Shown: piece after piece, positions 1 through 64,000 of the stretch
Numbering within the stretch: position 1 is the first letter of the stretch
Layout: the number at the start of each line of letters is the position of its first letter
NCBI GenBank assembly: GCA_017552965.1
Contig: JAFZNQ010000115.1
Location: forward strand, 62,001-126,000
Direction of reading: 5' to 3'
DNA from: Abditibacteriota bacterium
Lineage (GTDB): Bacteria > Armatimonadota > UBA5829
DNA length: 64,000 nucleotides
The notes under the pieces: model-generated
The model's database searches: none
What the model saw: the letters and a program-made list of their open reading frames with translations, nothing else
What the model was told of the DNA's origin: nothing
Made by a program: the position numbers and the translations under genes

Positions 1-2457
1 ACCAAAGGAATCCCGGAGCCAGATGAAATATCTGTCTCCCCTGCGTCCTGCATAGGCGGACATGGGAAAGCCTCCTCCGCTCCAGAATATCAGAGGCAAT
101 GAGCCGTACTGTGGGTCCAGATACAGGCCCAGCCTCTGGACGTCCAGAGGACTCCAATCCGGCTCCTCCGAGCCTTCCTCAAAGGGGAGCAGGTCATACA
201 GCTCCTTGCCCACGGCGTAGATGCCGCCGGAGGAGATGCCGTCGGGCATCACGTATCTTGCTTCCATGCCCTTCAGCGCCGGAGCCTTGGCCAGCTCTTG
301 TTCGTCGGCCGGTATGACCCTGGCCTGAGGCCGCTCTTCGGCACCGAAAAACTGCAGCAGGGCGGCTTCGTCAAAGGGCTCCGCAGGCCCCTCCTCCGCC
401 TTGTATTCCAGCACCACCGCCGACTCTTCATAGCCCCGGGCCACCAGCACGCCCTTTGTCATGGCCTCTCTGCCCGTCATGCGTCTCAGGGTCCGGTCCC
501 TGTAGTCCCTGTCATAAAAGGTGTACACAGCTCCCGGGTCCAGCCCCAGGGGATATATGCGGTCGGCTCCCCCCATTCGCAGATAGGCGAGTATCATCCC
601 CTCTCTGTTTTCGTAGTCGTTGAATTCCATGGCCAGGTTCTTTTCCCTGTCCAGACTGTAGGGGGTCAGCTGATAAAAATCCTTGTACATGTATGTGTGC
701 AGGCTCTTCCATTCCTTCAGGGCCGCCATGGTCTCCTCTGTGATATCGGGAGCCCCTACGCCTATGGACAGGGTAGGCCTGCTGCGCACGTCGTACAGGC
801 TGGCAATGTCCTGAAAGCCTGTGCCCACCATCACGTACCAGGAGAGAGCGCCGAAGACCTGACACTGCTGACTGATGGCAGGCCCCCAGTAGTCGCTTTT
901 GGTGTGCATAAAGGAAAAGCGCAGGGTGGACAGGTCGTTGCGCCTGCCTCCGCCGGCGCAGGAGTCGAACACCAGCCCCGGATTCCTTTCTTCCAGAGCG
1001 GTCCAGGTAGCGATATAACCTGCGGCAGCCCTGTTTTCCGTCATGCCGGTCCGGGGGATACCCAGACGCTCAGCCTCTGTCTTGTCCCTGGCGGACCAGA
1101 AGGGCTCGTTCCAGATATTGTAGTCCTGACGATATACGGTCATGGCCTGCTCCTTGACCAGACTGTCCAGCAGGCGCAGGATATATTTCTGTACGGCGGG
1201 TTTGCCGTAGTCCACCAGCCCCAGAGCGGGGTCCGCCAGCTCCCCGGTGGCGACGGTGTATATCACGTTGTCCTCGCCCAGGGCTTCCGCGGCCTCGGTG
1301 CCCTTGTAGCACCTTTCCGGCTCCAGCCACAGGCAAAAGCCTATGTTTTTTTCCCTCAGCCTGTCCGCCAGGGCCCGCAGCTTGCCGTCTGCGTATTTTT
1401 CGTCGATGCTCCAGTTGCCGGTGGCGCCGGGAGTCATGTTCCCCATACCAAACCAGCCGTAGGCGCCGGCGTAGTCAAACTCGTAGGTGGCGTTGTAGAG
1501 CCTGCCTATCTCGTCCATCAGGGGATTGTCGATGCACTCCATATCCTTGTCATAGCCCGTGAGGTCGGAGCAGACAAACACGTTTTCCCTGAAGTCCCTT
1601 CTGCCCGTGTTCCTGAGGAAATTGTGCTCGATGATCCAGCGGCGCCACAGATTCTGCCCCGCCTGCCGGTCTCCGCCCTTATAAAAGAGGAGCACGGCCC
1701 CGGGCACCTTCAGCCTCTCGCCGGGCAGCAGAGCCAGGTCGGTCATTCGCTGACCCATCAGGAGCTCGATGCCCTTCCGGGCTCTCAGCAGTATCATCCA
1801 GCTGCCCTGCCAGTCCAGAGCCGCGATCACGCCCTTTTTCCCGCCGTTCAGGTTCACAAAGGGCAGATAGCCGGCGGTGGGAAGTCCCCTGTCCACCTCT
1901 ATGCAAAAAGGATGGTCGGAGTCCAGCTCCGCCTTCAGGGGCTGATATTCCTGAGGCAGAGGCGGAAAGGCGGCGCTGCCGCGGTTGTAGTGGACGGTCC
2001 CCTTCCCAAAGGAGGCGATATTGCCGGCAAAGGCCTTGACGGCGCTGATGCGGGGTGAGGTCCGGCCGGATATATTGATGATCTCCGCCTCGTATTCCGT
2101 CAGGGGATAGCCCGGATACCCGGTGAGCCGGACGGATACCAGCAGGCCGCATTCAGGAGAAGTGTAGCCTATCTCCGTCACCAGACGGGTCGCCGGAGAG
2201 CCGGAGGCAGCATAGTCCGTCAGGGTGCGGGTCTTTTCCCTGCCGCATATCCACCGGAGCTCTTCCGAGGGCTTGCCGTCCACCAAAAAGGACACGGGCG
2301 GCGCAGGAGCTGCAAAAACCTTGTCCTCCCAGGCTCTGCGGGCGTCAAAGTCGCCGTAGGTCTCAGTAAAGGAGCGGGCCGAGACGACGCAGGCCAGAGC
2401 CGCCAGCCAGAGCGCCGCTATGATGGTGACCGGGAGATCGTGGAGCAGAAAAGACAT
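1..2457 (-). CDS. GH36-family alpha-galactosidase, exported, 3' end outside window
   Basis: This glycoside hydrolase is predicted to release terminal alpha-galactosyl residues from oligo- or polysaccharides outside the cytoplasm. At least 819 codons run to the window edge without a stop. The start ATG lies 1 nt after the upstream antiporter stop. Residues 1-28 look like a signal peptide ending VSA. The family motifs are visible: VYRQDYN with the nucleophile Asp near residue 445, and FDSCAGGGRRND with the acid/base Asp near 508. A GLW-EPE-like strand (FCLWLEPERC) lies before them. GH36 enzymes are usually about 700-750 aa, so the reading continues into an extra C-terminal region. That region may be an accessory domain, which I cannot name. 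It is the last visible gene of a K+ transport/polysaccharide operon. Confidence 0.85.
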   Translation of the reverse strand, partial: MSFLLHDLPVTIIAALWLAALACVVSARSFTETYGDFDARRAWEDKVFAAPAPPVSFLVDGKPSEELRWICGREKTRTLTDYAASGSPATRLVTEIGYTSPECGLLVSVRLTGYPGYPLTEYEAEIINISGRTSPRISAVKAFAGNIASFGKGTVHYNRGSAAFPPLPQEYQPLKAELDSDHPFCIEVDRGLPTAGYLPFVNLNGGKKGVIAALDWQGSWMILLRARKGIELLMGQRMTDLALLPGERLKVPGAVLLFYKGGDRQAGQNLWRRWIIEHNFLRNTGRRDFRENVFVCSDLTGYDKDMECIDNPLMDEIGRLYNATYEFDYAGAYGWFGMGNMTPGATGNWSIDEKYADGKLRALADRLREKNIGFCLWLEPERCYKGTEAAEALGEDNVIYTVATGELADPALGLVDYGKPAVQKYILRLLDSLVKEQAMTVYRQDYNIWNEPFWSARDKTEAERLGIPRTGMTENRAAAGYIATWTALEERNPGLVFDSCAGGGRRNDLSTLRFSFMHTKSDYWGPAISQQCQVFGALSWYVMVGTGFQDIASLYDVRSRPTLSIGVGAPDITEETMAALKEWKSLHTYMYKDFYQLTPYSLDREKNLAMEFNDYENREGMILAYLRMGGADRIYPLGLDPGAVYTFYDRDYRDRTLRRMTGREAMTKGVLVARGYEESAVVLEYKAEEGPAEPFDEAALLQFFGAEERPQARVIPADEQELAKAPALKGMEARYVMPDGISSGGIYAVGKELYDLLPFEEGSEEPDWSPLDVQRLGLYLDPQYGSLPLIFWSGGGFPMSAYAGRRGDRYFIWLRDSFG

Positions 2458-2458
2458 G

Positions 2459-4864
2459 TCAGGCCTGTTCCTCCGAAGGGAGAGATTCCACAAAGTCGGG
2501 CGAAGACTTCATCTTGTGCAGCTGGTCTCCGTTGCAGATGACCACCAGCTTGTCCCCCGCCTGGAACTTGGTGTCCATATCCGGATTGGCCACCATCTCG
2601 CCGTCCGGATGTCTGACCGCCACTATGGTGACGTGGAACTCGCCCCGGAAGTTGGACTCCCGGATGGTCTTGCCCACCAGAGCGCTGTTTTCGGCTATGG
2701 TAAACTCTTCGAACAGGATGTCAAAGGAGTTGCCGTGGTAGGTGAGCTCGTTGAAATCAAACACTGTGGGCCGCAGGATGGCGGCGGCCATCTTTCTCCC
2801 GCCGAACAGATAGGGGGATATGACCTTGTTGGCCCCTGCCCTCTTCAGCTTGTCGGCGTTCTCCGCCTCTATGCTGCGGGCGACTATGTCCAGAGAGGGG
2901 TTCAGATTCCGGGCGGTGAGCACTATGAACACGTTTTCCTCGTCGCTGGGATACACCGCTATGAGGCCCTTTGCCCGGGAGATGCCCGCCAGCTCCAGAG
3001 CCTTGTCGGAGGAGGCGTTGCCCTTGACGTAGAGCAGGCGCTGATCTTCTATCTCCTCAAAATGGTCGGGGTTGCTCTCTATTATCACAAAGGGCACTCC
3101 CTCCGCTCCCAGATCCCTGGCGATCTGCCGTCCCATGCGGCCGTAGCCGCAGATGATATAGTGGTCGCTGGTCCCGTCCACTGCCTTCTGTATCTTTTCG
3201 GCCTTTTGCTTCATTTCTGTTTCGTACATAAGGTTTACAGCCTCCTTCGCTGCGTCATAATTGGGATCAAAAACCAGATCCACGTTCTTGAGCGACTTCA
3301 TCTCCTCCATGTCATCCAGGTCGCAGGCCGTGGCAAATACTCCCTTGAAGCCGGCGTTGGCCAGGGCTATCTGCATATGCCGGACGGCGGTGACGTCATG
3401 GATGGTGGATATGACCCACTTTACGTTGGTGAGCTTCAGCTGGGACACGAAGCCGGGGCTTTCCGCATCTCCGTAGATGATGTTCTTGCCCAGATTGCGG
3501 CGCTCCGACACCACCATAGGGTCAAAGTCCACCTCCAGCAGCTTCTTTCCGTATTCGGAGAGGATGTCCGACAGGGTGGAGCCAAAGCCGCCGGCGCCTA
3601 TGATCACGGCGTGATATCCGGACACGGTCTCCTCGTCGGTGTCCATATCCTCAGTGGCGCGCTTTTTGGCGCCTTCATGCCGGCCCGTCAGGGCGTCGAT
3701 GGATTTGTTCAGGGCCTCGTAGAGTCTGGAGGAATAGTTCATGAGATACGAGGAGCTGAGACAGGTGGTGATGAGGGTCAGCACCATGAGACTGGTGGCG
3801 TCCTGATGCAGATGCCCCAGCCCTATGCCAAAGGTGGTAAGTATCAGTGAAAACTCACTGATCTGCGCCAGATTGATGCCGGACAAAAAGCCGGTGCGCT
3901 TTTTGTAGCCCATGACGTTCATGATGAGCATCACTATGTAGGGCTTGATCACCGTGACGAATATGACCACAGAGAAGGCGCCGGTGAGAGTGTCCAGTAT
4001 GTTCTTGTCGTCAAAATCCAGGCCTATGATGATGAAGAAAAACACCAGCATAAAGTCCCTGATACCCGTGAGCAGAGAACTGATGGTGTAGCGGTACTCC
4101 TTGAAGCCGGCCAGGGTGATGCCCGCCAGAAAGGCGCCCACCTCCATGCCGAAGCCCGCCACCTCGCAAAAGCCTGCAAAGAGTATGGCCAGGCCCATGC
4201 TGATGATCATCAGGAACTCCTTGGACTTGGCTATGATCTTCAGGGTCCTGGGAAGTATCCATTTTGACAGGATGAATATCATGCCCGCCAGCACGGCGCC
4301 GTTGCCCGCCAGCTTCAGCATCCTCATCCCGAAGGAGTCGTCGGACTTCACGAATATGGAATTCATCACTATCATAAAGACCACGGCGATGATGTCCTGG
4401 ATGATGAGTATGCCCAGGTCTATCCTGCCGGGCAGGGAGTCGATCTCCTTTTTGTCCGACAGCACCTTGATGATGACTATGGTGGACGAAAAAGCCAGGC
4501 CCATGCCTATATAGATGGAGCCTATGGGCTTGAAGCCCATCAGCAGAGCCATGCCGTAGCCTGCCAGAGCCGTGATGAGCACCTGCAGGGTGCCTATCTT
4601 CATGGCGTTGCCCATGCTCTTCAGCACGCCCACGTCCAGCTTGAGCCCCACGATAAACAGCAGCAGAGTCAGTCCGAAGTCGGACAGCTCCTTGAACTGC
4701 TCCGTGTCTATACGGTCGTCTATACCCAGCAGGTTGATGATGAGGCCCACCAGGATATAGCCTACCAGCATGGGCTGCTTGAATTTCTGGGTGACAAAGC
4801 TCATGCCTATCAGGGCCAGTATCAGGAACACCATAGGCATCAGCAAACTCAGTTCATGAGGCAT
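2459..4864 (-). CDS. CPA2-family cation/proton antiporter with two RCK modules (KefB/KefC-like)
   Basis: An 801-aa inner-membrane monovalent cation (K+ or Na+)/H+ antiporter. Residues about 5-380 are a run of hydrophobic helices of the Na+/H+ exchanger type, including the LIIQDIIAVV stretch typical of Kef/CPA2 proteins. The cytoplasmic half has two Rossmann RCK-N modules, one beginning VIIGAGGFG near residue 420 and one beginning YIICGYGRMG near 545. A TrkA-C-like domain fills residues about 715-800. Most CPA2 proteins carry one RCK-N, so the double module is notable. A good ribosome site (AAGGAGAG) precedes the ATG. The gene sits 3 nt after the heparinase-like gene and 1 nt before the GH36 gene. 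The transported ion cannot be decided from sequence. Confidence 0.88.
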   Translation of the reverse strand: MPHELSLLMPMVFLILALIGMSFVTQKFKQPMLVGYILVGLIINLLGIDDRIDTEQFKELSDFGLTLLLFIVGLKLDVGVLKSMGNAMKIGTLQVLITALAGYGMALLMGFKPIGSIYIGMGLAFSSTIVIIKVLSDKKEIDSLPGRIDLGILIIQDIIAVVFMIVMNSIFVKSDDSFGMRMLKLAGNGAVLAGMIFILSKWILPRTLKIIAKSKEFLMIISMGLAILFAGFCEVAGFGMEVGAFLAGITLAGFKEYRYTISSLLTGIRDFMLVFFFIIIGLDFDDKNILDTLTGAFSVVIFVTVIKPYIVMLIMNVMGYKKRTGFLSGINLAQISEFSLILTTFGIGLGHLHQDATSLMVLTLITTCLSSSYLMNYSSRLYEALNKSIDALTGRHEGAKKRATEDMDTDEETVSGYHAVIIGAGGFGSTLSDILSEYGKKLLEVDFDPMVVSERRNLGKNIIYGDAESPGFVSQLKLTNVKWVISTIHDVTAVRHMQIALANAGFKGVFATACDLDDMEEMKSLKNVDLVFDPNYDAAKEAVNLMYETEMKQKAEKIQKAVDGTSDHYIICGYGRMGRQIARDLGAEGVPFVIIESNPDHFEEIEDQRLLYVKGNASSDKALELAGISRAKGLIAVYPSDEENVFIVLTARNLNPSLDIVARSIEAENADKLKRAGANKVISPYLFGGRKMAAAILRPTVFDFNELTYHGNSFDILFEEFTIAENSALVGKTIRESNFRGEFHVTIVAVRHPDGEMVANPDMDTKFQAGDKLVVICNGDQLHKMKSSPDFVESLPSEEQA

Positions 4865-4867
4865 AGA

Positions 4868-6760
4868 TCACTCTCCTTGTTGGGGGACGTCTCCGGCAGC
4901 CTGCGCCTGCAGGGTGTCGCCGGAATAGTCGAGCACACATACTCCCTCCGGCGCAGAGACCGACAGAGTCTTATTCTGTTCGTCGAGGCGGCAGCGGTCC
5001 ATGGCGTCGTCGCTGCCCGTCAGCACCGCCAGCAGCCTGTGGCTGGTCCTGTAGGCTTCCCTGACCGTCAATACGCTGTGGGTGCTTTCGTGACCGGTGA
5101 CCCAGTCCTCCAGCAGATAGCCGGTGCCGATGGAATAGCTCCAGGAAGCCGGCTTGAAGAGATGCACCCTCAGGGTCCTGGGCTCCGGAGCCGACTCCAC
5201 CAGAGAAAAGCCCTGGACCGGGTCCAGACTGTTGACATAAAACCGGCCGTTGCCGTGCCACAGCCACTGGATGCAGCCGGCGGCGGGACTCTGGATATTG
5301 TCATACATCACTATGATGTCCGGCTTGACAAAGGCTATGCTGCGGTAAAAGGGCAGCTCTTCTCCGTTGCAGTCATACACAGCCCGGGCGGTGACCAGGT
5401 CCGCCAGCTCGCCGGCATGAAAGCCTGTGATGGTGCCCTCCGTCTCGCTGACCACGTTGACGCCTTCGTGATATATGGAATTGTGGGCCGTCTCGCTCCT
5501 GTATCTGTCAAAAAAGTTGGGCTGCTGCGACCAGGCGATGCCGTTGTTGATCAGCATGTTGGAGCTCCCCAGAAACAGCTGTATGTCGTTCTGGGTGCAG
5601 TAGCGGTCGCCGTAGGGGGTGGCCACGGAGCGGGTGCTTTTGAGGCTGATGAGCATGTCGTTCCTGTCGTAGCCGCTCCTGAGGACCGCAAAGCCCGCAA
5701 AGGGATATATGACGCTCCGGCCCCTGGGGGCAGCCGCGCCGGCTGGATAGTCCATAAAGAATATCTCTTCCGGCTGGGCCCATCTGCCGGGCATCCTTTC
5801 CCGGGAGATGCCCCAGCCTATGAGGGGGTCTGCAAACCACACCGCCAGAGCCCTGGAGGCAAAGCCGTAGAGCTGCCTGCCTATGGACAGCTTCACGTCG
5901 TCCTCCATGATGTTGATCTCTCCGGCCAGCGGGGCCGCCAGATCTATGGCGAACCTGCGGGACCGGGCCAGAGCCGGATGCTGCCGGTGGTCTATGCCGG
6001 AAAAGGAGTAGAGGGCGTTGATGAAGAGGCATATGCTCCCCATGACGTATTGCCACCGTATCACGCCTCTCATATGGCTCCCGTCGGGAGGGATAGTGTC
6101 CAGATAGTCCAGGATATGCTTTGCTGCGGCGTCGAACCAGCGGCTGCTCCGGACGTCATAATCCGACAGCAGCATGGCGGACATACACAGCGAGACGGCT
6201 ATATCGCACACTACGTCCCTGTCCGCTCCCGCCTCTTCGGAGGGCCCGGACAGTATCTCGCAGAGCCTCTGGGACACGGCGCAGAGATATCTTTTGACCT
6301 TGTCTATGAGCTCCGGATCCCCGTGGGCGCCGAAGGTGTCCGCCAGCACGGACAGCCCCTTCACCACCGCCGCCGTCTCCGGCGAAGCCACTCCGAAAGA
6401 GACTCCCCGGCCACCGGCAAAGACCGGCTCCGCCAAAAAGCTCTCCATGGCTTCCTCCGCCAGCTCCACGTATTTGCGGTCCCCGGTGAGGAGCATCATG
6501 GCGCTGATGGCGAAGAGCCTGGTCTTCAGGCTCATGAGACCGTAGGAGCGGGGGGCGTGTTTCTTGTCTATATCCAGAGCGATGCAGTCCGGATTGAAGA
6601 GAGCCCCGGTGTCCTCTTCGGCAAGGCGGGCGATATGCCTCAGCATATCCCCGTATCTCACCAGCTCCAGCCGGTCCAGGGTCCTGCGCAGGCGGTCACC
6701 GTCCGCCAGGAGAAAGGGCTCCTTTCTGCGGGAGCAGCCCGCCCAGTCAAAGGCAGGCAT
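4868..6760 (-). CDS. Heparinase II/III-like family protein
   Basis: A 630-aa protein with the layout of heparinase II/III-like or alginate-lyase-like enzymes. It has an N-terminal (alpha/alpha) helical region and a C-terminal beta-sandwich beginning around FAGFAVLRSGYDRNDML. Motifs in the second half include QNDIQLFLGSSNMLINNG and TAHNSIYHEGVNVV. Such enzymes cleave uronic-acid polysaccharides by beta-elimination. I chose the ATG at 6760 because it overlaps the upstream RCK gene stop by one base (TGATG); the reading frame stays open further upstream, but that part is out-of-frame RCK sequence. No clear signal peptide is visible, which is unusual for this family. Substrate is unknown. Its place between K+ transport genes and before GH36 suggests a link between ion homeostasis and polysaccharide use, or a shared transcript only. 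Confidence 0.72.
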   Translation of the reverse strand: MPAFDWAGCSRRKEPFLLADGDRLRRTLDRLELVRYGDMLRHIARLAEEDTGALFNPDCIALDIDKKHAPRSYGLMSLKTRLFAISAMMLLTGDRKYVELAEEAMESFLAEPVFAGGRGVSFGVASPETAAVVKGLSVLADTFGAHGDPELIDKVKRYLCAVSQRLCEILSGPSEEAGADRDVVCDIAVSLCMSAMLLSDYDVRSSRWFDAAAKHILDYLDTIPPDGSHMRGVIRWQYVMGSICLFINALYSFSGIDHRQHPALARSRRFAIDLAAPLAGEINIMEDDVKLSIGRQLYGFASRALAVWFADPLIGWGISRERMPGRWAQPEEIFFMDYPAGAAAPRGRSVIYPFAGFAVLRSGYDRNDMLISLKSTRSVATPYGDRYCTQNDIQLFLGSSNMLINNGIAWSQQPNFFDRYRSETAHNSIYHEGVNVVSETEGTITGFHAGELADLVTARAVYDCNGEELPFYRSIAFVKPDIIVMYDNIQSPAAGCIQWLWHGNGRFYVNSLDPVQGFSLVESAPEPRTLRVHLFKPASWSYSIGTGYLLEDWVTGHESTHSVLTVREAYRTSHRLLAVLTGSDDAMDRCRLDEQNKTLSVSAPEGVCVLDYSGDTLQAQAAGDVPQQGE

Positions 6761-7449
6761 CAGCGTTCCAGCTCGCCCAGTCTGAGCCCCTTGCCGCAGA
6801 CTATGATGCGGTCGGTCTCCTCCAGCACGGCAGCGCCGTCGGGCAGGGCGATGACCTCGTCCCCCCGCTGCAGCGCCAGCAGGCTGACGCCGGCGGGCAT
6901 CTTCTTCACAAAGGCCTCCACCGTGAGCCCCCGATACCTGTCGGAGACCATCAGGGCCTCCACGGCGTAGCCGTTGGACAGGGTCATCTTGTCGTCTATC
7001 TTGGGCTTCACCAGCTTTTCGGCCATGTGGTCGGCTATCTCTATCTCGGGAAACACGGTCTGGTCCACTCCCAGCTTGGAGAGGATCTCCGCGTGCTTGC
7101 GCCGGACGGTCCTGCCTATGATCCTTTTGGCCTTCAGCTCCTTCAGGGTGATGGCGATGGACACGCTGTCCTCCAGATTGGAGCCTCTGGCTATGACGCA
7201 CACGTCAAAATCCGCCACTCCGAGAGAGGCCAGCGCCTGCTCGTCGGCGGGGTTCATCTCTATGGCCTGGGTGACGTGGTCGGCCATACGGGCCACTATC
7301 TGAGGGTCCGAGTCCACGCCCACCACGTCGGCGCCCAGCTCGTAGAGCTGGCGGGCCAGCTCCGCTCCGAAATAGCCCATGCCCAGGATCAAAAAGCTCT
7401 TGTTGCCGGTCCTGCGCTGCTGTTCATTCTTATCCGATAACGATATCAT
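6760..7449 (-). CDS. RCK/TrkA-family K+ channel regulatory subunit (KtrA-like)
   Basis: A 229-aa cytoplasmic nucleotide-binding subunit that gates a Ktr/Trk potassium channel. After a short polar N-terminus, the Rossmann motif ILGMGYFGAELA binds NAD(H) or ATP, with an acidic residue at the end of strand 2 (VGVDSD). A TrkA-C domain occupies about residues 145-229 (SLLALQRGDEVIALPDGAAV). Size and order match KtrA/KtrC. The start overlaps the end of the TrkH gene by 20 nt. It is the third RCK subunit in the operon and the one that sits after the channel gene. It is the best candidate for the classical KtrA partner. Confidence 0.88.
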   Translation of the reverse strand: MISLSDKNEQQRRTGNKSFLILGMGYFGAELARQLYELGADVVGVDSDPQIVARMADHVTQAIEMNPADEQALASLGVADFDVCVIARGSNLEDSVSIAITLKELKAKRIIGRTVRRKHAEILSKLGVDQTVFPEIEIADHMAEKLVKPKIDDKMTLSNGYAVEALMVSDRYRGLTVEAFVKKMPAGVSLLALQRGDEVIALPDGAAVLEETDRIIVCGKGLRLGELER

Positions 7450-8878
7450 CTTCAGGCAACCTTCTCATTAATTTTTTGTCGGTAAACACTACTATGTTGA
7501 AAAAGGTAATGGAACCGATCCTTCCGATAAACATAGCGATCATCAATATCAGCTTGCCCCAGGGGGACAGCTGAGCCGATATACCCGTGCTGAGTCCCAC
7601 TGTGCCTACGGCGCTGATGACCTCGAACTGCAGCCGGGTCAGGTCGGAGCACACGGAGGAGGACTCGGTGTATGACAGGAGCACCGTGACTCCCAGCACC
7701 ATCAGTATGCCCAGAGCCGTCACGGCTATGGCCCGGTTCAGGTATTTGCCGGGCACCCTGCGGGAACATATCTCCACGTCGGGCTTGCCCCCCAGAGCGC
7801 TTTTGAGGGCGGCGTAGAGCACAGCCACTGTGGTGGTCTTGATGCCGCCGCCGGTACTCACGGGACAGCCTCCTATGAGCATCAGAGGCCCCAGGAGGTG
7901 CAGGCAGATGGCCGGCAGAGCCGAGGTGTTCATGGTGGTAAAGCCCGCCGTCCTGCAGGTCACGGACTCGCTGACGGACATGATGAACTTGCGCCACAGG
8001 GGCATGCCGGCAAAGGCGTCGGCATGCTCGCAGGCCAGTATGAGCACGGTCCCCAGGGCTACGAGTATGAGAGTGGTGTTCACCGCTATCACGGTGTGGG
8101 TGCTGTGCTTGCGTCTGGCAGCGGCGGAAAACAGCCTGAAGGGGCCCTCCGAGGCAGCGGTCCTGGCCAGGTCGGCGCACACGGCGTAGCCCAGCCCTCC
8201 CACGAACACCAGAGACGAAAGCACCAGACAAAAATAGACGTCTCCGCAAAAATGGGATAGGCCCGAGCCCTTGCCGTAGAGGACGCCCATCAGGTCAAAG
8301 CCTGCGTTGCAGAAGCTCATCACCGAGTGAAACACGGCGTACCACACAGACCGGAAGGAAAGGCCCAGCTCCGGCATGCCGGCAAATCGCACGAAATACA
8401 GGATGGCCCCCATTCCCTCTATGGACAGGGTGTAGAGCACAGTGTTTTTGGCCAGGTCGGCCATGCCTGCCAGATGGGTCTCCCCGTTGGACTGCATGAT
8501 ATGCACGGCAGAGGCTATGCCCAGCCGTTTGCCCATGAGCACGGCCATGGCCACGGCCACGGTCATATATCCCAGACCGCCTATCTGCACCAGGAGCAGT
8601 ATCACCAGCTGGCCGAAAAAGGTGTAGGTCAGGGAGGTGTCGTGCACCGTCAGGCCCGTGATGCACACGGCGCTGGTGGAGGTAAAGGCGGAGTTGATCA
8701 GATCCGACGCCCCGTCAAGCCTGCTCACGGGAAGACTCAGCAAAAAGGTGCCCACGGCGATCACAGCTATGAAGCTGAAGGTGATCACCGCAGCCGTGTT
8801 TCTGATGTGTCTGGCCCGCCGGGACACAGCCTTTCTGACGGGCAGCCTGAGCTTGGTGAGATCCGGTATCACTCTCAC
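7430..8878 (-). CDS. TrkH/KtrB-family potassium uptake channel
   Basis: A 482-aa integral membrane protein of the TrkH/KtrB family that conducts K+ into the cytoplasm. It has multiple hydrophobic helices and four pore repeats with selectivity-filter-like glycine segments (TSAVCITGLTV, SFCNAGFDL, CRTAGFTTMN, VGTVGLSTGI). The length, about 480 aa, fits TrkH or a long KtrB. The start codon is GTG, overlapping the upstream RCK stop (GTGA). It is flanked by RCK genes on both sides, so the assembled channel probably uses one or more of these as its gating ring. Confidence 0.92.
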   Translation of the reverse strand: MRVIPDLTKLRLPVRKAVSRRARHIRNTAAVITFSFIAVIAVGTFLLSLPVSRLDGASDLINSAFTSTSAVCITGLTVHDTSLTYTFFGQLVILLLVQIGGLGYMTVAVAMAVLMGKRLGIASAVHIMQSNGETHLAGMADLAKNTVLYTLSIEGMGAILYFVRFAGMPELGLSFRSVWYAVFHSVMSFCNAGFDLMGVLYGKGSGLSHFCGDVYFCLVLSSLVFVGGLGYAVCADLARTAASEGPFRLFSAAARRKHSTHTVIAVNTTLILVALGTVLILACEHADAFAGMPLWRKFIMSVSESVTCRTAGFTTMNTSALPAICLHLLGPLMLIGGCPVSTGGGIKTTTVAVLYAALKSALGGKPDVEICSRRVPGKYLNRAIAVTALGILMVLGVTVLLSYTESSSVCSDLTRLQFEVISAVGTVGLSTGISAQLSPWGKLILMIAMFIGRIGSITFFNIVVFTDKKLMRRLPEDDIVIG

Positions 8879-9552
8879 AGTCTCTCCCTGATAAAGAATC
8901 TGCTCACGTCGGCCTTCAGGGTCCCGGGCATGAGTATCAGCACAGTGTCGTGCTCCTCAAAGACGGTGGCGGCCTGAGGTATGACGGAGGTGTCGTTGCG
9001 GAGGATGGATATGATGAGCACCCCCTTGGGCAGCCCCAGGTCTATGATGGAGACTCCCTTTGCCGGCGAGTCTTCCTCTATGTCTATCTGCACCACCTCT
9101 ATGTTGCCGTTCTGCAGGGCGGTCACCGGTATCATGGGGCTGGACTCTATCTGCTTTTCCAGCATGTTGAAGATGATACGGGTGGAGGACACGGTCTGGT
9201 CTATGCCGGCTCTCTTGAAGAGCTCCTCGTTCTTGGGGTCTCTCAGGCGGCTGACGGTCCTGGGGACGCCGAACTTCTGCTTGGCTATGGTGCACACCAC
9301 GTAGTTGTCCTCGTCGTAGCCCGTGGTGGCCACCACCACGTCGGCTCTCTCTATGCCCGCTTCCCGCAGGACGCCCAGCTCGCAGCCGTCTCCGTGGACT
9401 ATGCTGTAGCCCGTATTGCGCTCCAGACTGCCTATCACGGACTTTTCCCTCTCTATGAGGACTATCTCGTTGCCCTGGGAATAGAGCTCTCTGGCCAGAT
9501 AGGAGCCTATCTTGCCGCCGCCAATGATCAGGATGAATTTGCTGGTCCTCAT
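8875..9552 (-). CDS. RCK/TrkA-family protein with N- and C-domains
   Basis: A 225-aa second RCK protein. The Rossmann motif ILIIGGGKIGSYLA starts at about residue 6 and is followed by an acidic strand end (VLIERE), typical of NAD(H)-binding TrkA-N domains. Residues about 135-225 form a TrkA-C-like domain (ALQNGNIEVVQIDIEEDSPAKG). Its start ATG overlaps the upstream gene stop as ATGA, and its own stop overlaps the GTG of the TrkH gene. Translational coupling is likely. It could form a heteromeric ring with the neighbouring RCK proteins or regulate a different channel. Confidence 0.86.
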   Translation of the reverse strand: MRTSKFILIIGGGKIGSYLARELYSQGNEIVLIEREKSVIGSLERNTGYSIVHGDGCELGVLREAGIERADVVVATTGYDEDNYVVCTIAKQKFGVPRTVSRLRDPKNEELFKRAGIDQTVSSTRIIFNMLEKQIESSPMIPVTALQNGNIEVVQIDIEEDSPAKGVSIIDLGLPKGVLIISILRNDTSVIPQAATVFEEHDTVLILMPGTLKADVSRFFIRERL

Positions 9553-9995
9553 TTCCGGGCTCCCGACAGATATTCGTCAATGCTGCGAAGGCCTCTGCCC
9601 AGGATGAAGTCCTGAGCTATGCCGGAGCCCAGACTGGTGACGCAGATGGTCTTGATGCCCAGCCCGGAAAAGATCTCCGCCCTCTCCGAGTCATAAAAAC
9701 GGGCTATGACCATGGGCACGTTGAAATGCTCTTTGGCCAGCATGCTGCTCATGATATTTCTGTTGTCATAGTTGGTGGTGGCCACAAAGGCGTCTGCCTT
9801 GTCCAGCCCCGCCCTTTCCAGCACCTCTATCTCCAGACCGTTGCCTACTATGAAGTTGTCCCCCATGTCCTCGCTGCCGAGGCGTCTGGCGGAGGCGGCG
9901 TCCTTGTCTATCACCGTCACGTTGTGTCCGTTGCGGCGCATGAGGAGAGCCGTATTGGCGCCCATCCTGCCGCAGCCCAGTATAACCACGTTCAT
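9549..9995 (-). CDS. Single-domain TrkA-N (RCK) protein
   Basis: A 148-aa protein that is essentially one Rossmann RCK-N domain: VVILGCGRMGANTA at the N-terminus, then a VTVIDKD strand end. There is no TrkA-C domain before the stop, so it is shorter than a usual KtrA (about 220 aa). The coding sequence is otherwise intact. An AAAGGATC ribosome site lies upstream of the ATG. It is the first gene of the operon after the promoter at 10043-10070. It may act as an auxiliary ring subunit or sensor. Truncation of an ancestral full-length gene is also possible. Confidence 0.83.
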   Translation of the reverse strand: MNVVILGCGRMGANTALLMRRNGHNVTVIDKDAASARRLGSEDMGDNFIVGNGLEIEVLERAGLDKADAFVATTNYDNRNIMSSMLAKEHFNVPMVIARFYDSERAEIFSGLGIKTICVTSLGSGIAQDFILGRGLRSIDEYLSGARK

Positions 9996-10042
9996 GAAGC
10001 TGATCCTTTGCCTAAAATGATTTTTGTAATGCCACTTATTTT

Positions 10043-10070
10043 ATTATACCATATACGGCCCGAAAAGCAA
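10043..10070 (-). promoter_or_regulatory. Promoter of the K+ transport operon
   Basis: On the minus strand TATAAT lies at 10048-10043, preceded by TGG as an extended -10. TTGCTT lies 16 nt upstream at 10070-10065. It points into the first RCK gene and stands back to back with the purS promoter. Confidence 0.6.
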
Positions 10071-10106
10071 ATTCACTTTACCCTCACAGGCAAAATATGG
10101 TAAAAT

Positions 10107-10112
10107 TATAAT
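10107..10112 (+). promoter_or_regulatory. Putative purSQL promoter -10 box
   Basis: A perfect TATAAT lies 64 nt before purS. The -35 region at 17-nt spacing (TCACAG) is weak, which would fit an activator or a regulated promoter. A 6-bp hairpin (TGCGGC/GCCGCA) follows in the leader near 10122-10140. No purine riboswitch core was recognised. Confidence 0.45.
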
Positions 10113-10175
10113 AGGGTGTTTTGCGGCCGCAGCTGCCGCAGGGGCCCTAATACATCACGATTTCAGGTACACGCT

Positions 10176-10418
10176 ATGTCAAAAGTAAAAGTTTACGTCA
10201 CACTCAAGCCTTCCCTGCTGGACGCTCAGGGCAAGGTCGTCAAGGTCGCTGCCGAGAACCTGGGCTACGACAACGTATCCTCGGTCAGGATAGGCAAGTT
10301 CATAGAGATGGAAGTCAACGGAGCTCCCGGCGACATCAGGCAGGACGTGGAAGAGCTGTGCTCCAAGCTGCTCTCTAACGTAGTCATCGAAAACTACAGA
10401 TACGAGATAGAGGACTGA
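10176..10418 (+). CDS. purS: Phosphoribosylformylglycinamidine synthase subunit PurS
   Basis: An 80-aa small subunit that bridges PurQ and PurL in the three-part FGAM synthase (purine biosynthesis step 4). The N-terminal strand KVKVYVTLKP and the conserved SVRIGKFIEM segment are diagnostic, and length is typical. I use the ATG at 10176 rather than an upstream in-frame ATG at 10116, because the extra 20 residues have no family counterpart. It is first in a purS-purQ-purL operon, 4 nt before purQ. Confidence 0.95.
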   Translation: MSKVKVYVTLKPSLLDAQGKVVKVAAENLGYDNVSSVRIGKFIEMEVNGAPGDIRQDVEELCSKLLSNVVIENYRYEIED

Positions 10419-10422
10419 CGTA

Positions 10423-11112
10423 ATGAAATTCGGCGTTGTAATATTTCCGGGGTCCAATTGCGATCAGGACAGCTACTATTGCATCAGGGATGTGATAGGG
10501 CAGCCTGTGGATTATATCTGGCATCAGGACACGGACGTGTCGGACTACGACTGCATCATCCTCCCCGGCGGCTTTTCCTACGGCGATTACCTCAGGACCG
10601 GAGCCGTGGCGCGCTTTTCCCCTGTGATGCAGTCCATCATAGAGCACGTGGAACGGGGCGGCAGGCTCATAGGCATCTGCAACGGCTTTCAGATCCTCTG
10701 CGAAGCCCATCTTCTCCCCGGCGCTCTCATCACCAACAACAGACTCAAATTCATCTGCAAATACGTGGACCTCAGAGTGGAAAACGACACCTCCGACTTC
10801 ACCTGCCTCTACACCAGGGGCCAGGTGCTGCGCATCCCCGTCGCCCACCATTCCGGCTGCTATTACGCAGACAGCGACACCATCAAGGGCCTGGAGGACC
10901 GGGGCGGCATACTGTTCCGCTACTGCCATGAGGACGGCAGCGTGGACGAAGCTGCCAACATCAACGGCTCCGCTGGCAACATAGCCGGCATCATCAACGC
11001 AAAGGGCAACGTGGCGGGCATGATGCCCCACCCCGAGCGCGCCGTAGAGGAGCTGCTGTGCTCCACCGACGGCATCAACGTATTCAGGTCACTGGTAGAA
11101 AGAATGGCATAA
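10423..11112 (+). CDS. purQ: FGAM synthase glutaminase subunit PurQ
   Basis: A 229-aa class I glutamine amidotransferase that supplies ammonia to PurL. The nucleophile Cys86 lies in the GICNGFQIL elbow. The catalytic His and Glu are in MMPHPERAVEEL near the C-terminus. The N-terminal start KFGVVIFPGSNCDQD is typical of PurQ. The full length matches the three-subunit form of the enzyme. Confidence 0.97.
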   Translation: MKFGVVIFPGSNCDQDSYYCIRDVIGQPVDYIWHQDTDVSDYDCIILPGGFSYGDYLRTGAVARFSPVMQSIIEHVERGGRLIGICNGFQILCEAHLLPGALITNNRLKFICKYVDLRVENDTSDFTCLYTRGQVLRIPVAHHSGCYYADSDTIKGLEDRGGILFRYCHEDGSVDEAANINGSAGNIAGIINAKGNVAGMMPHPERAVEELLCSTDGINVFRSLVERMA

Positions 11113-11128
11113 GGGGCAGGAATAGTAT

Positions 11129-13378
11129 ATGAAAACAGAGATCACCAACACACAGCCTATCGCTCCCGAGGTGTACAAGCCTATGGGTCTCCTGGAGCAG
11201 GAATACGACAGCATAGTAGAGATCCTTCACAGGCATCCCACCTACACTGAGGTAGGTATGTTTGCCGTGATGTGGAGCGAGCACTGCGGCTACAAATACT
11301 CCCGCCCCATCCTGAAATATTTCAAAAAATACAAGGAAGCCATCGAAGGCGAGGGTCTGGAGAACGCCGGCATCATCGACATAGGGGACGGCTACGGCAT
11401 TTGCATGAAGATGGAGAGCCACAATCACCCCTCAGCCGTGGAGCCCTTCCAGGGCGCTGCCACCGGCGTGGGAGGCATCCTGAGAGACATATTCACCATG
11501 GGCGCACGCCCCATAGCCAATCTGAACAGCCTGCGCTTCGGCAATCTGGACAACGCCCACAACCGCTATCTCTTTGAGAGAGTGGTCAGCGGCATAGCCC
11601 ACTACGGCAACTGCGTGGGAGTCCCCACCATTGGCGGCGAAGTGTATTTTGACGACTCCTACACGGGCAACCCGCTGCTGAACGCCATGGCCCTGGGCAT
11701 ACTCAGGACCGACGAAGTGGCCACAGCCGGCGCCCGGGGCGTGGGGAACACCGTGATGATAGTGGGCTCCGCCACCGGCAAGGACGGCATACACGGAGCC
11801 ACCTTTGCCTCCGTGGAGCTGGGCCCCGACACGGAGGAGAGACGCCCCAACGTCCAGATGGGCGACCCCTTCCAGGAAAAGCTGCTGATAGAGGCCACCC
11901 TCGAAGCCCTGAAGACCGGCTACATCACCGGCATACAGGACATGGGCGCCGCCGGCATCACCTGCTCTACCTGCGAGATGTCCGCCAAGGGCAATACGGG
12001 CATGAGCATAGACATACGCAAGGTCCCCCTGAGAGAGGCGGACATGACCTCCTATGAGATCATGCTCTCCGAGTCTCAGGAAAGGATGCTGGCCGTGGTG
12101 GAAAAGGGACACGAGGAAGACGTGGCCAGGGTATTCCGCAAGTGGGGTCTGGCCGCAGTGGTCATAGGCGTGGTCACCGACGACGGCATAGTGCGCATCT
12201 ACGACAACGGCGAGCTGGCGGCCTGCGTGCCCGCCAAGAGTCTGGCAGACGACGCTCCCACCTATTATCTGGACACCCGGGAGCCGGACTACATAGCAGC
12301 CGTCCAGAACACGGACCTGGCGCCCTACTCCGCTGACGAAGACGTGAACGGCAGCTTTCTCAGGCTCATAGGCTCCCTGTCCATCTCCTCCAAGGAATGG
12401 GTGTACAGGCAGTACGACCACATGGTCCAGACCAACACCTGCATACTCCCCGGCTCCGACTGCGCCATGCTGCGCATCAGAGGCACCTCCAAGGGAGTGG
12501 CGGCAGTCAGCGACTGCAACGGCAGATACGTGTATCTCGACCCCTTCAAGGGAGCTCAGATAGCGGTGGCGGAGGCTGCCAGAAACATCTCCGTCTCCGG
12601 CGCGAAGCCCAACGGTGTCACGGACTGCCTCAACTTCGGCAATCCCGAAAAGCCCGAGGCCTTCTGGCAGTTTGAGCAGGCCGTCAAGGGACTGGCAGAA
12701 GCATGCGAGGCCTTTGACACCCCGGTGATCTCAGGCAACGTCTCCTTTTACAACGAGACTCCCGAGGGCACCATATTCCCTACTCCCACCATCGGCATGA
12801 GCGGTCTGCTGGAAGACGTGTCAAAGCGCATGACCTCCTGCTTCAAAAAGGCGGGCGACGTCATCTGCCTCCTCTCCGGCACTCCTCTCGGCACCGAGGG
12901 CTTTGACGATCTGGGCGGCAGCGAATATCTCCACTGCATCCACGGCGTCACCGCCGGGGACGCCCCCTATCTCAATATAGAGGACGAGCTGAAGGTCCAG
13001 GCCTGCATACGGGATCTCATAGACAGGCGCCTCGTCACCTGCGCCCACGACGTCAGCGACGGCGGTCTGGCCGTATGTCTGGCAGAGTGCTGCATCAGAG
13101 GCGGCATAGGGGCAGAATGCGATCTCAGGACCGCCTCTCAGCCCGTGAACGCCCTCTTCTCCGAAGGCCAGTCCCGGATAGTCATATCCGCCGCGCCGGA
13201 GGCGGCAGAGGAGATAGCATCCCTCTGCGCCGCAGCCGGGGTGGAGCTGCTGGAGCTGGGCCGGGTCACCGACGGAGACAGCTTCTCCGTGAAGGTCAAC
13301 GGCCGGGAGCTGATCTGCGAGAGCCTGGAGAAGATATCCTCCCTCTACAACGACGCCATTCCCGCCTACATGGACTAA
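11129..13378 (+). CDS. purL: FGAM synthase large subunit PurL (small type)
   Basis: A 749-aa ATP-dependent synthetase subunit that converts FGAR to FGAM using ammonia from PurQ. The size is that of the stand-alone PurL that works with PurS and PurQ, not the 1300-aa fused enzyme. Conserved stretches include MWSEHCGYKYSRP and KMESHNHPSAVEPFQGAATG near the N-terminus (catalytic His and ATP/Mg site), and a second AIRS-like half starting around residue 430. It is the last gene of the operon, followed after 6 nt by a strong hairpin. Confidence 0.97.
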   Translation: MKTEITNTQPIAPEVYKPMGLLEQEYDSIVEILHRHPTYTEVGMFAVMWSEHCGYKYSRPILKYFKKYKEAIEGEGLENAGIIDIGDGYGICMKMESHNHPSAVEPFQGAATGVGGILRDIFTMGARPIANLNSLRFGNLDNAHNRYLFERVVSGIAHYGNCVGVPTIGGEVYFDDSYTGNPLLNAMALGILRTDEVATAGARGVGNTVMIVGSATGKDGIHGATFASVELGPDTEERRPNVQMGDPFQEKLLIEATLEALKTGYITGIQDMGAAGITCSTCEMSAKGNTGMSIDIRKVPLREADMTSYEIMLSESQERMLAVVEKGHEEDVARVFRKWGLAAVVIGVVTDDGIVRIYDNGELAACVPAKSLADDAPTYYLDTREPDYIAAVQNTDLAPYSADEDVNGSFLRLIGSLSISSKEWVYRQYDHMVQTNTCILPGSDCAMLRIRGTSKGVAAVSDCNGRYVYLDPFKGAQIAVAEAARNISVSGAKPNGVTDCLNFGNPEKPEAFWQFEQAVKGLAEACEAFDTPVISGNVSFYNETPEGTIFPTPTIGMSGLLEDVSKRMTSCFKKAGDVICLLSGTPLGTEGFDDLGGSEYLHCIHGVTAGDAPYLNIEDELKVQACIRDLIDRRLVTCAHDVSDGGLAVCLAECCIRGGIGAECDLRTASQPVNALFSEGQSRIVISAAPEAAEEIASLCAAAGVELLELGRVTDGDSFSVKVNGRELICESLEKISSLYNDAIPAYMD

Positions 13379-13384
13379 AACACG

Positions 13385-13410
13385 AAGCCCCCGGGAACCC
13401 CCGGGGGCTT
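13385..13410. terminator. Bidirectional hairpin between purL and the convergent exported protein gene
   Basis: Eleven-base arms (aagcccccggg / cccgggggctt) around a 4-nt loop lie between two convergent genes. The U-tract is short, so the hairpin strength rather than the tail is the main evidence. Confidence 0.65.
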
Positions 13411-13434
13411 AATGTATCCATATGGATACAGGTA

Positions 13435-14073
13435 TCAGAATTCCAGAGCAAATCTGATGCCGCCGTAATCTCTGCCGTCAAACCTCAGATAGCCCGCCCT
13501 GAACATATCGTTGAAGCGGATGCCGGCTCCCCAGGAGGAGCCTCCGTTGTACATCTCACCGTCCACGTAGACCCGGTCCTTTATCTCCAGAGACACGCTG
13601 CCAAAGGCCTTTTTGAGGGTGCAGCTGCCAAAGCCTGCGCTGGCATAGATGCGGGAGAAAAAGCCGCTCCTGTCCAGAAAGGTCAGCTCCTTGCCCACCA
13701 CGCCGAAAAATGTGGTGCCTTCTCTCAGCTTGTTGGTCATATCCTTGGCGCCTATGCACAGGGAGGGGGTCACCGGGGTCTCCGGCAGCAGCTGGCAGCT
13801 GAAGCCGTACACGGTGGCGTCGTCCCGCACCAGCCTGGACAGGTCCAGGCCGGGGGTCCTGTAGTTGGACAGATTGAGCTCAAAGCCTCCCAGCCCGGCG
13901 GCCAGCTTCACGATGCCGGCGTCATGGGAGCCAAAATACACGTCGGCCACCACTCCGTCGGCCGCTCTGCCGGTGGGAGTGTAAATGACGTCCGCGGCGA
14001 CAGCTCCGCCGGCAAGAGCCAGCGAGCAGAGGACTGCTGTGAGCAGCCCGAATACAGCGCCTCTAATGGTCAT
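13435..14073 (-). CDS. Small exported protein, beta-barrel-like
   Basis: A 212-aa protein that I do not recognise by family. Residues 1-27 form a signal peptide (hydrophobic core, AGGAVAA cleavage region). The mature part is rich in alternating polar/hydrophobic, Gly and aromatic residues and ends in RFALEF, with a C-terminal Phe as in outer-membrane beta-barrels recognised by BamA. It resembles short YjbH/DUF-type barrel proteins in style only. The start overlaps the upstream TolB-like gene by 11 nt, so the two are probably co-translated and may form an envelope pair. Confidence 0.6.
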   Translation of the reverse strand: MTIRGAVFGLLTAVLCSLALAGGAVAADVIYTPTGRAADGVVADVYFGSHDAGIVKLAAGLGGFELNLSNYRTPGLDLSRLVRDDATVYGFSCQLLPETPVTPSLCIGAKDMTNKLREGTTFFGVVGKELTFLDRSGFFSRIYASAGFGSCTLKKAFGSVSLEIKDRVYVDGEMYNGGSSWGAGIRFNDMFRAGYLRFDGRDYGGIRFALEF

Positions 14074-15277
14074 GGTCGTGCTCCCCTTCTATCTGAGGAC
14101 CTCCGTGGATCATTTCCTTGCTTTCCGACACGGGTGACAGGGCAAAGCATTTGCAGTCCCCGGAGATGTCGGTCTTGACCTCTGTCTCAAAATCGTAAAA
14201 ATCCAGAATATTCCCATTCTGACAGAACAGTCCGTTGGCAAACAGAGGCGTGTCTATGATTTCATAGTAGCCGGGCAGGAGACCGGTGACCTTCTGCTCG
14301 TTGAAGTCCACCAGAAAGACGCCGTTCATCTCGTCCTTGCCGTTGATGCCCACCATGACGCTCTGCCCGTTGAGAGAGATGGCTCCGTTGGATATTTCCG
14401 CATTGGTCTGATAGATGGGAGCAAAGTTCAGCTCGTCCTCCGAGCCTTCCGCGTGGGAATGGTTCTCGGGCACCTGTATGCCGAACACCGTATATACGGG
14501 CTTGTCCGGGTCGTTGCGCTCGAAGAGCTTGCCGGTGGCGATATAAAAGCTGCCGTCCGCCGACGCAGACACCGAGTCGATATCCATCAGGAGCTGCTCG
14601 TTGACCATGATCTCGTGGGCGTCGTTGCCGTTCATCACCAGCACGAATCTGTCCAGATGCTCGCCCCTGCTGACCACTGCCAGCATACCGTCGCCGTTTT
14701 TGGCCCACGTATAATCCTTGCAGACCAGGGTCTCGCCCCGCTCACTGACAAACTGCTGGAGCTGCTGTCTGGTGGGGATGATGTCTCTGGTGGTGCCGCC
14801 GGAGAGGTCGGTCTTGTAGAGCTTGCCCTTGGATATATAGGTGACATATGCGCCGTCGGGGGAGAAGCCCGGCTTGCTCTTGCTGTTGCCTCCCACCGTC
14901 AGAGCCTTGTTCTTTTTGCCGGTGGGACCTATGGTGAATATCTGGTCGATATCGTCCACGGGAGACACGTAGGCTATCTTGCCGCCTGATCTGGAGACGG
15001 CGATGCCGGAAATGTGAGCGCCGGTAAGAATGGTCTCCTTGGTGCCCTTGTTGATATTGAGCACCACCAGGTTCTCCGAATCACCGTCGATCTCGGCAAA
15101 GACCACGCTGTCATAGGCCTTGGGACCGGTGAACACGGTCCATCCGAACCACTGCTCAAACCTGCCGTTGACCGCGCACATCACAAATGCTATGAGTATC
15201 AGGATACCCAGTATCCCCAATATGCCCGCTACCTCGGGATGAAGTCTTTTTTTTCTGGGAGCTGCGTTGTTGTCCAT
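14063..15277 (-). CDS. Membrane-anchored TolB/WD40-like beta-propeller protein
   Basis: A 404-aa protein with a short basic N-terminus, one transmembrane helix at about residues 17-40 (ILGILGILILIAFVMCAV), and a large extracytoplasmic region. The repeats SGGKIAYVSP and PDGAYVTYISKGKLYKTDLSGG are typical TolB/PD40 propeller blades. The C-terminus is histidine/acid rich (EGEHDHDH), which could bind metal. It lies upstream of the small barrel-like gene and is separated from the GGGtGRT gene by two hairpins. A role as a scaffold or sensor in the envelope is an inference. Confidence 0.68.
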   Translation of the reverse strand: MDNNAAPRKKRLHPEVAGILGILGILILIAFVMCAVNGRFEQWFGWTVFTGPKAYDSVVFAEIDGDSENLVVLNINKGTKETILTGAHISGIAVSRSGGKIAYVSPVDDIDQIFTIGPTGKKNKALTVGGNSKSKPGFSPDGAYVTYISKGKLYKTDLSGGTTRDIIPTRQQLQQFVSERGETLVCKDYTWAKNGDGMLAVVSRGEHLDRFVLVMNGNDAHEIMVNEQLLMDIDSVSASADGSFYIATGKLFERNDPDKPVYTVFGIQVPENHSHAEGSEDELNFAPIYQTNAEISNGAISLNGQSVMVGINGKDEMNGVFLVDFNEQKVTGLLPGYYEIIDTPLFANGLFCQNGNILDFYDFETEVKTDISGDCKCFALSPVSESKEMIHGGPQIEGEHDHDH

Positions 15278-15298
15278 ATGTCACCTTGGTTTTCGCCC

Positions 15299-15373
15299 CG
15301 GAGGCTCAGCCTCCGTAAGCGGCGTTGTCTGAATGAAATCAAAGGGGGAACGCAGCCCGGAGGCGCGTTCCCC
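15299..15373 (-). terminator. Hairpins after the GGGtGRT gene
   Basis: Two inverted repeats lie between the GGGtGRT stop and the next gene. Arms ggggaacgc/gcgttcccc are at 15345-15353 and 15365-15373. A shorter cggaggc/gcctccg stem is at 15299-15315. Neither has a long U-tract, so partial attenuation is as likely as full termination. Confidence 0.5.
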
Positions 15374-15379
15374 TGCCTA

Positions 15380-16384
15380 TCAAGCCTTCATAGCCTTTTC
15401 GACTTCCACAGCCACGTTGACGGTGGCGCCCACCATGGGGTTGTTGCCCATGCCCATAAAGCCCATCATCTCTACGTGGGCGGGCACGGAGGAAGAGCCG
15501 GCGAACTGAGCGTCGGAATGCATCCTGCCCATAGTGTCGGTCATGCCGTAGGAAGCGGGACCGGCAGCCATATTGTCGGGATGGAGAGTCCTGCCGGTGC
15601 CTCCGCCGGAGGCCACGGAGAAGTACTTCTTGTTCTGCTCGATGCACTCCTTCTTGTAGGTGCCGGCCACCGGGTGCTGGAAGCGGGTGGGATTGGTGGA
15701 GTTGCCCGTAATGGAGACGGACACGTTCTCCAGATGCATGATGGCCACGCCCTCTCTCACGTCATCGGCGCCATAGCAGCGCACCTTGGCTCTCTCGCCG
15801 TCGGAGAAGGGGACCTCCCGGACCACGGACACCTTGCCCGTAGCATAGTCGAACTGAGTCTGCACGTAGGTAAAGCCGTTGATGCGGGATATGATATAGG
15901 CAGCATCCTTGCCCAGGCCGTTGAGGATGACCCGGAGAGGCTTTACTCTCGCCTTGTTGGCAGACTTGGCAAGACCTATGGCGCCTTCGGCGGCGGCAAA
16001 GGACTCGTGGCCTGCCAGAAAAGCGAAGCAGTCGGTCTCTTCCCTCAGGAGCATGGCTCCCAGTCTGCCGTGGCCCAGACCCACCTTGCGGTCGTCGGCC
16101 ACAGAGCCGGGGATGCAGAAGGCCTGCAGGCCTTCGCCCAGTGTCTCGGCTATCTCCGAGGCCACCGTCAGACCCTTCTTGATGGCGATAGCGGCGCCTA
16201 CCACGTAGGCGTATTTGGCGTTCTCAAAGCAAATGGGCTGTATAGCCTCCACCAGCTTGTATACGTCCAGACCCTTGTCCTTGCAGATCTGCTCGGCCTC
16301 TTCGATGGAAGAGATACCGTAGGACGCAAGGCACTTGTTGATCTGCTCGATCCTTCTGTCATAACTTTCAAATGTGATAGCCAT
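15380..16384 (-). CDS. GGGtGRT family protein
   Basis: A 334-aa member of the family named for its GGGtGRT motif, seen here as ASGGGTGRTLHPDN near residue 260. It is followed by a Gly/Met-rich C-terminus (MMGFMGMGNNPMVG). The length is typical. The molecular function is not established. The family is regularly found beside an NifU-like scaffold gene, as here (9 nt apart), which suggests a role in iron-sulfur metabolism or in a related metallocluster process. It forms a two-gene unit with the upstream scaffold gene. Confidence 0.9.
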   Translation of the reverse strand: MAITFESYDRRIEQINKCLASYGISSIEEAEQICKDKGLDVYKLVEAIQPICFENAKYAYVVGAAIAIKKGLTVASEIAETLGEGLQAFCIPGSVADDRKVGLGHGRLGAMLLREETDCFAFLAGHESFAAAEGAIGLAKSANKARVKPLRVILNGLGKDAAYIISRINGFTYVQTQFDYATGKVSVVREVPFSDGERAKVRCYGADDVREGVAIMHLENVSVSITGNSTNPTRFQHPVAGTYKKECIEQNKKYFSVASGGGTGRTLHPDNMAAGPASYGMTDTMGRMHSDAQFAGSSSVPAHVEMMGFMGMGNNPMVGATVNVAVEVEKAMKA

Positions 16385-16393
16385 ATTCTCCTC

Positions 16394-17086
16394 CTACTCT
16401 GCTCTCGGGTCGATGACCTTGGCGGCATCGGCAAAACGGCCGTAGGTGCCGGTGAACTTTTTCAGCGCTTCGTTGGCATCCATACCCTTCTTGATGGCCT
16501 CCAGCATGGGACCCACCTTGACAAACTCGTAGCCTATGACCTCGCTGTTTGCGTCAAGAGCGATCCTGGAAACATAGCCCTCCGCCATTTCCAGATAGCG
16601 GGGACCCTTGGCCAGGGTGCCGTACATGGTGCCCACCTGGCTTCTGAGACCCTTGCCCAGGTCCTCCAGACCGGCGCCTATGGTCAGGCCGCCCTCGGAA
16701 AAAGCGGACTGGGTCCTGCCGTAAACTATCTGCAGGAACAGCTCTCTCATGGCCGTATTGATGGCGTCGCAGACCAGGTCTGTGTTCAGGGCTTCCAGCA
16801 GGGTCTTTCCGGGCAGTATCTCCGACGCCATGGCGGCGGAATGGGTCATGCCGGAGCAGCCTATGGTCTCCACCAGCGCTTCCTGGATGATACCGTCCTT
16901 CACGTTAAGGGTCAGCTTGCAGGCGCCCTGCTGAGGCGCGCACCACCCTATGCCGTGGGTCAGACCGGAGATATCGCTGATCTCCTTTGCCTGGACCCAT
17001 TTGCCCTCTTCGGGAATAGGAGCAGGTCCGTGATTGCAGCCCTTGGTTACGGGACACATGACTTGCACTTCATGGCTATATTCCAT
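16394..17086 (-). CDS. NifU/IscU-like iron-sulfur scaffold protein
   Basis: A 230-aa protein with an IscU/NifU-N-like core. Candidate ligand cysteines lie in GWCAPQQGAC, ETIGCSGMTH and DLVCDAIN, and an extra Cys pair sits in the N-terminus (MCPVTKGCNHG). This is the variant scaffold that pairs with GGGtGRT proteins, longer than canonical IscU (about 130 aa). A strong AAGGAGAG ribosome site and a near-consensus promoter at 17139-17167 precede it. Function as a cluster scaffold is inferred from family. Confidence 0.85.
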   Translation of the reverse strand: MEYSHEVQVMCPVTKGCNHGPAPIPEEGKWVQAKEISDISGLTHGIGWCAPQQGACKLTLNVKDGIIQEALVETIGCSGMTHSAAMASEILPGKTLLEALNTDLVCDAINTAMRELFLQIVYGRTQSAFSEGGLTIGAGLEDLGKGLRSQVGTMYGTLAKGPRYLEMAEGYVSRIALDANSEVIGYEFVKVGPMLEAIKKGMDANEALKKFTGTYGRFADAAKVIDPRAE

Positions 17087-17138
17087 ACAATTCTCTCCTT
17101 ATCAGAATAAATAGTCACCAGACATATATACTATTATA

Positions 17139-17167
17139 ATTATACTACATATCGCCGGTTTTGGCAA
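17139..17167 (-). promoter_or_regulatory. Promoter of the NifU-like/GGGtGRT unit
   Basis: The -35 TTGCCA (17167-17162) and the -10 TATAAT (17144-17139) are separated by 17 nt, giving 11 of 12 consensus bases. The core GTAGTATAATTATA is shared exactly with the promoter before the PASTA kinase gene. Confidence 0.8.
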
Positions 17168-17179
17168 ATCTGCGGGACA

Positions 17180-17206
17180 AAAAAGGCCTGCCGCCGAAGC
17201 GGCAGG
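17180..17206 (-). terminator. Terminator after htrA-like gene
   Basis: An 8-bp GC stem (CCTGCCGC/GCGGCAGG) with a TTCG loop on the minus strand is followed by TTTTTT. This is a classical intrinsic terminator closing the kinase-rib-HtrA operon. Confidence 0.85.
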
Positions 17207-17223
17207 TCCCTAAAGTCTCAATG

Positions 17224-18465
<1,242 letters not shown>

Positions 18466-18499
18466 TTTATATAGTCTCCGTGAATGATCTTGGTGTGTG

Positions 18500-19204
18500 T
18501 CAAAGCCCGGTTCCGTACAAAGCGTTCAGGACCGCAGGCACCGTGACCAGCAGCGAACCGGCAGGTCCGGGATGGATCATGTCAGGGACCAGATCTATAT
18601 AGGTCTTGGGGTCCAGGTCCAGCAGCTCCTTCCACTCGGGGAAGGTGTCTATGAGCCGGAACTTGTTTTCCCGGGCGATCCGGCGGAATTCCTCATAATA
18701 GCTGAGGTAGTCGGGCCGGCGCTGCAAATGCACGTCCATCATAGGATTGGTGACCATGATGATGATCTCGCATTTTCTGTTGTGCTTTTTGATGCGGCCG
18801 ATCATGTTCTCCATGTTGGCCCGCGACTTGGCCACGTCTGTCTGGTAGTCCAGAAAGGCGTCGTTGACAGCAAATTCGAGGATCACCAGATCCGGGTCGT
18901 GGGCCAGGACTCTTTCGTCCAGATTGTCCACTCCCCAGCCGGACCACATGGCGCTTTTTGCGCCGTTGATGACCCGGACCTTGTCACCGTATTTGTCGGT
19001 GAGCTTCGTCCTTATGAGATCCACCCAGCCGCCCGTCTCCGTAAGAGAGGTGCCGTAGGTGACCATAGTCCGGGTCTTGCCCTTTTCCAGATCCCTGATA
19101 AAAGCAGTCTTGTCGGCTGCGGCTGCCTGCATGACGCAGACAGCCAGGAAAAAGACCGACAACATAAGCTTTGCGCTGACGAGCATTGAACTTGTGTTTT
19201 TCAT
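18500..19204 (-). CDS. SGNH/GDSL-family hydrolase, exported
   Basis: A 234-aa esterase-like protein with a signal peptide (residues 1-29, ending QAAAA). Block I is YGTSLTETGGW with the catalytic Ser. Block III is LEFAVNDAF with the oxyanion Asn. The Asp-x-x-His pair is DMIHPGPAG near the C-terminus. It probably removes acyl groups from a carbohydrate or other envelope ester. It lies between the riboflavin genes and HtrA, and a link to either is not evident. Confidence 0.82.
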   Translation of the reverse strand: MKNTSSMLVSAKLMLSVFFLAVCVMQAAAADKTAFIRDLEKGKTRTMVTYGTSLTETGGWVDLIRTKLTDKYGDKVRVINGAKSAMWSGWGVDNLDERVLAHDPDLVILEFAVNDAFLDYQTDVAKSRANMENMIGRIKKHNRKCEIIIMVTNPMMDVHLQRRPDYLSYYEEFRRIARENKFRLIDTFPEWKELLDLDPKTYIDLVPDMIHPGPAGSLLVTVPAVLNALYGTGL

Positions 19205-19245
19205 TTTATATACGCTCCCATGGGACGCAATAGTTCCCGTATTTT

Positions 19246-19716
19246 TTATTTTATTTTGCTTACCAGATCTGCCATTTCCAGGGCTGCCATAGCCGCGTCA
19301 AAGCCCTTGTTGCCTGCCTTGGTCCCGGCACGCTCCACGGCCTGCTCTATGGTGTCCGAGGTCACCACGCCGAAGATGACGGGCACGCCGGTTTTGGCGG
19401 AAGCGGCGGCTATACCCTTGGCGGTCTCCTGACACACCAGATCGTAGTGGGAGGTGGCGCCCCGGATGACCGCGCCGAGACATATGACCGCGTCATACTG
19501 TCCCGACTCCGCCAGCCTGAGAGCACAAAGAGGCAGCTCAAAGGCTCCCGGGACCCGGACCACCGTCACGTTTTCCTCCGGAGCTCCGTGACGCGTCAAG
19601 GCGTCCAGAGCGCCGGCAAGCAGCTTGGAGGTGATAAAATCGTTGAATCGGCTGACTACTATGGCAAATTGTTTTTGCCCGGCTTCATAGCCGCCTTCGA
19701 TAAGCTTGTAAGACAT
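19246..19716 (-). CDS. ribH: 6,7-dimethyl-8-ribityllumazine synthase
   Basis: A 156-aa enzyme that condenses 5-amino-6-ribitylamino-uracil with dihydroxybutanone phosphate. Family motifs are visible: VSRFNDFIT at the N-terminus, VPGAFELPL, and [23 protein letters not shown] with the catalytic His. Length is normal. It follows ribBA by 15 nt and completes the riboflavin set in this operon. Confidence 0.97.
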
Positions 19717-19731
19717 ATTATTCTCCTCTGG

Positions 19732-20928
19732 TTATAACAGATGTCCCATCCGTGTTTTTTTCGTTGCCAGATATTCGGCGTTCTCGCTCCTGGGCCGCAC
19801 CACCAGAGGCACCCTCTCGGTGATCTCCAGATCGTAGCCCCCCAGAGCCGCGTATTTGCCCGGGTTGTTGGTCATGAGCCGCAGCTTGCGGATGCCCAGC
19901 TCCCGGATGACCTGGGCCCCCAGGGAATAATCCCTCATGTCTGCGGGAAAGCCCAGCATCAGATTGGCGTCCACCGTGTCGGCGCCGTGCTCCTGCAGGT
20001 GATAGGCCTTCAGCTTGTTCACCAGGCCTATGCCCCTGCCCTCGTGATGTGGTATGTAGATCAGGGCTCCCCTGCCCTCCCGGGATATCATTTCCAGAGA
20101 GAGCCTCAGCTGCTCCCCGCAGTCGCACCTGTGGGACCCCAGCACGTCGCCCGTAAAGCAGGCGGAATGCATCCGCACCAGACAGGGCTCCCCATCGGAC
20201 ACGCAGCCCATGGTCAGGGCTATATAGGGCCCTGCCTCCACGTCCGTCTCGTAGGCGGAAGCGGTAAATACGCCGTAGTCATTGGGCAGCTCGCACTCGG
20301 CCACCTTGTGGACCAGACACTCGTGCTGCCTGCGGTATTTGATCAGCTCGGCTATGGTGGTCATCTTCAGGGAATACTTCTCCGCCAGCTTTTCCAGCTG
20401 GGGCACCCGGGCCATGGTCCCGTCCTCATTGAGTATCTCGCACAGGACTCCGGTCTCCTTCAGGCCGGCGATCCTGCAGAGGTCCACCACCGCCTCGGTG
20501 TGACCGGCTCTCACCAGCACGCCTCCGGGGGCTGCCTTCAGAGGATGGATGTGTCCGGGTCTGGCCAGATCCTCCGGCCGGGTGTCTTCGGAGGCCATGG
20601 CGTTGATGGTCCTGGCCCGGTCGGCGGCGGATATGCCCGTAGTGGTGCCCGCCAGGGCGTCCACGCTGACCGTAAAGGCCGTGGAATGCCGGGCCGTATT
20701 GTGAGACACCATCATGGGCAGAGCCAGCTCCTCCAGCCTTTTGGGAGTGGCGGGAGTGCAGATGAGCCCCCGGCCCGCCTTGGTGAGAAAATTCACGTCC
20801 TCGGCGGTGGTGAACTGAGCCGCCATGACGAAGTCACCTTCGTTCTCCCTGTCCTCATCGTCCACCACTATTATCATACGTCCCCGGCGCAGCTCCTCCG
20901 CCGCCTCGGGAATAGTCGCAAATCTCAT
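19732..20928 (-). CDS. ribBA: Bifunctional DHBP synthase / GTP cyclohydrolase II
   Basis: A 398-aa fusion protein that makes both precursors of riboflavin. The N-terminal half (about 1-200) is 3,4-dihydroxy-2-butanone-4-phosphate synthase, with VVDDEDRENEGDFV and the RPGHIHPL segment. The C-terminal half is GTP cyclohydrolase II, with Zn-binding cysteines in CFTGDVLGSHRCDCGEQ and the YIPHHEGRGIGL motif. Both halves look intact. The stop of ribE overlaps its ATG region by 4 nt. Confidence 0.97.
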   Translation of the reverse strand: MRFATIPEAAEELRRGRMIIVVDDEDRENEGDFVMAAQFTTAEDVNFLTKAGRGLICTPATPKRLEELALPMMVSHNTARHSTAFTVSVDALAGTTTGISAADRARTINAMASEDTRPEDLARPGHIHPLKAAPGGVLVRAGHTEAVVDLCRIAGLKETGVLCEILNEDGTMARVPQLEKLAEKYSLKMTTIAELIKYRRQHECLVHKVAECELPNDYGVFTASAYETDVEAGPYIALTMGCVSDGEPCLVRMHSACFTGDVLGSHRCDCGEQLRLSLEMISREGRGALIYIPHHEGRGIGLVNKLKAYHLQEHGADTVDANLMLGFPADMRDYSLGAQVIRELGIRKLRLMTNNPGKYAALGGYDLEITERVPLVVRPRSENAEYLATKKTRMGHLL

Positions 20929-21563
20929 ATATCTACCTGCATAAAGCCGCTCTTGAGCAGCGCTTCCTTCAAGGGCTCGGCCGTGTCCCGTCCCAACAGC
21001 TTCTCGGTATATTTGGCCAGTATATCCGTCTCCAGATTCATCCTGTCCCCGGCCTTTTTCTCCCCCAGGGTGGTATTGGCCAGGGTGTGGGGGATCACCG
21101 CCACGGTAAAGCCGCTGCCCGACACCCGGGCCACGGTCAGGGATACGCCGTCCAGGGCCACGGAGCCCTTGGGGACGATATACCGCAGCAGGGGCCCGGG
21201 ACAGACAAAGTCTATCTCCCGGGAGCCGCCTATCTCCCTGACGGAGCCCACCGTCGCCAGTCCGTCCACGTGTCCGGACACGAAGTGGCCTCCCAGAGGT
21301 CTGGACAGGGTCAGAGCTGTCTCCAGATTCACCCTCTCCCCCTTTTTGAGCAAGCCGAGAGCGGTGCGGCTCACGGTCTCTCTCACCGCGTCAAACCCCA
21401 GAGCGCCGCCGTCGGCGTCCGTCAGGGTCAGACACACTCCGTTTACAGCCACGGAGTCTCCCGTCTTCACACCGGAGAGTCCGGCTGCTATCCTTATCCT
21501 GTACACCGGGCCGGGCGTCACGCTCAGCACGGCGCCGATCGCTTCGGTCAATCCTGTAAACAT
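20925..21563 (-). CDS. ribE: Riboflavin synthase alpha chain
   Basis: A 212-aa enzyme that dismutates two lumazine molecules to riboflavin. It has two lumazine-binding barrels: MFTGLTEAIGAV with DSVAVNGVCLT in the first half, and GHFVSGHVDGLATV with GSVALDGVSLTVA in the second. The gene overlaps ribD by 16 nt and ribBA by 4 nt. The name ribE is used in the Gram-negative-style sense for this enzyme. Confidence 0.96.
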   Translation of the reverse strand: MFTGLTEAIGAVLSVTPGPVYRIRIAAGLSGVKTGDSVAVNGVCLTLTDADGGALGFDAVRETVSRTALGLLKKGERVNLETALTLSRPLGGHFVSGHVDGLATVGSVREIGGSREIDFVCPGPLLRYIVPKGSVALDGVSLTVARVSGSGFTVAVIPHTLANTTLGEKKAGDRMNLETDILAKYTEKLLGRDTAEPLKEALLKSGFMQVDI

Positions 21564-22612
21564 GGGGCGACCTTCACCAATATATCTTCTCCTATGCGGC
21601 GCACTTCCTTCACTGTGACAGAGTGGGCGTCCTCTATGAGGACCGCCGTATCTCCTCCGCCCTGCCCTACCGCCGCGCTGTCATTCAGGAGCTTGGGGGC
21701 GTAGAAAAACAGTCCCTCGTCCCAGAGCCCCTCTTTGACAAAGCTGCCTGCGGTCCGGGCGCCGCCCTCCACCAGCAGGGACATTATGCCTATGTCGGCC
21801 AATATGGCCAGCAGCTCCCTCAGCCTGCCCTCCCGGTAGGTGATCAGGCAATAGCCCTCCCGGTCCTCCGTCTTGTTGGCATCTCCGGGCCGGGCAAATA
21901 TCACGGGCCCGCCGGGAGCCCGGAATATGTTGTGCTCCCGGGTCTCCGGGATGGCGGAGGTAAGGACTATCCTGCAGGGCTGCTTTACCCGGGCGCCTCC
22001 CGTTCTGGCGGAAAGGGACGGGTCGTCCCGGCGGAAGGTATTGCCTCCCACCAGCACTCCGTCGCATTTGCTGCGCAGCCGGTGGACGAGACGCCGGGAC
22101 CTCTCGGAGGATATCCACTTCGAATCCCCCGAGGCAGCGGCAGTCTTGCCGTCCAGTGTCATGGCCTGCTTCAGTATCACAAAGGGCCTGTGAAGGGTCC
22201 TGTGGGTGATGTATTCCCTGTTCAGGGCCCGGCACTCTTCCTCCAGCACGCCGCACACGGTCTCAATGCCTGCCCGGCGCAGGGTCTCTATGCCCCCTCC
22301 CGACACCTTGCTGTCCGGGTCCTGCATGCCTATGAACACCCTCCTGACTCCCGCTTTGATGAGAGCGTCGGCGCAGGGCGGGGTCTTGCCGTAGTGACAG
22401 CAGGGCTCCAGAGTGACATAGACGTCGGCGCCCCGGGCGTCGGGACAGCCGGCCAGAGCGTTGATCTCGGCGTGGGCCGCGCCGGCCCGCCGGTGGGCTC
22501 CCCGGCCCAGTATGGCTCCGTCCCGGACTATGACTGCCCCCACCCGGGGATTGGGTGAAGGATCGTATTTGGAGGCCAGACGAATGGCCAGACGCATATA
22601 TTCGGTGTTCAT
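21548..22612 (-). CDS. ribD: Bifunctional riboflavin deaminase/reductase RibD
   Basis: A 354-aa enzyme carrying out steps 2 and 3 of riboflavin synthesis. The N-terminal cytidine-deaminase-like domain has Zn ligands His47 (HAE) and Cys71/Cys80 (PCCHYGKTPPC). The C-terminal reductase begins near residue 145 (RPFVILKQAMTLDGK) and includes WISSERSRRLVHRLR. I placed the start at the ATG overlapping the preceding small membrane gene (ATGA). The frame is open further upstream, but that extension is unrelated to RibD and antiparallel to nothing useful. Confidence 0.95.
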   Translation of the reverse strand: MNTEYMRLAIRLASKYDPSPNPRVGAVIVRDGAILGRGAHRRAGAAHAEINALAGCPDARGADVYVTLEPCCHYGKTPPCADALIKAGVRRVFIGMQDPDSKVSGGGIETLRRAGIETVCGVLEEECRALNREYITHRTLHRPFVILKQAMTLDGKTAAASGDSKWISSERSRRLVHRLRSKCDGVLVGGNTFRRDDPSLSARTGGARVKQPCRIVLTSAIPETREHNIFRAPGGPVIFARPGDANKTEDREGYCLITYREGRLRELLAILADIGIMSLLVEGGARTAGSFVKEGLWDEGLFFYAPKLLNDSAAVGQGGGDTAVLIEDAHSVTVKEVRRIGEDILVKVAPCLQD

Positions 22613-22908
22613 CTTCTGCGAAATTCGGCTCTCGTCAGCAGCAGATCCCACACCAGAAAGGCCGTCATCACCAGCATCAGCGCCAGCACCGCGGCCAGAT
22701 ATCCCAGCATGGCCCTCACTCCCAGAACGGTCCGGAGATAGGGAAAGACTGCGAACAGCCCGAAGCACAGCTCGGTGGCGGCAAACAGGGAGGTGCGTAT
22801 GAACTTGCGCAGAGTTCCTGCCAGAGAGGGGTCCTTTTTCCACATGACCAGCTCCCGCGCAAAAAACGCCGCCACCACCAGCATGCAGAGGGACAGCAGG
22901 ACTATCAT
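22609..22908 (-). CDS. Small three-helix membrane protein of unknown function
   Basis: A 99-aa protein with three hydrophobic segments (about residues 1-22, 38-60, 64-90), a Lys/Arg-rich first loop and a basic tail (EFRRR). No family is recognised. It is probably real: its ATG overlaps the rpe stop by 4 nt and its stop overlaps the ribD start by 4 nt, so it is embedded in a tightly coupled operon. A riboflavin or precursor transporter is conceivable, but it does not resemble RibU or other known ones. Confidence 0.68.
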   Translation of the reverse strand: MIVLLSLCMLVVAAFFARELVMWKKDPSLAGTLRKFIRTSLFAATELCFGLFAVFPYLRTVLGVRAMLGYLAAVLALMLVMTAFLVWDLLLTRAEFRRR

Positions 22909-23564
22909 CCTCTCAGAGACTCAATGGCGTCCCGTCTGGACAGAGTCTTGTTGGCAAAGACGTAATTGCCGGCCACCAGCATATTGGCTCCCGCGCTGAT
23001 GACCTGCTTTGCGGTCACGTTGTCTATGCCTCCGTCCACGGTGATATCCAGATCCAGGCCCCGGCTGTCGGCCATACGTCTGACAGCCTCTATCTTTTTC
23101 AGCATGGAGTCTATGAATTTCTGGCCGCCGAAGCCCGGGTTCACGGTCATGACCAGCACCGAGTCCAGATCCTCCAGCACGTATTCCAGAGTATTCTCGT
23201 TGGTGTGGGGGTTGAGAGCCACTCCTGCCTTTTTGCCTGTGGCCCTGATATTCTGCACGGTCCGGTGCAGATGGACGCAGGCCTCTTCGTGGACGGTGAT
23301 CTCCCTGACCAGGTCGGGCTTGGCAAACTGCTCTATGTATTTGTCCGGATCCTCTATCATGAGATGCACGTAAAAAGGCAGGCTGCTGACGGCGGCGCAG
23401 GCGGCCAGAAAGCCGGGGCCAAAGGTGATATTGGGCACGAAATGCCCGTCCATCACGTCGCAGTGCACTGCGTCGGCTCCCGCCGTCTCGATGCTCTTCA
23501 GCTCCTTGTCCATACAGGCAAAATCCGCGCTCAGTATGGACGGCATGATGATGATGTCTTTCAT
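22905..23564 (-). CDS. rpe: Ribulose-phosphate 3-epimerase
   Basis: A 219-aa TIM-barrel enzyme that interconverts ribulose-5-phosphate and xylulose-5-phosphate. Motifs include PSILSADFACM, HCDVMDGHFVPNITFGP, HLMIEDP, MTVNPGFGGQKFI and ITVDGGID, covering the metal ligands and both catalytic Asp residues. Ribulose-5-phosphate is also the substrate of RibB, which gives a metabolic reason for its position before the rib genes. Confidence 0.97.
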   Translation of the reverse strand: MKDIIIMPSILSADFACMDKELKSIETAGADAVHCDVMDGHFVPNITFGPGFLAACAAVSSLPFYVHLMIEDPDKYIEQFAKPDLVREITVHEEACVHLHRTVQNIRATGKKAGVALNPHTNENTLEYVLEDLDSVLVMTVNPGFGGQKFIDSMLKKIEAVRRMADSRGLDLDITVDGGIDNVTAKQVISAGANMLVAGNYVFANKTLSRRDAIESLRG

Positions 23565-23573
23565 GTATCGTTC

Positions 23574-25115
23574 CTATTCTATGAGTATATCTATTTCGTG
23601 ATCGCTGTCGGGCAGCAGCTCGGGGCCCTGGTCCTCAGGCCCTTCCCCGTCGTCCCCGGAAGGCTCCGGAGCCTCCCGGCGGCGGTAGGGCTCGGTCTCC
23701 GGCTCCTCTCTGTCAAACCTGTGAGCTATGTCTATCCCGTTGGATACCACCAGATCCACCCCGGTGTCCTTGGACACGGACAGGGCCGCCTCCGGATTGG
23801 AGGATATGACGTAGTCCTCCGGCACCGTGTCCGAATACTGGCCTGTGACGCCGTTCACCTTCAGACCGGCCCTCACTATCATTTCCGCTGCGTCGCCCTT
23901 GTGCTTGCCCACCACGTCGGGCATGATGACGAATTCGTTGCCCAGGCTGGCCTGGATGGTCACGGTCTCGCCCTTTTTCAGCTTGCGGCCGGCCCCGGGG
24001 GTCTGATGGATCACCAGTCCCTCCTTGAATTCCTCCGAATAGGTGGGATCGTTGCGCAGCACGAAGAAGCCCTCTCTTTCCAGGGTGTTCACCGCTTCGG
24101 ACTCGCTCATGCCTATGACGTCGGGCACCACCTGCTTGCCCCGGCTCACCAGATAAAAGGTGACGCAGGCGCTCAGGAGCAGCACCGCGAGGATCAGCAG
24201 CACGCCTCCCAGCATGCCGCCGGAGCCCTTGGTCTCCCTGGGATGCTCCACTTCCACGCTGGGCTTGGGCTCGGCAAAGCCGCCCTCGGCCCGGCCGGTC
24301 TTGATGCAGTTGGATATCTTCTGAGAGTAGATGCTGGCCGTCTCTATCCGGTCTTCGGGTCTCTTGGCCAGAGATCTTTTCACCAGAGCCGATATGTTTT
24401 CCGGTATCTCATGGTCGTAGCTTCTGGGGTCCGCGGGCTCGGTCTCCAGTATCCTGGAGGCGGTCTCTATGGAGGTGGCCCCGGTAAAGGGCACGTGCCC
24501 CGTGAGCATCCTGTAATACACGGCTCCCGCGGCGTAGATGTCCGACTGTTCCGCAGGCAGACCGCCCTGGATCAGCTCGGGGCTCTGAAAATATATGGTG
24601 TATTTGTCCAGAGTCTCCTTGGCCCGGGGGCTGGCGGCCAGACCGTCCCGTCTGCCGAAGCCCCTGACCTTGACGGAGCCGTCCTCGGTGATGAGCACGT
24701 CGTCGTCGGTCAGGTCACCGTGGCACAGGCCCGCTATATGGGCCTTGTCCAGAGTGGCCAGCACGTTGACTATGATCTCCGAGGCCTTGACGCAGGACAG
24801 CTTTTTTTCTCCGGCCAGCAGCTCTGCCAGGCTCTTGCCCCGCACGGGCTCATACACGAAAAACGGCTCCGCATCCTCCAGATTGGTCTCCAGCAGAGCC
24901 AGAGTCGCGGGGTGATCCAGCTGGGCGCATTCCTCCGCCCCCTTTGCATACCCCTCCGCAAAAGCCCGGTCCTCGGCCCAGCAGGGCTTCATGACGTAGA
25001 GGGACACCTGACGGTCGCCAATCTTGTCCACGGCGCTGTAAACGCTGAAGATGAGAGAATCGGACTCCTTTGCCAGTATCTGGAATCTGTTGTTGTAGAG
25101 CGTGTTCTCAGCCAT
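23574..25115 (-). CDS. PASTA-domain serine/threonine kinase-like protein, probably catalytically degenerate
   Basis: A 513-aa protein with a cytoplasmic kinase fold (about 10-265), one transmembrane helix near 310-335, two extracytoplasmic PASTA repeats (about 337-470) and an acidic, Pro-rich tail. The start at 25115 is set by AAAGGAGG six bases upstream; an earlier ATG lies before this site. Kinase landmarks are partly lost. The VAIK-type Lys is present (YVMK, Lys43) and the catalytic-loop Asp134 remains in HGDLTDDD, but the loop Asn is Asp139 and the DFG Asp is Gly152 (GFG). SPE of the APE motif is kept. Such changes usually abolish Mg-ATP catalysis. PASTA domains bind peptidoglycan or lipid II in the PknB/PrkC family. 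It heads the rpe-rib operon. Confidence 0.85.
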   Translation of the reverse strand: MAENTLYNNRFQILAKESDSLIFSVYSAVDKIGDRQVSLYVMKPCWAEDRAFAEGYAKGAEECAQLDHPATLALLETNLEDAEPFFVYEPVRGKSLAELLAGEKKLSCVKASEIIVNVLATLDKAHIAGLCHGDLTDDDVLITEDGSVKVRGFGRRDGLAASPRAKETLDKYTIYFQSPELIQGGLPAEQSDIYAAGAVYYRMLTGHVPFTGATSIETASRILETEPADPRSYDHEIPENISALVKRSLAKRPEDRIETASIYSQKISNCIKTGRAEGGFAEPKPSVEVEHPRETKGSGGMLGGVLLILAVLLLSACVTFYLVSRGKQVVPDVIGMSESEAVNTLEREGFFVLRNDPTYSEEFKEGLVIHQTPGAGRKLKKGETVTIQASLGNEFVIMPDVVGKHKGDAAEMIVRAGLKVNGVTGQYSDTVPEDYVISSNPEAALSVSKDTGVDLVVSNGIDIAHRFDREEPETEPYRRREAPEPSGDDGEGPEDQGPELLPDSDHEIDILIE

Positions 25116-25147
25116 GTGAGGCCTCCTTTGAGAAAACATACAATATA

Positions 25148-25176
25148 ATTATACTACACGCGGGCGCGAAAAACAA
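25148..25176 (-). promoter_or_regulatory. Promoter of the PASTA kinase-rib operon
   Basis: The -10 TATAAT is at 25153-25148 and the -35 TTGTTT at 25176-25171, with 17-nt spacing. The -35 touches the terminator of the upstream operon. No FMN riboswitch fits in the roughly 30-nt leader. Confidence 0.72.
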
Positions 25177-25199
25177 AGCCGCAGCGCTGCTGCGGCTTT
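25170..25199 (-). terminator. Terminator after vanW gene
   Basis: The 10-bp stem AAAGCCGCAG/CTGCGGCTTT with a 5-nt loop is followed on the minus strand by GTTTTT. It closes the PQQ-propeller-to-vanW operon. Confidence 0.85.
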
Positions 25200-25210
25200 G
25201 GAGTATGCTG

Positions 25211-26086
25211 CTACTGAGCGTCCGGCGCCGGGACTTCGATGACCACGCCTTCGTCGGCGCCTTCCTCAAAGCCGATGCCCTCGTTGCCGTCTCCATCGGG
25301 ATTCACGGCCGGGGCGGGACCCTCATCGGTCCCGGGGGAGGGAGGCGTTTCCACAGCCGGAGGCGCGGCAGGCTGTCCGCCGCCGTCAGGATAGACATTG
25401 TTGTCGGTGGAGGACTTCATGGCCTTTTTTGCCGTAGTGGTGTAGGAGCTGGAAGAGATATAGTCGGTGGTCTTCACGCTCCCCGACTCCACTATCCTCT
25501 TTACCACGGCGCTTTTGCCGTTGTTTTTGAAGGAGGAGGTCACGGTGCAGCGCTTTTTGCTGTCGGCGCTGCCCCACAGAGCCACGGTCATTGTGCTGCC
25601 ATCCACGGAGGCCTTTATGACCACCGGGCTCCCCGAATTGTTTCTGAAGGAAAAATCCTGCTGGCCCCAATACACCATGGCGTCTCTGCCGGCGGGGACG
25701 TAGTCCACCATCTTGGAGTGGCTCCGGCGGCTCAGTATCTCCATGCCCGCCAGCAGCGCGGCGTTGAACAGAGTGGAGGACACCTGACAGATGCCTCCTC
25801 CCAGCTCCAGCTTTTGCTCGCCGCCCTGAAAGACGATGGCTTCCCTGTAGCCTGCCGCCGCGGTCCTCTCGCCCAGGGTCTTGTTGAAGGAAAAGACCCC
25901 TCCGGGCTGCAGCGAGGTGCCGTTCAGCTTCTTCACGGCCACCTTCAGATTGGAGGTCCTGCCCGCATTTTTGGCATTGAAGCCCGTGGTGTATCTGCCC
26001 AGACACACTCCGGGCGTATCCTGGGCCCACAGGGCTGCCGGCAGAATGAGCAGCAGAATGATGGCTAAAAGCGTATTTCTTTTCAT
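25211..26086 (-). CDS. VanW family protein (short form)
   Basis: A 291-aa exported protein with a signal peptide (residues 1-21) and a VanW domain at about 27-175: FNAKNAGRTSNLKVAV, PGGVFSFNKTLGERT and GGGICQVSSTLFNAALLAG with the family Cys. The C-terminal 90 residues are Pro/Gly/Asp-rich low complexity. VanW proteins occur in vancomycin-resistance clusters and in many envelopes, but their biochemical role is unclear. It lies 4 nt after a longer VanW paralog and probably arose by tandem duplication. Confidence 0.88.
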   Translation of the reverse strand: MKRNTLLAIILLLILPAALWAQDTPGVCLGRYTTGFNAKNAGRTSNLKVAVKKLNGTSLQPGGVFSFNKTLGERTAAAGYREAIVFQGGEQKLELGGGICQVSSTLFNAALLAGMEILSRRSHSKMVDYVPAGRDAMVYWGQQDFSFRNNSGSPVVIKASVDGSTMTVALWGSADSKKRCTVTSSFKNNGKSAVVKRIVESGSVKTTDYISSSSYTTTAKKAMKSSTDNNVYPDGGGQPAAPPAVETPPSPGTDEGPAPAVNPDGDGNEGIGFEEGADEGVVIEVPAPDAQ

Positions 26087-26090
26087 GTTC

Positions 26091-27431
26091 CTATCCGTCT
26101 ATGAGAGTGAGGTCGCCGTTGCCGTCGCCCCCGGCGGGAGGCGCAGGGGTCTCGGGCTTGGGCTGAGCCGGCTTGGGCTTTTCTGCGGGAGGCTCCTTGG
26201 GCTTGGGCCGCCTGTAGGTGCTGGAGGCTGTATAGTCCGCCTTTTTCACGCCGCCGGCGGTGACGTATCTGGTGAGGCTGGCTCCGAAGCCGCCGTTGTA
26301 TACGCTGGTGGATACGGACACTTCCTTTTTGGACCGGGAGCTGCCCCACAGCTGCATGCTGAGGGAGCCGCCGCCTATGGAGGCAAACACTGCCACCGGG
26401 TCGGGAGTGTCGTTGACAAAGCAAAAGTCCGAGGAGCCGTAGCTGACCATGGCGTCCCTGCCCAGAGGCACGTAGGCCACCTTCAGGGAGTGGCAGCGTC
26501 TCGACGTGATCTTCAGCCCGGACAGCAGCACCGCGTTGAACAGAGTGGAGGACACCTGACAGACGCCTCCGCCCATGCCTTCCACCTCTTCGCCGTCCTG
26601 AAAAATGATGGCGGTCTTGTAGCCGGTGCTGGTATCCCTGGGCCCCACTATGCCGTTGTAGGAAAAGGTCTCTCCCGGCATGAGGATGGTGCCGTTGATG
26701 GCGCCGGCGGCAGTCTTCAGATTGTGGGTCCGGGCCACCTTGCCTGCGTTGTAGTTGGTGGTAAAGGAGCCCAGACGGGTATCCACGCTCTGCAGGTCCT
26801 CGCTCTTTATCCGGGGATAATCCGCCACGTATTCCAGCTCCACTGAGCTGGCCCCGGCCTTCAGGGCGGCGCATATGGCCTCCGAGGCAGCAGCCTCGTC
26901 TATCTTTTTGCCTATGACCGCAGGCACCAGGGACACGCCCTTGCCGGTGAACACCAGCCCCGCATTCCTGGGCTTCTGGTCTATGGACCTGTTCACCTCT
27001 CTGATGTATCTGTCTATGACGCTCTTGTCTATCTTTTGCTCTATATCAAAGCTCTTGCCCAGCTTGCCGCCCTTGATGGCCAAGTATTTTGCCAGGAGCC
27101 CGCCGGAGCGGCCCAGAGCGTAGGCCTTGTCCAGAGCCGGCTCCCATTTCCAAAAGAGGCCCAGCTCATAACAGGGCTTGTGGAAGGTGGAGTCGCCTAT
27201 TTTGATGGAGAGAGGGGCAGACGAGATGGTCCTCACGTGGCTGCGGACAGCCTCTGCGGCCTCCTCCCTGGTCATGCCTCCCACGGCTACGCCGCCCACC
27301 TCCGCGTCGGGCGCCAGGCGCCCGGAGGAGGCGAACCGGCTGACCGAAAGGGACATGTGCCACGGCAGCAGAACTGCCAGACACACCAGCACCGCAGCTG
27401 CCGCTGCGACGATCTTTTTTGTCTTGTTCAT
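26091..27431 (-). CDS. VanW family protein with N-terminal YoaR-type region
   Basis: A 446-aa membrane-anchored envelope protein. It has a TM helix at residues 7-24, then a peptidoglycan-binding-4-like region (about 45-215: VGGVAVGGMTREEAAEAV and KSFDIEQKID), then a VanW domain (about 220-360: FTTNYNAGKVARTHNLKTA and GGGVCQVSSTLFNAVLLSG). A Pro/Lys-rich tail follows. This is the YoaR-like layout. The C-terminal half aligns by eye with the neighbouring short VanW protein throughout. Confidence 0.88.
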   Translation of the reverse strand: MNKTKKIVAAAAAVLVCLAVLLPWHMSLSVSRFASSGRLAPDAEVGGVAVGGMTREEAAEAVRSHVRTISSAPLSIKIGDSTFHKPCYELGLFWKWEPALDKAYALGRSGGLLAKYLAIKGGKLGKSFDIEQKIDKSVIDRYIREVNRSIDQKPRNAGLVFTGKGVSLVPAVIGKKIDEAAASEAICAALKAGASSVELEYVADYPRIKSEDLQSVDTRLGSFTTNYNAGKVARTHNLKTAAGAINGTILMPGETFSYNGIVGPRDTSTGYKTAIIFQDGEEVEGMGGGVCQVSSTLFNAVLLSGLKITSRRCHSLKVAYVPLGRDAMVSYGSSDFCFVNDTPDPVAVFASIGGGSLSMQLWGSSRSKKEVSVSTSVYNGGFGASLTRYVTAGGVKKADYTASSTYRRPKPKEPPAEKPKPAQPKPETPAPPAGGDGNGDLTLIDG

Positions 27432-27440
27432 CCCGGTCAG

Positions 27441-28850
27441 TTACTCCTTGTGCCACACGGTGCCGGTCTTGGTATCTTCGAGTATGATGCCTCTCTGTGC
27501 CAGTTGGTCTCTGATCTCGTCGGCCCTGGACCAGTTCTTTTCGGCCCGGGCCCGGTTCCTCTCTTCTATAAGGGCGTCTATCTCCCCGCTGTCCGAGGAC
27601 ACGGAGGCGGCTATGTCTTCAAAGCCCAGGCTGAGGACCCGGTCAAACCTGAAGAGCTCCTCCAGTATATTGTATTCGCCGGTCTCCGCAGCCCTGTTGA
27701 TCATCTCGTTCATCACGCCTATGGCGGCGGGCATGTTCAGGTCGTCGGAGATAGCCTCCTCGAAACGGGTGACGTATTCGCCGGTCCAGTCGGGCCTGGG
27801 GCCCTTCATCTGAACGGCCCTCATGATAAAGGCCCTGATCCTCTCATAGGCGTTGCGGGCTGCCGTAAGGGACTCGTCGGTGAACTTCAGCATGTTCCTG
27901 TAATGGGCCTGATAGGTGAAATATCTGTAGTGCACGGGCTCAAAGCCGGCGTCAATGAGAGACTGGAGCCGGAGGAAATTGCCCTCGGACTTGCTCATCT
28001 TGGCTTCGCCGTCCTTGCCCACCACCAGAAAGGCGCCGTGCATCCAGTAGTTCACGAATTTTCTGCCGGTGCAGCACTGGCTCTGGGCTATCTCGTTGGG
28101 ATGGTGCACCCACACGTGGTCCTCCCCGCCTGTGTGTATATCAAAGGTCTCCCCCAGATACTTGATGCTCATGGCGGAGCATTCTATGTGCCAGCCGGGG
28201 AAGCCCTCGCCCCAGGGAGAAGGCCATCTCATAAGGTGTTCGGCAAAGCGTCCGGTGCATTTGAACCAGACGGCAAAGTCTGCCGGGTGCCTCTTGTCCG
28301 GGTCCTCGTTGACCTCGTCCCGGGCGCCCACCACCTTGTCCTGAATGGACTGGCCGGAGAGCTCCGTGTATTCCGGAAAACGGCTGATGTCAAAATATAT
28401 GGCCTGCTCGGTCTCGTAGGCAAAGCCCTTGTCAAGCAGGGTCTTCACCATGTCCTGCATTTCCTGTATATGGTCGGTGGCCCTGCAGATCACCGTAGGG
28501 GTCATGATGTTGAGACGGCTGAGATCCTCAAAAAAGGCCTTCTCGTAAAAGTCGGCTATCTCCCTCACGTCCTTGCCCGTCCTGGCGGCCTGCCGTTCCA
28601 TCTTGTCGGCGCCGCTGTCCTGATCTCCGGTCAGGTGGCCTACGTCCGTGACGTTCATCACGTGACGCACGTCATAGCCGAAATAGATCAGGGTCTTCTT
28701 GAGAACGTCGGCAAAGATATAGGAGCGCAGGTTGCCTATATGGGCATAGTTGTACACTGTGGGTCCGCAGGAATAAATGCCTGCGCAGCCCTCCTTTATG
28801 GGGATGAACTCCTGCTTTTTTCTGCCTAAGGTATTGTAGAATCTAATCAC
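27441..28850 (-). CDS. cysS: Cysteine--tRNA ligase
   Basis: A 469-aa class I aminoacyl-tRNA synthetase charging tRNA-Cys. The HIGH box appears as AHIGNLRSY, and KMSKS as AKMSKSEGN. Zn-binding residues are visible in YSCGPTVYN and GWHIECSAM. Length is normal. It overlaps cysE by 8 nt; a cysE-cysS pair, coupling cysteine synthesis to its use, is common in bacteria. Confidence 0.98.
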
Positions 28851-29493
28851 CGTTGTTATTCTCGCTTTCCAATATTTTCAGTCTCTTTTCCATGTCCTCG
28901 AGCTTGTTGATCATGCAGCGTATCTGCTCGCCCTCGGGGTCCAGGTTCCTGCCGTGAGTGAGACGGTCTTCGTCTTCCTTTTGTTTCTGCAGCACCACTC
29001 TGCCGGGGACTCCCACCACCGAGGTATCGGCCGGCACGTCCTTCAGCACCACGGCGTTGGCCCCCACTCTCACGTTGTCGCCCAGAGTGATATTGCCCAG
29101 CACCTTGGCTCCCGCGCCTATGATCACATTGTTTCCCAGAGTGGGATGCCTCTTGGACCGGGACATACTGACGCCCCCCAGAGTGACTCCGTGGTAGAGC
29201 ACGCAGTCGTTGCCTATCTCGGCGGTCTCGCCTATGACCACTCCCATGCCGTGATCTATAAAGAGTCCGGAGCCTATGACTGCCCCCGGGTGTATCTCTA
29301 TGCCCGTCCAGAAACGGGCGGACTGGCTGATGATCCTGGCCAGGAGCTTCAGCCCGTGGACGTGAAAGAAATGGGCCGCCCTGTACCAGCACACGGCGTG
29401 AAGGCCCGCATAGGTCAGCACCTCCGGTAGGCTCCGGGCTGCCGGGTCGTTTCTGAATACGGCGGCTACGTCGCTTTTCAGGGTCCTACACAT
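28843..29493 (-). CDS. cysE: Serine O-acetyltransferase (short form)
   Basis: A 216-aa enzyme that makes O-acetylserine for cysteine synthesis. It has an N-terminal helical region, then a left-handed parallel beta-helix of hexapeptide repeats. Motifs include [25 protein letters not shown] (quoted in part: HPGAVIG and [10 protein letters not shown]) and GVTLGGVS. The ATG at 29493 is used; a TTG 12 nt upstream would add four residues. It overlaps the end of kdsB by 8 nt. The C-terminus ends in a charged coiled-coil-like segment. Confidence 0.95.
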
Positions 29494-30202
29494 CTGCCGC
29501 TTCAAATATGGCGCGCACCCGCTCCAGGTCCTCGGGGGTGTCCACGCCCATGGGCTTTTCGGCCACCACCAGAGTCCTGATGCGGCAGCCGTTTTCCAGC
29601 GCTCTCAGCTGCTCCAGGGATTCGGAGCGCTCCAGAGGCGTCCTGTCCATAGAGGGATATTTCAGCAGGAAGGAGCGCCGATAGGCATATATGCCTATAT
29701 GTCCGTAATAGGGAGCTCCCGGCTCTCTGTCGTAGGGAATGGGGCTCCGGGAAAAATACAGGGCGTTGCCCTTTTGGTCGCAGACCACCTTCACCAGGTT
29801 CGGATCGGCGGCCTCCGCCTTGCTGATGGGCACTATAAGGGTGGCCATTTCAGCATCGGAGTCCCGGAGAGAGTCCGCCAGCACCCTGATGTCCCGGGGA
29901 TCGACCAGAGGCTCGTCCCCCTGCAGATTGATCACCGTGTCGCAGTCCAGCTTTTCCGCTGCCTCGGCTATCCTGTCTGTGCCCGACCTGTGGTCCCTGC
30001 GGGTCATGATATAGGGGGCCCCGAAGGACTCAGCCGCCTCTGCCAGCTCCCGGTCGCACAGGGCCAGATACACCTCGAAGCCGGTCCGGCAGGCTCCTTC
30101 GTACACCCGTCGGATCATGGGCTTGCCGCATATATCCAGCAGAGGCTTCCCCGGAAGTCTGGTGGAATCCATCCGGGCAGGTATGATGATACAGGTCTTC
30201 AA
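29486..30202 (-). CDS. kdsB: CMP-Kdo synthetase (3-deoxy-manno-octulosonate cytidylyltransferase)
   Basis: A 238-aa enzyme that activates Kdo with CTP for lipopolysaccharide inner core synthesis. Motifs include [24 protein letters not shown] in part ([14 protein letters not shown]), [13 protein letters not shown] and [13 protein letters not shown]. It is direct evidence for a Kdo-containing LPS or lipooligosaccharide and therefore an outer membrane. It overlaps dprA by 4 nt. Confidence 0.97.
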
Positions 30203-31290
30203 GACAATACACTCCTTACAAAGCGGTTGCCGGGCACTCTTTTGACGACTCCCTTGACCTCCAGCCCGGTCAGCACCCCGGACAGCTCTTCCGTGGGGAG
30301 GCCGGTCTTTTCCGATATGGCGTAGTCGCCTATGGGAATGGTGGTGATGCAGTCAAACACGGCCTTTTCCTTCTCCGACAGGGAGTCTGCAGATGTGTCG
30401 GGAGCCAGGAGCACCGTGTAGCCCATATTAAAGGCCACGTCGTCTGCGTTTTCTATGAGAGGGCACCCGTCCTTGATAAGCAGATTGGTGCCGGAATTCT
30501 TGTCGTTGTCCGCATTGCCGGGCACCGCATATACGTCCTTGCCGCAGTCTCTGGCCAGGGCGGCGGTGATCAGGGAGCCGGACTTCACGGGGGCCTGTAT
30601 CACCAGTATAGCGTCGCACAGGCCCGCTATGATCCTGTTGCGCAGGGGGAACTTGTATCTGTCTATCCTGCTGGCGGGGTGATACTCGCTCAGGAGAGAG
30701 CCGCCGGACTCCACTATATCCATAAACAGCAGGCTGTTCTCGGGAGGATAATCCACCCCCAGGCCGCAGCCGAACACGGACCAGGTCTCGCCCTTGCCCT
30801 TCATGGAGCCCCTGTGAGCGGCGCTGTCGATGCCCCGGGCGCCGCCGCTGACTATGATAAAGCCGTTCTTGGAAAGATCCCGGGTGATGGTCTCCGCCAT
30901 GTAGAGGCCGTAATAATCGGCGTGTCTGGAGCCTACCACGGCCAGTACGGGAGCCTCGCTGTTGAGATCGGCCTTGCCCTTGACAAACAGAGCGCAGGGA
31001 GGATCGGTGATGTATTTCAGCTTTTGCGGATACTCGGGAGAGCTAAACGGAATGAGCCTGATCTGCTGGCGCTCCAGATACTTCAGATCCTTTGACACGT
31101 CCGCCTCCGTCCAGTGAAGGATCCTGTCCAGCTGTTTGGGAGACGAGGCGAACCTGTCGGCAAAAAAGGCCCTGTCCCCCATCAGCGCTTCTATATCGCA
31201 CTCAAAGCGGCACAGGATCTCAAAGGCAGTATCGGGAGCGAGCTCGCAGTGACAAAAGCGCAGCCATGCCGAAAGCTCTTGGTCGGTCAT
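30199..31290 (-). CDS. dprA: DNA processing protein DprA
   Basis: A 363-aa single-stranded-DNA-binding protein that loads RecA during natural transformation. A SAM-like helical N-terminus is followed by the Rossmann DprA/Smf fold (AVVGSRHADYYG, VSGGARGIDSAAHRG, VFGCGLGVDYPPENS). The C-terminal winged helix (DML1-type) covers about 305-363. The start codon shares one base with the stop of the upstream PQQ-type gene. Its role in competence here is not proven because no other com genes are in the window. Confidence 0.96.
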   Translation of the reverse strand: MTDQELSAWLRFCHCELAPDTAFEILCRFECDIEALMGDRAFFADRFASSPKQLDRILHWTEADVSKDLKYLERQQIRLIPFSSPEYPQKLKYITDPPCALFVKGKADLNSEAPVLAVVGSRHADYYGLYMAETITRDLSKNGFIIVSGGARGIDSAAHRGSMKGKGETWSVFGCGLGVDYPPENSLLFMDIVESGGSLLSEYHPASRIDRYKFPLRNRIIAGLCDAILVIQAPVKSGSLITAALARDCGKDVYAVPGNADNDKNSGTNLLIKDGCPLIENADDVAFNMGYTVLLAPDTSADSLSEKEKAVFDCITTIPIGDYAISEKTGLPTEELSGVLTGLEVKGVVKRVPGNRFVRSVLS

Positions 31291-33530
31291 TAGAAAGGAG
31301 GAAAGGGAGGAAACCCTTCTTCGGGGTATCCGTCAAAGGACGTATCTTCGTCGGTGTCCGTGGCCACCACGTCCACACTCATGCCGTTGTCATAAGCCAC
31401 GTAGTTGCCGTTTTCGTCATAGCCGTCCTGCAGAGAGGAGCCGCTTTCGCTCCTCGCTGAAACAGCAGAGGCAGCAGTGGTGGTGCTGCTGCCGCTGTTG
31501 TTATTTCCGGAAGTTTCTGTTTGCGAGCTGACTGCTCCGCCTTTTTTCGTCCCGGAGGACTCGGCGTCCTTCATCAGCTGGTTCAGCTGGCCTCCGTACA
31601 CGGAGCCTGTGCCTACGTCCAGATATTTCAGCGAAGTATCCGACATAGTCCTTATGGGCTGCAGGCCGGTGTCCAGATCGAAGCTGAACTCAAAATTCAG
31701 CTCGTTGCCGGCGTAGTCGCTGACAGAGAAGACAGAGGTAAAGGTCCCGGAGGGATAAGGCGAGACTACGGAGGTCTTGGGCTTGCTCAGCACGCCGTAG
31801 AAGATCTGGTTGTCCAGATCATAGACCAGCCGCACGTCATATTCGCCGCCCTGACTGTCCTCGCAGGTCAGCTTCGCGGTGGTAAAGTCCACGCCGGAGC
31901 TCTTGTCCGTCGCCGAGATCTTGAAGGTGATGGGAGGCAGAGCGGATATCTTCCGGGAATTGGTGTCGTAGCCGGGATAATAGCTCAGTATCTCGGGAGC
32001 CTTCTTGTCGGCGGCGCCCCCGTTGGACCTGACCATCAGATAGCCGTCGGCGGTGATGTAGGCCAGAGTGCCGTTATTGTAAACGGCGTTGCCCACCAGA
32101 CCGGAGGGGACGAAGGACTTGGAGTAGTTCTTCAGGATGTCCTGCAGCTCCACTTCCTCGATGCCGTCCACTATCTTGGTGTTGATAGGCTGAGACACGG
32201 CAGTCATGCCGCCGGTCATACCGGTGGTCCCCATGGTCCCTGCGGCGCCCATGGTCCCCATCATGCCGCCCATTCCCATCATGGAAGCGGTGGGAGGCGT
32301 ATAGCCGGGGATGGACACGGTGGAATTGTTCATGGTCCTGCCGGACTGGTTGGACCAGCAGATGGCGCCGGTCTCCCGATCCAGAGCAAACAGGAAGCCG
32401 CTCTTGCAGGCGCACAGCAGAACGTTGTCGGTGAGAGCTATGAGCTGAGAAATGGTCTGGCCCATGTTGTAGGGCTTTTTCCAATTCTGCTCCATCCTGC
32501 TGTTGGTGAACCTGAGGGAGTAGAGATTCTGGTTGGCAGTAGCCACGTACACGTTCTGGCCGTCGGTGACGGGAGCGCACGTGATGGTGTGGGAGAACTT
32601 CTGCATAGCGTGCTCCTTGCCGGAGCGGGTATAGACTATGACCGCCTTGTCGGTGGTGACCAGAATGTAGTCGTCGGTGATGATGGGCATAAAGCCTCTG
32701 ATGACGCCGTCGGCACCCAGCTGGAAGGTGTTGGCTCCGCTGGCCAGATCAAAGCCGTAGATGGTGTTGGTATCGGACTTGCTGATCAGCAGGTCATCCT
32801 TGATGGTGAACCCGTTGGACAGAATGGCTCTGGCGCCTGCGGAAACAGCGTTCCTGTTCTCGGCAGTGAGGGCGGGAGCAGCATCCTCGAGAGTCTCGGG
32901 ATCCAGTCTGTAGATCTTTCCGTCGCCGGCGGAGAAATACAGAATGCCGTTCTCGGCGTTGAGCATGGCCGCAGTGGTATTGGGGATGTTGCGCATCTTC
33001 AGGACTTCGCCGGTCTCCTCATCCAGAGCGTAAAGCATCTTGGTGGTGCTGAAGAACACCTTGCCGCCTTCGGCCTCGGGGACGCAGGTGATGCCGTTCT
33101 CCATGTCATTCTGAGAAGGGTACTGCCAATTGAGGCGTCCCTTGTTCTTCTCGTAGGAATACACCTTGGTGGAGGTACCCACCAGGATGCTCTTGTCTCC
33201 TATTCCGATACGCGAGGTAGCGATATTGGTCCCGTTGCCGTACTGGCCGCCGGTGGTGCCGCCTGCCACTCCGGCCACAGCCATGCCGCCTCCGGCCACA
33301 CCGCCTCCGGCCACTCCGCCGGCCATACCGCCGGTGGCGTAGGAAGAGGCAGCGGAATACTTGATCTGCCTGTCAAAAGAATATACCAGGGGCAGGTCCA
33401 GATCACCTTCCGTATAGCCGGTATTTTGCGCATTGACGGTCTGTGTCAGCACCTGCGCGTAAGCGCCGGCTGCAGACATGACGGCCACTGCGGCGATCAA
33501 CAAAATGACGCCTAAGATTGACTTCTTCAC
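31290..33530 (-). CDS. Exported PQQ/Pyrrolo-quinoline-type beta-propeller protein with Gly/Met-rich inserts
   Basis: A 746-aa secreted protein with a signal peptide at residues 1-25 (ending GAYAQ). The body has repeated propeller blades such as ILVGTSTKVYSYEKNKG, VFFSTTKMLYALDEETGEVL and LLCACKSGFLFALDRETGAI, as in PQQ_2/BamB-like domains. Two low-complexity insertions stand out: a Gly/Ala-rich stretch at about 66-95 and a Met/Gly/Thr-rich stretch near 415-450. The C-terminus is Ser/Thr rich, then acidic, ending FPPFPPF. The start is GTG with GGAGG six bases upstream. A BamB-like envelope role is possible, but the long inserts argue for a cell-surface protein. Confidence 0.75.
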   Translation of the reverse strand: MKKSILGVILLIAAVAVMSAAGAYAQVLTQTVNAQNTGYTEGDLDLPLVYSFDRQIKYSAASSYATGGMAGGVAGGGVAGGGMAVAGVAGGTTGGQYGNGTNIATSRIGIGDKSILVGTSTKVYSYEKNKGRLNWQYPSQNDMENGITCVPEAEGGKVFFSTTKMLYALDEETGEVLKMRNIPNTTAAMLNAENGILYFSAGDGKIYRLDPETLEDAAPALTAENRNAVSAGARAILSNGFTIKDDLLISKSDTNTIYGFDLASGANTFQLGADGVIRGFMPIITDDYILVTTDKAVIVYTRSGKEHAMQKFSHTITCAPVTDGQNVYVATANQNLYSLRFTNSRMEQNWKKPYNMGQTISQLIALTDNVLLCACKSGFLFALDRETGAICWSNQSGRTMNNSTVSIPGYTPPTASMMGMGGMMGTMGAAGTMGTTGMTGGMTAVSQPINTKIVDGIEEVELQDILKNYSKSFVPSGLVGNAVYNNGTLAYITADGYLMVRSNGGAADKKAPEILSYYPGYDTNSRKISALPPITFKISATDKSSGVDFTTAKLTCEDSQGGEYDVRLVYDLDNQIFYGVLSKPKTSVVSPYPSGTFTSVFSVSDYAGNELNFEFSFDLDTGLQPIRTMSDTSLKYLDVGTGSVYGGQLNQLMKDAESSGTKKGGAVSSQTETSGNNNSGSSTTTAASAVSARSESGSSLQDGYDENGNYVAYDNGMSVDVVATDTDEDTSFDGYPEEGFPPFPPF

Positions 33531-33591
33531 GAGAGCCTCCTCAAGTATAGATATTCAGATAAATTCACTTACATAAGGTATATCTAATTCT

Positions 33592-33620
33592 ATTATATCA
33601 AGTTTCAACGCGGTTTTCAC
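33592..33620 (-). promoter_or_regulatory. Promoter of the PQQ-propeller to vanW operon
   Basis: TATAAT lies at 33597-33592, preceded by TGA (extended -10). GTGAAA lies at 33620-33615 with 17-nt spacing. The leader before the GTG start is about 55 nt. Confidence 0.65.
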
Positions 33621-33642
33621 TAATTCTCATTATTTTTTTCTG

Positions 33643-36033
33643 CTAAAATATGGGATCGGGATCAAAGGCCAGAGAGGAATAGCTGCCGTCGTCTCCTTCC
33701 AGGAGCTCCCACACGGCTGCTGAGACCTGCTCCGGCTCCCGGGTCTTTATCAGCAGATTGTAGTGATACAGTCCTTTTTCCAGCTTCATAGGCGCAGGCA
33801 CCGCGGGATACACCCGGGTCCCCTCCGGGCCCTTCAGCCGGGCGGCCAGCTCCCTGCCGAAGGCCATCAGCCTCCCGGAGGCGGCTGACTCGGAGCGGTC
33901 GCTGCTGCCGATACGGATGAGACGGGAAAAGGGAGGATACGCAAGCAGCCTTCTGTTTTCCAGCTCGTAGCGGTAAAAGCCGGCGAAATCATGCCGGGCC
34001 ACCAGTTCCAGCACCGGGCTTTCCGCCGCCAGGGTCTGGACTATCACCTGTCCCGGCTCGCTGCCCCTGCCTGCCCTGCCGGCCACCTGGCTCAGCAGCT
34101 GAAAGGTCCTCTCCTCCGCTCTGAAGTCCGGCATGTTGAGGTCCGTGTCGGCGGAGATGATGCCCACCAGGGTCACACCCGGAAAATCCAGTCCCTTGGC
34201 TATCATCTGGGTCCCCACCAGTACGTCGCATTCCCCCTTGCGGAACCTGTCGATGATCCTCTGGTGGGCGCCCTTGGTGCCGGTGGTGTCGCTGTCCATA
34301 CGCAGGACCCGGGCAGAGGGAAACTCCATTCTGACGAATTCCTCCACCTTCTGGGTACCTATGCCGGGGGACATGAGCTTCGGGCCGCCGCAGACGGGGC
34401 ACCGGGCGGGAGCCGCCGCATGAAAGCCGCAGTGATGACAGGAAAGGTGCCGGGTGTCCTTGTGATACTTCAGGGTCACGTCGCAATTGCGGCACTTCGC
34501 CACCCATCCGCAGGAGCGGCATATGATAAAGGGGGAATAGGCCCGTCTGTTCTGCATGAGTATCACCTGCCGGCCCCGGGCGAGACAGTCCTCTATGGCC
34601 TCCCGGAGCAGGGGCGAGAATATGGTGGGCGCCGGACCGGCAGGAGCTTCGGCCAGCACCGCCGTTTTTACCTGAGGCAGGGGGCGGCCGGCCACTCTGT
34701 CAGGCATCTCCACCAGCAGATACTCCCCGGAGCAGGCTTTGTAATAGCTCTCCAGCGAAGGGGTGGCGCTGCCCAGCAGGAGCACACAGCGGTGCATCCC
34801 GGACCTCATAAGGGCCACTTCCCTGGCATGATAGCGGGGGGCGCTGTCCTCCTGCTTGTAGCCTCCGTCGTGCTCCTCGTCAATGATGATGAGCCCTATG
34901 TTGTCCAGGGGGGCGAACACGCAGCTCCGGGCCCCCAGGACCACGGAGGCCCTGCCGTCCCTGGCCCTCTGCCATTCGTCCAGTCTTTCCCCGTCGGAGA
35001 GATTGCTGTGGAGCACCGCCACCCTGTCCCCGAAACGGCTGCGGAATATGTTCATCACCTGAGCCGTAAGGGCTATCTCAGGCAGCAGCACCAGGGCGGT
35101 CCTGCCCTCCTTCAGAGCCTTCTCTATGAGGGCCATATACACCTCGGTCTTTCCCGAAGCGGTGACTCCGTGCAGGAGCGCGGCGCGGCTCTCCCCCGCG
35201 TCCATCTCTGCGGAGATGCGGGCTATGGCGTTTTGCTGGTGGGGCGTATAGCTGATCTGCCGGGGCTCCGTGTGTATGTAGTCGGGGATACGGTCCCTGT
35301 ATATCACCGTCTCCGACAGGACCCCTGCCTTCACGCACTTGCCGATCATGGCCCGGGTGGCTATTTTGTTTGCCACCAGATATCCCACCGGCACCGGGTC
35401 CTGCCCGGCCAGCCGGTCCGCCAGGGCCTTCATCCTGGGCGTCAGGCTGCCCTCAAAGCCGGGGACGGCGCTGACGCATTTTATCTCCACCCTCCTGGGC
35501 CTCCGGGCGAAATAATACTTCTTGTCCAGTATTTTGCGGGCGGTCATATCCCTCAGGAGCTTCCGGACAGCGGCCTCGGTCATATCCATCTCACCGGCCA
35601 GCAGCCGGGGGGAAGAGCGTCTGCCCAGGGCGGCCACCAGCTCCAGAGCCCGCTTTTCCGTCGGAGAGCAGGCTCCCTCTCCGTCGCCGGGGGCGTAATA
35701 CTCCCCCAGCTTAGACCTCACAGCCGCGGGGACCACGGAAGCCAGGGTGCGGGACAGGCTGCAAAAGCAGCTGCGGCTGACCCTGCGGGCCAGCTCTATG
35801 ATCTCGGGAGTGATGCTGCCCTCGTCTATGATCTCCAGCACCGGCTTCAGCCGGGCAGGCTCCGCGTCCGAGGATCCGGGAAAATCTATGATATAGCCGA
35901 ACACGGCCCGGCCTGCCAGCGGCACCACCGCGCCGGAACCGATCCGCCCCTCCATGCCCTCGGGCAGATAATAGGTCAGAAAATCAAATCCGCCTCCGGC
36001 AAAGTCGCCGGAGGCCACGTTTACGAGTCTCAC
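33643..36033 (-). CDS. priA: Primosomal replication restart helicase PriA
   Basis: A 796-aa 3'-to-5' DNA helicase that reloads the replisome at stalled forks. An N-terminal 3'BD and circularly permuted winged helix precede Walker A (HGVTASGKTEVYM) and the DEEH box (IIIDEEHDGGYK). Eight cysteines of the zinc site are present (CRSCGWVAKCRNC and CHHCGF...CPVCGG). It overlaps coaBC by 4 nt and is last in its operon. All major motifs are intact. Confidence 0.97.
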   Translation of the reverse strand: MRLVNVASGDFAGGGFDFLTYYLPEGMEGRIGSGAVVPLAGRAVFGYIIDFPGSSDAEPARLKPVLEIIDEGSITPEIIELARRVSRSCFCSLSRTLASVVPAAVRSKLGEYYAPGDGEGACSPTEKRALELVAALGRRSSPRLLAGEMDMTEAAVRKLLRDMTARKILDKKYYFARRPRRVEIKCVSAVPGFEGSLTPRMKALADRLAGQDPVPVGYLVANKIATRAMIGKCVKAGVLSETVIYRDRIPDYIHTEPRQISYTPHQQNAIARISAEMDAGESRAALLHGVTASGKTEVYMALIEKALKEGRTALVLLPEIALTAQVMNIFRSRFGDRVAVLHSNLSDGERLDEWQRARDGRASVVLGARSCVFAPLDNIGLIIIDEEHDGGYKQEDSAPRYHAREVALMRSGMHRCVLLLGSATPSLESYYKACSGEYLLVEMPDRVAGRPLPQVKTAVLAEAPAGPAPTIFSPLLREAIEDCLARGRQVILMQNRRAYSPFIICRSCGWVAKCRNCDVTLKYHKDTRHLSCHHCGFHAAAPARCPVCGGPKLMSPGIGTQKVEEFVRMEFPSARVLRMDSDTTGTKGAHQRIIDRFRKGECDVLVGTQMIAKGLDFPGVTLVGIISADTDLNMPDFRAEERTFQLLSQVAGRAGRGSEPGQVIVQTLAAESPVLELVARHDFAGFYRYELENRRLLAYPPFSRLIRIGSSDRSESAASGRLMAFGRELAARLKGPEGTRVYPAVPAPMKLEKGLYHYNLLIKTREPEQVSAAVWELLEGDDGSYSSLAFDPDPIF

Positions 36034-37199
36034 TTCAAGGCTCCCGCCAGCTCATCCAGTATGACGTCAGCCAGCTCTCTTTTGGGTATCCTGCCAGTGG
36101 CAGTCCGGGAGCCGTCCTTTTTGATGATGACCGCGCTGTCGTAGTCGCTGCCGAACACGTCCCGGGAGACGTCGTTGGCCACTATCATGTCCAGCTTTTT
36201 CCGCTCCAGCTTCAGCCGGGCGTTTGCTTCCGGATCGCCGGTCTCCGCGGCAAAGCCCACCAGCGCCGGCCCCGGGGCCTCCGCAGCCAGGCTGCCTATG
36301 ACGTCTCTGGCCTCCGTAAGGGTCAGCTCCAGAGGTCTGCCGTTCTTTTTGATCTTGGCGGGACTGGGCTCGCAGGCGTAGTCGCAGGGGGCCGCCGCCG
36401 CTATGACGGCGTCGGGCTTTTCGCTGAGGCAAATATCCTTCAGCGCCCTGTACATATCCTCGTTGGTGAGAGCCTCCTCCACCCTGGCTCCGGGAGGAAA
36501 GGCCGCGGATACCCGTCCCGTCACCGCTATCACCCGGGCTCCCCGCCGCAATGCGGCCTCGCAGAGGGCGGCGCCCATCTTGCCGGAGGAGTGATTGGTG
36601 ATGAATCTCACCGGGTCTATGGGAGACATGGTGGCGCCGGCGGTGACCACTATGCATCTGCCGGCATAATCTCCCCTGCCGGTGACCGCATCCACTATGG
36701 TCTCCGGGGAGGAGAGCCGGCCCTTCCCTTCGGTCCCGCAGGCCAGACGCCCGCTGTCCGGACCGATGAAGGCGCAGCCTCTTGCTGCCAGAAGCTCCAT
36801 GTTGGCCCTGTTTGCCGGGTGTTCGTACATGGCAGTATTCATGGCCGGGGCGATATACACGGGGCACCGGCAGGCCAAATACACCGTGGACAGCATGTCG
36901 TCGGCAATGCCTGCGGCCATCTTGGCTATGATATTGGCGTCGGCGGGCGCTACCAGCAGCAGGTCCGCCCAGTCGGCCAGAGATATGTGCTCCGGCTCGT
37001 AGGCGTGTTCCCCGAACATATCCGAGCACACGGGATAGCCGCTGAGGGTAGCCAGGGACAGCTCCGTGATGAATCGGGTGGCGTTGGCGGTCATGATCAC
37101 CCTGACCGAGTGTCCCCTTTTCCGCAGCAGCGATACTATCTCGCAGGCCTTCCAGGCAGCGATGCTCCCGGTCACTCCCAATAATACGTTAGATCCCAT
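36030..37199 (-). CDS. coaBC: Bifunctional phosphopantothenoylcysteine decarboxylase/synthetase
   Basis: A 389-aa flavoprotein catalysing two steps of coenzyme A synthesis. The CoaC domain (about 1-180) has GVTGSIAAWKA, the substrate motif PAMNTAMYEHP, and the flexible-flap Cys region. The CoaB synthetase domain (about 185-389) begins CIVVTAGATMSPIDPVRF and ends with ANDVSRDVFGSD. The start overlaps gmk by 11 nt. The gmk-(rpoZ)-coaBC-priA order is common, but rpoZ is not present between gmk and coaBC here. Confidence 0.97.
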   Translation of the reverse strand: MGSNVLLGVTGSIAAWKACEIVSLLRKRGHSVRVIMTANATRFITELSLATLSGYPVCSDMFGEHAYEPEHISLADWADLLLVAPADANIIAKMAAGIADDMLSTVYLACRCPVYIAPAMNTAMYEHPANRANMELLAARGCAFIGPDSGRLACGTEGKGRLSSPETIVDAVTGRGDYAGRCIVVTAGATMSPIDPVRFITNHSSGKMGAALCEAALRRGARVIAVTGRVSAAFPPGARVEEALTNEDMYRALKDICLSEKPDAVIAAAAPCDYACEPSPAKIKKNGRPLELTLTEARDVIGSLAAEAPGPALVGFAAETGDPEANARLKLERKKLDMIVANDVSRDVFGSDYDSAVIIKKDGSRTATGRIPKRELADVILDELAGALK

Positions 37200-37764
37200 T
37201 TTGTCTCTTTTTCTCCCCGTCGATCAGTCCGGCCACCCGGCGGATGCACTCCTGCAGGTCGTCGTTCACCACCCGGGCGTCATACAGATGCCGCCGGTCC
37301 ATTTCGGCCTCGGCGTTTTGCAGCCTGAGGGCTATCTGCTCGGGCGTCTCCGTGCCCCGTCCGGACAGCCGCTGCCGCAGAGTGTCCCGGTCCGGAGGCA
37401 TGATGAATATGGTAAAGGCCTCGGGATGGGCCTTTTTTACGTTGAGCCCTCCCTGCACGTCTATTTCCAGCAGCACGGTCCTGCCCTCCTCTGCCAGAGC
37501 CATAGCCTCCCGGCGGGGGGTGCCGTAATAATTGCCGTGGACGAAAGCGTATTCCAGAAAATAGCCCTCGTCCTTTTTGATCTCAAAAGCCTCTTTGGTC
37601 AAAAAGTGATATTCCCTGCCGTCCCGTTCTCCCGGTCTGGGAGCTCTGGTGGTGCAGGTCACGCATTCGGTGATGTGGGGATCCTGCGCCTTGAGCCCGG
37701 CAGCCACGCTGCCCTTGCCGACTCCGGAGGGTCCGGAGATCACCACTATAAGTCCCTTTGTCAA
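37189..37764 (-). CDS. gmk: Guanylate kinase
   Basis: A 191-aa enzyme that phosphorylates GMP to GDP. The P-loop is GPSGVGKGS (Gly11-Ser19). The GMP-binding segment TCTTRAPRPGERDGREYHF is clear, and EIDVQGG follows. Normal length. It lies 9 nt after alr and 11 nt into the start of coaBC. Confidence 0.97.
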   Translation of the reverse strand: MTKGLIVVISGPSGVGKGSVAAGLKAQDPHITECVTCTTRAPRPGERDGREYHFLTKEAFEIKKDEGYFLEYAFVHGNYYGTPRREAMALAEEGRTVLLEIDVQGGLNVKKAHPEAFTIFIMPPDRDTLRQRLSGRGTETPEQIALRLQNAEAEMDRRHLYDARVVNDDLQECIRRVAGLIDGEKKRQNGI

Positions 37765-37773
37765 CGGTCGCTC

Positions 37774-38874
37774 CTATATGATCACTCTGGGCACCAGACT
37801 GTCCACCGGTATCCTCATGGAGTCCAGCTCCACCCGGTCGTCGGTGCGGACAGAGTCCCTGATATCGGTGATATCCACTATGGTCATCTGCATGGCCACC
37901 TTGCCCAGCACCGGGGCCTCGGCGCCGGCGATCCTCACCACTCTTTTGCGAAAACGCTTCTTCATGAAGAACCTCAACGGCTCCATGCGATACACCAGAG
38001 CCTCGGGTATCATGGTAAAGCCGTCGCCGAAGCCGGCGGATATCACGGCGCAGGTCATGGGCTTTTTGGCCACGAACTCGCTGCCGTAGCCCACCGTGTC
38101 CCCGGGCAGCAGCTCCTTGATCTCGCACACTCTGCAGCACAGCTGCCAGGTGTTTTGGAGAGTGATGTGATCCTTTTTGGCGTAGATGGAGGGAAACTGG
38201 CCGTAGAGGCTGGTGCCCACCCGGACCATATCCAGATGCATATCCGGGAACCTCAGGGCGGCTCCGGAATTGCAGCAGTGGGCCAGGCCGTAGTCAAAGC
38301 CGTGGCGCTTCAGGTCCGTAAGGGCGTCCTGGAATTTGGCGAATTGCTGCTGGGTGAACTTGATGTCCAGCTCCCCGGACCGGGCAAAATGGGTGTAGAT
38401 GCCCGCCACGGTGATATTCTGCAGCCCGGACATGCTCCGGAAGAGGTCCGTCACCGCGCCGGGTCTGACCCCCAGACGCCCCATGCCCGTGTCCACCTTC
38501 ACGTGGACCCGGGCGGTCTTTCCCATCCGGGCAGCTGCCCGGGAGATGTTCACCGCGTCCCTTTCGGCGGACACGGTCAGCTCCAGGTCCAGCTCCAGGG
38601 CTTCGGCTATGTTGTCGGCAGCGGGGTTCATAAAGACCAGCACGGGGGTCCGGATGCCTGCGTCCCGTATCATCCTGGCCTCGTCGATATGGGTGACTGC
38701 CAGATAGTCGGCTCCCAGCTCCGCGAACACGCGGCTCACCTCCGCTATGCCGTGGCCGTAGCCGTTGGACTTCACCACGCAGCACAGACGGGTCCCTTCC
38801 GAGAGCAGGCCCCGGATCACCCGGTAGTTGTTTTCAAGAGCGTCCCTGCGGACCTCTACCCAAATGTCATGCAT
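37774..38874 (-). CDS. alr: Alanine racemase
   Basis: A 366-aa PLP enzyme that makes D-alanine for peptidoglycan. The PLP Lys35 is in VVKSNGYGHG. The catalytic Tyr is in DTVGYGSEF near residue 260. VDTGMGRLG is also present. Its position next to femX and in a genome with a MurB-Ddl fusion completes a D-Ala supply route. It overlaps the femX gene by 8 nt. Confidence 0.97.
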   Translation of the reverse strand: MHDIWVEVRRDALENNYRVIRGLLSEGTRLCCVVKSNGYGHGIAEVSRVFAELGADYLAVTHIDEARMIRDAGIRTPVLVFMNPAADNIAEALELDLELTVSAERDAVNISRAAARMGKTARVHVKVDTGMGRLGVRPGAVTDLFRSMSGLQNITVAGIYTHFARSGELDIKFTQQQFAKFQDALTDLKRHGFDYGLAHCCNSGAALRFPDMHLDMVRVGTSLYGQFPSIYAKKDHITLQNTWQLCCRVCEIKELLPGDTVGYGSEFVAKKPMTCAVISAGFGDGFTMIPEALVYRMEPLRFFMKKRFRKRVVRIAGAEAPVLGKVAMQMTIVDITDIRDSVRTDDRVELDSMRIPVDSLVPRVII

Positions 38875-39958
38875 TCCGCTTGGACCCGGCCATGGCTTTC
38901 ATGGTCCCTCTTATCCTGGGCAGCAGCTTGACCCAGATGCCGTAGAGGAAGGGATCGATCACCAGATCGTATTCACCTATGTATTCTATGAATTCCGGCG
39001 AAAAGCCTTCCTTGAAGCGGTTGAGGCCGCTGAGCTTGTCTTCGCCGTCCTTTTGGGGGCTGACGCCCCTGAAGTCGTAGATACGGCAGTTGTTGGCGTG
39101 AGCCCACTTGATCATCTCCCACTGCATCAGGTGGTTGGGCATGTGCTTCCGGTGGCTGTTGGAGGAGGCGCCGTAGGTGTACATGGCCTTGTCTCCCCAC
39201 AGATAGCACAGAGAGCCGGTCACGGGAGTGCCCTCATAATAGGTGAGGAACAGCTTCAGATAGCCCTGGGGCTCCAGCAGGTCCCACATATTGCTGAAGT
39301 ATTCATAGCCCCGCACCAGAAAGCCGTCTCTCTCGCAGGTCTCCTTCAGCAGCTCGTAGAACACCGGCAGGTCCTCCTTGGTGCAGTCGGTCCGGGCGGT
39401 CACGCCTCTTCTGGCGGACAGCCGGATATTGTAGCGCCACTTTTCCTTGAAGGCGCCGAATATATCGTCCAGGCTCTTCTGCCGGCCGTCCCGGTCCGTG
39501 AGCATCAGCTGCATGACGCACTTGGGCTGGGTCCCGCCAAAGCCTTCCTGGACCACCTCCCTGAAGCCGGCGGAGCGCAGGTTGTCCAGGCTCACGCTGT
39601 CGCTTATCTCGATGGGAGGATCTATCTTCACCAGTATGGCCCCGTGCTTCCGGGCAAGGCCCCGGATATATCCGGTGAACTCCGTCACCCTGTCCCGGTC
39701 TATGGTGTCCATGACAAAGCCTCTGGGAATGTAGAAAATGCACCTGTTCTTCAGAAAAGGCAGGGGCTTTTTCAGTATGGAGGCGGCGGCGCACACCTCT
39801 CCAGTGTCGTCCCGGGCCAGCAGTCTGATGGGGGTCCAGCCGCTTTTGGACTTCAGCTCTCCCCACTCCCACGACTGAAGCAGGTCTCCCCAGGGAAACC
39901 AGGCGATAAAGTTGTTGAATATATCCTTTTCAGTGTCGGTTATCTCGCTTATCTTCAT
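38867..39958 (-). CDS. FemABX-family aminoacyltransferase (peptidoglycan branch peptide)
   Basis: A 363-aa double-GNAT-fold enzyme of the FemX/FemAB type that adds an amino acid from tRNA to the lipid II stem. Diagnostic stretches are LLQSWEWGELKSKSGW, KAPLP-type loops, and YTYGASSNSHRKHMPNHLMQWEMI. I prefer the ATG at 39958, because TGAGGAC lies just upstream. An in-frame ATG at 39973 would add five residues. Interpeptide-bridge enzymes are common in Gram-positive wall pathways but unusual beside LPS genes. The amino acid added is unknown. Confidence 0.88.
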   Translation of the reverse strand: MKISEITDTEKDIFNNFIAWFPWGDLLQSWEWGELKSKSGWTPIRLLARDDTGEVCAAASILKKPLPFLKNRCIFYIPRGFVMDTIDRDRVTEFTGYIRGLARKHGAILVKIDPPIEISDSVSLDNLRSAGFREVVQEGFGGTQPKCVMQLMLTDRDGRQKSLDDIFGAFKEKWRYNIRLSARRGVTARTDCTKEDLPVFYELLKETCERDGFLVRGYEYFSNMWDLLEPQGYLKLFLTYYEGTPVTGSLCYLWGDKAMYTYGASSNSHRKHMPNHLMQWEMIKWAHANNCRIYDFRGVSPQKDGEDKLSGLNRFKEGFSPEFIEYIGEYDLVIDPFLYGIWVKLLPRIRGTMKAMAGSKRNA

Positions 39959-40106
39959 TGTCCTCAGCACCACACTCTTTCTTTCTCAGGCGGGCCTTTT
40001 TTCTGTATTCGCGCAGATCCATGGGCATAAAGTCGGGGCCCTTGGCGCCTGCCCGGCCGTCATCCTTTTTGATGACGGTGATCTTTTTCATCCTGTACCG
40101 GGGCAT
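39930..40106 (-). CDS. Possible 58-aa basic small protein
   Basis: This small reading frame starts 1 nt after the aldolase stop and ends 29 nt inside the FemX start. It encodes a highly charged peptide (MPRYRMKKITVIKKDD..., with a Lys/Arg/Glu-rich C-terminal half). A second Met at codon 6 is preceded by ACAGG. The spacing matches other genes of the operon, and it fills an otherwise unexplained 150-nt gap. No family is recognised. It may instead be an untranslated spacer. Confidence 0.35.
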   Translation of the reverse strand: MPRYRMKKITVIKKDDGRAGAKGPDFMPMDLREYRKKARLRKKECGAEDNEDKRDNRH

Positions 40107-40107
40107 G

Positions 40108-40851
40108 CTATATCCGCCGCTTGTAGCACTCCACCAGGGTCTTGTTGGCCCCGGGGAGCCCGTAGAGAGGCAGGTCTCTGGTAGCCATGACGTTGCTCAG
40201 GTCCTGCAGCTCCTCATCGGTGATGGGGTTCAGGGTGCCGGCAGCCCGGGCCATCAGCACCGAGTTGATGGAGGCCTCCGCCAGCTCGATGGTGTTCAGG
40301 GTGGTGTATATGTCTCCCCGGGACATGGTCACCAGGCCGTGCTTTTCCATGATAAAACTGTTGTAGTAGGGCAGATACGGAGCAAAGTTGTCCGCCAGCT
40401 TTTTGGTGAGAGGCTCGCCGTAGGGCACCGTGGGAATGGGCCCCACCTCGGTCACGGTCTCGGGATAAAAGGGCTGCATCAGCAGCTCCCGCTGCTCCTC
40501 GGGCCTGATGACTGCGCAGGCGCAGGCGCAGGGCGGATGACAGTGTATCACGCTCTTGATGTCGGGCCTGTCGTGAAAGAATCTGAGATACATGGGCTTT
40601 TCGCCGGTGGGCTTGGCGGTGCCCTCTATGGTCTCTCCCGCCATGTCTATGAATATGACGTTGTCCCGGTCCACGTGGCCCTTCCAGGTCTTGGTGGGGG
40701 TGATGAGCACCACGTCATCCTCCAGACGCCAAGCGGCGTTGCCTCCGGCGCTGGTGACAAAGCCCAGGTCCGCCAGCCTGTGGCACACGCCTATGAAGAG
40801 GTCCACTTCCTTGGTATATTTTTCCAGCAGCATATCTTGTCTCCTAATCAA
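40108..40851 (-). CDS. Class II aldolase/adducin family protein
   Basis: A 247-aa zinc-dependent aldolase or epimerase of the fuculose-1-phosphate aldolase/ribulose-5-phosphate 4-epimerase family. Zn ligands are visible: HCHPPCAC (two His) and EKHGLVTMSRGD (third His). SAGGNAAWRL and GEKPMYLRF supply phosphate and catalytic residues. The substrate cannot be assigned. The next genes encode a polyol-type dehydrogenase and an FAD 2-hydroxyacid oxidase, which fits cleavage of a deoxy-sugar phosphate and oxidation of the resulting short aldehyde or acid. Confidence 0.85.
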   Translation of the reverse strand: MIRRQDMLLEKYTKEVDLFIGVCHRLADLGFVTSAGGNAAWRLEDDVVLITPTKTWKGHVDRDNVIFIDMAGETIEGTAKPTGEKPMYLRFFHDRPDIKSVIHCHPPCACACAVIRPEEQRELLMQPFYPETVTEVGPIPTVPYGEPLTKKLADNFAPYLPYYNSFIMEKHGLVTMSRGDIYTTLNTIELAEASINSVLMARAAGTLNPITDEELQDLSNVMATRDLPLYGLPGANKTLVECYKRRI

Positions 40852-41884
40852 AATCTATCATAGCTTTTACTACCCCGTCGGAGTAGTTTTCCACCAGGTC
40901 CATGGCCCTGCCCGTCTCCTCCAGCGGGAATCTGTGGGTGACCATCGGATTCACGTTCACCCGGCCGGAGGCTATGAAGTCCAGGGCTTCCTGACAGCAT
41001 TCGTTCTGACGGCGCACGTTGCGCACGTCCAGCTCCTTGCGTCTCATCAGGTCTATCTTGAAGGACACCCTTTCCGAGGTGGCGGGGATGCCTATGAGCA
41101 TGAGCCTGCCTCCCGGCTTCAGCATATCCACGGCCTGATCCATGGCGCTCTGCTGTCCGCAGCATTCGAACACGCAGTCCATGCCCTCCGGAGCCGCCTC
41201 CAGTATGCCCTTGGTGATGTCAGTCCTGTCGGGATTGGCGCCCCACACGGCTCCCATGGCCATGGCCATTTCCAGCCTGTAGTCCAGACGGTCTGTGACG
41301 TAGATCGCCTCCGCTCCCGCGTCCAGAGCGCTGAGCAGGACGCACAGCCCCACGGGGCCGGCGCCCAGGATGGCGATCTTTTTGCCCTTCATGGGTATGG
41401 AGCGCTTGACCGCATACCAGCCTATGGCCATGGGCTCGGATATGGAGGCCTCGTCAAAATTCATGGTGTCCGGAATGGGGAAGCAGCTGGTCTCGGGCAT
41501 GACTATGTATTCACTCAGACAGCCCTCCGCCTGTCCGGGACAGCCCAGAAACCGCAGCTTTCTGCAGGTGTTCCGGCGGCCCGCCCGGCACTGGTCGCAC
41601 TCAAAGCAGGGCATGGCCGGCTCTATGGCGATCCTGTCTCCGGGCTTCACCCGGGTGACAGCGCTGCCCACGGCCTCCACCACGCCGGCGCCTTCGTGGC
41701 CCACGGTAAAGGGAAACTGCACCACCTGGCTGCCTATCATGCCGTCGGAATAATAATGGACGTCCGAGCCGCATATACCCACCGCCTTGACCTTGATGAG
41801 CACGTCCGTGTCGGACTTGATGACGGGCATGGGCTCGTCAAAGATCTTCACCTCTCTGATCGCTGTAAGCTTTGCCGATTTCAT
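40844..41884 (-). CDS. Zinc-dependent medium-chain alcohol/polyol dehydrogenase
   Basis: A 346-aa MDR-family enzyme of the sorbitol/threonine dehydrogenase type. Catalytic Zn residues lie in GICGSDVHYY and GHEGAGVVE, structural Zn cysteines in CFECDQCRAGRRNTC, and the Rossmann motif is ILGAGPVGL. An Asp at the end of strand 2 (YVTDRLD) favours NAD+ over NADP+. It overlaps the aldolase by 8 nt and the FAD oxidase by 4 nt. Confidence 0.9.
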   Translation of the reverse strand: MKSAKLTAIREVKIFDEPMPVIKSDTDVLIKVKAVGICGSDVHYYSDGMIGSQVVQFPFTVGHEGAGVVEAVGSAVTRVKPGDRIAIEPAMPCFECDQCRAGRRNTCRKLRFLGCPGQAEGCLSEYIVMPETSCFPIPDTMNFDEASISEPMAIGWYAVKRSIPMKGKKIAILGAGPVGLCVLLSALDAGAEAIYVTDRLDYRLEMAMAMGAVWGANPDRTDITKGILEAAPEGMDCVFECCGQQSAMDQAVDMLKPGGRLMLIGIPATSERVSFKIDLMRRKELDVRNVRRQNECCQEALDFIASGRVNVNPMVTHRFPLEETGRAMDLVENYSDGVVKAMIDFD

Positions 41885-43341
41885 AACATATTTCCTCTGT
41901 TCAGTATATTGGAAGGATCAAACAGTCCTTTGAGATATCTCATGCCCTCCAGCTCCTCCGGGGAATACATGAGGGGCAAAAAATCCTTTTTCAGCTTGCC
42001 TATGCCGTGTTCCGCGGACACGGAGCCGCCCAGAGAGGCCACCCGGGCCGCCCACTTTTTGTAGAGCTCCTTGCCCCGGGCGTATTCTTCGGCGCTGTCG
42101 GGGATGATGTTCACGTGGAGATGGTTGTCGCCTATGTGGCCGAATATGACGAAGTCCAGGCCCGACTCCTCCAGGTCCCTGCGATACATGGCCACCGTGT
42201 CCCTCAGATACTCGTCCGGCACCGACATATCGGTGCCCAGCTTGGTGATGGAGGGATCCCGGCGCTTTTTCTCCCCTATGAGCATGTTCACGGCCTCCGG
42301 CACTGCGTGACGGAAGGCCTTCAGGGGCTGCAGGGCCTCCGGATCGAAGCCGCACAGCATGCGGTCCTCCTCTATGCCGTATTCCTCCGTGAGCTCCAGC
42401 AGGACCTCCAGCTCGCTGTCATCCCGGGGATGCAGCTCCGCGTATATGGCGCAGCCGGCCCCTTCCGGGACCCGGCGTATGTGCTCAAAGGCGCCCCGGC
42501 TCTCCCGCATATGGGTGAGCAGACCCAGGGCTCCGCCGTCAAAATATTCGATGGCGGCCGTATGCAGCTCCGGCGTCTGCCGCAGCCGCTCCGTCAGGGA
42601 CAGAGCAGTCTCCTCCCGGTCCAGGAACATGATGGCTCCGCAGACCTGGGGCTGCTCCGTGAGCCTCAGGGTCACTCCGGTGATCACAGCCAGGATGCCC
42701 TCGCTGCCTATGAACAGGTCCAGCAGGTCCATATCCGGCCTGATATAGAGGCCGGCGGCGGACTTCACGTTCACGGGATGCACCCGGGGCAGAGTGCCCC
42801 TGACGCCAAAGAGCTCAAAATCATAGCCCGAGGCAAAGACCTCCCCTCTCCGGAGAGTGCGCAGCTCTCCGTCGGCGGTCACCAGCTCCAGACCCTCGGT
42901 CCAGCGGCGCATGGGACCGTAGCCGAAGCTCACTGCCCCCGAGGCATTGGTGGCTGCCATGCCTCCCAGCAGGGCGGAGCTCTCGGTGGGGTCCGGCGGG
43001 AAACAGAGCCCCCGGGGAGCTATGTGGCTCCGCAGAGCGTCCAGGGACACTCCGGCGCCGGCGGTGATAAGCAGATCTCCGTCCGGGTCTCCCAGAGCCG
43101 TGAGCCGGGACAGATTCAGGATACAGGAGTCCATGGGCACAGCCCCTCCCGTGATGCCCGTAAGGCCTCCCTGGACAGTGAGGGGCAAAGACCTGCCGGC
43201 GGCATAGGCCACCGCCCGGGCCGCTTCGGCGGCGGTATCGGGCAGGCATATTCCCAGGGCCCGGCCCCGCAGCCTGGACTCGTCGGAGACATAGTCTCCG
43301 CCGGCGGCTCCGGATATCTCCACAAACGGACTGTTCATCAT
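41881..43341 (-). CDS. FAD-linked oxidase (glycolate/D-lactate dehydrogenase, GlcD family)
   Basis: A 486-aa enzyme oxidising a 2-hydroxyacid such as glycolate or D-lactate. The FAD-binding PP-loop is VQGGLTGITGGAVPMDS. The C-terminal FAD-oxidase domain includes HIGDNHLHVN and SAEHGIGKLKKDF. AAGGAG lies just before two adjacent ATGs, at 43341 and 43338; the second gives better spacing. It is the first gene of a long operon that ends at priA. Confidence 0.92.
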   Translation of the reverse strand: MMNSPFVEISGAAGGDYVSDESRLRGRALGICLPDTAAEAARAVAYAAGRSLPLTVQGGLTGITGGAVPMDSCILNLSRLTALGDPDGDLLITAGAGVSLDALRSHIAPRGLCFPPDPTESSALLGGMAATNASGAVSFGYGPMRRWTEGLELVTADGELRTLRRGEVFASGYDFELFGVRGTLPRVHPVNVKSAAGLYIRPDMDLLDLFIGSEGILAVITGVTLRLTEQPQVCGAIMFLDREETALSLTERLRQTPELHTAAIEYFDGGALGLLTHMRESRGAFEHIRRVPEGAGCAIYAELHPRDDSELEVLLELTEEYGIEEDRMLCGFDPEALQPLKAFRHAVPEAVNMLIGEKKRRDPSITKLGTDMSVPDEYLRDTVAMYRRDLEESGLDFVIFGHIGDNHLHVNIIPDSAEEYARGKELYKKWAARVASLGGSVSAEHGIGKLKKDFLPLMYSPEELEGMRYLKGLFDPSNILNRGNML

Positions 43342-43370
43342 GGCTCCTTGACAAGATAATTTCTATATAT

Positions 43371-43376
43371 ATTATA
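43371..43376 (-). promoter_or_regulatory. Extended -10 promoter of the oxidase-to-priA operon
   Basis: On the minus strand GTGGTATAAT gives a consensus -10 with TGG extension, about 30 nt before the start codon. The -35 region is weak (ATCAAA at 17 nt), which is tolerated with an extended -10. Confidence 0.6.
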
Positions 43377-43440
43377 CCACAAAGAGTCCCCGGTTTGATA
43401 GCCCGAAGGCCCGGCGCCCCGGCCCCCGAAAGGGGGGCTA

Positions 43441-43469
43441 TTCAAAAACCGGCGCATATGTGGTATTAT
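43441..43469 (+). promoter_or_regulatory. Promoter of hisC-cmk-plsC
   Basis: TTCAAA (43441-43446) and TATTAT (43464-43469), preceded by TGG, are 17 nt apart. It is divergent from the oxidase promoter. A GC-rich hairpin (gccccc-gaaa-gggggc, around 43422-43438) lies between the two promoters. Confidence 0.55.
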
Positions 43470-43499
43470 ATTATTGTATCTTACGACAGGAAGTGATCT

Positions 43500-44600
43500 A
43501 TGAAAAATCTTGACTTCAGAGAAAATCTATTGCAGATCAAGCCCTACGTTCCCGGCAAGCCCATCGAAGAGGTAAAGCGGGAGCTGGGCATCAGCGACGT
43601 CATCAAGCTGGCATCCAACGAAAACGCCCTGGGCCCCAGTCCTCTGGCCATGGAGGCGGCAGCCCGGACCCTGGCCAGCTCCAACATATATCCCGACGGA
43701 GCGGCCTACACCCTCAGGCACAAGCTGGCGGAGGGTCTGAAGGTGCAGCCGGAGAACATCATCTTCGGCACCGGCGGCGACGAGATCATATTTTATTTTG
43801 CCCACACCTTCCTGAAGCCCACGGACAACATAGTGGTGCCCGTATCCACCTTCTCGGAATACACCTCCTCCGCCCTCATCATGGACGCCGAGGTCCGCAA
43901 GGTCCCCATGACCGACAAGTGGGGAGCCGACCCCGAGGCCATGCTGGCCCGGGCCGACGGGAACACCAAGGCCTTTTATATCACCAATCCCAACAACCCC
44001 ACCGGCACTCTGCTGGACAAAAAGACCATAGAGAGCTTTCTCGACAGAATGCCCGAGAGATGCGTCCTCTTCCTGGACGAGGCCTATTTTGAATACGTGG
44101 ACGACACGGATTATTCCGACATGAACAAATGGATCGCCGAGGACCGCAGGATCGTGGTGCTGAGGACCTTTTCCAAGATATACGGTCTGGCGGGTCTCCG
44201 CATAGGCTACGCCCTGGCCCCCGCCGACATCATAGACATCATGGAGCGGGTGCGCCTTCCCTTCAACACGGGCATAGTGGCCCAGGCCGCCGCTCTGGCA
44301 GCCCTGGACGACAGGGAGCACGTGGCCCGGTCCAGAAAGAGCAACCGGGAAGGCAAAGAGTATCTCTACGGGGAGTTTGACAGGCTGGGCATCAATTACG
44401 TGCCCACCCAGGCCAACTTCATCTGGTTTGACGCCGGGCAGGACTGCGTGAAGGTGTTCGGAGACATGATGAAGCAGGGAGTCATCATCCGGTCGGGCAA
44501 TATCTTCGGCGCCCCCACCCACCTGAGAGTCACCATAGGCACTCCGGAAGAGAACCGCAAGTTCGTGAAGGCTCTCTCCGCGGTGCTGGGCAGAGGTTAG
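43500..44600 (+). CDS. hisC: Histidinol-phosphate/aromatic aminotransferase
   Basis: A 366-aa class I/II PLP aminotransferase. The PLP Lys226 is in TFSKIYGLAGLRIGY. NPNNPTGTLL and LDEAYFEY are also present. No other histidine genes are nearby. The hisC-cmk-plsC context is often seen with aromatic biosynthesis genes, so it could transaminate prephenate or phenylpyruvate as well as imidazole acetol phosphate. AGGAAG lies before the ATG. Confidence 0.92.
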   Translation: MKNLDFRENLLQIKPYVPGKPIEEVKRELGISDVIKLASNENALGPSPLAMEAAARTLASSNIYPDGAAYTLRHKLAEGLKVQPENIIFGTGGDEIIFYFAHTFLKPTDNIVVPVSTFSEYTSSALIMDAEVRKVPMTDKWGADPEAMLARADGNTKAFYITNPNNPTGTLLDKKTIESFLDRMPERCVLFLDEAYFEYVDDTDYSDMNKWIAEDRRIVVLRTFSKIYGLAGLRIGYALAPADIIDIMERVRLPFNTGIVAQAAALAALDDREHVARSRKSNREGKEYLYGEFDRLGINYVPTQANFIWFDAGQDCVKVFGDMMKQGVIIRSGNIFGAPTHLRVTIGTPEENRKFVKALSAVLGRG

Positions 44601-44603
44601 GCC

Positions 44604-45281
44604 ATGAACCACGTGATCGCCATCGACGGTCCCGCGGGCTCCGGCAAGGGCACGGTAGCCAGGCTGGTGGCCCGGAAGCTGGGCTTTCGTTACATAGATA
44701 CGGGAGCCATGTACAGGGCCGTCACCCTCTACGTCCACCGGCAGAAGATCGACGTGGGCAACCCGGCTGCTGTGACTGCCGCAGCCCAGCGCTGCGACAT
44801 CAAATTCCGCAGCTCTGAGGACGGCGGGGAGCAGCAGGTGCTGCTGAACGGCGAGGACGTGACCGCCGAGATACGCTCCACGGACATCACCTGTCTGGTG
44901 GCTCCCGTCTGCGCCATCGCCGGCGTCAGGACCTGCATGGCAGGCCTGCAGAAATCCGCCAGAAACGACTACTCTCTGGTGATGGAGGGCCGGGACATAG
45001 GCACGGTGATATATCCCGACGCAGACCTGAAGATATTCCTCACGGCCACCATAGACGAGAGGGTCCGCCGGCGGCAGCTCCAATACAGGGAGAGCGGCAT
45101 AGAGGTGGACTTTGACACCCTCAAGAAGGACATGAACCAGAGGGACATGATCGACTCCACCAGAGAGCACTCCCCCCTCAAAAAGGCGCCGGACGCCGTC
45201 ACCATAGACTCGGACGGCATGACCCCGGAGGAAGTGGCGGACCGGATAGTGACCCTGTTCAGGGAGAAGACGGCGGGATGA
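44604..45281 (+). CDS. cmk: Cytidylate kinase
   Basis: A 225-aa enzyme that phosphorylates CMP and dCMP. The P-loop is IDGPAGSGKGT. RYIDTGAMYRA and MEGRDIGTVIYPDADLK are family signatures. It begins 3 nt after hisC and overlaps plsC by 4 nt. Confidence 0.97.
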   Translation: MNHVIAIDGPAGSGKGTVARLVARKLGFRYIDTGAMYRAVTLYVHRQKIDVGNPAAVTAAAQRCDIKFRSSEDGGEQQVLLNGEDVTAEIRSTDITCLVAPVCAIAGVRTCMAGLQKSARNDYSLVMEGRDIGTVIYPDADLKIFLTATIDERVRRRQLQYRESGIEVDFDTLKKDMNQRDMIDSTREHSPLKKAPDAVTIDSDGMTPEEVADRIVTLFREKTAG

Positions 45282-45895
45282 CAGTCAGTTATTTCATAGG
45301 CAGAGGGCTCTGCCGCCTGTTTCTGCGTCTCACGGGAGGTCTGGAGGGAGTGGGGACGGAAAACGTCCCTGCCGAAGGGCCGGTGCTGCTCATGCCCAAT
45401 CACGTCAGCTATCTGGACCCTCCCGCCGTAGGCTCCTGTCTCCGAAGGCAGGTGTTCTTTATGGCAAAGGCGGAGCTCTTCACGGCCCCGGTGCTGGGCA
45501 AGCTCATATATTCCGTGGGCGCTTTTCCCGTCAAGAGGGGCACCTCGGACGTGGGCGCCATCAAAAGAGCCTTCACACTGCTGAAAAACGGCGAGATAGT
45601 CAACATATTCCCCGAGGGGCAGAGATCCCCGGACGGGACCCTGTGCCCTCCCCAGCGGGGAGCCCTGACGGTGGCTCTGAAGAGCAGGGCCGCTCTGATC
45701 CCCGTGGCCGTCATCGGCACCGACAAGTCCCTTTCCACCCTCCACAAGGGTATTGGCCGGACCCGGATCAGGGTGATCTACGGCAGTCCTCTGCAGACGG
45801 AGGATCTGGCGGACATGGACTCTCACGAGGCCTGCGAGGAGCTGGGCAGACGCTGGACCGCGGCCGTCAGCGGCATGCTGGCCGAACACTCATAG
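45278..45895 (+). CDS. plsC: 1-acyl-sn-glycerol-3-phosphate acyltransferase
   Basis: A 205-aa membrane-associated enzyme of phospholipid synthesis making phosphatidic acid. The catalytic H(X4)D box is NHVSYLDP. The substrate motif is FPEGQRSPDG. The RGTSDVGAIKRA segment is conserved. It is the last gene of its operon, before a bidirectional terminator. Confidence 0.95.
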   Translation: MTVSYFIGRGLCRLFLRLTGGLEGVGTENVPAEGPVLLMPNHVSYLDPPAVGSCLRRQVFFMAKAELFTAPVLGKLIYSVGAFPVKRGTSDVGAIKRAFTLLKNGEIVNIFPEGQRSPDGTLCPPQRGALTVALKSRAALIPVAVIGTDKSLSTLHKGIGRTRIRVIYGSPLQTEDLADMDSHEACEELGRRWTAAVSGMLAEHS

Positions 45896-45900
45896 ACGCA

Positions 45901-45939
45901 AAAAAACCGGAGACGCAGCTGTATGCGTCTCCGTTTTTT
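45901..45939. terminator. Bidirectional terminator between plsC and the convergent hypothetical gene
   Basis: The 10-bp stem CGGAGACGCA/TGCGTCTCCG with a 6-nt loop is flanked by A6 on the left and T6 on the right, so it works on both strands. Confidence 0.92.
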
Positions 45940-45943
45940 GCTG

Positions 45944-46972
45944 TCAGTGCAGCAGCTCTTTGTCCATGACTCCCCTGAGCTCTTCGTTGTATTCCACGGA
46001 ATACCGGAGCATGCTCTCTCTGGTCTCCCGGTCCATGCGGGTCCAGCCTGCGAAAACATCCTCGGGATACACAGGCTCCTCCGGTGATACGGACTCGGAC
46101 GGCTTCAGGCTGCCAAAATACTCTTCCACGTCTCCCACGCCGTTTTTCCAGGCCAACACAGGCGCCGGCCGGGGATGAGAGTCCATCTTCTCCCTATCGC
46201 TGTCAGTGAGCTCCCAGGTGCCGTACCACTTGGTGTCCCTGGTCAGCTCCCAGGATTTATGTCCGATCCTGACGTGATACACTGTGCCCCGGTCCGTGGC
46301 TATGCGGATCACCTCCGGCGTCAGGAAGCGGGCCTCCCGGACCGCCGACGAGCCGTTGCCTCTGATCAGCATCACTTCGGTGCTGCCGGAGAAGACCTCC
46401 CAAAGACCGTCCTCCGGGTCCTTTTCCACATATGTCACCCTGCCGTCGTTTTCCGTGAGAAAACGCAGGGAGCCCTTTTTGTATATGAGATCCAGGACGG
46501 GAGGCGCCCCCATCTTGTCGGCATTAAACATGCACGATATGTTGTAGCGGCACAGAGTCTTTGACCCGCTGCGGAATATCAGCTGCTTCACCGGCATTTG
46601 AAATAGGGGGTTTTCTACGGTCTCCAGGGTCAGGAGATCCACGGAGCCGGCCTTGCCCTCCGCCAGACGCTGCACGTATTCTTCCTCCGCGAGGTCTTTC
46701 CTGTACCTCGGGGGAAGGGGAGCGGAAAAAGCATCTTTCGCATATTTCAACCTGAGCGGGTCCTCGTTGGGACCGGAGGAAGGGTAATCCCGGGCAGACG
46801 CCGCCTCTTCCTGCCTGCTGCCGGGCTCCCCTGCAGGCTCCGCCCCCGGGGCCGCGGCCCGAACCGGGACAGGCCCTGCGGTCCGGCGTTCTACGGGCCG
46901 CGTCAGTATCACACAGCAAACTATGACCACCAGCAGCGCCACAGCTCCGATCCACAAAAACAGCTTGTTCAT
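45944..46972 (-). CDS. Membrane-anchored hypothetical protein
   Basis: A 342-aa protein with one N-terminal helix (residues 4-24), then a Pro/Ala/Glu-rich linker (about 28-70) and a mixed soluble domain. No catalytic motif or named family is recognised. The middle contains an outer-membrane-lipoprotein-carrier-like pattern of strands (RFLTENDGRVTYVEKDPEDG), which may hint at a LolA/LolB- or sorting-type fold, but this is weak. It follows the SPFH gene, from which it is separated by a perfect 27-nt palindrome. Confidence 0.65.
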   Translation of the reverse strand: MNKLFLWIGAVALLVVIVCCVILTRPVERRTAGPVPVRAAAPGAEPAGEPGSRQEEAASARDYPSSGPNEDPLRLKYAKDAFSAPLPPRYRKDLAEEEYVQRLAEGKAGSVDLLTLETVENPLFQMPVKQLIFRSGSKTLCRYNISCMFNADKMGAPPVLDLIYKKGSLRFLTENDGRVTYVEKDPEDGLWEVFSGSTEVMLIRGNGSSAVREARFLTPEVIRIATDRGTVYHVRIGHKSWELTRDTKWYGTWELTDSDREKMDSHPRPAPVLAWKNGVGDVEEYFGSLKPSESVSPEEPVYPEDVFAGWTRMDRETRESMLRYSVEYNEELRGVMDKELLH

Positions 46973-46993
46973 ACGCTTCTCCCGATACAGCTG

Positions 46994-47020
46994 CTGCCGG
47001 TCCGGGACCCGGACCGGCAG
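46994..47020 (-). repeat. Perfect inverted repeat between SPFH gene and hypothetical gene
   Basis: CTGCCGGTCCGGG, a single A, then CCCGGACCGGCAG: 13-base arms with no mismatch. No U-tract follows, so it may be an mRNA-processing or stability hairpin, or a binding site, rather than an intrinsic terminator. Confidence 0.6.
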
Positions 47021-47032
47021 ACTACCCTTCGT

Positions 47033-47941
47033 CTATTCCTTCGGGGCAGAGTCCTTGTCCTTGAAGAGCTCCGCCACGCCGGCTATGCTGCCCAGCATAT
47101 TGGTGCCTTCGAGAGGCAGGAATATCTTGGAGGCCTTGCCGTCGGCCACCTTTGCCAGGGCTTCCATATACTTGAGAGCCAGTATGTCGTTGGTGGGCCG
47201 GCCGCTGTGCATGGCTTCGAACACTGTGGTGATGGCCTGTCCCTCACCCTCGGCTCTGGCTATCTTCTGATACTTTTCGGCGTCTGCCACCTGTCTCAGG
47301 GCCTCGGCCTCACCCTCGGCGCTGAGGATGCGGGCCTGCTTTTCACCCTCGGACTTCAGGATGGCGGCAGACTTTTCGCCCTCTGCCTCCAGGATGGCGG
47401 CTCTTCTGAAGCGCTCTGCCTTCATCTGCCTGTGCATGGCTTCGGTGACGTCTGCGGGAGGCTCGATCTTCTGGAGCTCCACTCTGGTGACCCTGACGCC
47501 CCACTTGTCGGTGGCTTCGTCCAGGATCTCCCTCAGCTGGGTATTGATCACGTCCCGGCTGGTGAGACACTCGTCCAGGGCCAGGTCGCCCACCAGGTTC
47601 CTCAGGTTGGTCTGGGCCAGCTTGGTGACGGCCAGATAGAAGTTGGCCACGTTGTATATGACCTTCATGGGGTCGGTGACCTCATAATAGACCACCGCGT
47701 CCACTTCCACTGCCACGTTGTCCTTGGTGATGACCTGCTGAGGCGGTACGTCCACCACCTGCTCGCGCATATCCACCTTGTTCATCCTGTCTATGATGGG
47801 CAGGATGAGCCTCAGGCCGGAGCCCACGGTCCTGTTGTAGCTTCCCAGGCGCTCCACCACGCCCTTCTCATAGGGACGCACGATGCGCACGCCGTTGGAG
47901 ATAAACACCACCACGATGAGCGCCACGATCACAAAAAACAT
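47033..47941 (-). CDS. SPFH/Band 7 membrane scaffold protein (QmcA-like)
   Basis: A 302-aa stomatin/prohibitin-family protein that organises membrane microdomains and regulates membrane proteases. It has an N-terminal TM helix (residues 2-18) and a Band 7 domain (about 20-180: [14 protein letters not shown]). A long Ala/Glu-rich coiled-coil segment follows ([19 protein letters not shown]). The next gene upstream encodes NfeD, the usual partner. Confidence 0.93.
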
Positions 47942-47942
47942 A

Positions 47943-48368
47943 TCATTCCTCCGTGTATCTTTTTACCACTGCCTTGTTGCCGTCGATGCGCTCCACCAAG
48001 ACAGCTTCGTTTTCCTCTATGTCCTCGCCGCTGACGGCGGTCCACACTTCTCCGTCCACCTTGATCCTGCCGGGGCTGTTTTTTGTCACGGCCCGGGTCA
48101 CTATGCCGGTCATGCCCACCAGCCTTTCTGCGCCGAACCGGGAATCCGAGGGCTTGCCCAGCAGGAAGGGAGCCTTGCGGAATATGGCAAAGAGTATGAT
48201 GCCTGTCAGGGCAAACACGGTCCAGTGGGTCCACTCGGGCAGCCCCAGCCGGCACAGAAGGGCGGCGGCAAAGGCGCCCAGTCCGAACCACAGGAGCACA
48301 AAGGAGCCCACGAAGATCTCGGTGACCACCAGTATGCCGCCCCATATGAGCCAATGCATGACTGTCAT
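47943..48368 (-). CDS. NfeD family membrane protein
   Basis: A 141-aa protein with two or three N-terminal hydrophobic helices (about 5-75) and a C-terminal OB-fold (about 88-141: [12 protein letters not shown] and [19 protein letters not shown]). NfeD proteins act with SPFH proteins. The gene lies 1 nt before the SPFH gene and overlaps htpX by 4 nt. Confidence 0.92.
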
Positions 48369-49210
48369 CTGATCACGCTCCCTCTCTCCATCTGTCTCAG
48401 CTTTTCCACCCGCTTCTCAATGGGGGGATGGGTGGAGAACAGATTGGCTATGGCCCCTGCGGTAAAGGGGTTGACTATATACAGATTTTCCGTAATGGTG
48501 TCGGCGGAGCTCATGGGCCGGGCCTTGACCCCTTCCTGCAGTCTCAGGAGGGCGTTGGCCAGAGAGCCGGGCCTGCCGCACATCCGGGCGCCGTCCTCGT
48601 CGGCCATATATTCCCTGGTCCGGGACACCCAGAGCTGCATGAGCATCATGGCTATGGAGGCCAGCAGCGAAAAGAGCACCGCGCCGCCCCTGTTCTCCCT
48701 GCCGGAGAACCAAAAGCCTACCCGGCCCACAAAGGTCACTATGCCGGCCATGCAGGCGGCTATGGTGGATATGAGTATATCCCTGTTTTTCACGTGGCTC
48801 AGCTCATGGGCCAGCACTCCCTCCAGCTCGTCCGGGGACAGCAGCTTCAGGATGCCGGTGGTGACGCACACCACCGCGTGGTTGGGGTCCCTGCCCGTGG
48901 CAAAGGCGTTGGGGCTCGCTTCCTCCACGTAATAGAGCCGGGGCATGGGGAGCCCTGCCTGTCCGGTCAGCCTTCTGACTATGGGGGTTATGAGCCCGTC
49001 GTTTTCGGGCACGGGGGTGGTCTTGTACATGGCCAGGACCATCTTGTCGCAGTTGTAATAGGTGATGAGGTTCATGCCCACCGCGATAATGAGCCCCAGG
49101 CCCAGACCGCCTCCGCCCTGGATGCCGCAGGCTTCGCAGACAAAGTTCACCAGGAACATGACTATCAACGTCATTACAGTCATGAGCACAAAGGTCTTGA
49201 AACGATTCAT
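48365..49210 (-). CDS. htpX: Membrane zinc metalloprotease HtpX
   Basis: A 281-aa M48-family protease that degrades damaged membrane proteins. The HExxH motif is HELSH (His135, Glu136, His139), and the third ligand Glu is in REYMADEDGA. Four hydrophobic segments include the N-terminal pair. The neighbours NfeD and SPFH are known types of membrane-protease regulators, which supports a membrane quality-control module. Confidence 0.94.
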   Translation of the reverse strand: MNRFKTFVLMTVMTLIVMFLVNFVCEACGIQGGGGLGLGLIIAVGMNLITYYNCDKMVLAMYKTTPVPENDGLITPIVRRLTGQAGLPMPRLYYVEEASPNAFATGRDPNHAVVCVTTGILKLLSPDELEGVLAHELSHVKNRDILISTIAACMAGIVTFVGRVGFWFSGRENRGGAVLFSLLASIAMMLMQLWVSRTREYMADEDGARMCGRPGSLANALLRLQEGVKARPMSSADTITENLYIVNPFTAGAIANLFSTHPPIEKRVEKLRQMERGSVIR

Positions 49211-49212
49211 TA

Positions 49213-49971
49213 TTACACCTCCAGTGTCAGCCCGTCATAGGCTGCGAACACGTTGTCCGGCAGCTCCCGGGACAGAGTCTCATGATCTACGTTGTGGGTC
49301 AGGTGGGTCAGATAGCATCTGCCCGGCCTGTATCTGGCCACAAACTCTATGGCTTCTTCTATGTTGAAATGGGAGCAGTGCTCCCTGTATCTCAGGCCGT
49401 CCAGCACCAGAGTGCCGCAGTTCTCAAAGTATTTTTCGCTCTCCGGCGGCACCGTCTTCACGTCCGTGGCATAAACCAGGTCCCCTATCCTGAAGGAGAG
49501 GATGGGCAGATTGCCGTGCATCACCCTGAAGGGGATGATGTGCAGGCTCCCCAGGTCAAAGGGCCCCCGGATAACGTTGAGGACTATCTTCGGTATCTGG
49601 CTGGGATTGATGGGAGGCCGGAACATATAGGGAAAGGCGGTCCTGATACAGTCCGCCACCCTTTTCTCCGCATAGAGGGGCATGGTCCTGCCCGTCTTCA
49701 TGGTAAAGCCCCGCACGTCGTCTATACCGAAGAGGTGGTCGGCGTGCTCATGGGTGTATATCACCCCGTCTATATCCTCTATGCCCTCCCGGATGCACTG
49801 CAAACGGAACTCCGGAGGCGTGTCTATCACCAGCCGGGTGCTGCCGTCCGTGATATACACGGCAGACCTGTACCTTTTGTTTTTGGGGTCCTCCGAGCGG
49901 CACACTTCACAGTGGCAGCCCACCTGGGGTATGCCGGTGCTGGTCCCCGTGCCCAAAAAGGTCAGCTTCAT
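49213..49971 (-). CDS. MBL-fold metallohydrolase (PhnP-like)
   Basis: A 252-aa metallo-beta-lactamase-fold phosphodiesterase. The metal motif is THEHADH. The N-terminal Cys-rich insertion CHCEVCRSED is typical of the PhnP/lipoyltransferase-associated subgroup. The start at 49971 overlaps the AlgJ-like stop as ATGA; a longer open frame upstream is not homologous. It probably cleaves a cyclic phosphodiester, but the substrate is unknown. It lies 2 nt before htpX. Confidence 0.88.
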   Translation of the reverse strand: MKLTFLGTGTSTGIPQVGCHCEVCRSEDPKNKRYRSAVYITDGSTRLVIDTPPEFRLQCIREGIEDIDGVIYTHEHADHLFGIDDVRGFTMKTGRTMPLYAEKRVADCIRTAFPYMFRPPINPSQIPKIVLNVIRGPFDLGSLHIIPFRVMHGNLPILSFRIGDLVYATDVKTVPPESEKYFENCGTLVLDGLRYREHCSHFNIEEAIEFVARYRPGRCYLTHLTHNVDHETLSRELPDNVFAAYDGLTLEV

Positions 49972-50942
49972 TTGACTACGGGCACCTTGGCCCACCCCTG
50001 GGCGCTCTCGGTGAACTCTCTGGCGGCAAAGCACCAGATCACCACCTTTTTCCCTTTGAGTGTGTCGGGCTTTCTCATCAGGCTCACCCGCACGGAGGTG
50101 GAGCCGGAGCCCTTGACTCCCAGCAGGTCCACCGGCATCTTCAGCCTGGCTGCCAGAGCCTCCGCAAAGCCGGCGTTCACCGCCAGCATATCCCCGCCGC
50201 TGTGAAACACCAGGGTGTGGCTGTCTCCCATCAGCAGCACGGGGCTGGAGGCGGAGACCGCCTTCTGGCAGGAGGTGATCCTGACGCTCTCCTTGGGCAC
50301 GGCCTTGTTCATGGTCCTCATGTCGCCGCTGATCTCAATGGTCTTGGCGGAGCCTGCAAAGGAGGTCTTGGCCGCGGCCTTGTACCAGGCCTCTCCCTTG
50401 ACTGCGCTGAGCACCGCTCCCGCAGCGGCGTTCATGCCTCCCGGAGCCCAGTGGGAATCGGTCTTCAGATACAGATCGCCGTGAGGCTTGGCGGCTATAA
50501 AGGCAGGCGCCAGGTCTATGACCCGGACCCCCTTGGACTTCAGCAGAGCGTAAAAGTCCTGGCAGGCCTTGTCGGCCCTGGCGTTGGCGGAGGTCTTGAC
50601 CCCTGTCAGCAGCTCGGGATAAATGGCGGCCTTGGCAGGCACGGGCATCAGTATCAGCTCTATGTTCTTTTTCTTCAGCTGCTCGTTGAAGTCCACTATG
50701 GCCGGAAGAGGGTCGGCCAGCTCAGCCTTGGCCGCTGAGGCCTTGGCAGCGTTCGCTCCCCAAAAGCCGGTCTGAGCCAGAAAATGCAGCTCGCTCTTCA
50801 GGAACCAATAGCCGTTCTGGCCCTTGACGGCGCCGGAGGCGGCGTTTTTCCAGAGCTTGTCCATCTCCGTGGTGAACTGGGAGGCGGAGAGAGCCGTCGC
50901 CACAGTCAGCAGGACCAGCAGAAATGCTATCCGTCTAATCAT
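49968..50942 (-). CDS. AlgJ/AlgX-like O-acetyltransferase, exported (first copy)
   Basis: A 324-aa periplasmic SGNH-fold protein with a signal peptide (residues 1-20). It has an AlgX/AlgJ-type catalytic layout: Asp162-x-His164 in KTDSHWAPGG, and Ser241 in LMGDSHTL. Such proteins transfer acetyl groups, received through an AlgI MBOAT channel, onto a polysaccharide. It overlaps the lipoprotein gene by 8 nt. It is shorter than AlgX (about 470 aa) and lacks an obvious C-terminal carbohydrate-binding module. Confidence 0.82.
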   Translation of the reverse strand: MIRRIAFLLVLLTVATALSASQFTTEMDKLWKNAASGAVKGQNGYWFLKSELHFLAQTGFWGANAAKASAAKAELADPLPAIVDFNEQLKKKNIELILMPVPAKAAIYPELLTGVKTSANARADKACQDFYALLKSKGVRVIDLAPAFIAAKPHGDLYLKTDSHWAPGGMNAAAGAVLSAVKGEAWYKAAAKTSFAGSAKTIEISGDMRTMNKAVPKESVRITSCQKAVSASSPVLLMGDSHTLVFHSGGDMLAVNAGFAEALAARLKMPVDLLGVKGSGSTSVRVSLMRKPDTLKGKKVVIWCFAAREFTESAQGWAKVPVVK

Positions 50943-51414
50943 CTTCCTCTTCTCCTTTTTTTACCTTGTCGTTCCTGAACCAGGCGTCCAGCACGTAGCT
51001 GTCCGGGTCGTCCAGCTCTATGCGCTGATAGGTGCCGTATTTGCCCTCGGCGCTCTTCCAGGGGACGATCTCCATGGTCACCCTGTCCCCCGGGGCTATG
51101 GAGGCGTTGTCGGTCTCCTCTCCCCCGTCCAGGCTCACCACATAGACCAGAATGCCGTCCTTGGCGTTCTTCACTTCCTCATTGGCGCTGTCGGCGTCCG
51201 TGAGCCATATGGCAGTGATGCAGTCCCAATAGGGAGTGGAGCCCTTGGCGGGCAGCCGGCTCACGTCCTTTACGGTGCCGGTGACCTGAGCGGTCTTGAC
51301 CCCGGCAGAGGGGTCTATCCGATATACCAGCTCCTCACCGGTCTTTTTGCCGCAGCCCCCAAGGGCCAGAGCCGCAACGAGGAGCGCAAGGCACAAAGCA
51401 GCGTATTTTGTCAT
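50935..51414 (-). CDS. Small lipoprotein of the O-acetylation cluster
   Basis: A 159-aa lipoprotein with lipobox LGGC (Cys20). The rest is a probable beta-rich domain with an acidic tail (KKGEEEDD). No family is recognised. It sits between the two AlgJ-like genes, overlapping one by 8 nt and 4 nt from the other. It may anchor or regulate the acetylation machinery at the outer or inner membrane. Confidence 0.72.
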   Translation of the reverse strand: MTKYAALCLALLVAALALGGCGKKTGEELVYRIDPSAGVKTAQVTGTVKDVSRLPAKGSTPYWDCITAIWLTDADSANEEVKNAKDGILVYVVSLDGGEETDNASIAPGDRVTMEIVPWKSAEGKYGTYQRIELDDPDSYVLDAWFRNDKVKKGEEEDD

Positions 51415-51418
51415 AGTA

Positions 51419-52624
51419 TCATTCTCCCTTTGGTATTTTGTTCCAGTCCAGGCTTTCCCAGTCTCCCAGAGCTATCTCCCGCTGGGCAAACTCGTATATC
51501 ACCCAGGTCTTGCCCTCCAGCAGGTCGGGCCTGTGGTTTTTGGCGGAGTAGATCAGGTTTTTGTAGAGCTCTCTGCGGGAGGCGGAAGCGCCTCCGGCGT
51601 TCAGAGCCAGCTTGTCAACTCCCGAGCCCGTGAGACAGCGGAGCCTTTCCGCCAGACCCGCGTCCCGGCCCCATTTCAGTGAGCCGTCGGAATAGATGTT
51701 GGAGTAGCTGTCTCCCAGCAGCAGTATCCGGCTGTCGGCAGGCTCCCCCACGGGCGAAAGCAGAGTCACGGTCTCTTCGGCGTATTTCTTCTGCATATCC
51801 GGCAGCTGCAGCATGTCAAATATGTCTCCCCTGTTGGAGGCTATGAGCTCTCTCGTCTCCGGGGCTCTGCCGAAGGTCCCGGTGATCCGGGCCAGGCTTT
51901 CCGCCGCCAGAGACAGGCCGTAAGGGGTCCAGTGGGTGTCGCATTTCAAATACAGGTCCCGGTCCCGGCGCTGCCGAAACAACTCCGAGAGGTCGCACAC
52001 CCGGCAACCCTCCTTTTCAAGCGCCCGGAGGAGCCCCTCCAGCGAGGGGTCTTCGGTCCCCTTCCCCCAGGCCCCGGCAAACCGTTCGGGATATACGTAC
52101 AGTTTGTTGGGCACGGGCATCACTATGAGCTCCACGCCCCGGGAGGCCAGATAGCGGCGGAGCCGGAGTATCTCCCCGGCGGCAGCCTCTCCCCGGGCGG
52201 AGTCCCCCGTCATCAGGGCTCTGAGCTCTTCGCTGTAAAACAGCTCTCCTTTCCGGCCCGTGAGGGCCTTTTCGTTGCCCGTGTCCAGCCCAACGGTCAG
52301 GACGTACTGGACCGCCGGCCGCAGGGCCCGGGACAGATACTGCCCCTCCTCCACGCGGGTCTCAAAGGCCTTGATCTCCTCCGGCGAGGCAAAGAGCCTG
52401 CCGGCGTCCCGGAGGCCCCGGACCTGCTTCAGCCGGCTCCGGTCCGGCAGGAGCTTCAGGACTCCCGCCTCGGCGACCCGGCCCTTGTCCGCATATTCGC
52501 GGCAGACCTGAAACGCGGGAGGCGCGAACAGCATCAGCAAAAAGACCGCCACCGTGATCCGGGCAGCTGCAGGCGATATCCGGGTATGCTCCAGATATCC
52601 GCGGGCTTGTTCTTCTCTTGTCAT
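51419..52624 (-). CDS. AlgJ/AlgX-like O-acetyltransferase, membrane-anchored (second copy)
   Basis: A 401-aa protein with an N-terminal helix (about 25-42: ITVAVFLLMLFAPPAF) and a periplasmic SGNH-like domain. The Asp-x-His pair is in KCDTHWTPYG, and the catalytic Ser in LLGDSYSNIY. I place the start at 52624, 4 nt after the AlgI stop; an upstream in-frame Met would lie inside AlgI. It shares motif order with the shorter copy, but the sequences are clearly divergent. This is probably the AlgJ-equivalent partner of AlgI. Confidence 0.85.
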   Translation of the reverse strand: MTREEQARGYLEHTRISPAAARITVAVFLLMLFAPPAFQVCREYADKGRVAEAGVLKLLPDRSRLKQVRGLRDAGRLFASPEEIKAFETRVEEGQYLSRALRPAVQYVLTVGLDTGNEKALTGRKGELFYSEELRALMTGDSARGEAAAGEILRLRRYLASRGVELIVMPVPNKLYVYPERFAGAWGKGTEDPSLEGLLRALEKEGCRVCDLSELFRQRRDRDLYLKCDTHWTPYGLSLAAESLARITGTFGRAPETRELIASNRGDIFDMLQLPDMQKKYAEETVTLLSPVGEPADSRILLLGDSYSNIYSDGSLKWGRDAGLAERLRCLTGSGVDKLALNAGGASASRRELYKNLIYSAKNHRPDLLEGKTWVIYEFAQREIALGDWESLDWNKIPKGE

Positions 52625-52628
52625 GATC

Positions 52629-54080
52629 TCAGAATATAAAATAGATAAACGGATTGTACGACTGGACCGCCAGCATGGCCACTGACAGCACAAACAGGAC
52701 AAAGCCTGTGATGATGACTCCGGCTGTCAGCTTCTGGGTGTATTCCCAGGTATCCGCCAGGCCCCACACTGCAAAGCCCGCCAGCAGGAAGCTGATCAGG
52801 TAGTAGGGCTTCATGAGCAGTCCGGCTATCAGCCCGTGATCGGCGCCGGACACGGCTGCCGGGGCAAACATGCACCGGATATAGGTCAGGGCCTCCGGCA
52901 GGCTGCCGCTGCGGAAAAAGATCCAGCCGAACATGACCAGCAAAAAGGTGAGGGCAGTCTGCAGCCACGCCGGCGCTCTGTGGTAAAAAGGCCTTTTGCC
53001 GTTCATCCTCTCAAGGGCCAGCAGTATGCCGTGGAGCCCGCCCCATATGACGAAGGTCCAGCCGGCTCCGTGCCACAGACCCCCCAGCAGCATCACCAAA
53101 AACAGATTGAGATAGGTGCGCCACGGTCCCTTTCTGTTGCCTCCCAGAGGGATATACAGATAATCCCTGAGCCAGCTTGACAGGGAGATATGCCACCTGC
53201 GCCAGAACTCCGTGATGGACCGGGACTTGTAGGGCATGTCAAAGTTGCGTATATACACGAAGCCGAACATGAGCCCCAGCCCCACCGCCATATCCGAATA
53301 GGCGCTGAAATCAAAATATATCTGAAAGCTGTAGCCGAGCGCGCCGTACCAGGCGTGGAGCGCGTGTATGGGCGCCGCGTCAAAGCAGGTGTCCGCCAGC
53401 TTGCCGCAGGGGTTGGCCAGCAGCACCTTTTTGGCCAGACCGAAGGCAAAGAACATGGCTCCCCGGGCAAATTTGTCTGCAGACACGGTCCTTGCGGTCA
53501 GCTGCCGGGCTATCTCCGAAAACCGGATGATGGGGCCCGCCACCAGCTGGGGGAACATGGCCACGAAGCAGGCAAAATCCACAAAGCTCCTCATGGGCCT
53601 GGCGTGTCCCCTGTAAACGTCGATGGCGTAGCTCATGGACTGAAAGGTATAAAAGCTGATGCCCAGAGGCAGCACCACGTTAAGGGTATGCCCCAGCCCG
53701 GGCAGGCCCAGGGCCTCCAGCAGGGCGCTCAGGTTATGACAGGCAAAATTGTAATACTTAAAAAAGCCCAGGACAGCCAGATTGGTCACCACCGACGCGA
53801 TCATGGCGCCCCTTTGCATGCGGGAACGCTCCCCGCCTGCCTTCAGCTCCCGCATCTCCCCCCGGAAACGAAAGCCGTCATAGGCCTGCACCAGCCCCGC
53901 CACGTAATCTATGAGGGTGGAGGCAAACATCAGCAGCACGAACAGAGGGTTCGTCCAACCGTAAAACAGGTAGCTGATGACGGTGAGAACTCCGTTTTTC
54001 AGCCGCTTGGGAACGGCGTAATAGACGAGAAGCGCTGCCGGCAGGAACCAGAATATGAACCAGACCGAGCTGAATACCAC
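52629..54080 (-). CDS. MBOAT-family O-acyltransferase (AlgI-like)
   Basis: A 483-aa polytopic membrane protein that passes acetyl or other acyl groups across the inner membrane for polysaccharide acylation. The conserved His337 is in LGGLWHGAGWTFVIWGGLHG. PDNF-type and SFYTFQSMSYAIDVYRG motifs of AlgI are present. The start codon is GTG. The downstream pair of AlgJ-like genes forms a complete acyl-relay set. No alginate polymerase genes are in the window. Confidence 0.94.
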   Translation of the reverse strand: MVFSSVWFIFWFLPAALLVYYAVPKRLKNGVLTVISYLFYGWTNPLFVLLMFASTLIDYVAGLVQAYDGFRFRGEMRELKAGGERSRMQRGAMIASVVTNLAVLGFFKYYNFACHNLSALLEALGLPGLGHTLNVVLPLGISFYTFQSMSYAIDVYRGHARPMRSFVDFACFVAMFPQLVAGPIIRFSEIARQLTARTVSADKFARGAMFFAFGLAKKVLLANPCGKLADTCFDAAPIHALHAWYGALGYSFQIYFDFSAYSDMAVGLGLMFGFVYIRNFDMPYKSRSITEFWRRWHISLSSWLRDYLYIPLGGNRKGPWRTYLNLFLVMLLGGLWHGAGWTFVIWGGLHGILLALERMNGKRPFYHRAPAWLQTALTFLLVMFGWIFFRSGSLPEALTYIRCMFAPAAVSGADHGLIAGLLMKPYYLISFLLAGFAVWGLADTWEYTQKLTAGVIITGFVLFVLSVAMLAVQSYNPFIYFIF

Positions 54081-54090
54081 TCTCCGAGCC

Positions 54091-55158
54091 TCACTTGCAG
54101 CTGGCTATTATATCGGCATATATCATATCTGCCATCCTGTAATATCCGTACTCGCTGGGGTGCACGTTCTCGTTGACGACTGTCACCGGCCGGGGATTCC
54201 GGCTGTTGGCGGGCACCTCCGTCAGGGGAAAGTCATAGCGGCAGTCAATATTGGCATTGACAGATATGATGCTTGTCCTGTCGGCAGAGCCGTAAGCGGC
54301 GATGATATCCCTGCAATAATCGTATATGGCGTTCTTGAAATGCAGATAGTGATAGCTGTTCCTGACTCCCCAGCCGTAGCCGTCCCGGCAGTTGGGCAGA
54401 GGCAGCATGATATGGAGCCTGATGTCCCGGCGGAACCGGCGTATACTGTCGGTGATCCTGTTCAGGTTGCGTATATAGTCCTTGTCTCCCACGTCATTGG
54501 GCCCCGACAGCAGGAACACGTCTGTCACGTCCCGGAACTCCGGATGCTCCTTCATATAATACGAAAAATCAAAGGTCTTGGTTTCCGGATCGAAGAAGCT
54601 GTTGGTCATGCCTGCCTTCTCCGGCAAGCCCACGTAATCCCTGTAGGCCCAGCTGCTGCGGCCCTCGTGCATGATGACCCGTTCGGTTCCCGTACTGTCT
54701 GGCCGGGTGTCTGTGCGGGTGCCGTAGAGGGTCAGCGCAGGCCCCATCAGGTTTTGCAGCTCCGCCAGATACACCGCGGCGTGGGTCAGGGAGTCGCCTA
54801 TGAAGATGGCCTTTATCTCAGGCTTCACAGTGTCCTCCACCACTCTGATTATACACTGCGCGGAGGCCTTTTCGGTCCCCTCGCTGTCCAGAGCCCTGAG
54901 TGTCAGGGGGTGGTCCCCGGGAGTCCGGGCTATGATCCGCAGGCTCTCGGCCAGATTGTCAAAGCCGTCCCCCGCCAGAGAGGAGGTCACCATATAGTCG
55001 TCTATGTTGTTGCACCGGGCGATATTATAGTAGTGCAGACGGACTTCCCTGCCCTTCACCACCGGTATCACCGGCGCCAGGCTCAGCTCGCACTCCGCGG
55101 CGGCCAGAGCCCCGGCCAGCAAAGCTGTCAGCGCAAATATCAAAAACACAGTCTTCAT
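54091..55158 (-). CDS. SGNH/GDSL hydrolase with N-terminal accessory domain, exported
   Basis: A 355-aa protein with a signal peptide (residues 1-20). An N-terminal beta-rich domain spans about 21-115. The SGNH domain follows: FIGDSLTHAAVYL (Ser), LLSGPNDVGD (Asn), and VHPSEYGYY (His). It is 10 nt upstream of AlgI and probably acts as a deacetylase or esterase on the same polymer. This would give the cluster both addition and removal activities. Confidence 0.82.
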   Translation of the reverse strand: MKTVFLIFALTALLAGALAAAECELSLAPVIPVVKGREVRLHYYNIARCNNIDDYMVTSSLAGDGFDNLAESLRIIARTPGDHPLTLRALDSEGTEKASAQCIIRVVEDTVKPEIKAIFIGDSLTHAAVYLAELQNLMGPALTLYGTRTDTRPDSTGTERVIMHEGRSSWAYRDYVGLPEKAGMTNSFFDPETKTFDFSYYMKEHPEFRDVTDVFLLSGPNDVGDKDYIRNLNRITDSIRRFRRDIRLHIMLPLPNCRDGYGWGVRNSYHYLHFKNAIYDYCRDIIAAYGSADRTSIISVNANIDCRYDFPLTEVPANSRNPRPVTVVNENVHPSEYGYYRMADMIYADIIASCK

Positions 55159-55719
55159 TTATTCCTCCATACACTGGCCCGCATTGAAATACTGCTTTAT
55201 TTCCGGGTCAAATCCCAGGGTGTCGGACGTATATACGCCCTCTGCCTGCGGGTTGTCTTCAAGGGGCTCCAGCAGCAGGCTGTACCACCTGCCGGGCTCG
55301 TAATCATACACCTTTTCCCCGTTGGCAAAGGCGCGGCAGATCACGTATATGAGCCGGCCGTCCTCTGTCCTGAACTCCGTGTTCACAAGCGCATCCCTGT
55401 AAGGCGCGATCTCCTCGAGAGAGGGGAAATGGGAGCTCCTTACAGGCTCGGCCTTCACTCTTTCGGCCCGGGACGTCCGGGCGGGAAACAGGGATCTGTA
55501 GAGCCGGTGCTCGGCAGCGATCTCTTCGGGAGATATCTGCTTCTCCCCCTGCTTGCCGTCCAGAGTGTTGGAATATATCCTCCAGACGCCCTGTCTGTTG
55601 GATTCCCACACCACCAGGCCCGAGCCGAGGCCTGCCGCTTCTTCGGCGGCCTCAAGGCCTCCGGCAAAGAGCAGGCACATCAGGAAGCACAATATGCTTT
55701 TCGTGAAAGCCCTGTTCAT
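55159..55719 (-). CDS. Short exported protein, internally deleted paralog of the neighbouring 790-aa protein
   Basis: A 186-aa protein with a signal peptide (residues 1-26, ending GGLEAAE). Residues about 36-65 are nearly identical to the segment just after the signal peptide of the 790-aa neighbour (start WESNRQGVWR). Residues about 100-182 match the neighbour's C-terminal module (start SLEEIAPY; roughly 54 of 83 identical by eye). The roughly 600-residue middle with propeller, PKD and LamG is absent and replaced by about 35 unrelated residues. The start at 55719 gives a clean signal peptide; the open frame upstream is not homologous. The gene is intact, with no stop or frameshift. Confidence 0.75.
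   Translation of the reverse strand: MNRAFTKSILCFLMCLLFAGGLEAAEEAAGLGSGLVVWESNRQGVWRIYSNTLDGKQGEKQISPEEIAAEHRLYRSLFPARTSRAERVKAEPVRSSHFPSLEEIAPYRDALVNTEFRTEDGRLIYVICRAFANGEKVYDYEPGRWYSLLLEPLEDNPQAEGVYTSDTLGFDPEIKQYFNAGQCMEE
55532..55614 (-). repeat. 83-nt direct repeat, copy 1
   Basis: Matches 57936-58018 at 78 of 83 positions by hand alignment. All five differences look synonymous. It lies in the coding region just after the signal peptide of the short paralog. Confidence 0.85.
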
Positions 55720-55738
55720 TGCAACATACACCCGCGCT

Positions 55739-58111
55739 CTATTCAAACCCTTGTCCGGCGTTGAAATACTGAGGCGCTTCGGCGTCAAAGTCCAGGTCGT
55801 CCGCCGTGTAGATGGTCTCTGCCTGACTGTTGTCCTCCACGGGCTCCACCAGGAGAGTGTATTCCTTTCCTTTTTCGTAGCCAAACACCTTTTCTCCGTT
55901 GGCGTAGCCCCGGCAGAGGACCCTCAGGGGCTCCCCTTCCCGGGTCCGGAACTCGCAATTGATGAGGGCGTCCTTGTAGGGAGCTATCTCCTCCAGAGAG
56001 GGCAGCCTGGACACGCCGGTCAATGCCGCCCTCACCTCGCGGCCGTTGGGAGCCCAGGGCTTTATCACCCGTTTTGCGCGGTCATTGTCCAGAGCGACCT
56101 CTTCGGCAGAGAGGACCCGGTCATATACGGCAATGGCGTTGATCAGGCCGCAAAAGTCTCCCTTCCCCTCCGGCATATTGCCGGCGGAACAGCCGGTCAG
56201 GTCCCATTTGTCAAAGGCTCCCTGAGCGTCGGTAAAGGAGGCGGCGAGCCTGCCGTCCAGATACACGTTCACCACGTCGCCGCCATAGGTGACGGCCCCG
56301 TGGACTGTCTTGCCGGGCTCCGCTTTGGTCAGCACCAGCACCGGACTTGAGTCATAAACTCCCAAAAAGGTCCTCATCCTCAGCACCAGACTGTCGTGCT
56401 CCGCGGCCAGGGACAGCAGGGTGGTCCCTCTGTGAGCGGCGGCGAATATGATCCCGTATTCCCGGGGCCTTTGGACACAGGCGTCAAAGACTATGCTGAA
56501 GCTGCCGCTTTTTCTGATGGCCTCTCCCGGAGAAACGCCGGCGTCCAGCGCCCCGCCGCAGAAGCACAGTCCGTGATTGCCGGCGTACCAGGCCCTGCCC
56601 TTCAGGGCGGGAGGCTCCGGGACTCCCTCACGGTACACCATGGTCTCCCCGTCGGGCGCATAATACCATACCGGGGCGCCCACGGGATACTGCAGATTGT
56701 TTATGGGGATAGTGATATCCAGCCGGTTGGGCTCCGCAGCCAGATCGTATATGCCCTTTACGTAGAGCAGGTCCTCTTCCACCGGGCTCTCAAACTCTAT
56801 GTCTATGCGGGAGCCGTCCTCCGACAGCTTCCGGCTCTTGATGGCAGTCCCGGAATGGAGCCCCAGCTTCATGCGGCCGATATCCACCGGCTCGGACAGA
56901 GAGAGAGATACTCCGCCGGCAGAGGGCAGCACCCGGGCTATGGAGGGCTTTGAGGGAGGGGCCACTATGACCGTCCCTCTGTAGGTCTTGCTGCCCCGGG
57001 CTTCCACGCTGTAAACTCCCGGCTTGGCATAGGTATGCCTTGCAGACGGTCCTCCCTTTTCCGAGGAGCCGTCCCCGAAGGACCAGACCGCGCTCTTTTC
57101 GGACCCCGGCAGGGTCCACCGGGCCTCGGACCGGCCCTCAAAGGACTGAGTCCCCAGCTCCCACTCCTCAAAATACACGGAGGGATACCGGTCAGTGTGG
57201 CCGTCAAAGGAGTAGCGGACGGGCTTGCCGACCCGGGTCATGGTTTTGGGGTCTATGCGGCACACGAAAATGTCGTAGTCAGACTTGTTGTGATCGTGCT
57301 GGTCGGGAGACGCTCCGAAGGCCAGGGCCCCCATGGAGCAGGACACCTCGGGAAAATAGACGTAGGCTCTGTCCTTGGGCAGGCTCTTGTCCCGGTTGTC
57401 CAGAATGTGGTGAATGACCCCGGTGGCGGGATCATAGGCCCCCACGGGACCGCCGGCGTTCTCCATCCACACGATCCACTTGCCGTCATAGGTGTGGAAG
57501 GGCATGCAGCCCCGGAGCTGGGCTATCTCCCGGACGGTCTTTTTGTCCCGGTCATAGGCAAACACCAGAGCGGGATGCTCGCAGACCCCGTAGGAGAGGG
57601 TCCTGTCAAAGAGCAGGTGATATTTGCCCCGGGTGTCATAGAGCTCCCGGCTCTTTTTGCCGGAGAAGCTGTAGAGGCAGGTCTTTCTGTCGCCGTTGAT
57701 GTAGATAAAGCTGTCATTGTCGGCAAACACCACGGAGTGGCCGCCGCCGTAATCGCAGGCCTTGTCAAAGAGCACCTCATCCCTGCCTGTCTTCATGTCT
57801 ATGACATGCATCTTCCCTATAGGCGGCTTGTCCTTCCAGTTTCTGGAGGAGACCGGGTATTCCATATAGAGCACCTTAGAGCCGTCCGGAGACACCTGGG
57901 CGCTCATATGGTCGGTCTTGTTGTCCGCCTTGGGGGATATCTGCTTTTCCCCCTGCTTGCCGTCGAGAGTATTGGAATATATCCTCCAGACGCCCTGCCT
58001 GTTGGACTCCCACACCACGTAGCCCCTGCCAAAGCGGGTCATCTCGTCGTAGGCGCCGGCGCCCACGGCAAATAAAAGCACGACGAAGAGCGTCATGCAC
58101 AGCTTTTTCAT
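55739..58111 (-). CDS. Exported TolB-propeller/PKD/LamG-type protein
   Basis: A 790-aa secreted protein with a signal peptide at 1-20. A TolB-like propeller region (about 30-310) has blades such as SPDGSKVLYMEYPV and NDSFIYINGDRK. A PKD-like domain lies at about 325-392 (WSFGDGSS, HTYAKPGVYSVEARG). A LamG/concanavalin-like domain lies at about 530-690 (SGSFSIVFDACV, VNVYLDGRLAASF). The last 88 residues form a module shared with the short paralog. The domains suggest carbohydrate or surface binding rather than catalysis. It is first in the cluster that includes AlgI/AlgJ. Confidence 0.78.
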   Translation of the reverse strand: MKKLCMTLFVVLLFAVGAGAYDEMTRFGRGYVVWESNRQGVWRIYSNTLDGKQGEKQISPKADNKTDHMSAQVSPDGSKVLYMEYPVSSRNWKDKPPIGKMHVIDMKTGRDEVLFDKACDYGGGHSVVFADNDSFIYINGDRKTCLYSFSGKKSRELYDTRGKYHLLFDRTLSYGVCEHPALVFAYDRDKKTVREIAQLRGCMPFHTYDGKWIVWMENAGGPVGAYDPATGVIHHILDNRDKSLPKDRAYVYFPEVSCSMGALAFGASPDQHDHNKSDYDIFVCRIDPKTMTRVGKPVRYSFDGHTDRYPSVYFEEWELGTQSFEGRSEARWTLPGSEKSAVWSFGDGSSEKGGPSARHTYAKPGVYSVEARGSKTYRGTVIVAPPSKPSIARVLPSAGGVSLSLSEPVDIGRMKLGLHSGTAIKSRKLSEDGSRIDIEFESPVEEDLLYVKGIYDLAAEPNRLDITIPINNLQYPVGAPVWYYAPDGETMVYREGVPEPPALKGRAWYAGNHGLCFCGGALDAGVSPGEAIRKSGSFSIVFDACVQRPREYGIIFAAAHRGTTLLSLAAEHDSLVLRMRTFLGVYDSSPVLVLTKAEPGKTVHGAVTYGGDVVNVYLDGRLAASFTDAQGAFDKWDLTGCSAGNMPEGKGDFCGLINAIAVYDRVLSAEEVALDNDRAKRVIKPWAPNGREVRAALTGVSRLPSLEEIAPYKDALINCEFRTREGEPLRVLCRGYANGEKVFGYEKGKEYTLLVEPVEDNSQAETIYTADDLDFDAEAPQYFNAGQGFE
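57936..58018 (-). repeat. 83-nt direct repeat, copy 2
   Basis: Counterpart of 55532-55614, in the same position just after the signal peptide of the long paralog. Confidence 0.85.
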
Positions 58112-58150
58112 AGTATCTTCACCTGTATGATCCCGGATCGCATATTTAAC

Positions 58151-58177
58151 AAAAAGGCGCCGCGCGGCGGCGCCTTT
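58151..58177 (-). terminator. Terminator after ftsZ
   Basis: The stem AAAGGCGCCG/CGGCGCCTTT with a 5-nt loop is followed on the minus strand by TTTTT. It separates the division operon from the exported-protein/AlgI cluster. Confidence 0.82.
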
Positions 58178-58192
58178 ATTCTGATAGGCCTG

Positions 58193-59365
58193 TTATTTCC
58201 TGTCCTTCATGAAGTCGGGCACCTTGAAATTGCCGCTGGGCTTGCTGTAGCTCTGCTTCTGTTCCTGGGGGGCAGGCTTGGACGCGGGCGCCGTATGGGC
58301 AGGCTCCGCCTTGGGAGCGGTCTCGGCCTTGGGAGGCTGGGGAGCGCTCTTGGGCTTGCTGACGCCCACCACGGGGTTCACGAAGGGAGAGGACGACTGG
58401 TCAAAGCCGGTGGCCACCACGGTGATCTTGATCTCGTCCTTGTCGTCGGTCTTGAGTTTGTTGTCATAGACCACGCCGAAGATCACCTCGGTGTTCACGT
58501 TGTTGGCCTCGGCGGCGGAATTGATCACGGACATGGCGTCAAAGGTCTCCTGCAGCTCCAGGTCCTCGCTGGCGGTGATATTCACCAGGACGCCGGTAGC
58601 GTTTTCGATGGAGGCGTCCAGCAGCTTGCTGCGGCAGGCTGCCTCGGCGGCTATCTTCGCCCTGTTTTCACCGGAGGCAATACCTATACCCATGAGAGCG
58701 GAGCCCTTGTCCTTCATGATGTGCTCCACGTCGGCAAAGTCCACGTTGATGTGGCCGGGCTGGGTGATGATGTCGGAAATGCCCTGCACGCCGTTCTTGA
58801 GGGTCTCGTCGGCTATGAGAAAAGCGTTCTTCAGAGTGATCTTCTTGTCGCAGACCTCGCTGAGCTTGCTGTTGGGGATGGCTATCAGGGTGTCCACGCA
58901 GGTCTTCAGATTCTTGATGCCTTCCTCGGCCTTGGCCGCTCTCTGGCCGCCTTCCCACACGAAGGGACGGGTCACGATGCCCACGGTGAGGATGCCCAGC
59001 TTCCGGGATATGTCGGCCACCACGGGAGCCGCTCCGGTACCGGTGCCGCCGCCCATGCCGGCAGTGATGAAGACCATGTCGGCCTTTTCCGAAGTCTCGC
59101 CGCCCATGAGCTCCTTTTCTATCTCTTCCTTGCTGTCCTCGGCCGCCTGTCTGCCCACCTCGGGATTACCTCCGGCGCCCAGGCCGTGAGTGAGTCTCTC
59201 GCCCAGCACTATCTTCTTTTTGCAGCTGGACATATCCAGCACCTGCTGGTCGGTGTTCAGGACCACGAACTCCACGCCCTCTACGCCGCTTTCCATCATT
59301 CTGTGAACAGCGTTCATGCCGGCTCCGCCGACGCCCAATACCTTGATCTTTGCTCCGCTTGCCAT
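58193..59365 (-). CDS. ftsZ: Cell division protein FtsZ
   Basis: A 390-aa tubulin-like GTPase that forms the Z-ring. The GTP-binding signature is GGGTGTGAAP, and the N-terminal loop is VLGVGGAGMNAV. An Ala/Pro/Lys-rich linker of about 60 residues separates the core from the C-terminal peptide FKVPDFMKDRK, which is the usual FtsA/ZipA-binding tail. A good AAGGAGA ribosome site precedes the ATG. It follows ftsA by about 33 nt. Confidence 0.98.
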   Translation of the reverse strand: MASGAKIKVLGVGGAGMNAVHRMMESGVEGVEFVVLNTDQQVLDMSSCKKKIVLGERLTHGLGAGGNPEVGRQAAEDSKEEIEKELMGGETSEKADMVFITAGMGGGTGTGAAPVVADISRKLGILTVGIVTRPFVWEGGQRAAKAEEGIKNLKTCVDTLIAIPNSKLSEVCDKKITLKNAFLIADETLKNGVQGISDIITQPGHINVDFADVEHIMKDKGSALMGIGIASGENRAKIAAEAACRSKLLDASIENATGVLVNITASEDLELQETFDAMSVINSAAEANNVNTEVIFGVVYDNKLKTDDKDEIKITVVATGFDQSSSPFVNPVVGVSKPKSAPQPPKAETAPKAEPAHTAPASKPAPQEQKQSYSKPSGNFKVPDFMKDRK

Positions 59366-59398
59366 ATCGCTTCTCCTTGGATACTATTGTTTACTCTC

Positions 59399-60619
59399 TT
59401 ATTTTGGAAACAACCGGCTGAAAAAGCCGATGAATTTTTTGCCTATAGTCTCTCTCCGGGCGCTCTCCCCGGCGTCGTCCGCCGCCATGACCTTCAGGGC
59501 GCCCAGCACCGGGAACCACTGAGGATCCTCGGTGATGTAGTCCATGCCCGACAGTCCGTAGGACCTGCCGGTCTTGACTCTGAGGCCCCGGGGAGCCTCC
59601 CGCGACAGGGCTGCCGCCAGCCCCCGGACCATGGCCAGACCGCCTGTATAGACGTAGCCGGCAAACACCTGATCTCCGTAGCCCTCGTTTTCCACACAGG
59701 CCGTCACCCGGTCCGCCAGCTGCCTGACCAGATCCTCCAGGAAACGGTTGTATTCTCCCATCTCCAGCCATTTGCGCTCCGGATCGGAGGCCAGCCCCAG
59801 GAGCTTTTTGTCCTTTGAGTCCGTCATCAGCAGATTGGAATAGTTGTCGAACACGTAGGACGCCTCCTCAAAGGGGATCCTGTACACCCAGGAAATGGTG
59901 TTGACCAGATCGTGTATGCCCACGGGCAGCACGGCGCACAGCTGTATGTTGCCCTCGGTAAACACTGCCACGTCGGTCTTGTCCCAGCCCACGTCGGCCA
60001 GGACCACGCCCAGATCCCTTTCGCCCTGCTTGATGCAGGCCTCTGCGGCCAGATAGCTCTCGGGAAAAATGTCCACGTCCTTCAGGCCCACCAGGTCCAC
60101 CAGCTGGCAGACGGCAGCCTTTTGCCGGTCGTCGGCATACGCCAGGAAATTCTCTCCCTGAAAACGGGTGCATTTTTCGCGGAGAGGGTCATAGGTGAAC
60201 TCGCCGTCCACGTAATACTTCTTGTTGGACACGAACATCACCGACTTGCCGAACACGGGGGCCGAGTCGCTGATCACCTTGTCCAGCCTGTCCAGTATGC
60301 CGTAGGTGATGCGGGTGGGCTGCGAAAAGGCGATCTCGCCGGACCTGTTCCGGGACTCCAGACCGGAGCCGCTGAGACTGAAGCAGACGTGGTCGGGGTC
60401 CCCCTTGGAAAGACCCATCTGATAGATCAGATCCCGGACTATGGCTGCCACCGCTTCGGTATTCAGGATGATGCCCTTTTCGATGCCCTCGGAATTCGCG
60501 TGAGCCACGTCTATGATCCGGACCGTATTACGGCCTGCGTCATAGCTGCCCAGGGCCGCCTTTATGGTTTTTGACCCGAGATCACAGGCCAGATAATAAC
60601 TGCTTTTCACTGCGTCCAA
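59399..60619 (-). CDS. ftsA: Cell division protein FtsA
   Basis: A 406-aa actin-like ATPase that tethers FtsZ to the membrane. The phosphate-binding start is ACDLGSKTIKAALG, a second-domain motif is VLADVGWDKTDVAV, and YVTGG-like YVYTGGLAMV lies near 330. The C-terminal amphipathic helix KKFIGFFSRLFPK is the membrane anchor. The start is uncertain: TTG at 60619 or GTG at 60610, neither with a strong ribosome site. Its own promoter lies at 60660-60689. Confidence 0.94.
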   Translation of the reverse strand: MDAVKSSYYLACDLGSKTIKAALGSYDAGRNTVRIIDVAHANSEGIEKGIILNTEAVAAIVRDLIYQMGLSKGDPDHVCFSLSGSGLESRNRSGEIAFSQPTRITYGILDRLDKVISDSAPVFGKSVMFVSNKKYYVDGEFTYDPLREKCTRFQGENFLAYADDRQKAAVCQLVDLVGLKDVDIFPESYLAAEACIKQGERDLGVVLADVGWDKTDVAVFTEGNIQLCAVLPVGIHDLVNTISWVYRIPFEEASYVFDNYSNLLMTDSKDKKLLGLASDPERKWLEMGEYNRFLEDLVRQLADRVTACVENEGYGDQVFAGYVYTGGLAMVRGLAAALSREAPRGLRVKTGRSYGLSGMDYITEDPQWFPVLGALKVMAADDAGESARRETIGKKFIGFFSRLFPK

Positions 60620-60659
60620 CCTAACAACATACTACACGGCAAACAAACTGCACATATAT

Positions 60660-60689
60660 ATTATATCTTAAAAATCCGTTTTATGCCAA
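60660..60689 (-). promoter_or_regulatory. Internal promoter for ftsA-ftsZ
   Basis: TTGGCA (60689-60684) and TATAAT (60665-60660) are 18 nt apart in the only sizable gap of the cluster. It would allow ftsAZ to be expressed apart from murB-ddl and ftsQ. Confidence 0.72.
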
Positions 60690-60702
60690 GAGAAAGGGCC
60701 GG

Positions 60703-61077
60703 TCAGGGATTTTTTTTTGGAGCCCTCCTCCCCTTGATGAACTCCACCCTGATGATGGACAGATTGAGGAATATCCTGCCGCCCAGGACTATGAGGGCAG
60801 CCAGAAACAGGTCTATCCTCAGCAGGTCTCCTATGTAGGCCAGACCTGCGGCCAGCAGAGCGTTGCAGAAAAAGCCCGACAGGAATATGGAGTCTTCAAA
60901 ATTGCCCTGCAGTCTGGCCCTCACACCGCCGGTGATGGCGTCCAGACCCGCCAGCAGCGCCAGGGACAGATAGCTGGCCCACTTGCCGGGCAGGTCCACG
61001 GGGGCAAAATACACCGCCAGGCCCAGCATAAAGGCCAGCACGGGATACAGATACAGCTTCAGCCGGGCCTTGTTCAT
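60703..61077 (-). CDS. Small basic family protein (Sbp/DUF1290)
   Basis: A 124-aa integral membrane protein with three or four helices and the conserved GLDAITGGVRARLQGNFEDSIF region in the middle (only part quoted here: GGVRARLQ). It ends in a basic tail (KGRRAPKKNP). The family lies beside DUF881 and ftsA/ftsZ mostly in Gram-positive lineages and has a poorly defined role in division or membrane organisation. It overlaps the DUF881 gene by 4 nt. Confidence 0.92.
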   Translation of the reverse strand: MNKARLKLYLYPVLAFMLGLAVYFAPVDLPGKWASYLSLALLAGLDAITGGVRARLQGNFEDSIFLSGFFCNALLAAGLAYIGDLLRIDLFLAALIVLGGRIFLNLSIIRVEFIKGRRAPKKNP

Positions 61078-61805
61078 TTGGTCACCTCCCGGGCGTAGGT
61101 GAACTTGGTAGAGCCGGTGTAGGCCGGCAGCTCCAGCTTTTTCTCCTTGGTCACCGTGAGCATGCCCAGCACCTGCAGATCTGCCACGGTGCCTCCGGGC
61201 ATATTGATGCCCGTGTAGAGGTCGTCGGGGTTGCCCACGGCCTTGATGACGTAAGGGGGAAAGACCCTGATATTATTCACCAGAATGGGAGTGCCGGCGC
61301 AGCGGATGGAGGTGTTGGCCACTATCCTCTGCTCGTTCACGGACACGGCCTCGGCTCCGGAGTTGAAGAGCTCGTTCACCGTCAGCACTATGTCCGAGTA
61401 GTGCACCAGCAGCTGGTCTATCTCGTAGGCGGGCGAATCCTTGGATATCTTGGGGCTGTCCACCAGAGTGACTATGACCCCGGGGCCCGACACGGCGCTG
61501 GTGCCGGCCAGCAGCTTGCTCTCCGTGAGGATGTTTTCCAGCCTCTGGGTGCTGGCCACGCCCTTTGCCTGCTCCACGGCCATTTTTTCCGTGAGAGCCT
61601 TCTGGTCAGCCAGCTCCTTCTGCAGCTTGATGTTTTCATCCTTGGCGTATTTGAGGAGCGAGCCGGCGTCGGCCATCCTGATGGGGATGCCCTCTCTGAT
61701 GGCCTGTATCTGGGTCTTGAAGGTGAGAGCAAACAGCACGCCCAGTATGAAGCACAGGATCACCAACTCGGCGAGCCAGCTTTTTCCGTGACTTGCAGGA
61801 ACCAT
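61074..61805 (-). CDS. DUF881 family protein
   Basis: A 243-aa protein with one N-terminal TM helix (about 12-30), a coiled coil (about 48-85: LLKYAKDENIKLQKELADQ) and a C-terminal DUF881 domain (SAVSGPGVIVTLVDSP, EAVSVNEQRIV, VFPPYVIKAVGN). Its function is unknown. DUF881-Sbp pairs next to ftsA/ftsZ are a recognised gene order. It lies 3 nt after ftsQ. Confidence 0.92.
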   Translation of the reverse strand: MVPASHGKSWLAELVILCFILGVLFALTFKTQIQAIREGIPIRMADAGSLLKYAKDENIKLQKELADQKALTEKMAVEQAKGVASTQRLENILTESKLLAGTSAVSGPGVIVTLVDSPKISKDSPAYEIDQLLVHYSDIVLTVNELFNSGAEAVSVNEQRIVANTSIRCAGTPILVNNIRVFPPYVIKAVGNPDDLYTGINMPGGTVADLQVLGMLTVTKEKKLELPAYTGSTKFTYAREVTK

Positions 61806-61808
61806 TCG

Positions 61809-62801
61809 TTACTCCTTTGGAAAATCTTTTAAGTTCTTTTTGGGCTTGTAGGTGGCGGTCTCGTCGTCCAGGAGACATATCTCCCGGGCGTTCCGGAGAA
61901 TATCCGGCCTGAGACGGCTGATGGCAGAGAGCAGGTCCAGCTTTTCGATGGTGTTGGCCAGAGCGCCGAACTCCACCGTGGGGCCCTCCCCCGCCAGATC
62001 CAGCACCAGGGAGGAATCGGCGTCCACCCACAGCTTGGCCGGCCGCAGCTTTTTCTGGTCCGCATAGACAGCTACGTTGTACAGGAACTGCAGATCGTAT
62101 ATCTGCCTGCGTCTCAGATTGATCTTGTCGGCAAAATACTGCTCCACCGACTTTTCGTCGGCGAACTTGCCGGACCCTCCCTCCGGGGAAAGGGCGGCCA
62201 GAGCCTGAGCCTTTTTGGCATTCTGGGTCCGGGCGTAGGCGTCGGCGTTCATGTCGGAAATGCTGCGGCCCACGGAGGGCTCCACCCCGGATATCAGCAC
62301 GGGCAGAGGTCTGGTGCGCTCCCCCCGGGCCAGCTTGTGAAACACGAAGCCGCTCCTGTCCGTCAGATATTCGTTTCTGTCCTGCTTCACCAGGGCAAAG
62401 GGAGTCCTCTCCTTCACCCGGACGCTGACCGTGTCGGGAAAGCGGATGACGGCTCTGACGCTCAGCACCTCCGGCTGGGCCAGCACGTCCCTGCACTCGG
62501 AGCTCCTGACGAACATGGCGCAGAAGATATTTTTTCCCTCGTATCTCTCGGCGGCCTTACGGGCCACGGCGGCCTTGGAATACCGGACCCCTTTTACCCC
62601 CGTGTTCTCCACGCCAAAGCCGGGATAGGTGAGCAAAAAGCCCGCCACAAAGCCGGCTATGACAAATATGCCAAACAGCCTGAGGACCCTGAAGACGTTG
62701 TCAAAGGCCCTCCTGACAGCGGTGTCGGGAGGCCCTCCTGCCCCGTCGCCGGGGGCGGGAGTGTCCAGATTGGTCTGGCTGATGCGTCTGTCACGTCTCA
62801 T
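61809..62801 (-). CDS. ftsQ: Cell division protein FtsQ/DivIB
   Basis: A 330-aa bitopic protein of the divisome. A cytoplasmic tail of about 35 residues is followed by a TM helix (about 38-60: LFGIFVIAGFVAGFLLTY). A POTRA domain lies at about 68-140 (VKGVRYSKAAVARKAAERYEG, quoted in part: VKGVRYSK). A beta domain follows with DRSGFVFHKLARGERTRPLPVL (in part: LTDRSGFVF). It overlaps the end of the MurB-Ddl gene by 11 nt. Confidence 0.88.
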   Translation of the reverse strand: MRRDRRISQTNLDTPAPGDGAGGPPDTAVRRAFDNVFRVLRLFGIFVIAGFVAGFLLTYPGFGVENTGVKGVRYSKAAVARKAAERYEGKNIFCAMFVRSSECRDVLAQPEVLSVRAVIRFPDTVSVRVKERTPFALVKQDRNEYLTDRSGFVFHKLARGERTRPLPVLISGVEPSVGRSISDMNADAYARTQNAKKAQALAALSPEGGSGKFADEKSVEQYFADKINLRRRQIYDLQFLYNVAVYADQKKLRPAKLWVDADSSLVLDLAGEGPTVEFGALANTIEKLDLLSAISRLRPDILRNAREICLLDDETATYKPKKNLKDFPKE

Positions 62802-64000
62802 TTTGCGCGCTGCCGATCATGATGTCCAGAAAGGCTTCAAAGCTGATGCCGGCGGCCATGAGGGCCTTGGGCACCAGACTGGTGGGAGTCATGCCGGGTA
62901 TGGTGTTGGTCTCCAGGACCTGGATGCCTCCTCCGGGCTCCACGATCATATCCGTCCTGGACACGCCTCTGCAGCCCAAAGCCCTGTGGGCGGCCAGAGC
63001 CAGCTCCGCTGCCCGGGTGGCCGCGGCCCCGTCAAGGCGGGCCGGGCATATCTCGGCAGTCCTGCCGGGCACGTATTTGGCTTCCAGGTCGTAGAGGCCC
63101 TCGTCGGGCACTATCTCTATGGCGGGCAGGGCCATGGGCCCCTTGTGGGTGTCCAGCACGGCCACTGTGATCTCCGTGCCCTCCACGTTCTCCTCCGCCA
63201 TGATGACTGCGTCGTATTCGGCCGCGGTCCGCACCGCCTGCTCCAGCTCCTCCTCCGTACAGACCTTGGTCATGCCGATGGTGGAGCCCTGACACACGGG
63301 CTTTATGAACAGGGGATACCTGAGACCGGCGCACTGGGTCCGGGCGTCGGCGGGCCGGGAGGCGCTGATGATCACCGCCTCGGGAGTGGGGATGCCGTGC
63401 TGCCTGTATATCTTTTTGCTGACGGCCTTGTCGATGGCCAGAGCGTGGCCCAGGATGCCGGAGCCCGTGTAGGGGATGCCCAGCATCTCCAGCAGGCCCT
63501 GGACGGCTCCGTCCTCGCCGTATTTGCCGTGAAGGGCCACAAAGCACACGTCGGGCCTCTTGTCCCTGCCCTCAAAGAGCAGGCTGCAGGGAGCGGCAAA
63601 GCCGGACTCGTAAAACGCTTCTATCTGCTCTCTGTGGACTTCCATCATGGGATATTTTTCCACCACTGTCTGCCAGCCGGGGCGCAGCCCCGCCACGTCT
63701 ATGCCGCAGACGTCGTATTTGTCCTTGTTGAGAGCCAGGCATATCTGATAGCCGGTGACCAGAGAGATGTTTCTCTCGGAGGACAGTCCTCCCATGAGCA
63801 CCGCCACCCTTGTTTTGGAAAAGTCGCCCACCAGCCGCACCTCCGGCTCCAGCTCCACGCCCTTTTCCCGCAGCACCCGGTCCCTGACGCGGCCGGCCAG
63901 CGCGCAGACGTCAGAGGCGGAAGCGCCGTCGGCGTTGATGATGAAATTGGCGTGCTCCTCCGCCACTCTGGCTCCTCCGGCTGCTGCGCCCTTCAGGCCG
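62791..64000 (-). CDS. MurB-Ddl fusion protein, 5' part outside window
   Basis: The frame is open to the window edge. The first 60 visible residues are the C-terminal part of MurB (UDP-N-acetylenolpyruvoylglucosamine reductase): LKGAAAGGARVAEEHANFIIN and the catalytic Glu of LEPEVRLVG. With no stop, it continues within about 5 residues into D-alanine--D-alanine ligase: VLMGGLSSERNIS, LHGKYGEDGAVQGLLEMLG, and the ATP-grasp end LETNTIPGMTPTS. The Ddl half (about 340 aa) looks intact. Cytoplasmic peptidoglycan precursor synthesis is the role. A start within the gene (GTG codons near the Ddl start) is possible, so separate translation of Ddl is not excluded. It is the first visible gene of the division operon. 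Confidence 0.88.
   Translation of the reverse strand, partial: GLKGAAAGGARVAEEHANFIINADGASASDVCALAGRVRDRVLREKGVELEPEVRLVGDFSKTRVAVLMGGLSSERNISLVTGYQICLALNKDKYDVCGIDVAGLRPGWQTVVEKYPMMEVHREQIEAFYESGFAAPCSLLFEGRDKRPDVCFVALHGKYGEDGAVQGLLEMLGIPYTGSGILGHALAIDKAVSKKIYRQHGIPTPEAVIISASRPADARTQCAGLRYPLFIKPVCQGSTIGMTKVCTEEELEQAVRTAAEYDAVIMAEENVEGTEITVAVLDTHKGPMALPAIEIVPDEGLYDLEAKYVPGRTAEICPARLDGAAATRAAELALAAHRALGCRGVSRTDMIVEPGGGIQVLETNTIPGMTPTSLVPKALMAAGISFEAFLDIMIGSAQNET

Follow-up and report, generated by a model that had tools for sequence, protein, structure and literature searches.

A probable PASTA pseudokinase preceding rpe and the riboflavin genes in an Abditibacteriota bacterium

PASTA kinases (PknB, PrkC, StkP and Stk1; NCBIfam family NF033483) are the textbook link between the state of the cell wall and phosphorylation, and their PASTA domains bind peptidoglycan fragments or lipid II. 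In Bacillus, the neighbourhood of prkC and rpe, with cpgA in the same cluster, is described in PMC6449344.

Kinase-like proteins are classed as pseudokinases when at least one of the β3 lysine, the HRD aspartate and the DFG aspartate has been lost and activity has not been demonstrated, and a 2025 review that gives this definition describes seven bacterial families: ActPs1-3, GLW, CP1, DYD and DLHK (PMC12599244). A term search of that review returned no PASTA-bearing pseudokinase; the word PASTA occurs there solely in the title of a reference, and Armatimonadota is not mentioned. Two other proteins are relevant because they share GFG in place of DFG. VRK3, with the motifs TRDNQG, FSLK, HGN and GFG, is reported not to bind ATP (PMC2639636); long the textbook dead kinase with HGN and GFG, it has since been claimed to be active, in 2026 (PMC13030254). 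CASK, in contrast, is described as an active, cation-independent kinase with an intact glycine loop and β3 lysine (PMC2639636, PMC4718504).

We analyzed a 64,000-nucleotide stretch of DNA (here called the window) from an Abditibacteriota bacterium, an uncultured member of the phylum Armatimonadota, which carries an intact open reading frame for a 513-residue PASTA "kinase" ( Table 1 ). The order of its parts, a kinase fold followed by a transmembrane helix and then two PASTA repeats, is that of the PASTA Ser/Thr kinases (NF033483, Stk1 family): Pfam returns one Pkinase and two PASTA matches above cut-off, and the AlphaFold2 model contains a single transmembrane helix, in agreement with the preliminary description of this locus, which had called the repeats and the helix intact. 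Residue numbers count from the ATG at 25115; a start at 25139 would lengthen the protein by eight residues. The window's genome is G000, the other two genomes of its genus are G001 and G002, and its family is f1; the G002 relative is about 66-67% identical to the window protein.

Table 1. Features of the pseudokinase gene, its product and the operon, in window coordinates.
Feature	Coordinates	Strand	Basis or remark
Terminator-like hairpin between VanW gene and kinase gene, 12 pairs and T tail	25174..25200	-	
TATAAT, possible -10 of the operon promoter	25148..25153	-	By eye; no good -35, absent from promoter scan of this strand
Probable PASTA pseudokinase, 513 aa	23574..25115	-	ORF readable from 25139; ATG at 25115 matches G002 relative
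Tyr40 in place of β3 (VAIK) lysine	24996..24998	-	Alignments to StkP and relatives
Gly59 in place of αC glutamate	24939..24941	-	Alignments to StkP and relatives
HGD (132-134) in place of HRD; catalytic Asp134 kept	24714..24722	-	Alignments to StkP and relatives
Asp139 in place of metal-binding loop Asn	24699..24701	-	Alignments to StkP and relatives
GFG (152-154) in place of DFG; Arg151 and Arg155 on either side, fixed in genus	24654..24662	-	Alignments of relatives
Transmembrane helix, residues 304-323	24147..24206	-	AlphaFold2 secondary structure
PASTA repeat 1	23949..24131	-	Pfam
PASTA repeat 2	23739..23930	-	Pfam
rpe, ribulose-phosphate 3-epimerase	22905..23564	-	Pfam; starts 9 nt past kinase stop codon
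99-aa ORF overlapping end of rpe	22609..22908	-	
ribD	21548..22612	-	Pfam RibD_C and deaminase; start MNTEY placed by eye
ribE, riboflavin synthase	20925..21563	-	Pfam Lum_binding, two matches
ribBA	19732..20928	-	Pfam DHBP_synthase and GTP_cyclohydro2
ribH, lumazine synthase	19246..19716	-	Pfam DMRL_synthase

The resemblance to PASTA kinases extends to sequence, fold and gene neighborhood. StkP is the best sequence match, and a Foldseek search of the PDB with the AlphaFold2 model (19-row alignment, mean pLDDT 84.5, 87-98 in the kinase blocks) places M. tuberculosis PknA and PknB and S. aureus PknB/Stk1 at the top, with TM-scores by target of 0.77-0.89 among the best 32 matches listed; rpe lies nearby, as it does in the Bacillus prpC-prkC-cpgA region described in PMC6449344. 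Unlike those kinases, the window protein has no adjacent gene for a PP2C partner, and it has two PASTA repeats only. We considered the helical activation segment of the model as a sign of inactivity and dropped it: the model of L117, a relative in which the β3 lysine and DFG are kept, shows the same helices, which are thus a trait of the group.

Further differences lie in the active site. Residue columns were assigned from a phmmer alignment to the sequence of the StkP structure and from MAFFT alignments of relatives. Of three catalytic residues expected in a PASTA kinase, the β3 lysine, the HRD aspartate and the DFG aspartate, only the second is kept (as Asp134), the others being Tyr40 and Gly152. 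The preliminary description had rightly reported a kept catalytic-loop aspartate, a loop asparagine changed to aspartate (Asp139) and a DFG aspartate changed to glycine (Gly152-Phe-Gly), but its statement that the VAIK lysine is kept does not hold: the β3 column contains Tyr40, within VSLY, and the lysine that it had taken for this residue is residue 43, within VMK, three positions on. The losses also go beyond its list, and include the αC glutamate, the HRD arginine, the HRDxK lysine (Thr136) and the glycines of the glycine-rich loop (S18, S20 and F23). Seven catalytic features of PASTA kinases, from the β3 lysine to the DFG aspartate, are replaced, and the protein scores 285 bits against the NF033483 equivalog profile, whose cut-off is 450. 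Its genus relatives score 292.6 (G002) and 294 (G001), two other relatives with HG in place of HR (HG-type) 367 and 412, and the two HRD-type PASTA kinases tested from the same phylum reach 481 and 526.

The nearest described combination of changes is that of VRK3, which likewise has a degraded glycine loop, HG for HR, threonine for the HRDxK lysine, and GFG (PMC2639636). The two proteins are not closely related. VRK3 has neither PASTA domains nor a transmembrane helix, and it keeps the Lys-Glu pair while the human protein has lost the catalytic aspartate, the reverse of what we observe here (PMC2639636). The known bacterial pseudokinases, according to PMC12599244, are also of the Ser/Thr type and several are membrane-bound, and a DLHK example keeps the HRD aspartate and has GFG. 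By their descriptions, which are the basis of this comparison, the domain make-up of ActPs1-3, GLW, CP1, DYD and DLHK differs from that of the window protein. Bacterial pseudokinases are already known, but a PASTA-bearing one may lack precedent: we found none in a search, mainly of freely accessible literature, on pseudokinases and their evolution in bacteria, kinase-dead PASTA kinases, bacterial kinase families and Armatimonadota kinases.

Tyr40, Gly59, HGD, Asp139 and GFG are common to all three genomes of the genus, and the kinase domains of G000 and G001 are just 41% identical. A sequencing error or frameshift is ruled out, since the same residues, GFG and Tyr40 among them, occur in open frames in three species. 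Between G000 and G001, the most conserved 12-residue stretches are the GFG segment (10/12) and then the catalytic loop (9/12), compared with a mean of 5; judged from this alignment, the broken active-site stretch is the most conserved portion of the kinase domain. The preliminary description had proposed a check of whether GFG is conserved in close homologs: GFG is present in 3/3 genus genomes, and DFG or DLG in 12/12 genomes in the rest of the family.

The suggestion in the preliminary description that the protein is a pseudokinase is well borne out by these observations: PMC12599244 defines pseudokinases by three residues, and two of these are lost in 3/3 genus genomes while the fold is kept, the glycine loop, αC glutamate and loop asparagine are changed as well, and the kinase domain remains under purifying selection (see below). 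Because the Lys-Glu pair, the glycine loop and the DFG aspartate are lost, ordinary phosphotransfer is unlikely, and it is a fair inference that the protein would signal by binding. We consider it probable that the protein is a wall receptor, anchored in the membrane, with a kinase domain that has turned pseudokinase and acts by binding. In this proposal the lost residues, the intact fold, purifying selection, the place in the operon, the history of the family and the missing PP2C_2 match in the genus come from computation, and the lack of kinase activity, the ligand, the partner and the mechanism are what we infer. Outside the membrane, the ligand of the two PASTA repeats is probably a peptidoglycan fragment or lipid II, by analogy with the known family; PBP transpeptidases occur in all 15 genomes searched for them, so peptidoglycan is available to sense. 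Inside, the kinase fold would be retained without transferring phosphate, and dimerisation or clustering induced by the ligand would alter the choice of cytoplasmic partner held by the pseudokinase domain. The former catalytic and GFG loops are so strongly conserved as to suggest that a surface or pocket has been maintained, and these loops (HGDL..DD and VRGFGR) would be the likely contact or anion-binding surface. Some points go against a dead kinase domain: Asp134 is kept in 3/3 genus genomes, which is more than a dead enzyme needs, CASK is active with GFG, and activity has been claimed for VRK3.

The chief rival is a nucleotide or anion switch that needs no metal, in which Arg151 and Arg155, near the former DFG, would allow the pocket to bind ATP or a different nucleotide with no Mg present, and occupancy would switch the binding of a partner by the PASTA receptor. 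We regard this as unlikely. Arg151 (the DFG-1 position) and Arg155 are fixed in the genus (3/3), where the other family members have threonine and leucine (12/12), and in models of the DLHK pseudokinases arginines in the active site bind ATP, as they do in ULK4 (PMC12599244). The remainder of the pocket argues the other way: a bulky tyrosine occupies the β3 position, the glycine loop carries serine, threonine, phenylalanine or cysteine, and VRK3, whose glycine loop is also degraded, is reported not to bind ATP (PMC2639636).

It is considerably less probable that the protein is an atypical active kinase resembling CASK, in which GFG and Tyr40 are compensated and Asp134, conserved throughout the genus, catalyses slow phosphorylation. 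CASK does show that a kinase with GFG can be active independently of cations (PMC4718504), but it has the intact glycine loop and β3 lysine (PMC2639636, PMC4718504) that are replaced here (S18, S20, F23 and Tyr40), together with the αC glutamate. The glycine loop of the window protein contains no lysine either, unlike that of WNK1, where the lysine sits in this loop. A further point against this reading is that the phosphatase family PP2C_2 (PF13672) has no match in the three genus genomes and is matched in 11/12 other family genomes, where in many cases it adjoins a non-PASTA kinase with HRDIKPxN and DFG; because the genomes are drafts (84-97% complete; 91% for G001 and 84% for G002), such absences are soft.

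Other elements of phospho-signalling are also sparse in the genus. Pkinase matches number two in G000, one in G001 and two in G002, compared with 2-8 in other members of the family. In the 15 genomes searched, SpoIIE matches number one, none and one in G000, G001 and G002 and 5-12 in six other searched members of f1, and FHA matches one, none and one versus 3-10; G001 thus has no match to another Hanks kinase, a SpoIIE phosphatase or an FHA domain. The preliminary description had proposed a search for another PASTA kinase, an active one, in the window's genome. PASTA and Pkinase profile searches led us to reject it: the genome encodes one PASTA protein in all, and its one other Pkinase match is without PASTA. 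That second kinase, in G000 and G002, retains HKDLKPAN and DFG, so that with one SpoIIE and one FHA match in each, phospho-signalling is not wholly gone from these two genomes. Another genome of the family, G007, has no PP2C_2, SpoIIE or FHA match, and its PASTA kinase keeps the lysine and DFG. G007 also encodes another kinase-like protein, 677 aa long (L069, contig C106, frame from about 3095, plus strand), which looks degraded (HGD, GFA).

Selection was evaluated by comparing G000 with G002. For the kinase lobes dN/dS is 0.14 (N-lobe) and 0.16 (C-lobe); the two PASTA repeats give 0.24 and 0.22, and the whole protein 0.21. These values are rough because dS is near saturation (1.25 overall); seven neighboring genes give 0.07-0.29 (dprA, kdsB and the VanW genes 0.13-0.29). 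A decaying gene, drifting toward loss under relaxed selection and kept for now as the first gene of the rpe/rib operon, would fit the greater divergence of the kinase than of rpe (67% vs 87% identity, G000 vs G002), the length of the genus branch in the tree and the missing C-terminal β domain of its relatives, but we consider it very improbable and, on the sequences, already partly refuted, because the kinase lobes are as constrained as dprA, kdsB and the VanW genes, the frame is open in all three species and conservation is highest at the former active site.

To place the protein in its history, we surveyed 61 genomes, covering the window's own genome, its genus, family, order, class and phylum. 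The window protein has a match in 60/61 of them, and a PASTA match is present in 59/61, the exceptions being G023 and G055. We aligned 62 PASTA kinases and built trees from 61 with the catalytic columns excluded, omitting a partial sequence with HGM (G041b); for G052 and G054b, the rows that diverge most, the alignment of the N-lobe columns (glycine loop, β3 and αC) is less secure. The 61 rows fall into two types: seven HRD-type kinases with full catalytic sets, and 54 in which HG replaces HR. The αC glutamate is present in 7/7 of the former and 14/54 of the latter, and the three-residue definition (PMC12599244) identifies pseudokinases in 0/7 and 15/54, respectively. On the careful tree the pseudokinase state requires seven changes; on a quick tree, loss of the DFG aspartate takes four and loss of the β3 lysine five. 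By these counts, the HG-type clade of Armatimonadota has shed catalytic residues repeatedly.

Within f1, the αC glutamate is missing in 15/15 rows and the loop asparagine is aspartate in all 14 readable ones, while loss of the β3 lysine and the DFG aspartate is confined to the genus: the 12 other members all retain the lysine together with DFG or DLG, and they lack the genus-fixed substitutions, which include K40Y, T151R, D152G and L155R. Thus the genus has completed a decay that began in the family. Changes in the DFG motif are also seen elsewhere. In f5 (L050, L076, L087, L107 and L113, from five genomes) the rpe-linked protein has DFW in place of DFG and keeps the lysine and the loop asparagine, and in a distant family an rpe-linked PASTA kinase (L097, in G039) has acquired GFG independently with the β3 lysine kept. 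In relatives including L046 the PASTA repeats are followed by an extra β-rich domain, about 80-90 aa long, which the genus lacks and which, when L046 was checked, matched no Pfam family. A search of viral contigs for relatives found none: it gave two pattern matches, neither of which was confirmed.

These observations allow a broader reading, which we put forward tentatively, as somewhat short of an even chance: that the proteins form a clade-wide, rpe-linked family of HGD-type PASTA receptors in Armatimonadota in which phosphotransfer was lost independently and which, in this genus, would sense the wall through allosteric or anion-switched binding of a partner. Since phosphotransfer would have been lost several times with the receptor kept, the core function, on this reading, never depended on catalysis; equally tentative is that the sensor in the genus works amid almost no Ser/Thr phospho-signalling. 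With nearly all catalytic residues gone and its gene arrangement conserved in much of the phylum, the protein makes a good candidate wall sensor, one that would do without phosphorylation. With architecture and genomic place kept and the active site repeatedly dismantled, the family is a natural experiment that separates two functions: what stays under selection in the degraded members is the non-catalytic part. A single phylum offers members that look active, others that are half degraded and others that are fully degraded, a series in which to ask whether a PASTA receptor signals by scaffolding.

The genomic place is conserved in a type-specific manner. The rpe gene lies directly downstream of 44/54 HG-type genes (43 of the 52 fetched, plus the window) and of 0/7 HRD-type genes; of the remaining HG-type genes, seven are not rpe-linked, two are at a contig edge and one (G025, a contig-end locus) is unexamined. 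On the careful tree a branch with bootstrap 91 and SH-aLRT 91 has the rpe-linked rows on one side. An AU-test rejection was discounted as an artefact of grouping: three ungrouped rows (two at contig ends and one unexamined for rpe) were all counted outside the rpe-linked group, whereas at least two of them lie inside it. The kinase stop codon and the rpe start overlap by 4 nt in many genomes, and in the class ribD, ribE, ribBA, ribH and htrA are often found downstream of the kinase-rpe pair. Because prkC and rpe are also neighbors in Bacillus, the linkage is probably old, and it may be positional only.

In the window, the kinase gene does lead the riboflavin operon, as had been claimed: the hairpin isolates it from the upstream VanW gene, and rpe, the 99-aa ORF, ribD, ribE, ribBA and ribH follow. 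Downstream of the hairpin, TATAAT and AAAGGAGG were both read by eye. The further claim, that the position of the gene serves to coordinate the expression of rpe and rib genes with the state of the wall, finds no support. The gene order is identical with or without degradation of the kinase, so nothing shows that the kinase gene regulates the operon; no FMN riboswitch or other Rfam match is present in 17000-31500 at E up to 1, and the adjacency of prkC and rpe is described for Bacillus as well (PMC6449344).

The surroundings of the operon vary among relatives. The 99-aa ORF has no match in Pfam or NCBIfam, its product has by eye the appearance of a small membrane protein, and ORFs of 117-141 aa occupy its place in many relatives. 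Just upstream of the kinase gene, G000 and G002 both encode a pair of VanW-domain proteins (25211-27431, minus strand, in the window), of which one also has a peptidoglycan-binding domain. Many other members of the class have a secretin gene, aroB and a DUF362 gene in place of this pair.

Follow-up and report, generated by a model that had tools for sequence, protein, structure and literature searches.

MurB and Ddl are cell-wall precursor enzymes that most bacteria encode as separate genes; the product of MurB goes to MurC, whereas that of Ddl goes to MurF. In the genome of an Abditibacteriota bacterium the two are read in a single frame, which raises the question of whether they form one working protein, how the two genes became joined and what the joining might serve. 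The window, the whole stretch of 64,000 nucleotides that was analysed (G000:C115:62001-126000), comes from a draft of 138 contigs that is 97% complete. Open reading frame calling and translation showed that murB-ddl is one uninterrupted frame of 645 residues on the minus strand. Its part inside the window (62791-63999) is a single open frame in which the MurB C-terminus is followed by full Ddl without a stop, and past the window edge the frame reaches an ATG at contig position 126728 (window-equivalent 64728). The gene, its parts and its downstream neighbours are as follows.

62791..63999, minus strand: in-window part of murB-ddl, residues 244-645 and the stop codon (open reading frames, translation, placement in the genome)
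G000:C115:124791-126728, minus strand: full murB-ddl gene, 645 aa, ATG start (open reading frames, translation)
63820..63999, minus strand: last 60 residues (244-303) of the MurB domain, the remainder lying past the window edge (Pfam MurB_C and FAD_binding_4, TIGR00179)
63805..63831, minus strand: junction VGDF-SKTRV, residues 300-308 (comparison with relatives and with the second species, G002)
62794..63819, minus strand: complete Ddl domain, residues 304-645 (Pfam Dala_Dala_lig_N/C, TIGR01205, PDB matches)
61809..62801, minus strand: FtsQ-like gene, next downstream, with an 11-base overlap with the 3' end of the fusion (POTRA_1 at 20.6 bits, below the cut-off of 23)
61074..61805, minus strand: DUF881 protein (Pfam)
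60703..61077, minus strand: DUF1290 protein (Pfam)
59399..60619, minus strand: FtsA (Pfam, NCBIfam)
58193..59365, minus strand: FtsZ (Pfam, NCBIfam)

The fused gene sits between murC and ftsQ; the stop codon of murC, identified by Pfam and NCBIfam, lies 3 bases upstream of the murB-ddl ATG. The surroundings are an ordinary division and cell-wall cluster, and an earlier sequence-only reading that put the fusion at the start of this cluster was slightly off, as murC is just upstream. Farther along the minus strand, past ftsZ (window 49968-54080), an MBOAT acyltransferase gene is followed by two AlgX-like SGNH genes, which are likely to be a polysaccharide O-acetylation set.

Both domains are complete. 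Pfam searches of the 645-aa protein placed FAD_binding_4 at residues 30-151 (PF01565, 39.6 bits), MurB_C at 212-300 (PF02873, 103.5 bits), Dala_Dala_lig_N at 307-423 (PF01820, 87 bits) and Dala_Dala_lig_C at 442-638 (PF07478, 169 bits), all above cut-off. Among NCBIfam models, TIGR00179 (murB) scored 188 bits against a cut-off of 144.5 and TIGR01205 (Ddl) 281 bits against 245.65, while NF010480 stayed under its own cut-off for the MurB half (234 versus 259). Since PDB matches to MurB stop at query residue 302 and those to Ddl start at 304-306, the linker is practically absent, about 2-5 residues. The sequence-only reading, which had seen 60 MurB C-terminal residues running into a complete Ddl through a few-residue linker, was thus accurate on the joint; its proposal to extend the frame 5' of the window edge yielded a complete MurB domain (1-303) and not a fragment, and the protein of 640-700 aa with both active sites that it predicted is the 645-aa protein, in which both sets of catalytic residues are present.

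In alignments to solved MurB structures, the MurB half retains the Arg of YRNS and the Glu of LEPEVR, the catalytic pair. The position of the proton donor (Ser or Cys in MurB) is the Cys of AGCFFKNP; it is Ser in 4pyt and 1hsk and Cys in the Thermus-type structure 2gqt, and the tree alignment showed that Cys is the family norm, found in most of the order. Alignment of the Ddl half to E. coli DdlB (1iov/2dln) identified the Glu of SSER, the Ser of QGST, the Lys-Tyr of AKY, the Arg and Asp of SRTD, the Glu and Asn of ETNT and the Ser of TPTSL, residues that are catalytic in DdlB. The Lys-Tyr of the omega loop is kept, and Tyr at this position marks the D-Ala-D-Ala type and not the D-Ala-D-Lac type; NCBIfam models of Van-type ligases all scored far under cut-off on the 645-aa protein. 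Pfam detected no Mur_ligase domain in the protein, which sets it apart from the MurC-Ddl fusions of PRK14573, and murC is a separate gene with its own stop ahead of the fusion ATG, which sets it apart from MurB/MurC fusions. Structure prediction on a 496-aa fragment, with four rows, gave a mean pLDDT of 47, too poor for use.

The fusion is the sole copy of each enzyme. A genome-wide Pfam search returned a single MurB_C match and, for Ddl, a single strong one (172 bits), both of which are murB-ddl; besides these there were two weak ATP-grasp matches at 32 and 30 bits. Because no other MurB or strong Ddl is encoded, both halves are expected to be needed. The genome also has an alanine racemase, as well as four good matches to Mur ligases. 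The main alanine-racemase C-terminal domain match is on contig C39, and a second one (66.8 bits) lies in the window at 37819-38145 on the minus strand.

The fusion of the two genes is genuine, and these features make it highly probable that it yields one bifunctional MurB-Ddl enzyme; the bifunctionality proposed by the sequence-only reading is well supported by sequence. In such an enzyme, the N-terminal half (1-303) would reduce UDP-GlcNAc-enolpyruvate to UDP-MurNAc with FAD and NADPH, and the C-terminal half (304-645) would join two D-alanines using ATP, at distinct active sites that most likely function independently of each other. The fusion would provide the two enzymes in a fixed 1:1 ratio and make their co-synthesis obligate, hardening a translational coupling that relatives probably obtain from gene overlap. 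MurB activity of the fused protein is not to be assumed, because the Verrucomicrobium spinosum MurB/MurC fusion, although it complements both mutants, shows no MurB activity in vitro (PMC4803751).

Alternatively, the selective reason might be a catalytic gain, through channelling or through recruitment of a Mur enzyme complex with MurC or MurF, and not merely a fixed ratio. Mur enzymes are believed to assemble into complexes, and fusions between them are recurrent (PMC6420597), and MurC-MurB and MurC-Ddl fusions are also present in this phylum. However, nothing passes between the MurB and Ddl sites, their products going to different enzymes, and separate murB and ddl genes are the rule among relatives. 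Channelling from one half to the other is unlikely for two reactions that do not follow one another in the pathway, and we regard a catalytic gain in general as an improbable account. The co-localisation of reductase and ligase suggested by the sequence-only reading therefore holds trivially, in that they form one chain, but an advantage from it is unproven. As the partners exchange no product, MurB-Ddl argues for coupled expression, enzyme ratio or complex formation, and not channelling, as possible causes of such fusions.

The same in-frame fusion was found in a second species of the genus, G002 (Abditibacteriota MAG RGIG10284, yak rumen, JAGDAG010000044.1), as the expectation of occurrence in relatives had foreseen. 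It is 67% identical up to the end of its contig, which cuts the Ddl half; the final part is on another contig. Across the joint, the two species share 80% protein identity over 41 residues, and the identities at the three codon positions are 0.85/0.88/0.29. Because the protein is conserved while third positions are only 29% identical, the joint is translated and maintained by selection; judged from the codons, sequencing error could not yield such a constrained pattern. The MurB halves gave a dN of 0.25 and a dS of 1.46 (dN/dS about 0.17), and the available part of Ddl a dN of 0.32 and a dS of 1.06 (dN/dS about 0.30), values that are rough because dS is near or beyond saturation.

The conservation of the joint also bears on whether the fusion, although translated, ends up as two separate working enzymes, either because the protein is cut or because translation of Ddl can also begin at an internal start codon. 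Proteolysis is compatible with the sequence, and the source genome has GTG codons at residues 308 and 310 and an ATG at residue 312. Against this, the start codon that relatives use for ddl has been lost in both fused species, the GTG codons are GTC/GTT in the second species, and the sole start codon near the joint common to both, the ATG in VLM-GG, would delete the first beta strand of Ddl. Together with the conservation of the joint at the protein level, this makes two separate enzymes quite improbable, and the chain probably remains uncut. An assembly or sequencing artefact joining two overlapping genes, for which a one-base error in a draft of 138 contigs would suffice, is in practice ruled out by the second species, which was assembled separately, is only 67% identical and has the same in-frame joint, no ATG and constrained codons, and the stop or frameshift between the halves that was named as a refuting outcome did not occur.

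The route by which the fusion probably arose can be read by comparison with relatives that have overlapping or abutting gene pairs. Most of the family relatives checked have a murB whose end runs over the start of ddl or stops a few bases from it, with the two genes in different frames: the ddl frame is shifted by one base relative to that of murB, and the ddl ATG is inside or just past the murB end. The boundary often carries the motif GAATGG, whose ATG starts ddl and is absent in both fused species. Comparison of G010 (murB ...GGGGAATGGCAAAAAAGCGA) with the second fused species (...GGAGACTTTACCAAAAAGCGC) revealed a net one-base difference between common ends. A net one-base change in an overlapping or abutting pair would thus place ddl in the murB frame, with loss of its ATG. 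In the third species of the genus, G001, murB and ddl are separate with an eight-base overlap. The tree of both proteins was ((G000,G002),G001), with local support of 1.00 for the two fused species and 1.00 for G001 as the next branch, and this topology points to a single fusion origin within the genus after the divergence of G001, although the separate-gene member is fast-evolving. In G010 (L043), an in-frame TAA near position 4342 breaks ddl after about 244 residues; it is either an assembly error or a broken gene.

The fusion has a narrow range. It was present in 2 of the 28 genomes of the class and 2 of the 291 genomes of the phylum, both in one rumen-type genus of Abditibacteriota. A wider search of relatives, covering 397 genomes (about 106 beyond the phylum set), returned no further fusion at the threshold used; the scan of named genomes relied on short peptide patterns and detects close relatives only. 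A search of viral contigs gave no matches. Several candidates were rejected: murB and ddl are separate in an Actinomycetota MAG (L034), and two apparent partial fusions (G093 and G064) are Ddl frames without MurB. In G110, from another family (L035, 2152-4140), murB and ddl are in one frame, but a TGA followed by the ddl ATG stands between them; this pair is one stop codon short of being a second MurB-Ddl fusion.

Fused pairs on record are MurE-MurF, MurB-MurC, MurG-MurC, MurC-Ddl and MraY-MurG (PMC6420597), a list that does not contain MurB-Ddl, and a literature search of open-licence PMC papers found no MurB-Ddl fusion. Like the MurB/MurC fusion of V. spinosum and other Verrucomicrobia (PMC4803751), MurB-Ddl joins MurB to an adjacent dcw-cluster enzyme and is lineage-restricted; in the Verrucomicrobia, however, MurC is N-terminal and catalyses the consecutive step, whereas here MurB is N-terminal and its partner is Ddl. 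The Chlamydia MurC-Ddl fusion, as far as it is described under PRK14573 and in PMC4803751, which cites McCoy and Maurelli 2005, likewise has Ddl at the C-terminus and non-consecutive partners, but it carries MurC at the N-terminus, an ATP ligase in place of the flavoprotein MurB, and murC is separate here. The Bordetella MurE-MurF protein (PMC6420597) also unites two cytoplasmic enzymes of precursor synthesis in a single chain and has been shown to be active; it consists of different enzymes, which catalyse consecutive steps. Because MurB/C and MurC-Ddl fusions are already known, MurB-Ddl is a new combination and not a new kind: a new pairing of ordinary enzymes with a clear origin, which extends by one pair the small set of known fusions between enzymes of cell-wall precursor synthesis.

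Other members of the murC-murB-ddl trio are fused elsewhere in the phylum. A sister genus in the same family carries MurC-MurB fusions of 754 aa (L036, G006, 3489-5753) and 758 aa (L043, G010, 1362-3638), which are of the Verrucomicrobium type (PMC4803751) and here occur outside Verrucomicrobia. In other families of the phylum, a genome search found MurC and Ddl in one open frame in roughly 95 genomes, outside the Chlamydiae in which such a fusion is known. Seven of these loci were confirmed by local tblastn, five of them also by Pfam:

L037, L039, L040, L041, L042, L046 and L059 (genomes G209, G124, G107, G222, G118, G181 and G120): MurC-Ddl in an open frame of about 750-910 aa

The one that was compared with PRK14573 scored 372 bits, far below the cut-off of 1015, so the MurC-Ddl proteins of this phylum are not necessarily members of the chlamydial family. 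With MurC-MurB in the sister genus, MurB-Ddl in the window and MurC-Ddl in other families, all three pairwise fusions of the trio occur in the phylum. We tentatively suggest that MurB-Ddl is the first of its kind to be described and that the recurrence of trio fusions reflects a selective pull towards linking the three enzymes physically or stoichiometrically, and not random joining, though the case for this falls somewhat short of even. With a likely route visible within one family, from overlapping genes through a net one-base change, and with other pairs of the trio fused in sister lineages, the group is a natural setting in which to test why enzymes of cell-wall synthesis become fused.

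One further locus was observed in G127, a single-contig genome of 5.23 Mb (L061, G127:C1:5188560-5190901). MurC and Ddl are encoded there in one frame of 762 aa, and the first ~58 residues of MurC are in a separate frame of 151 aa, a layout that resembles the murC/ddl annotation of Fimbriimonas ginsengisoli discussed in PMC6327494.
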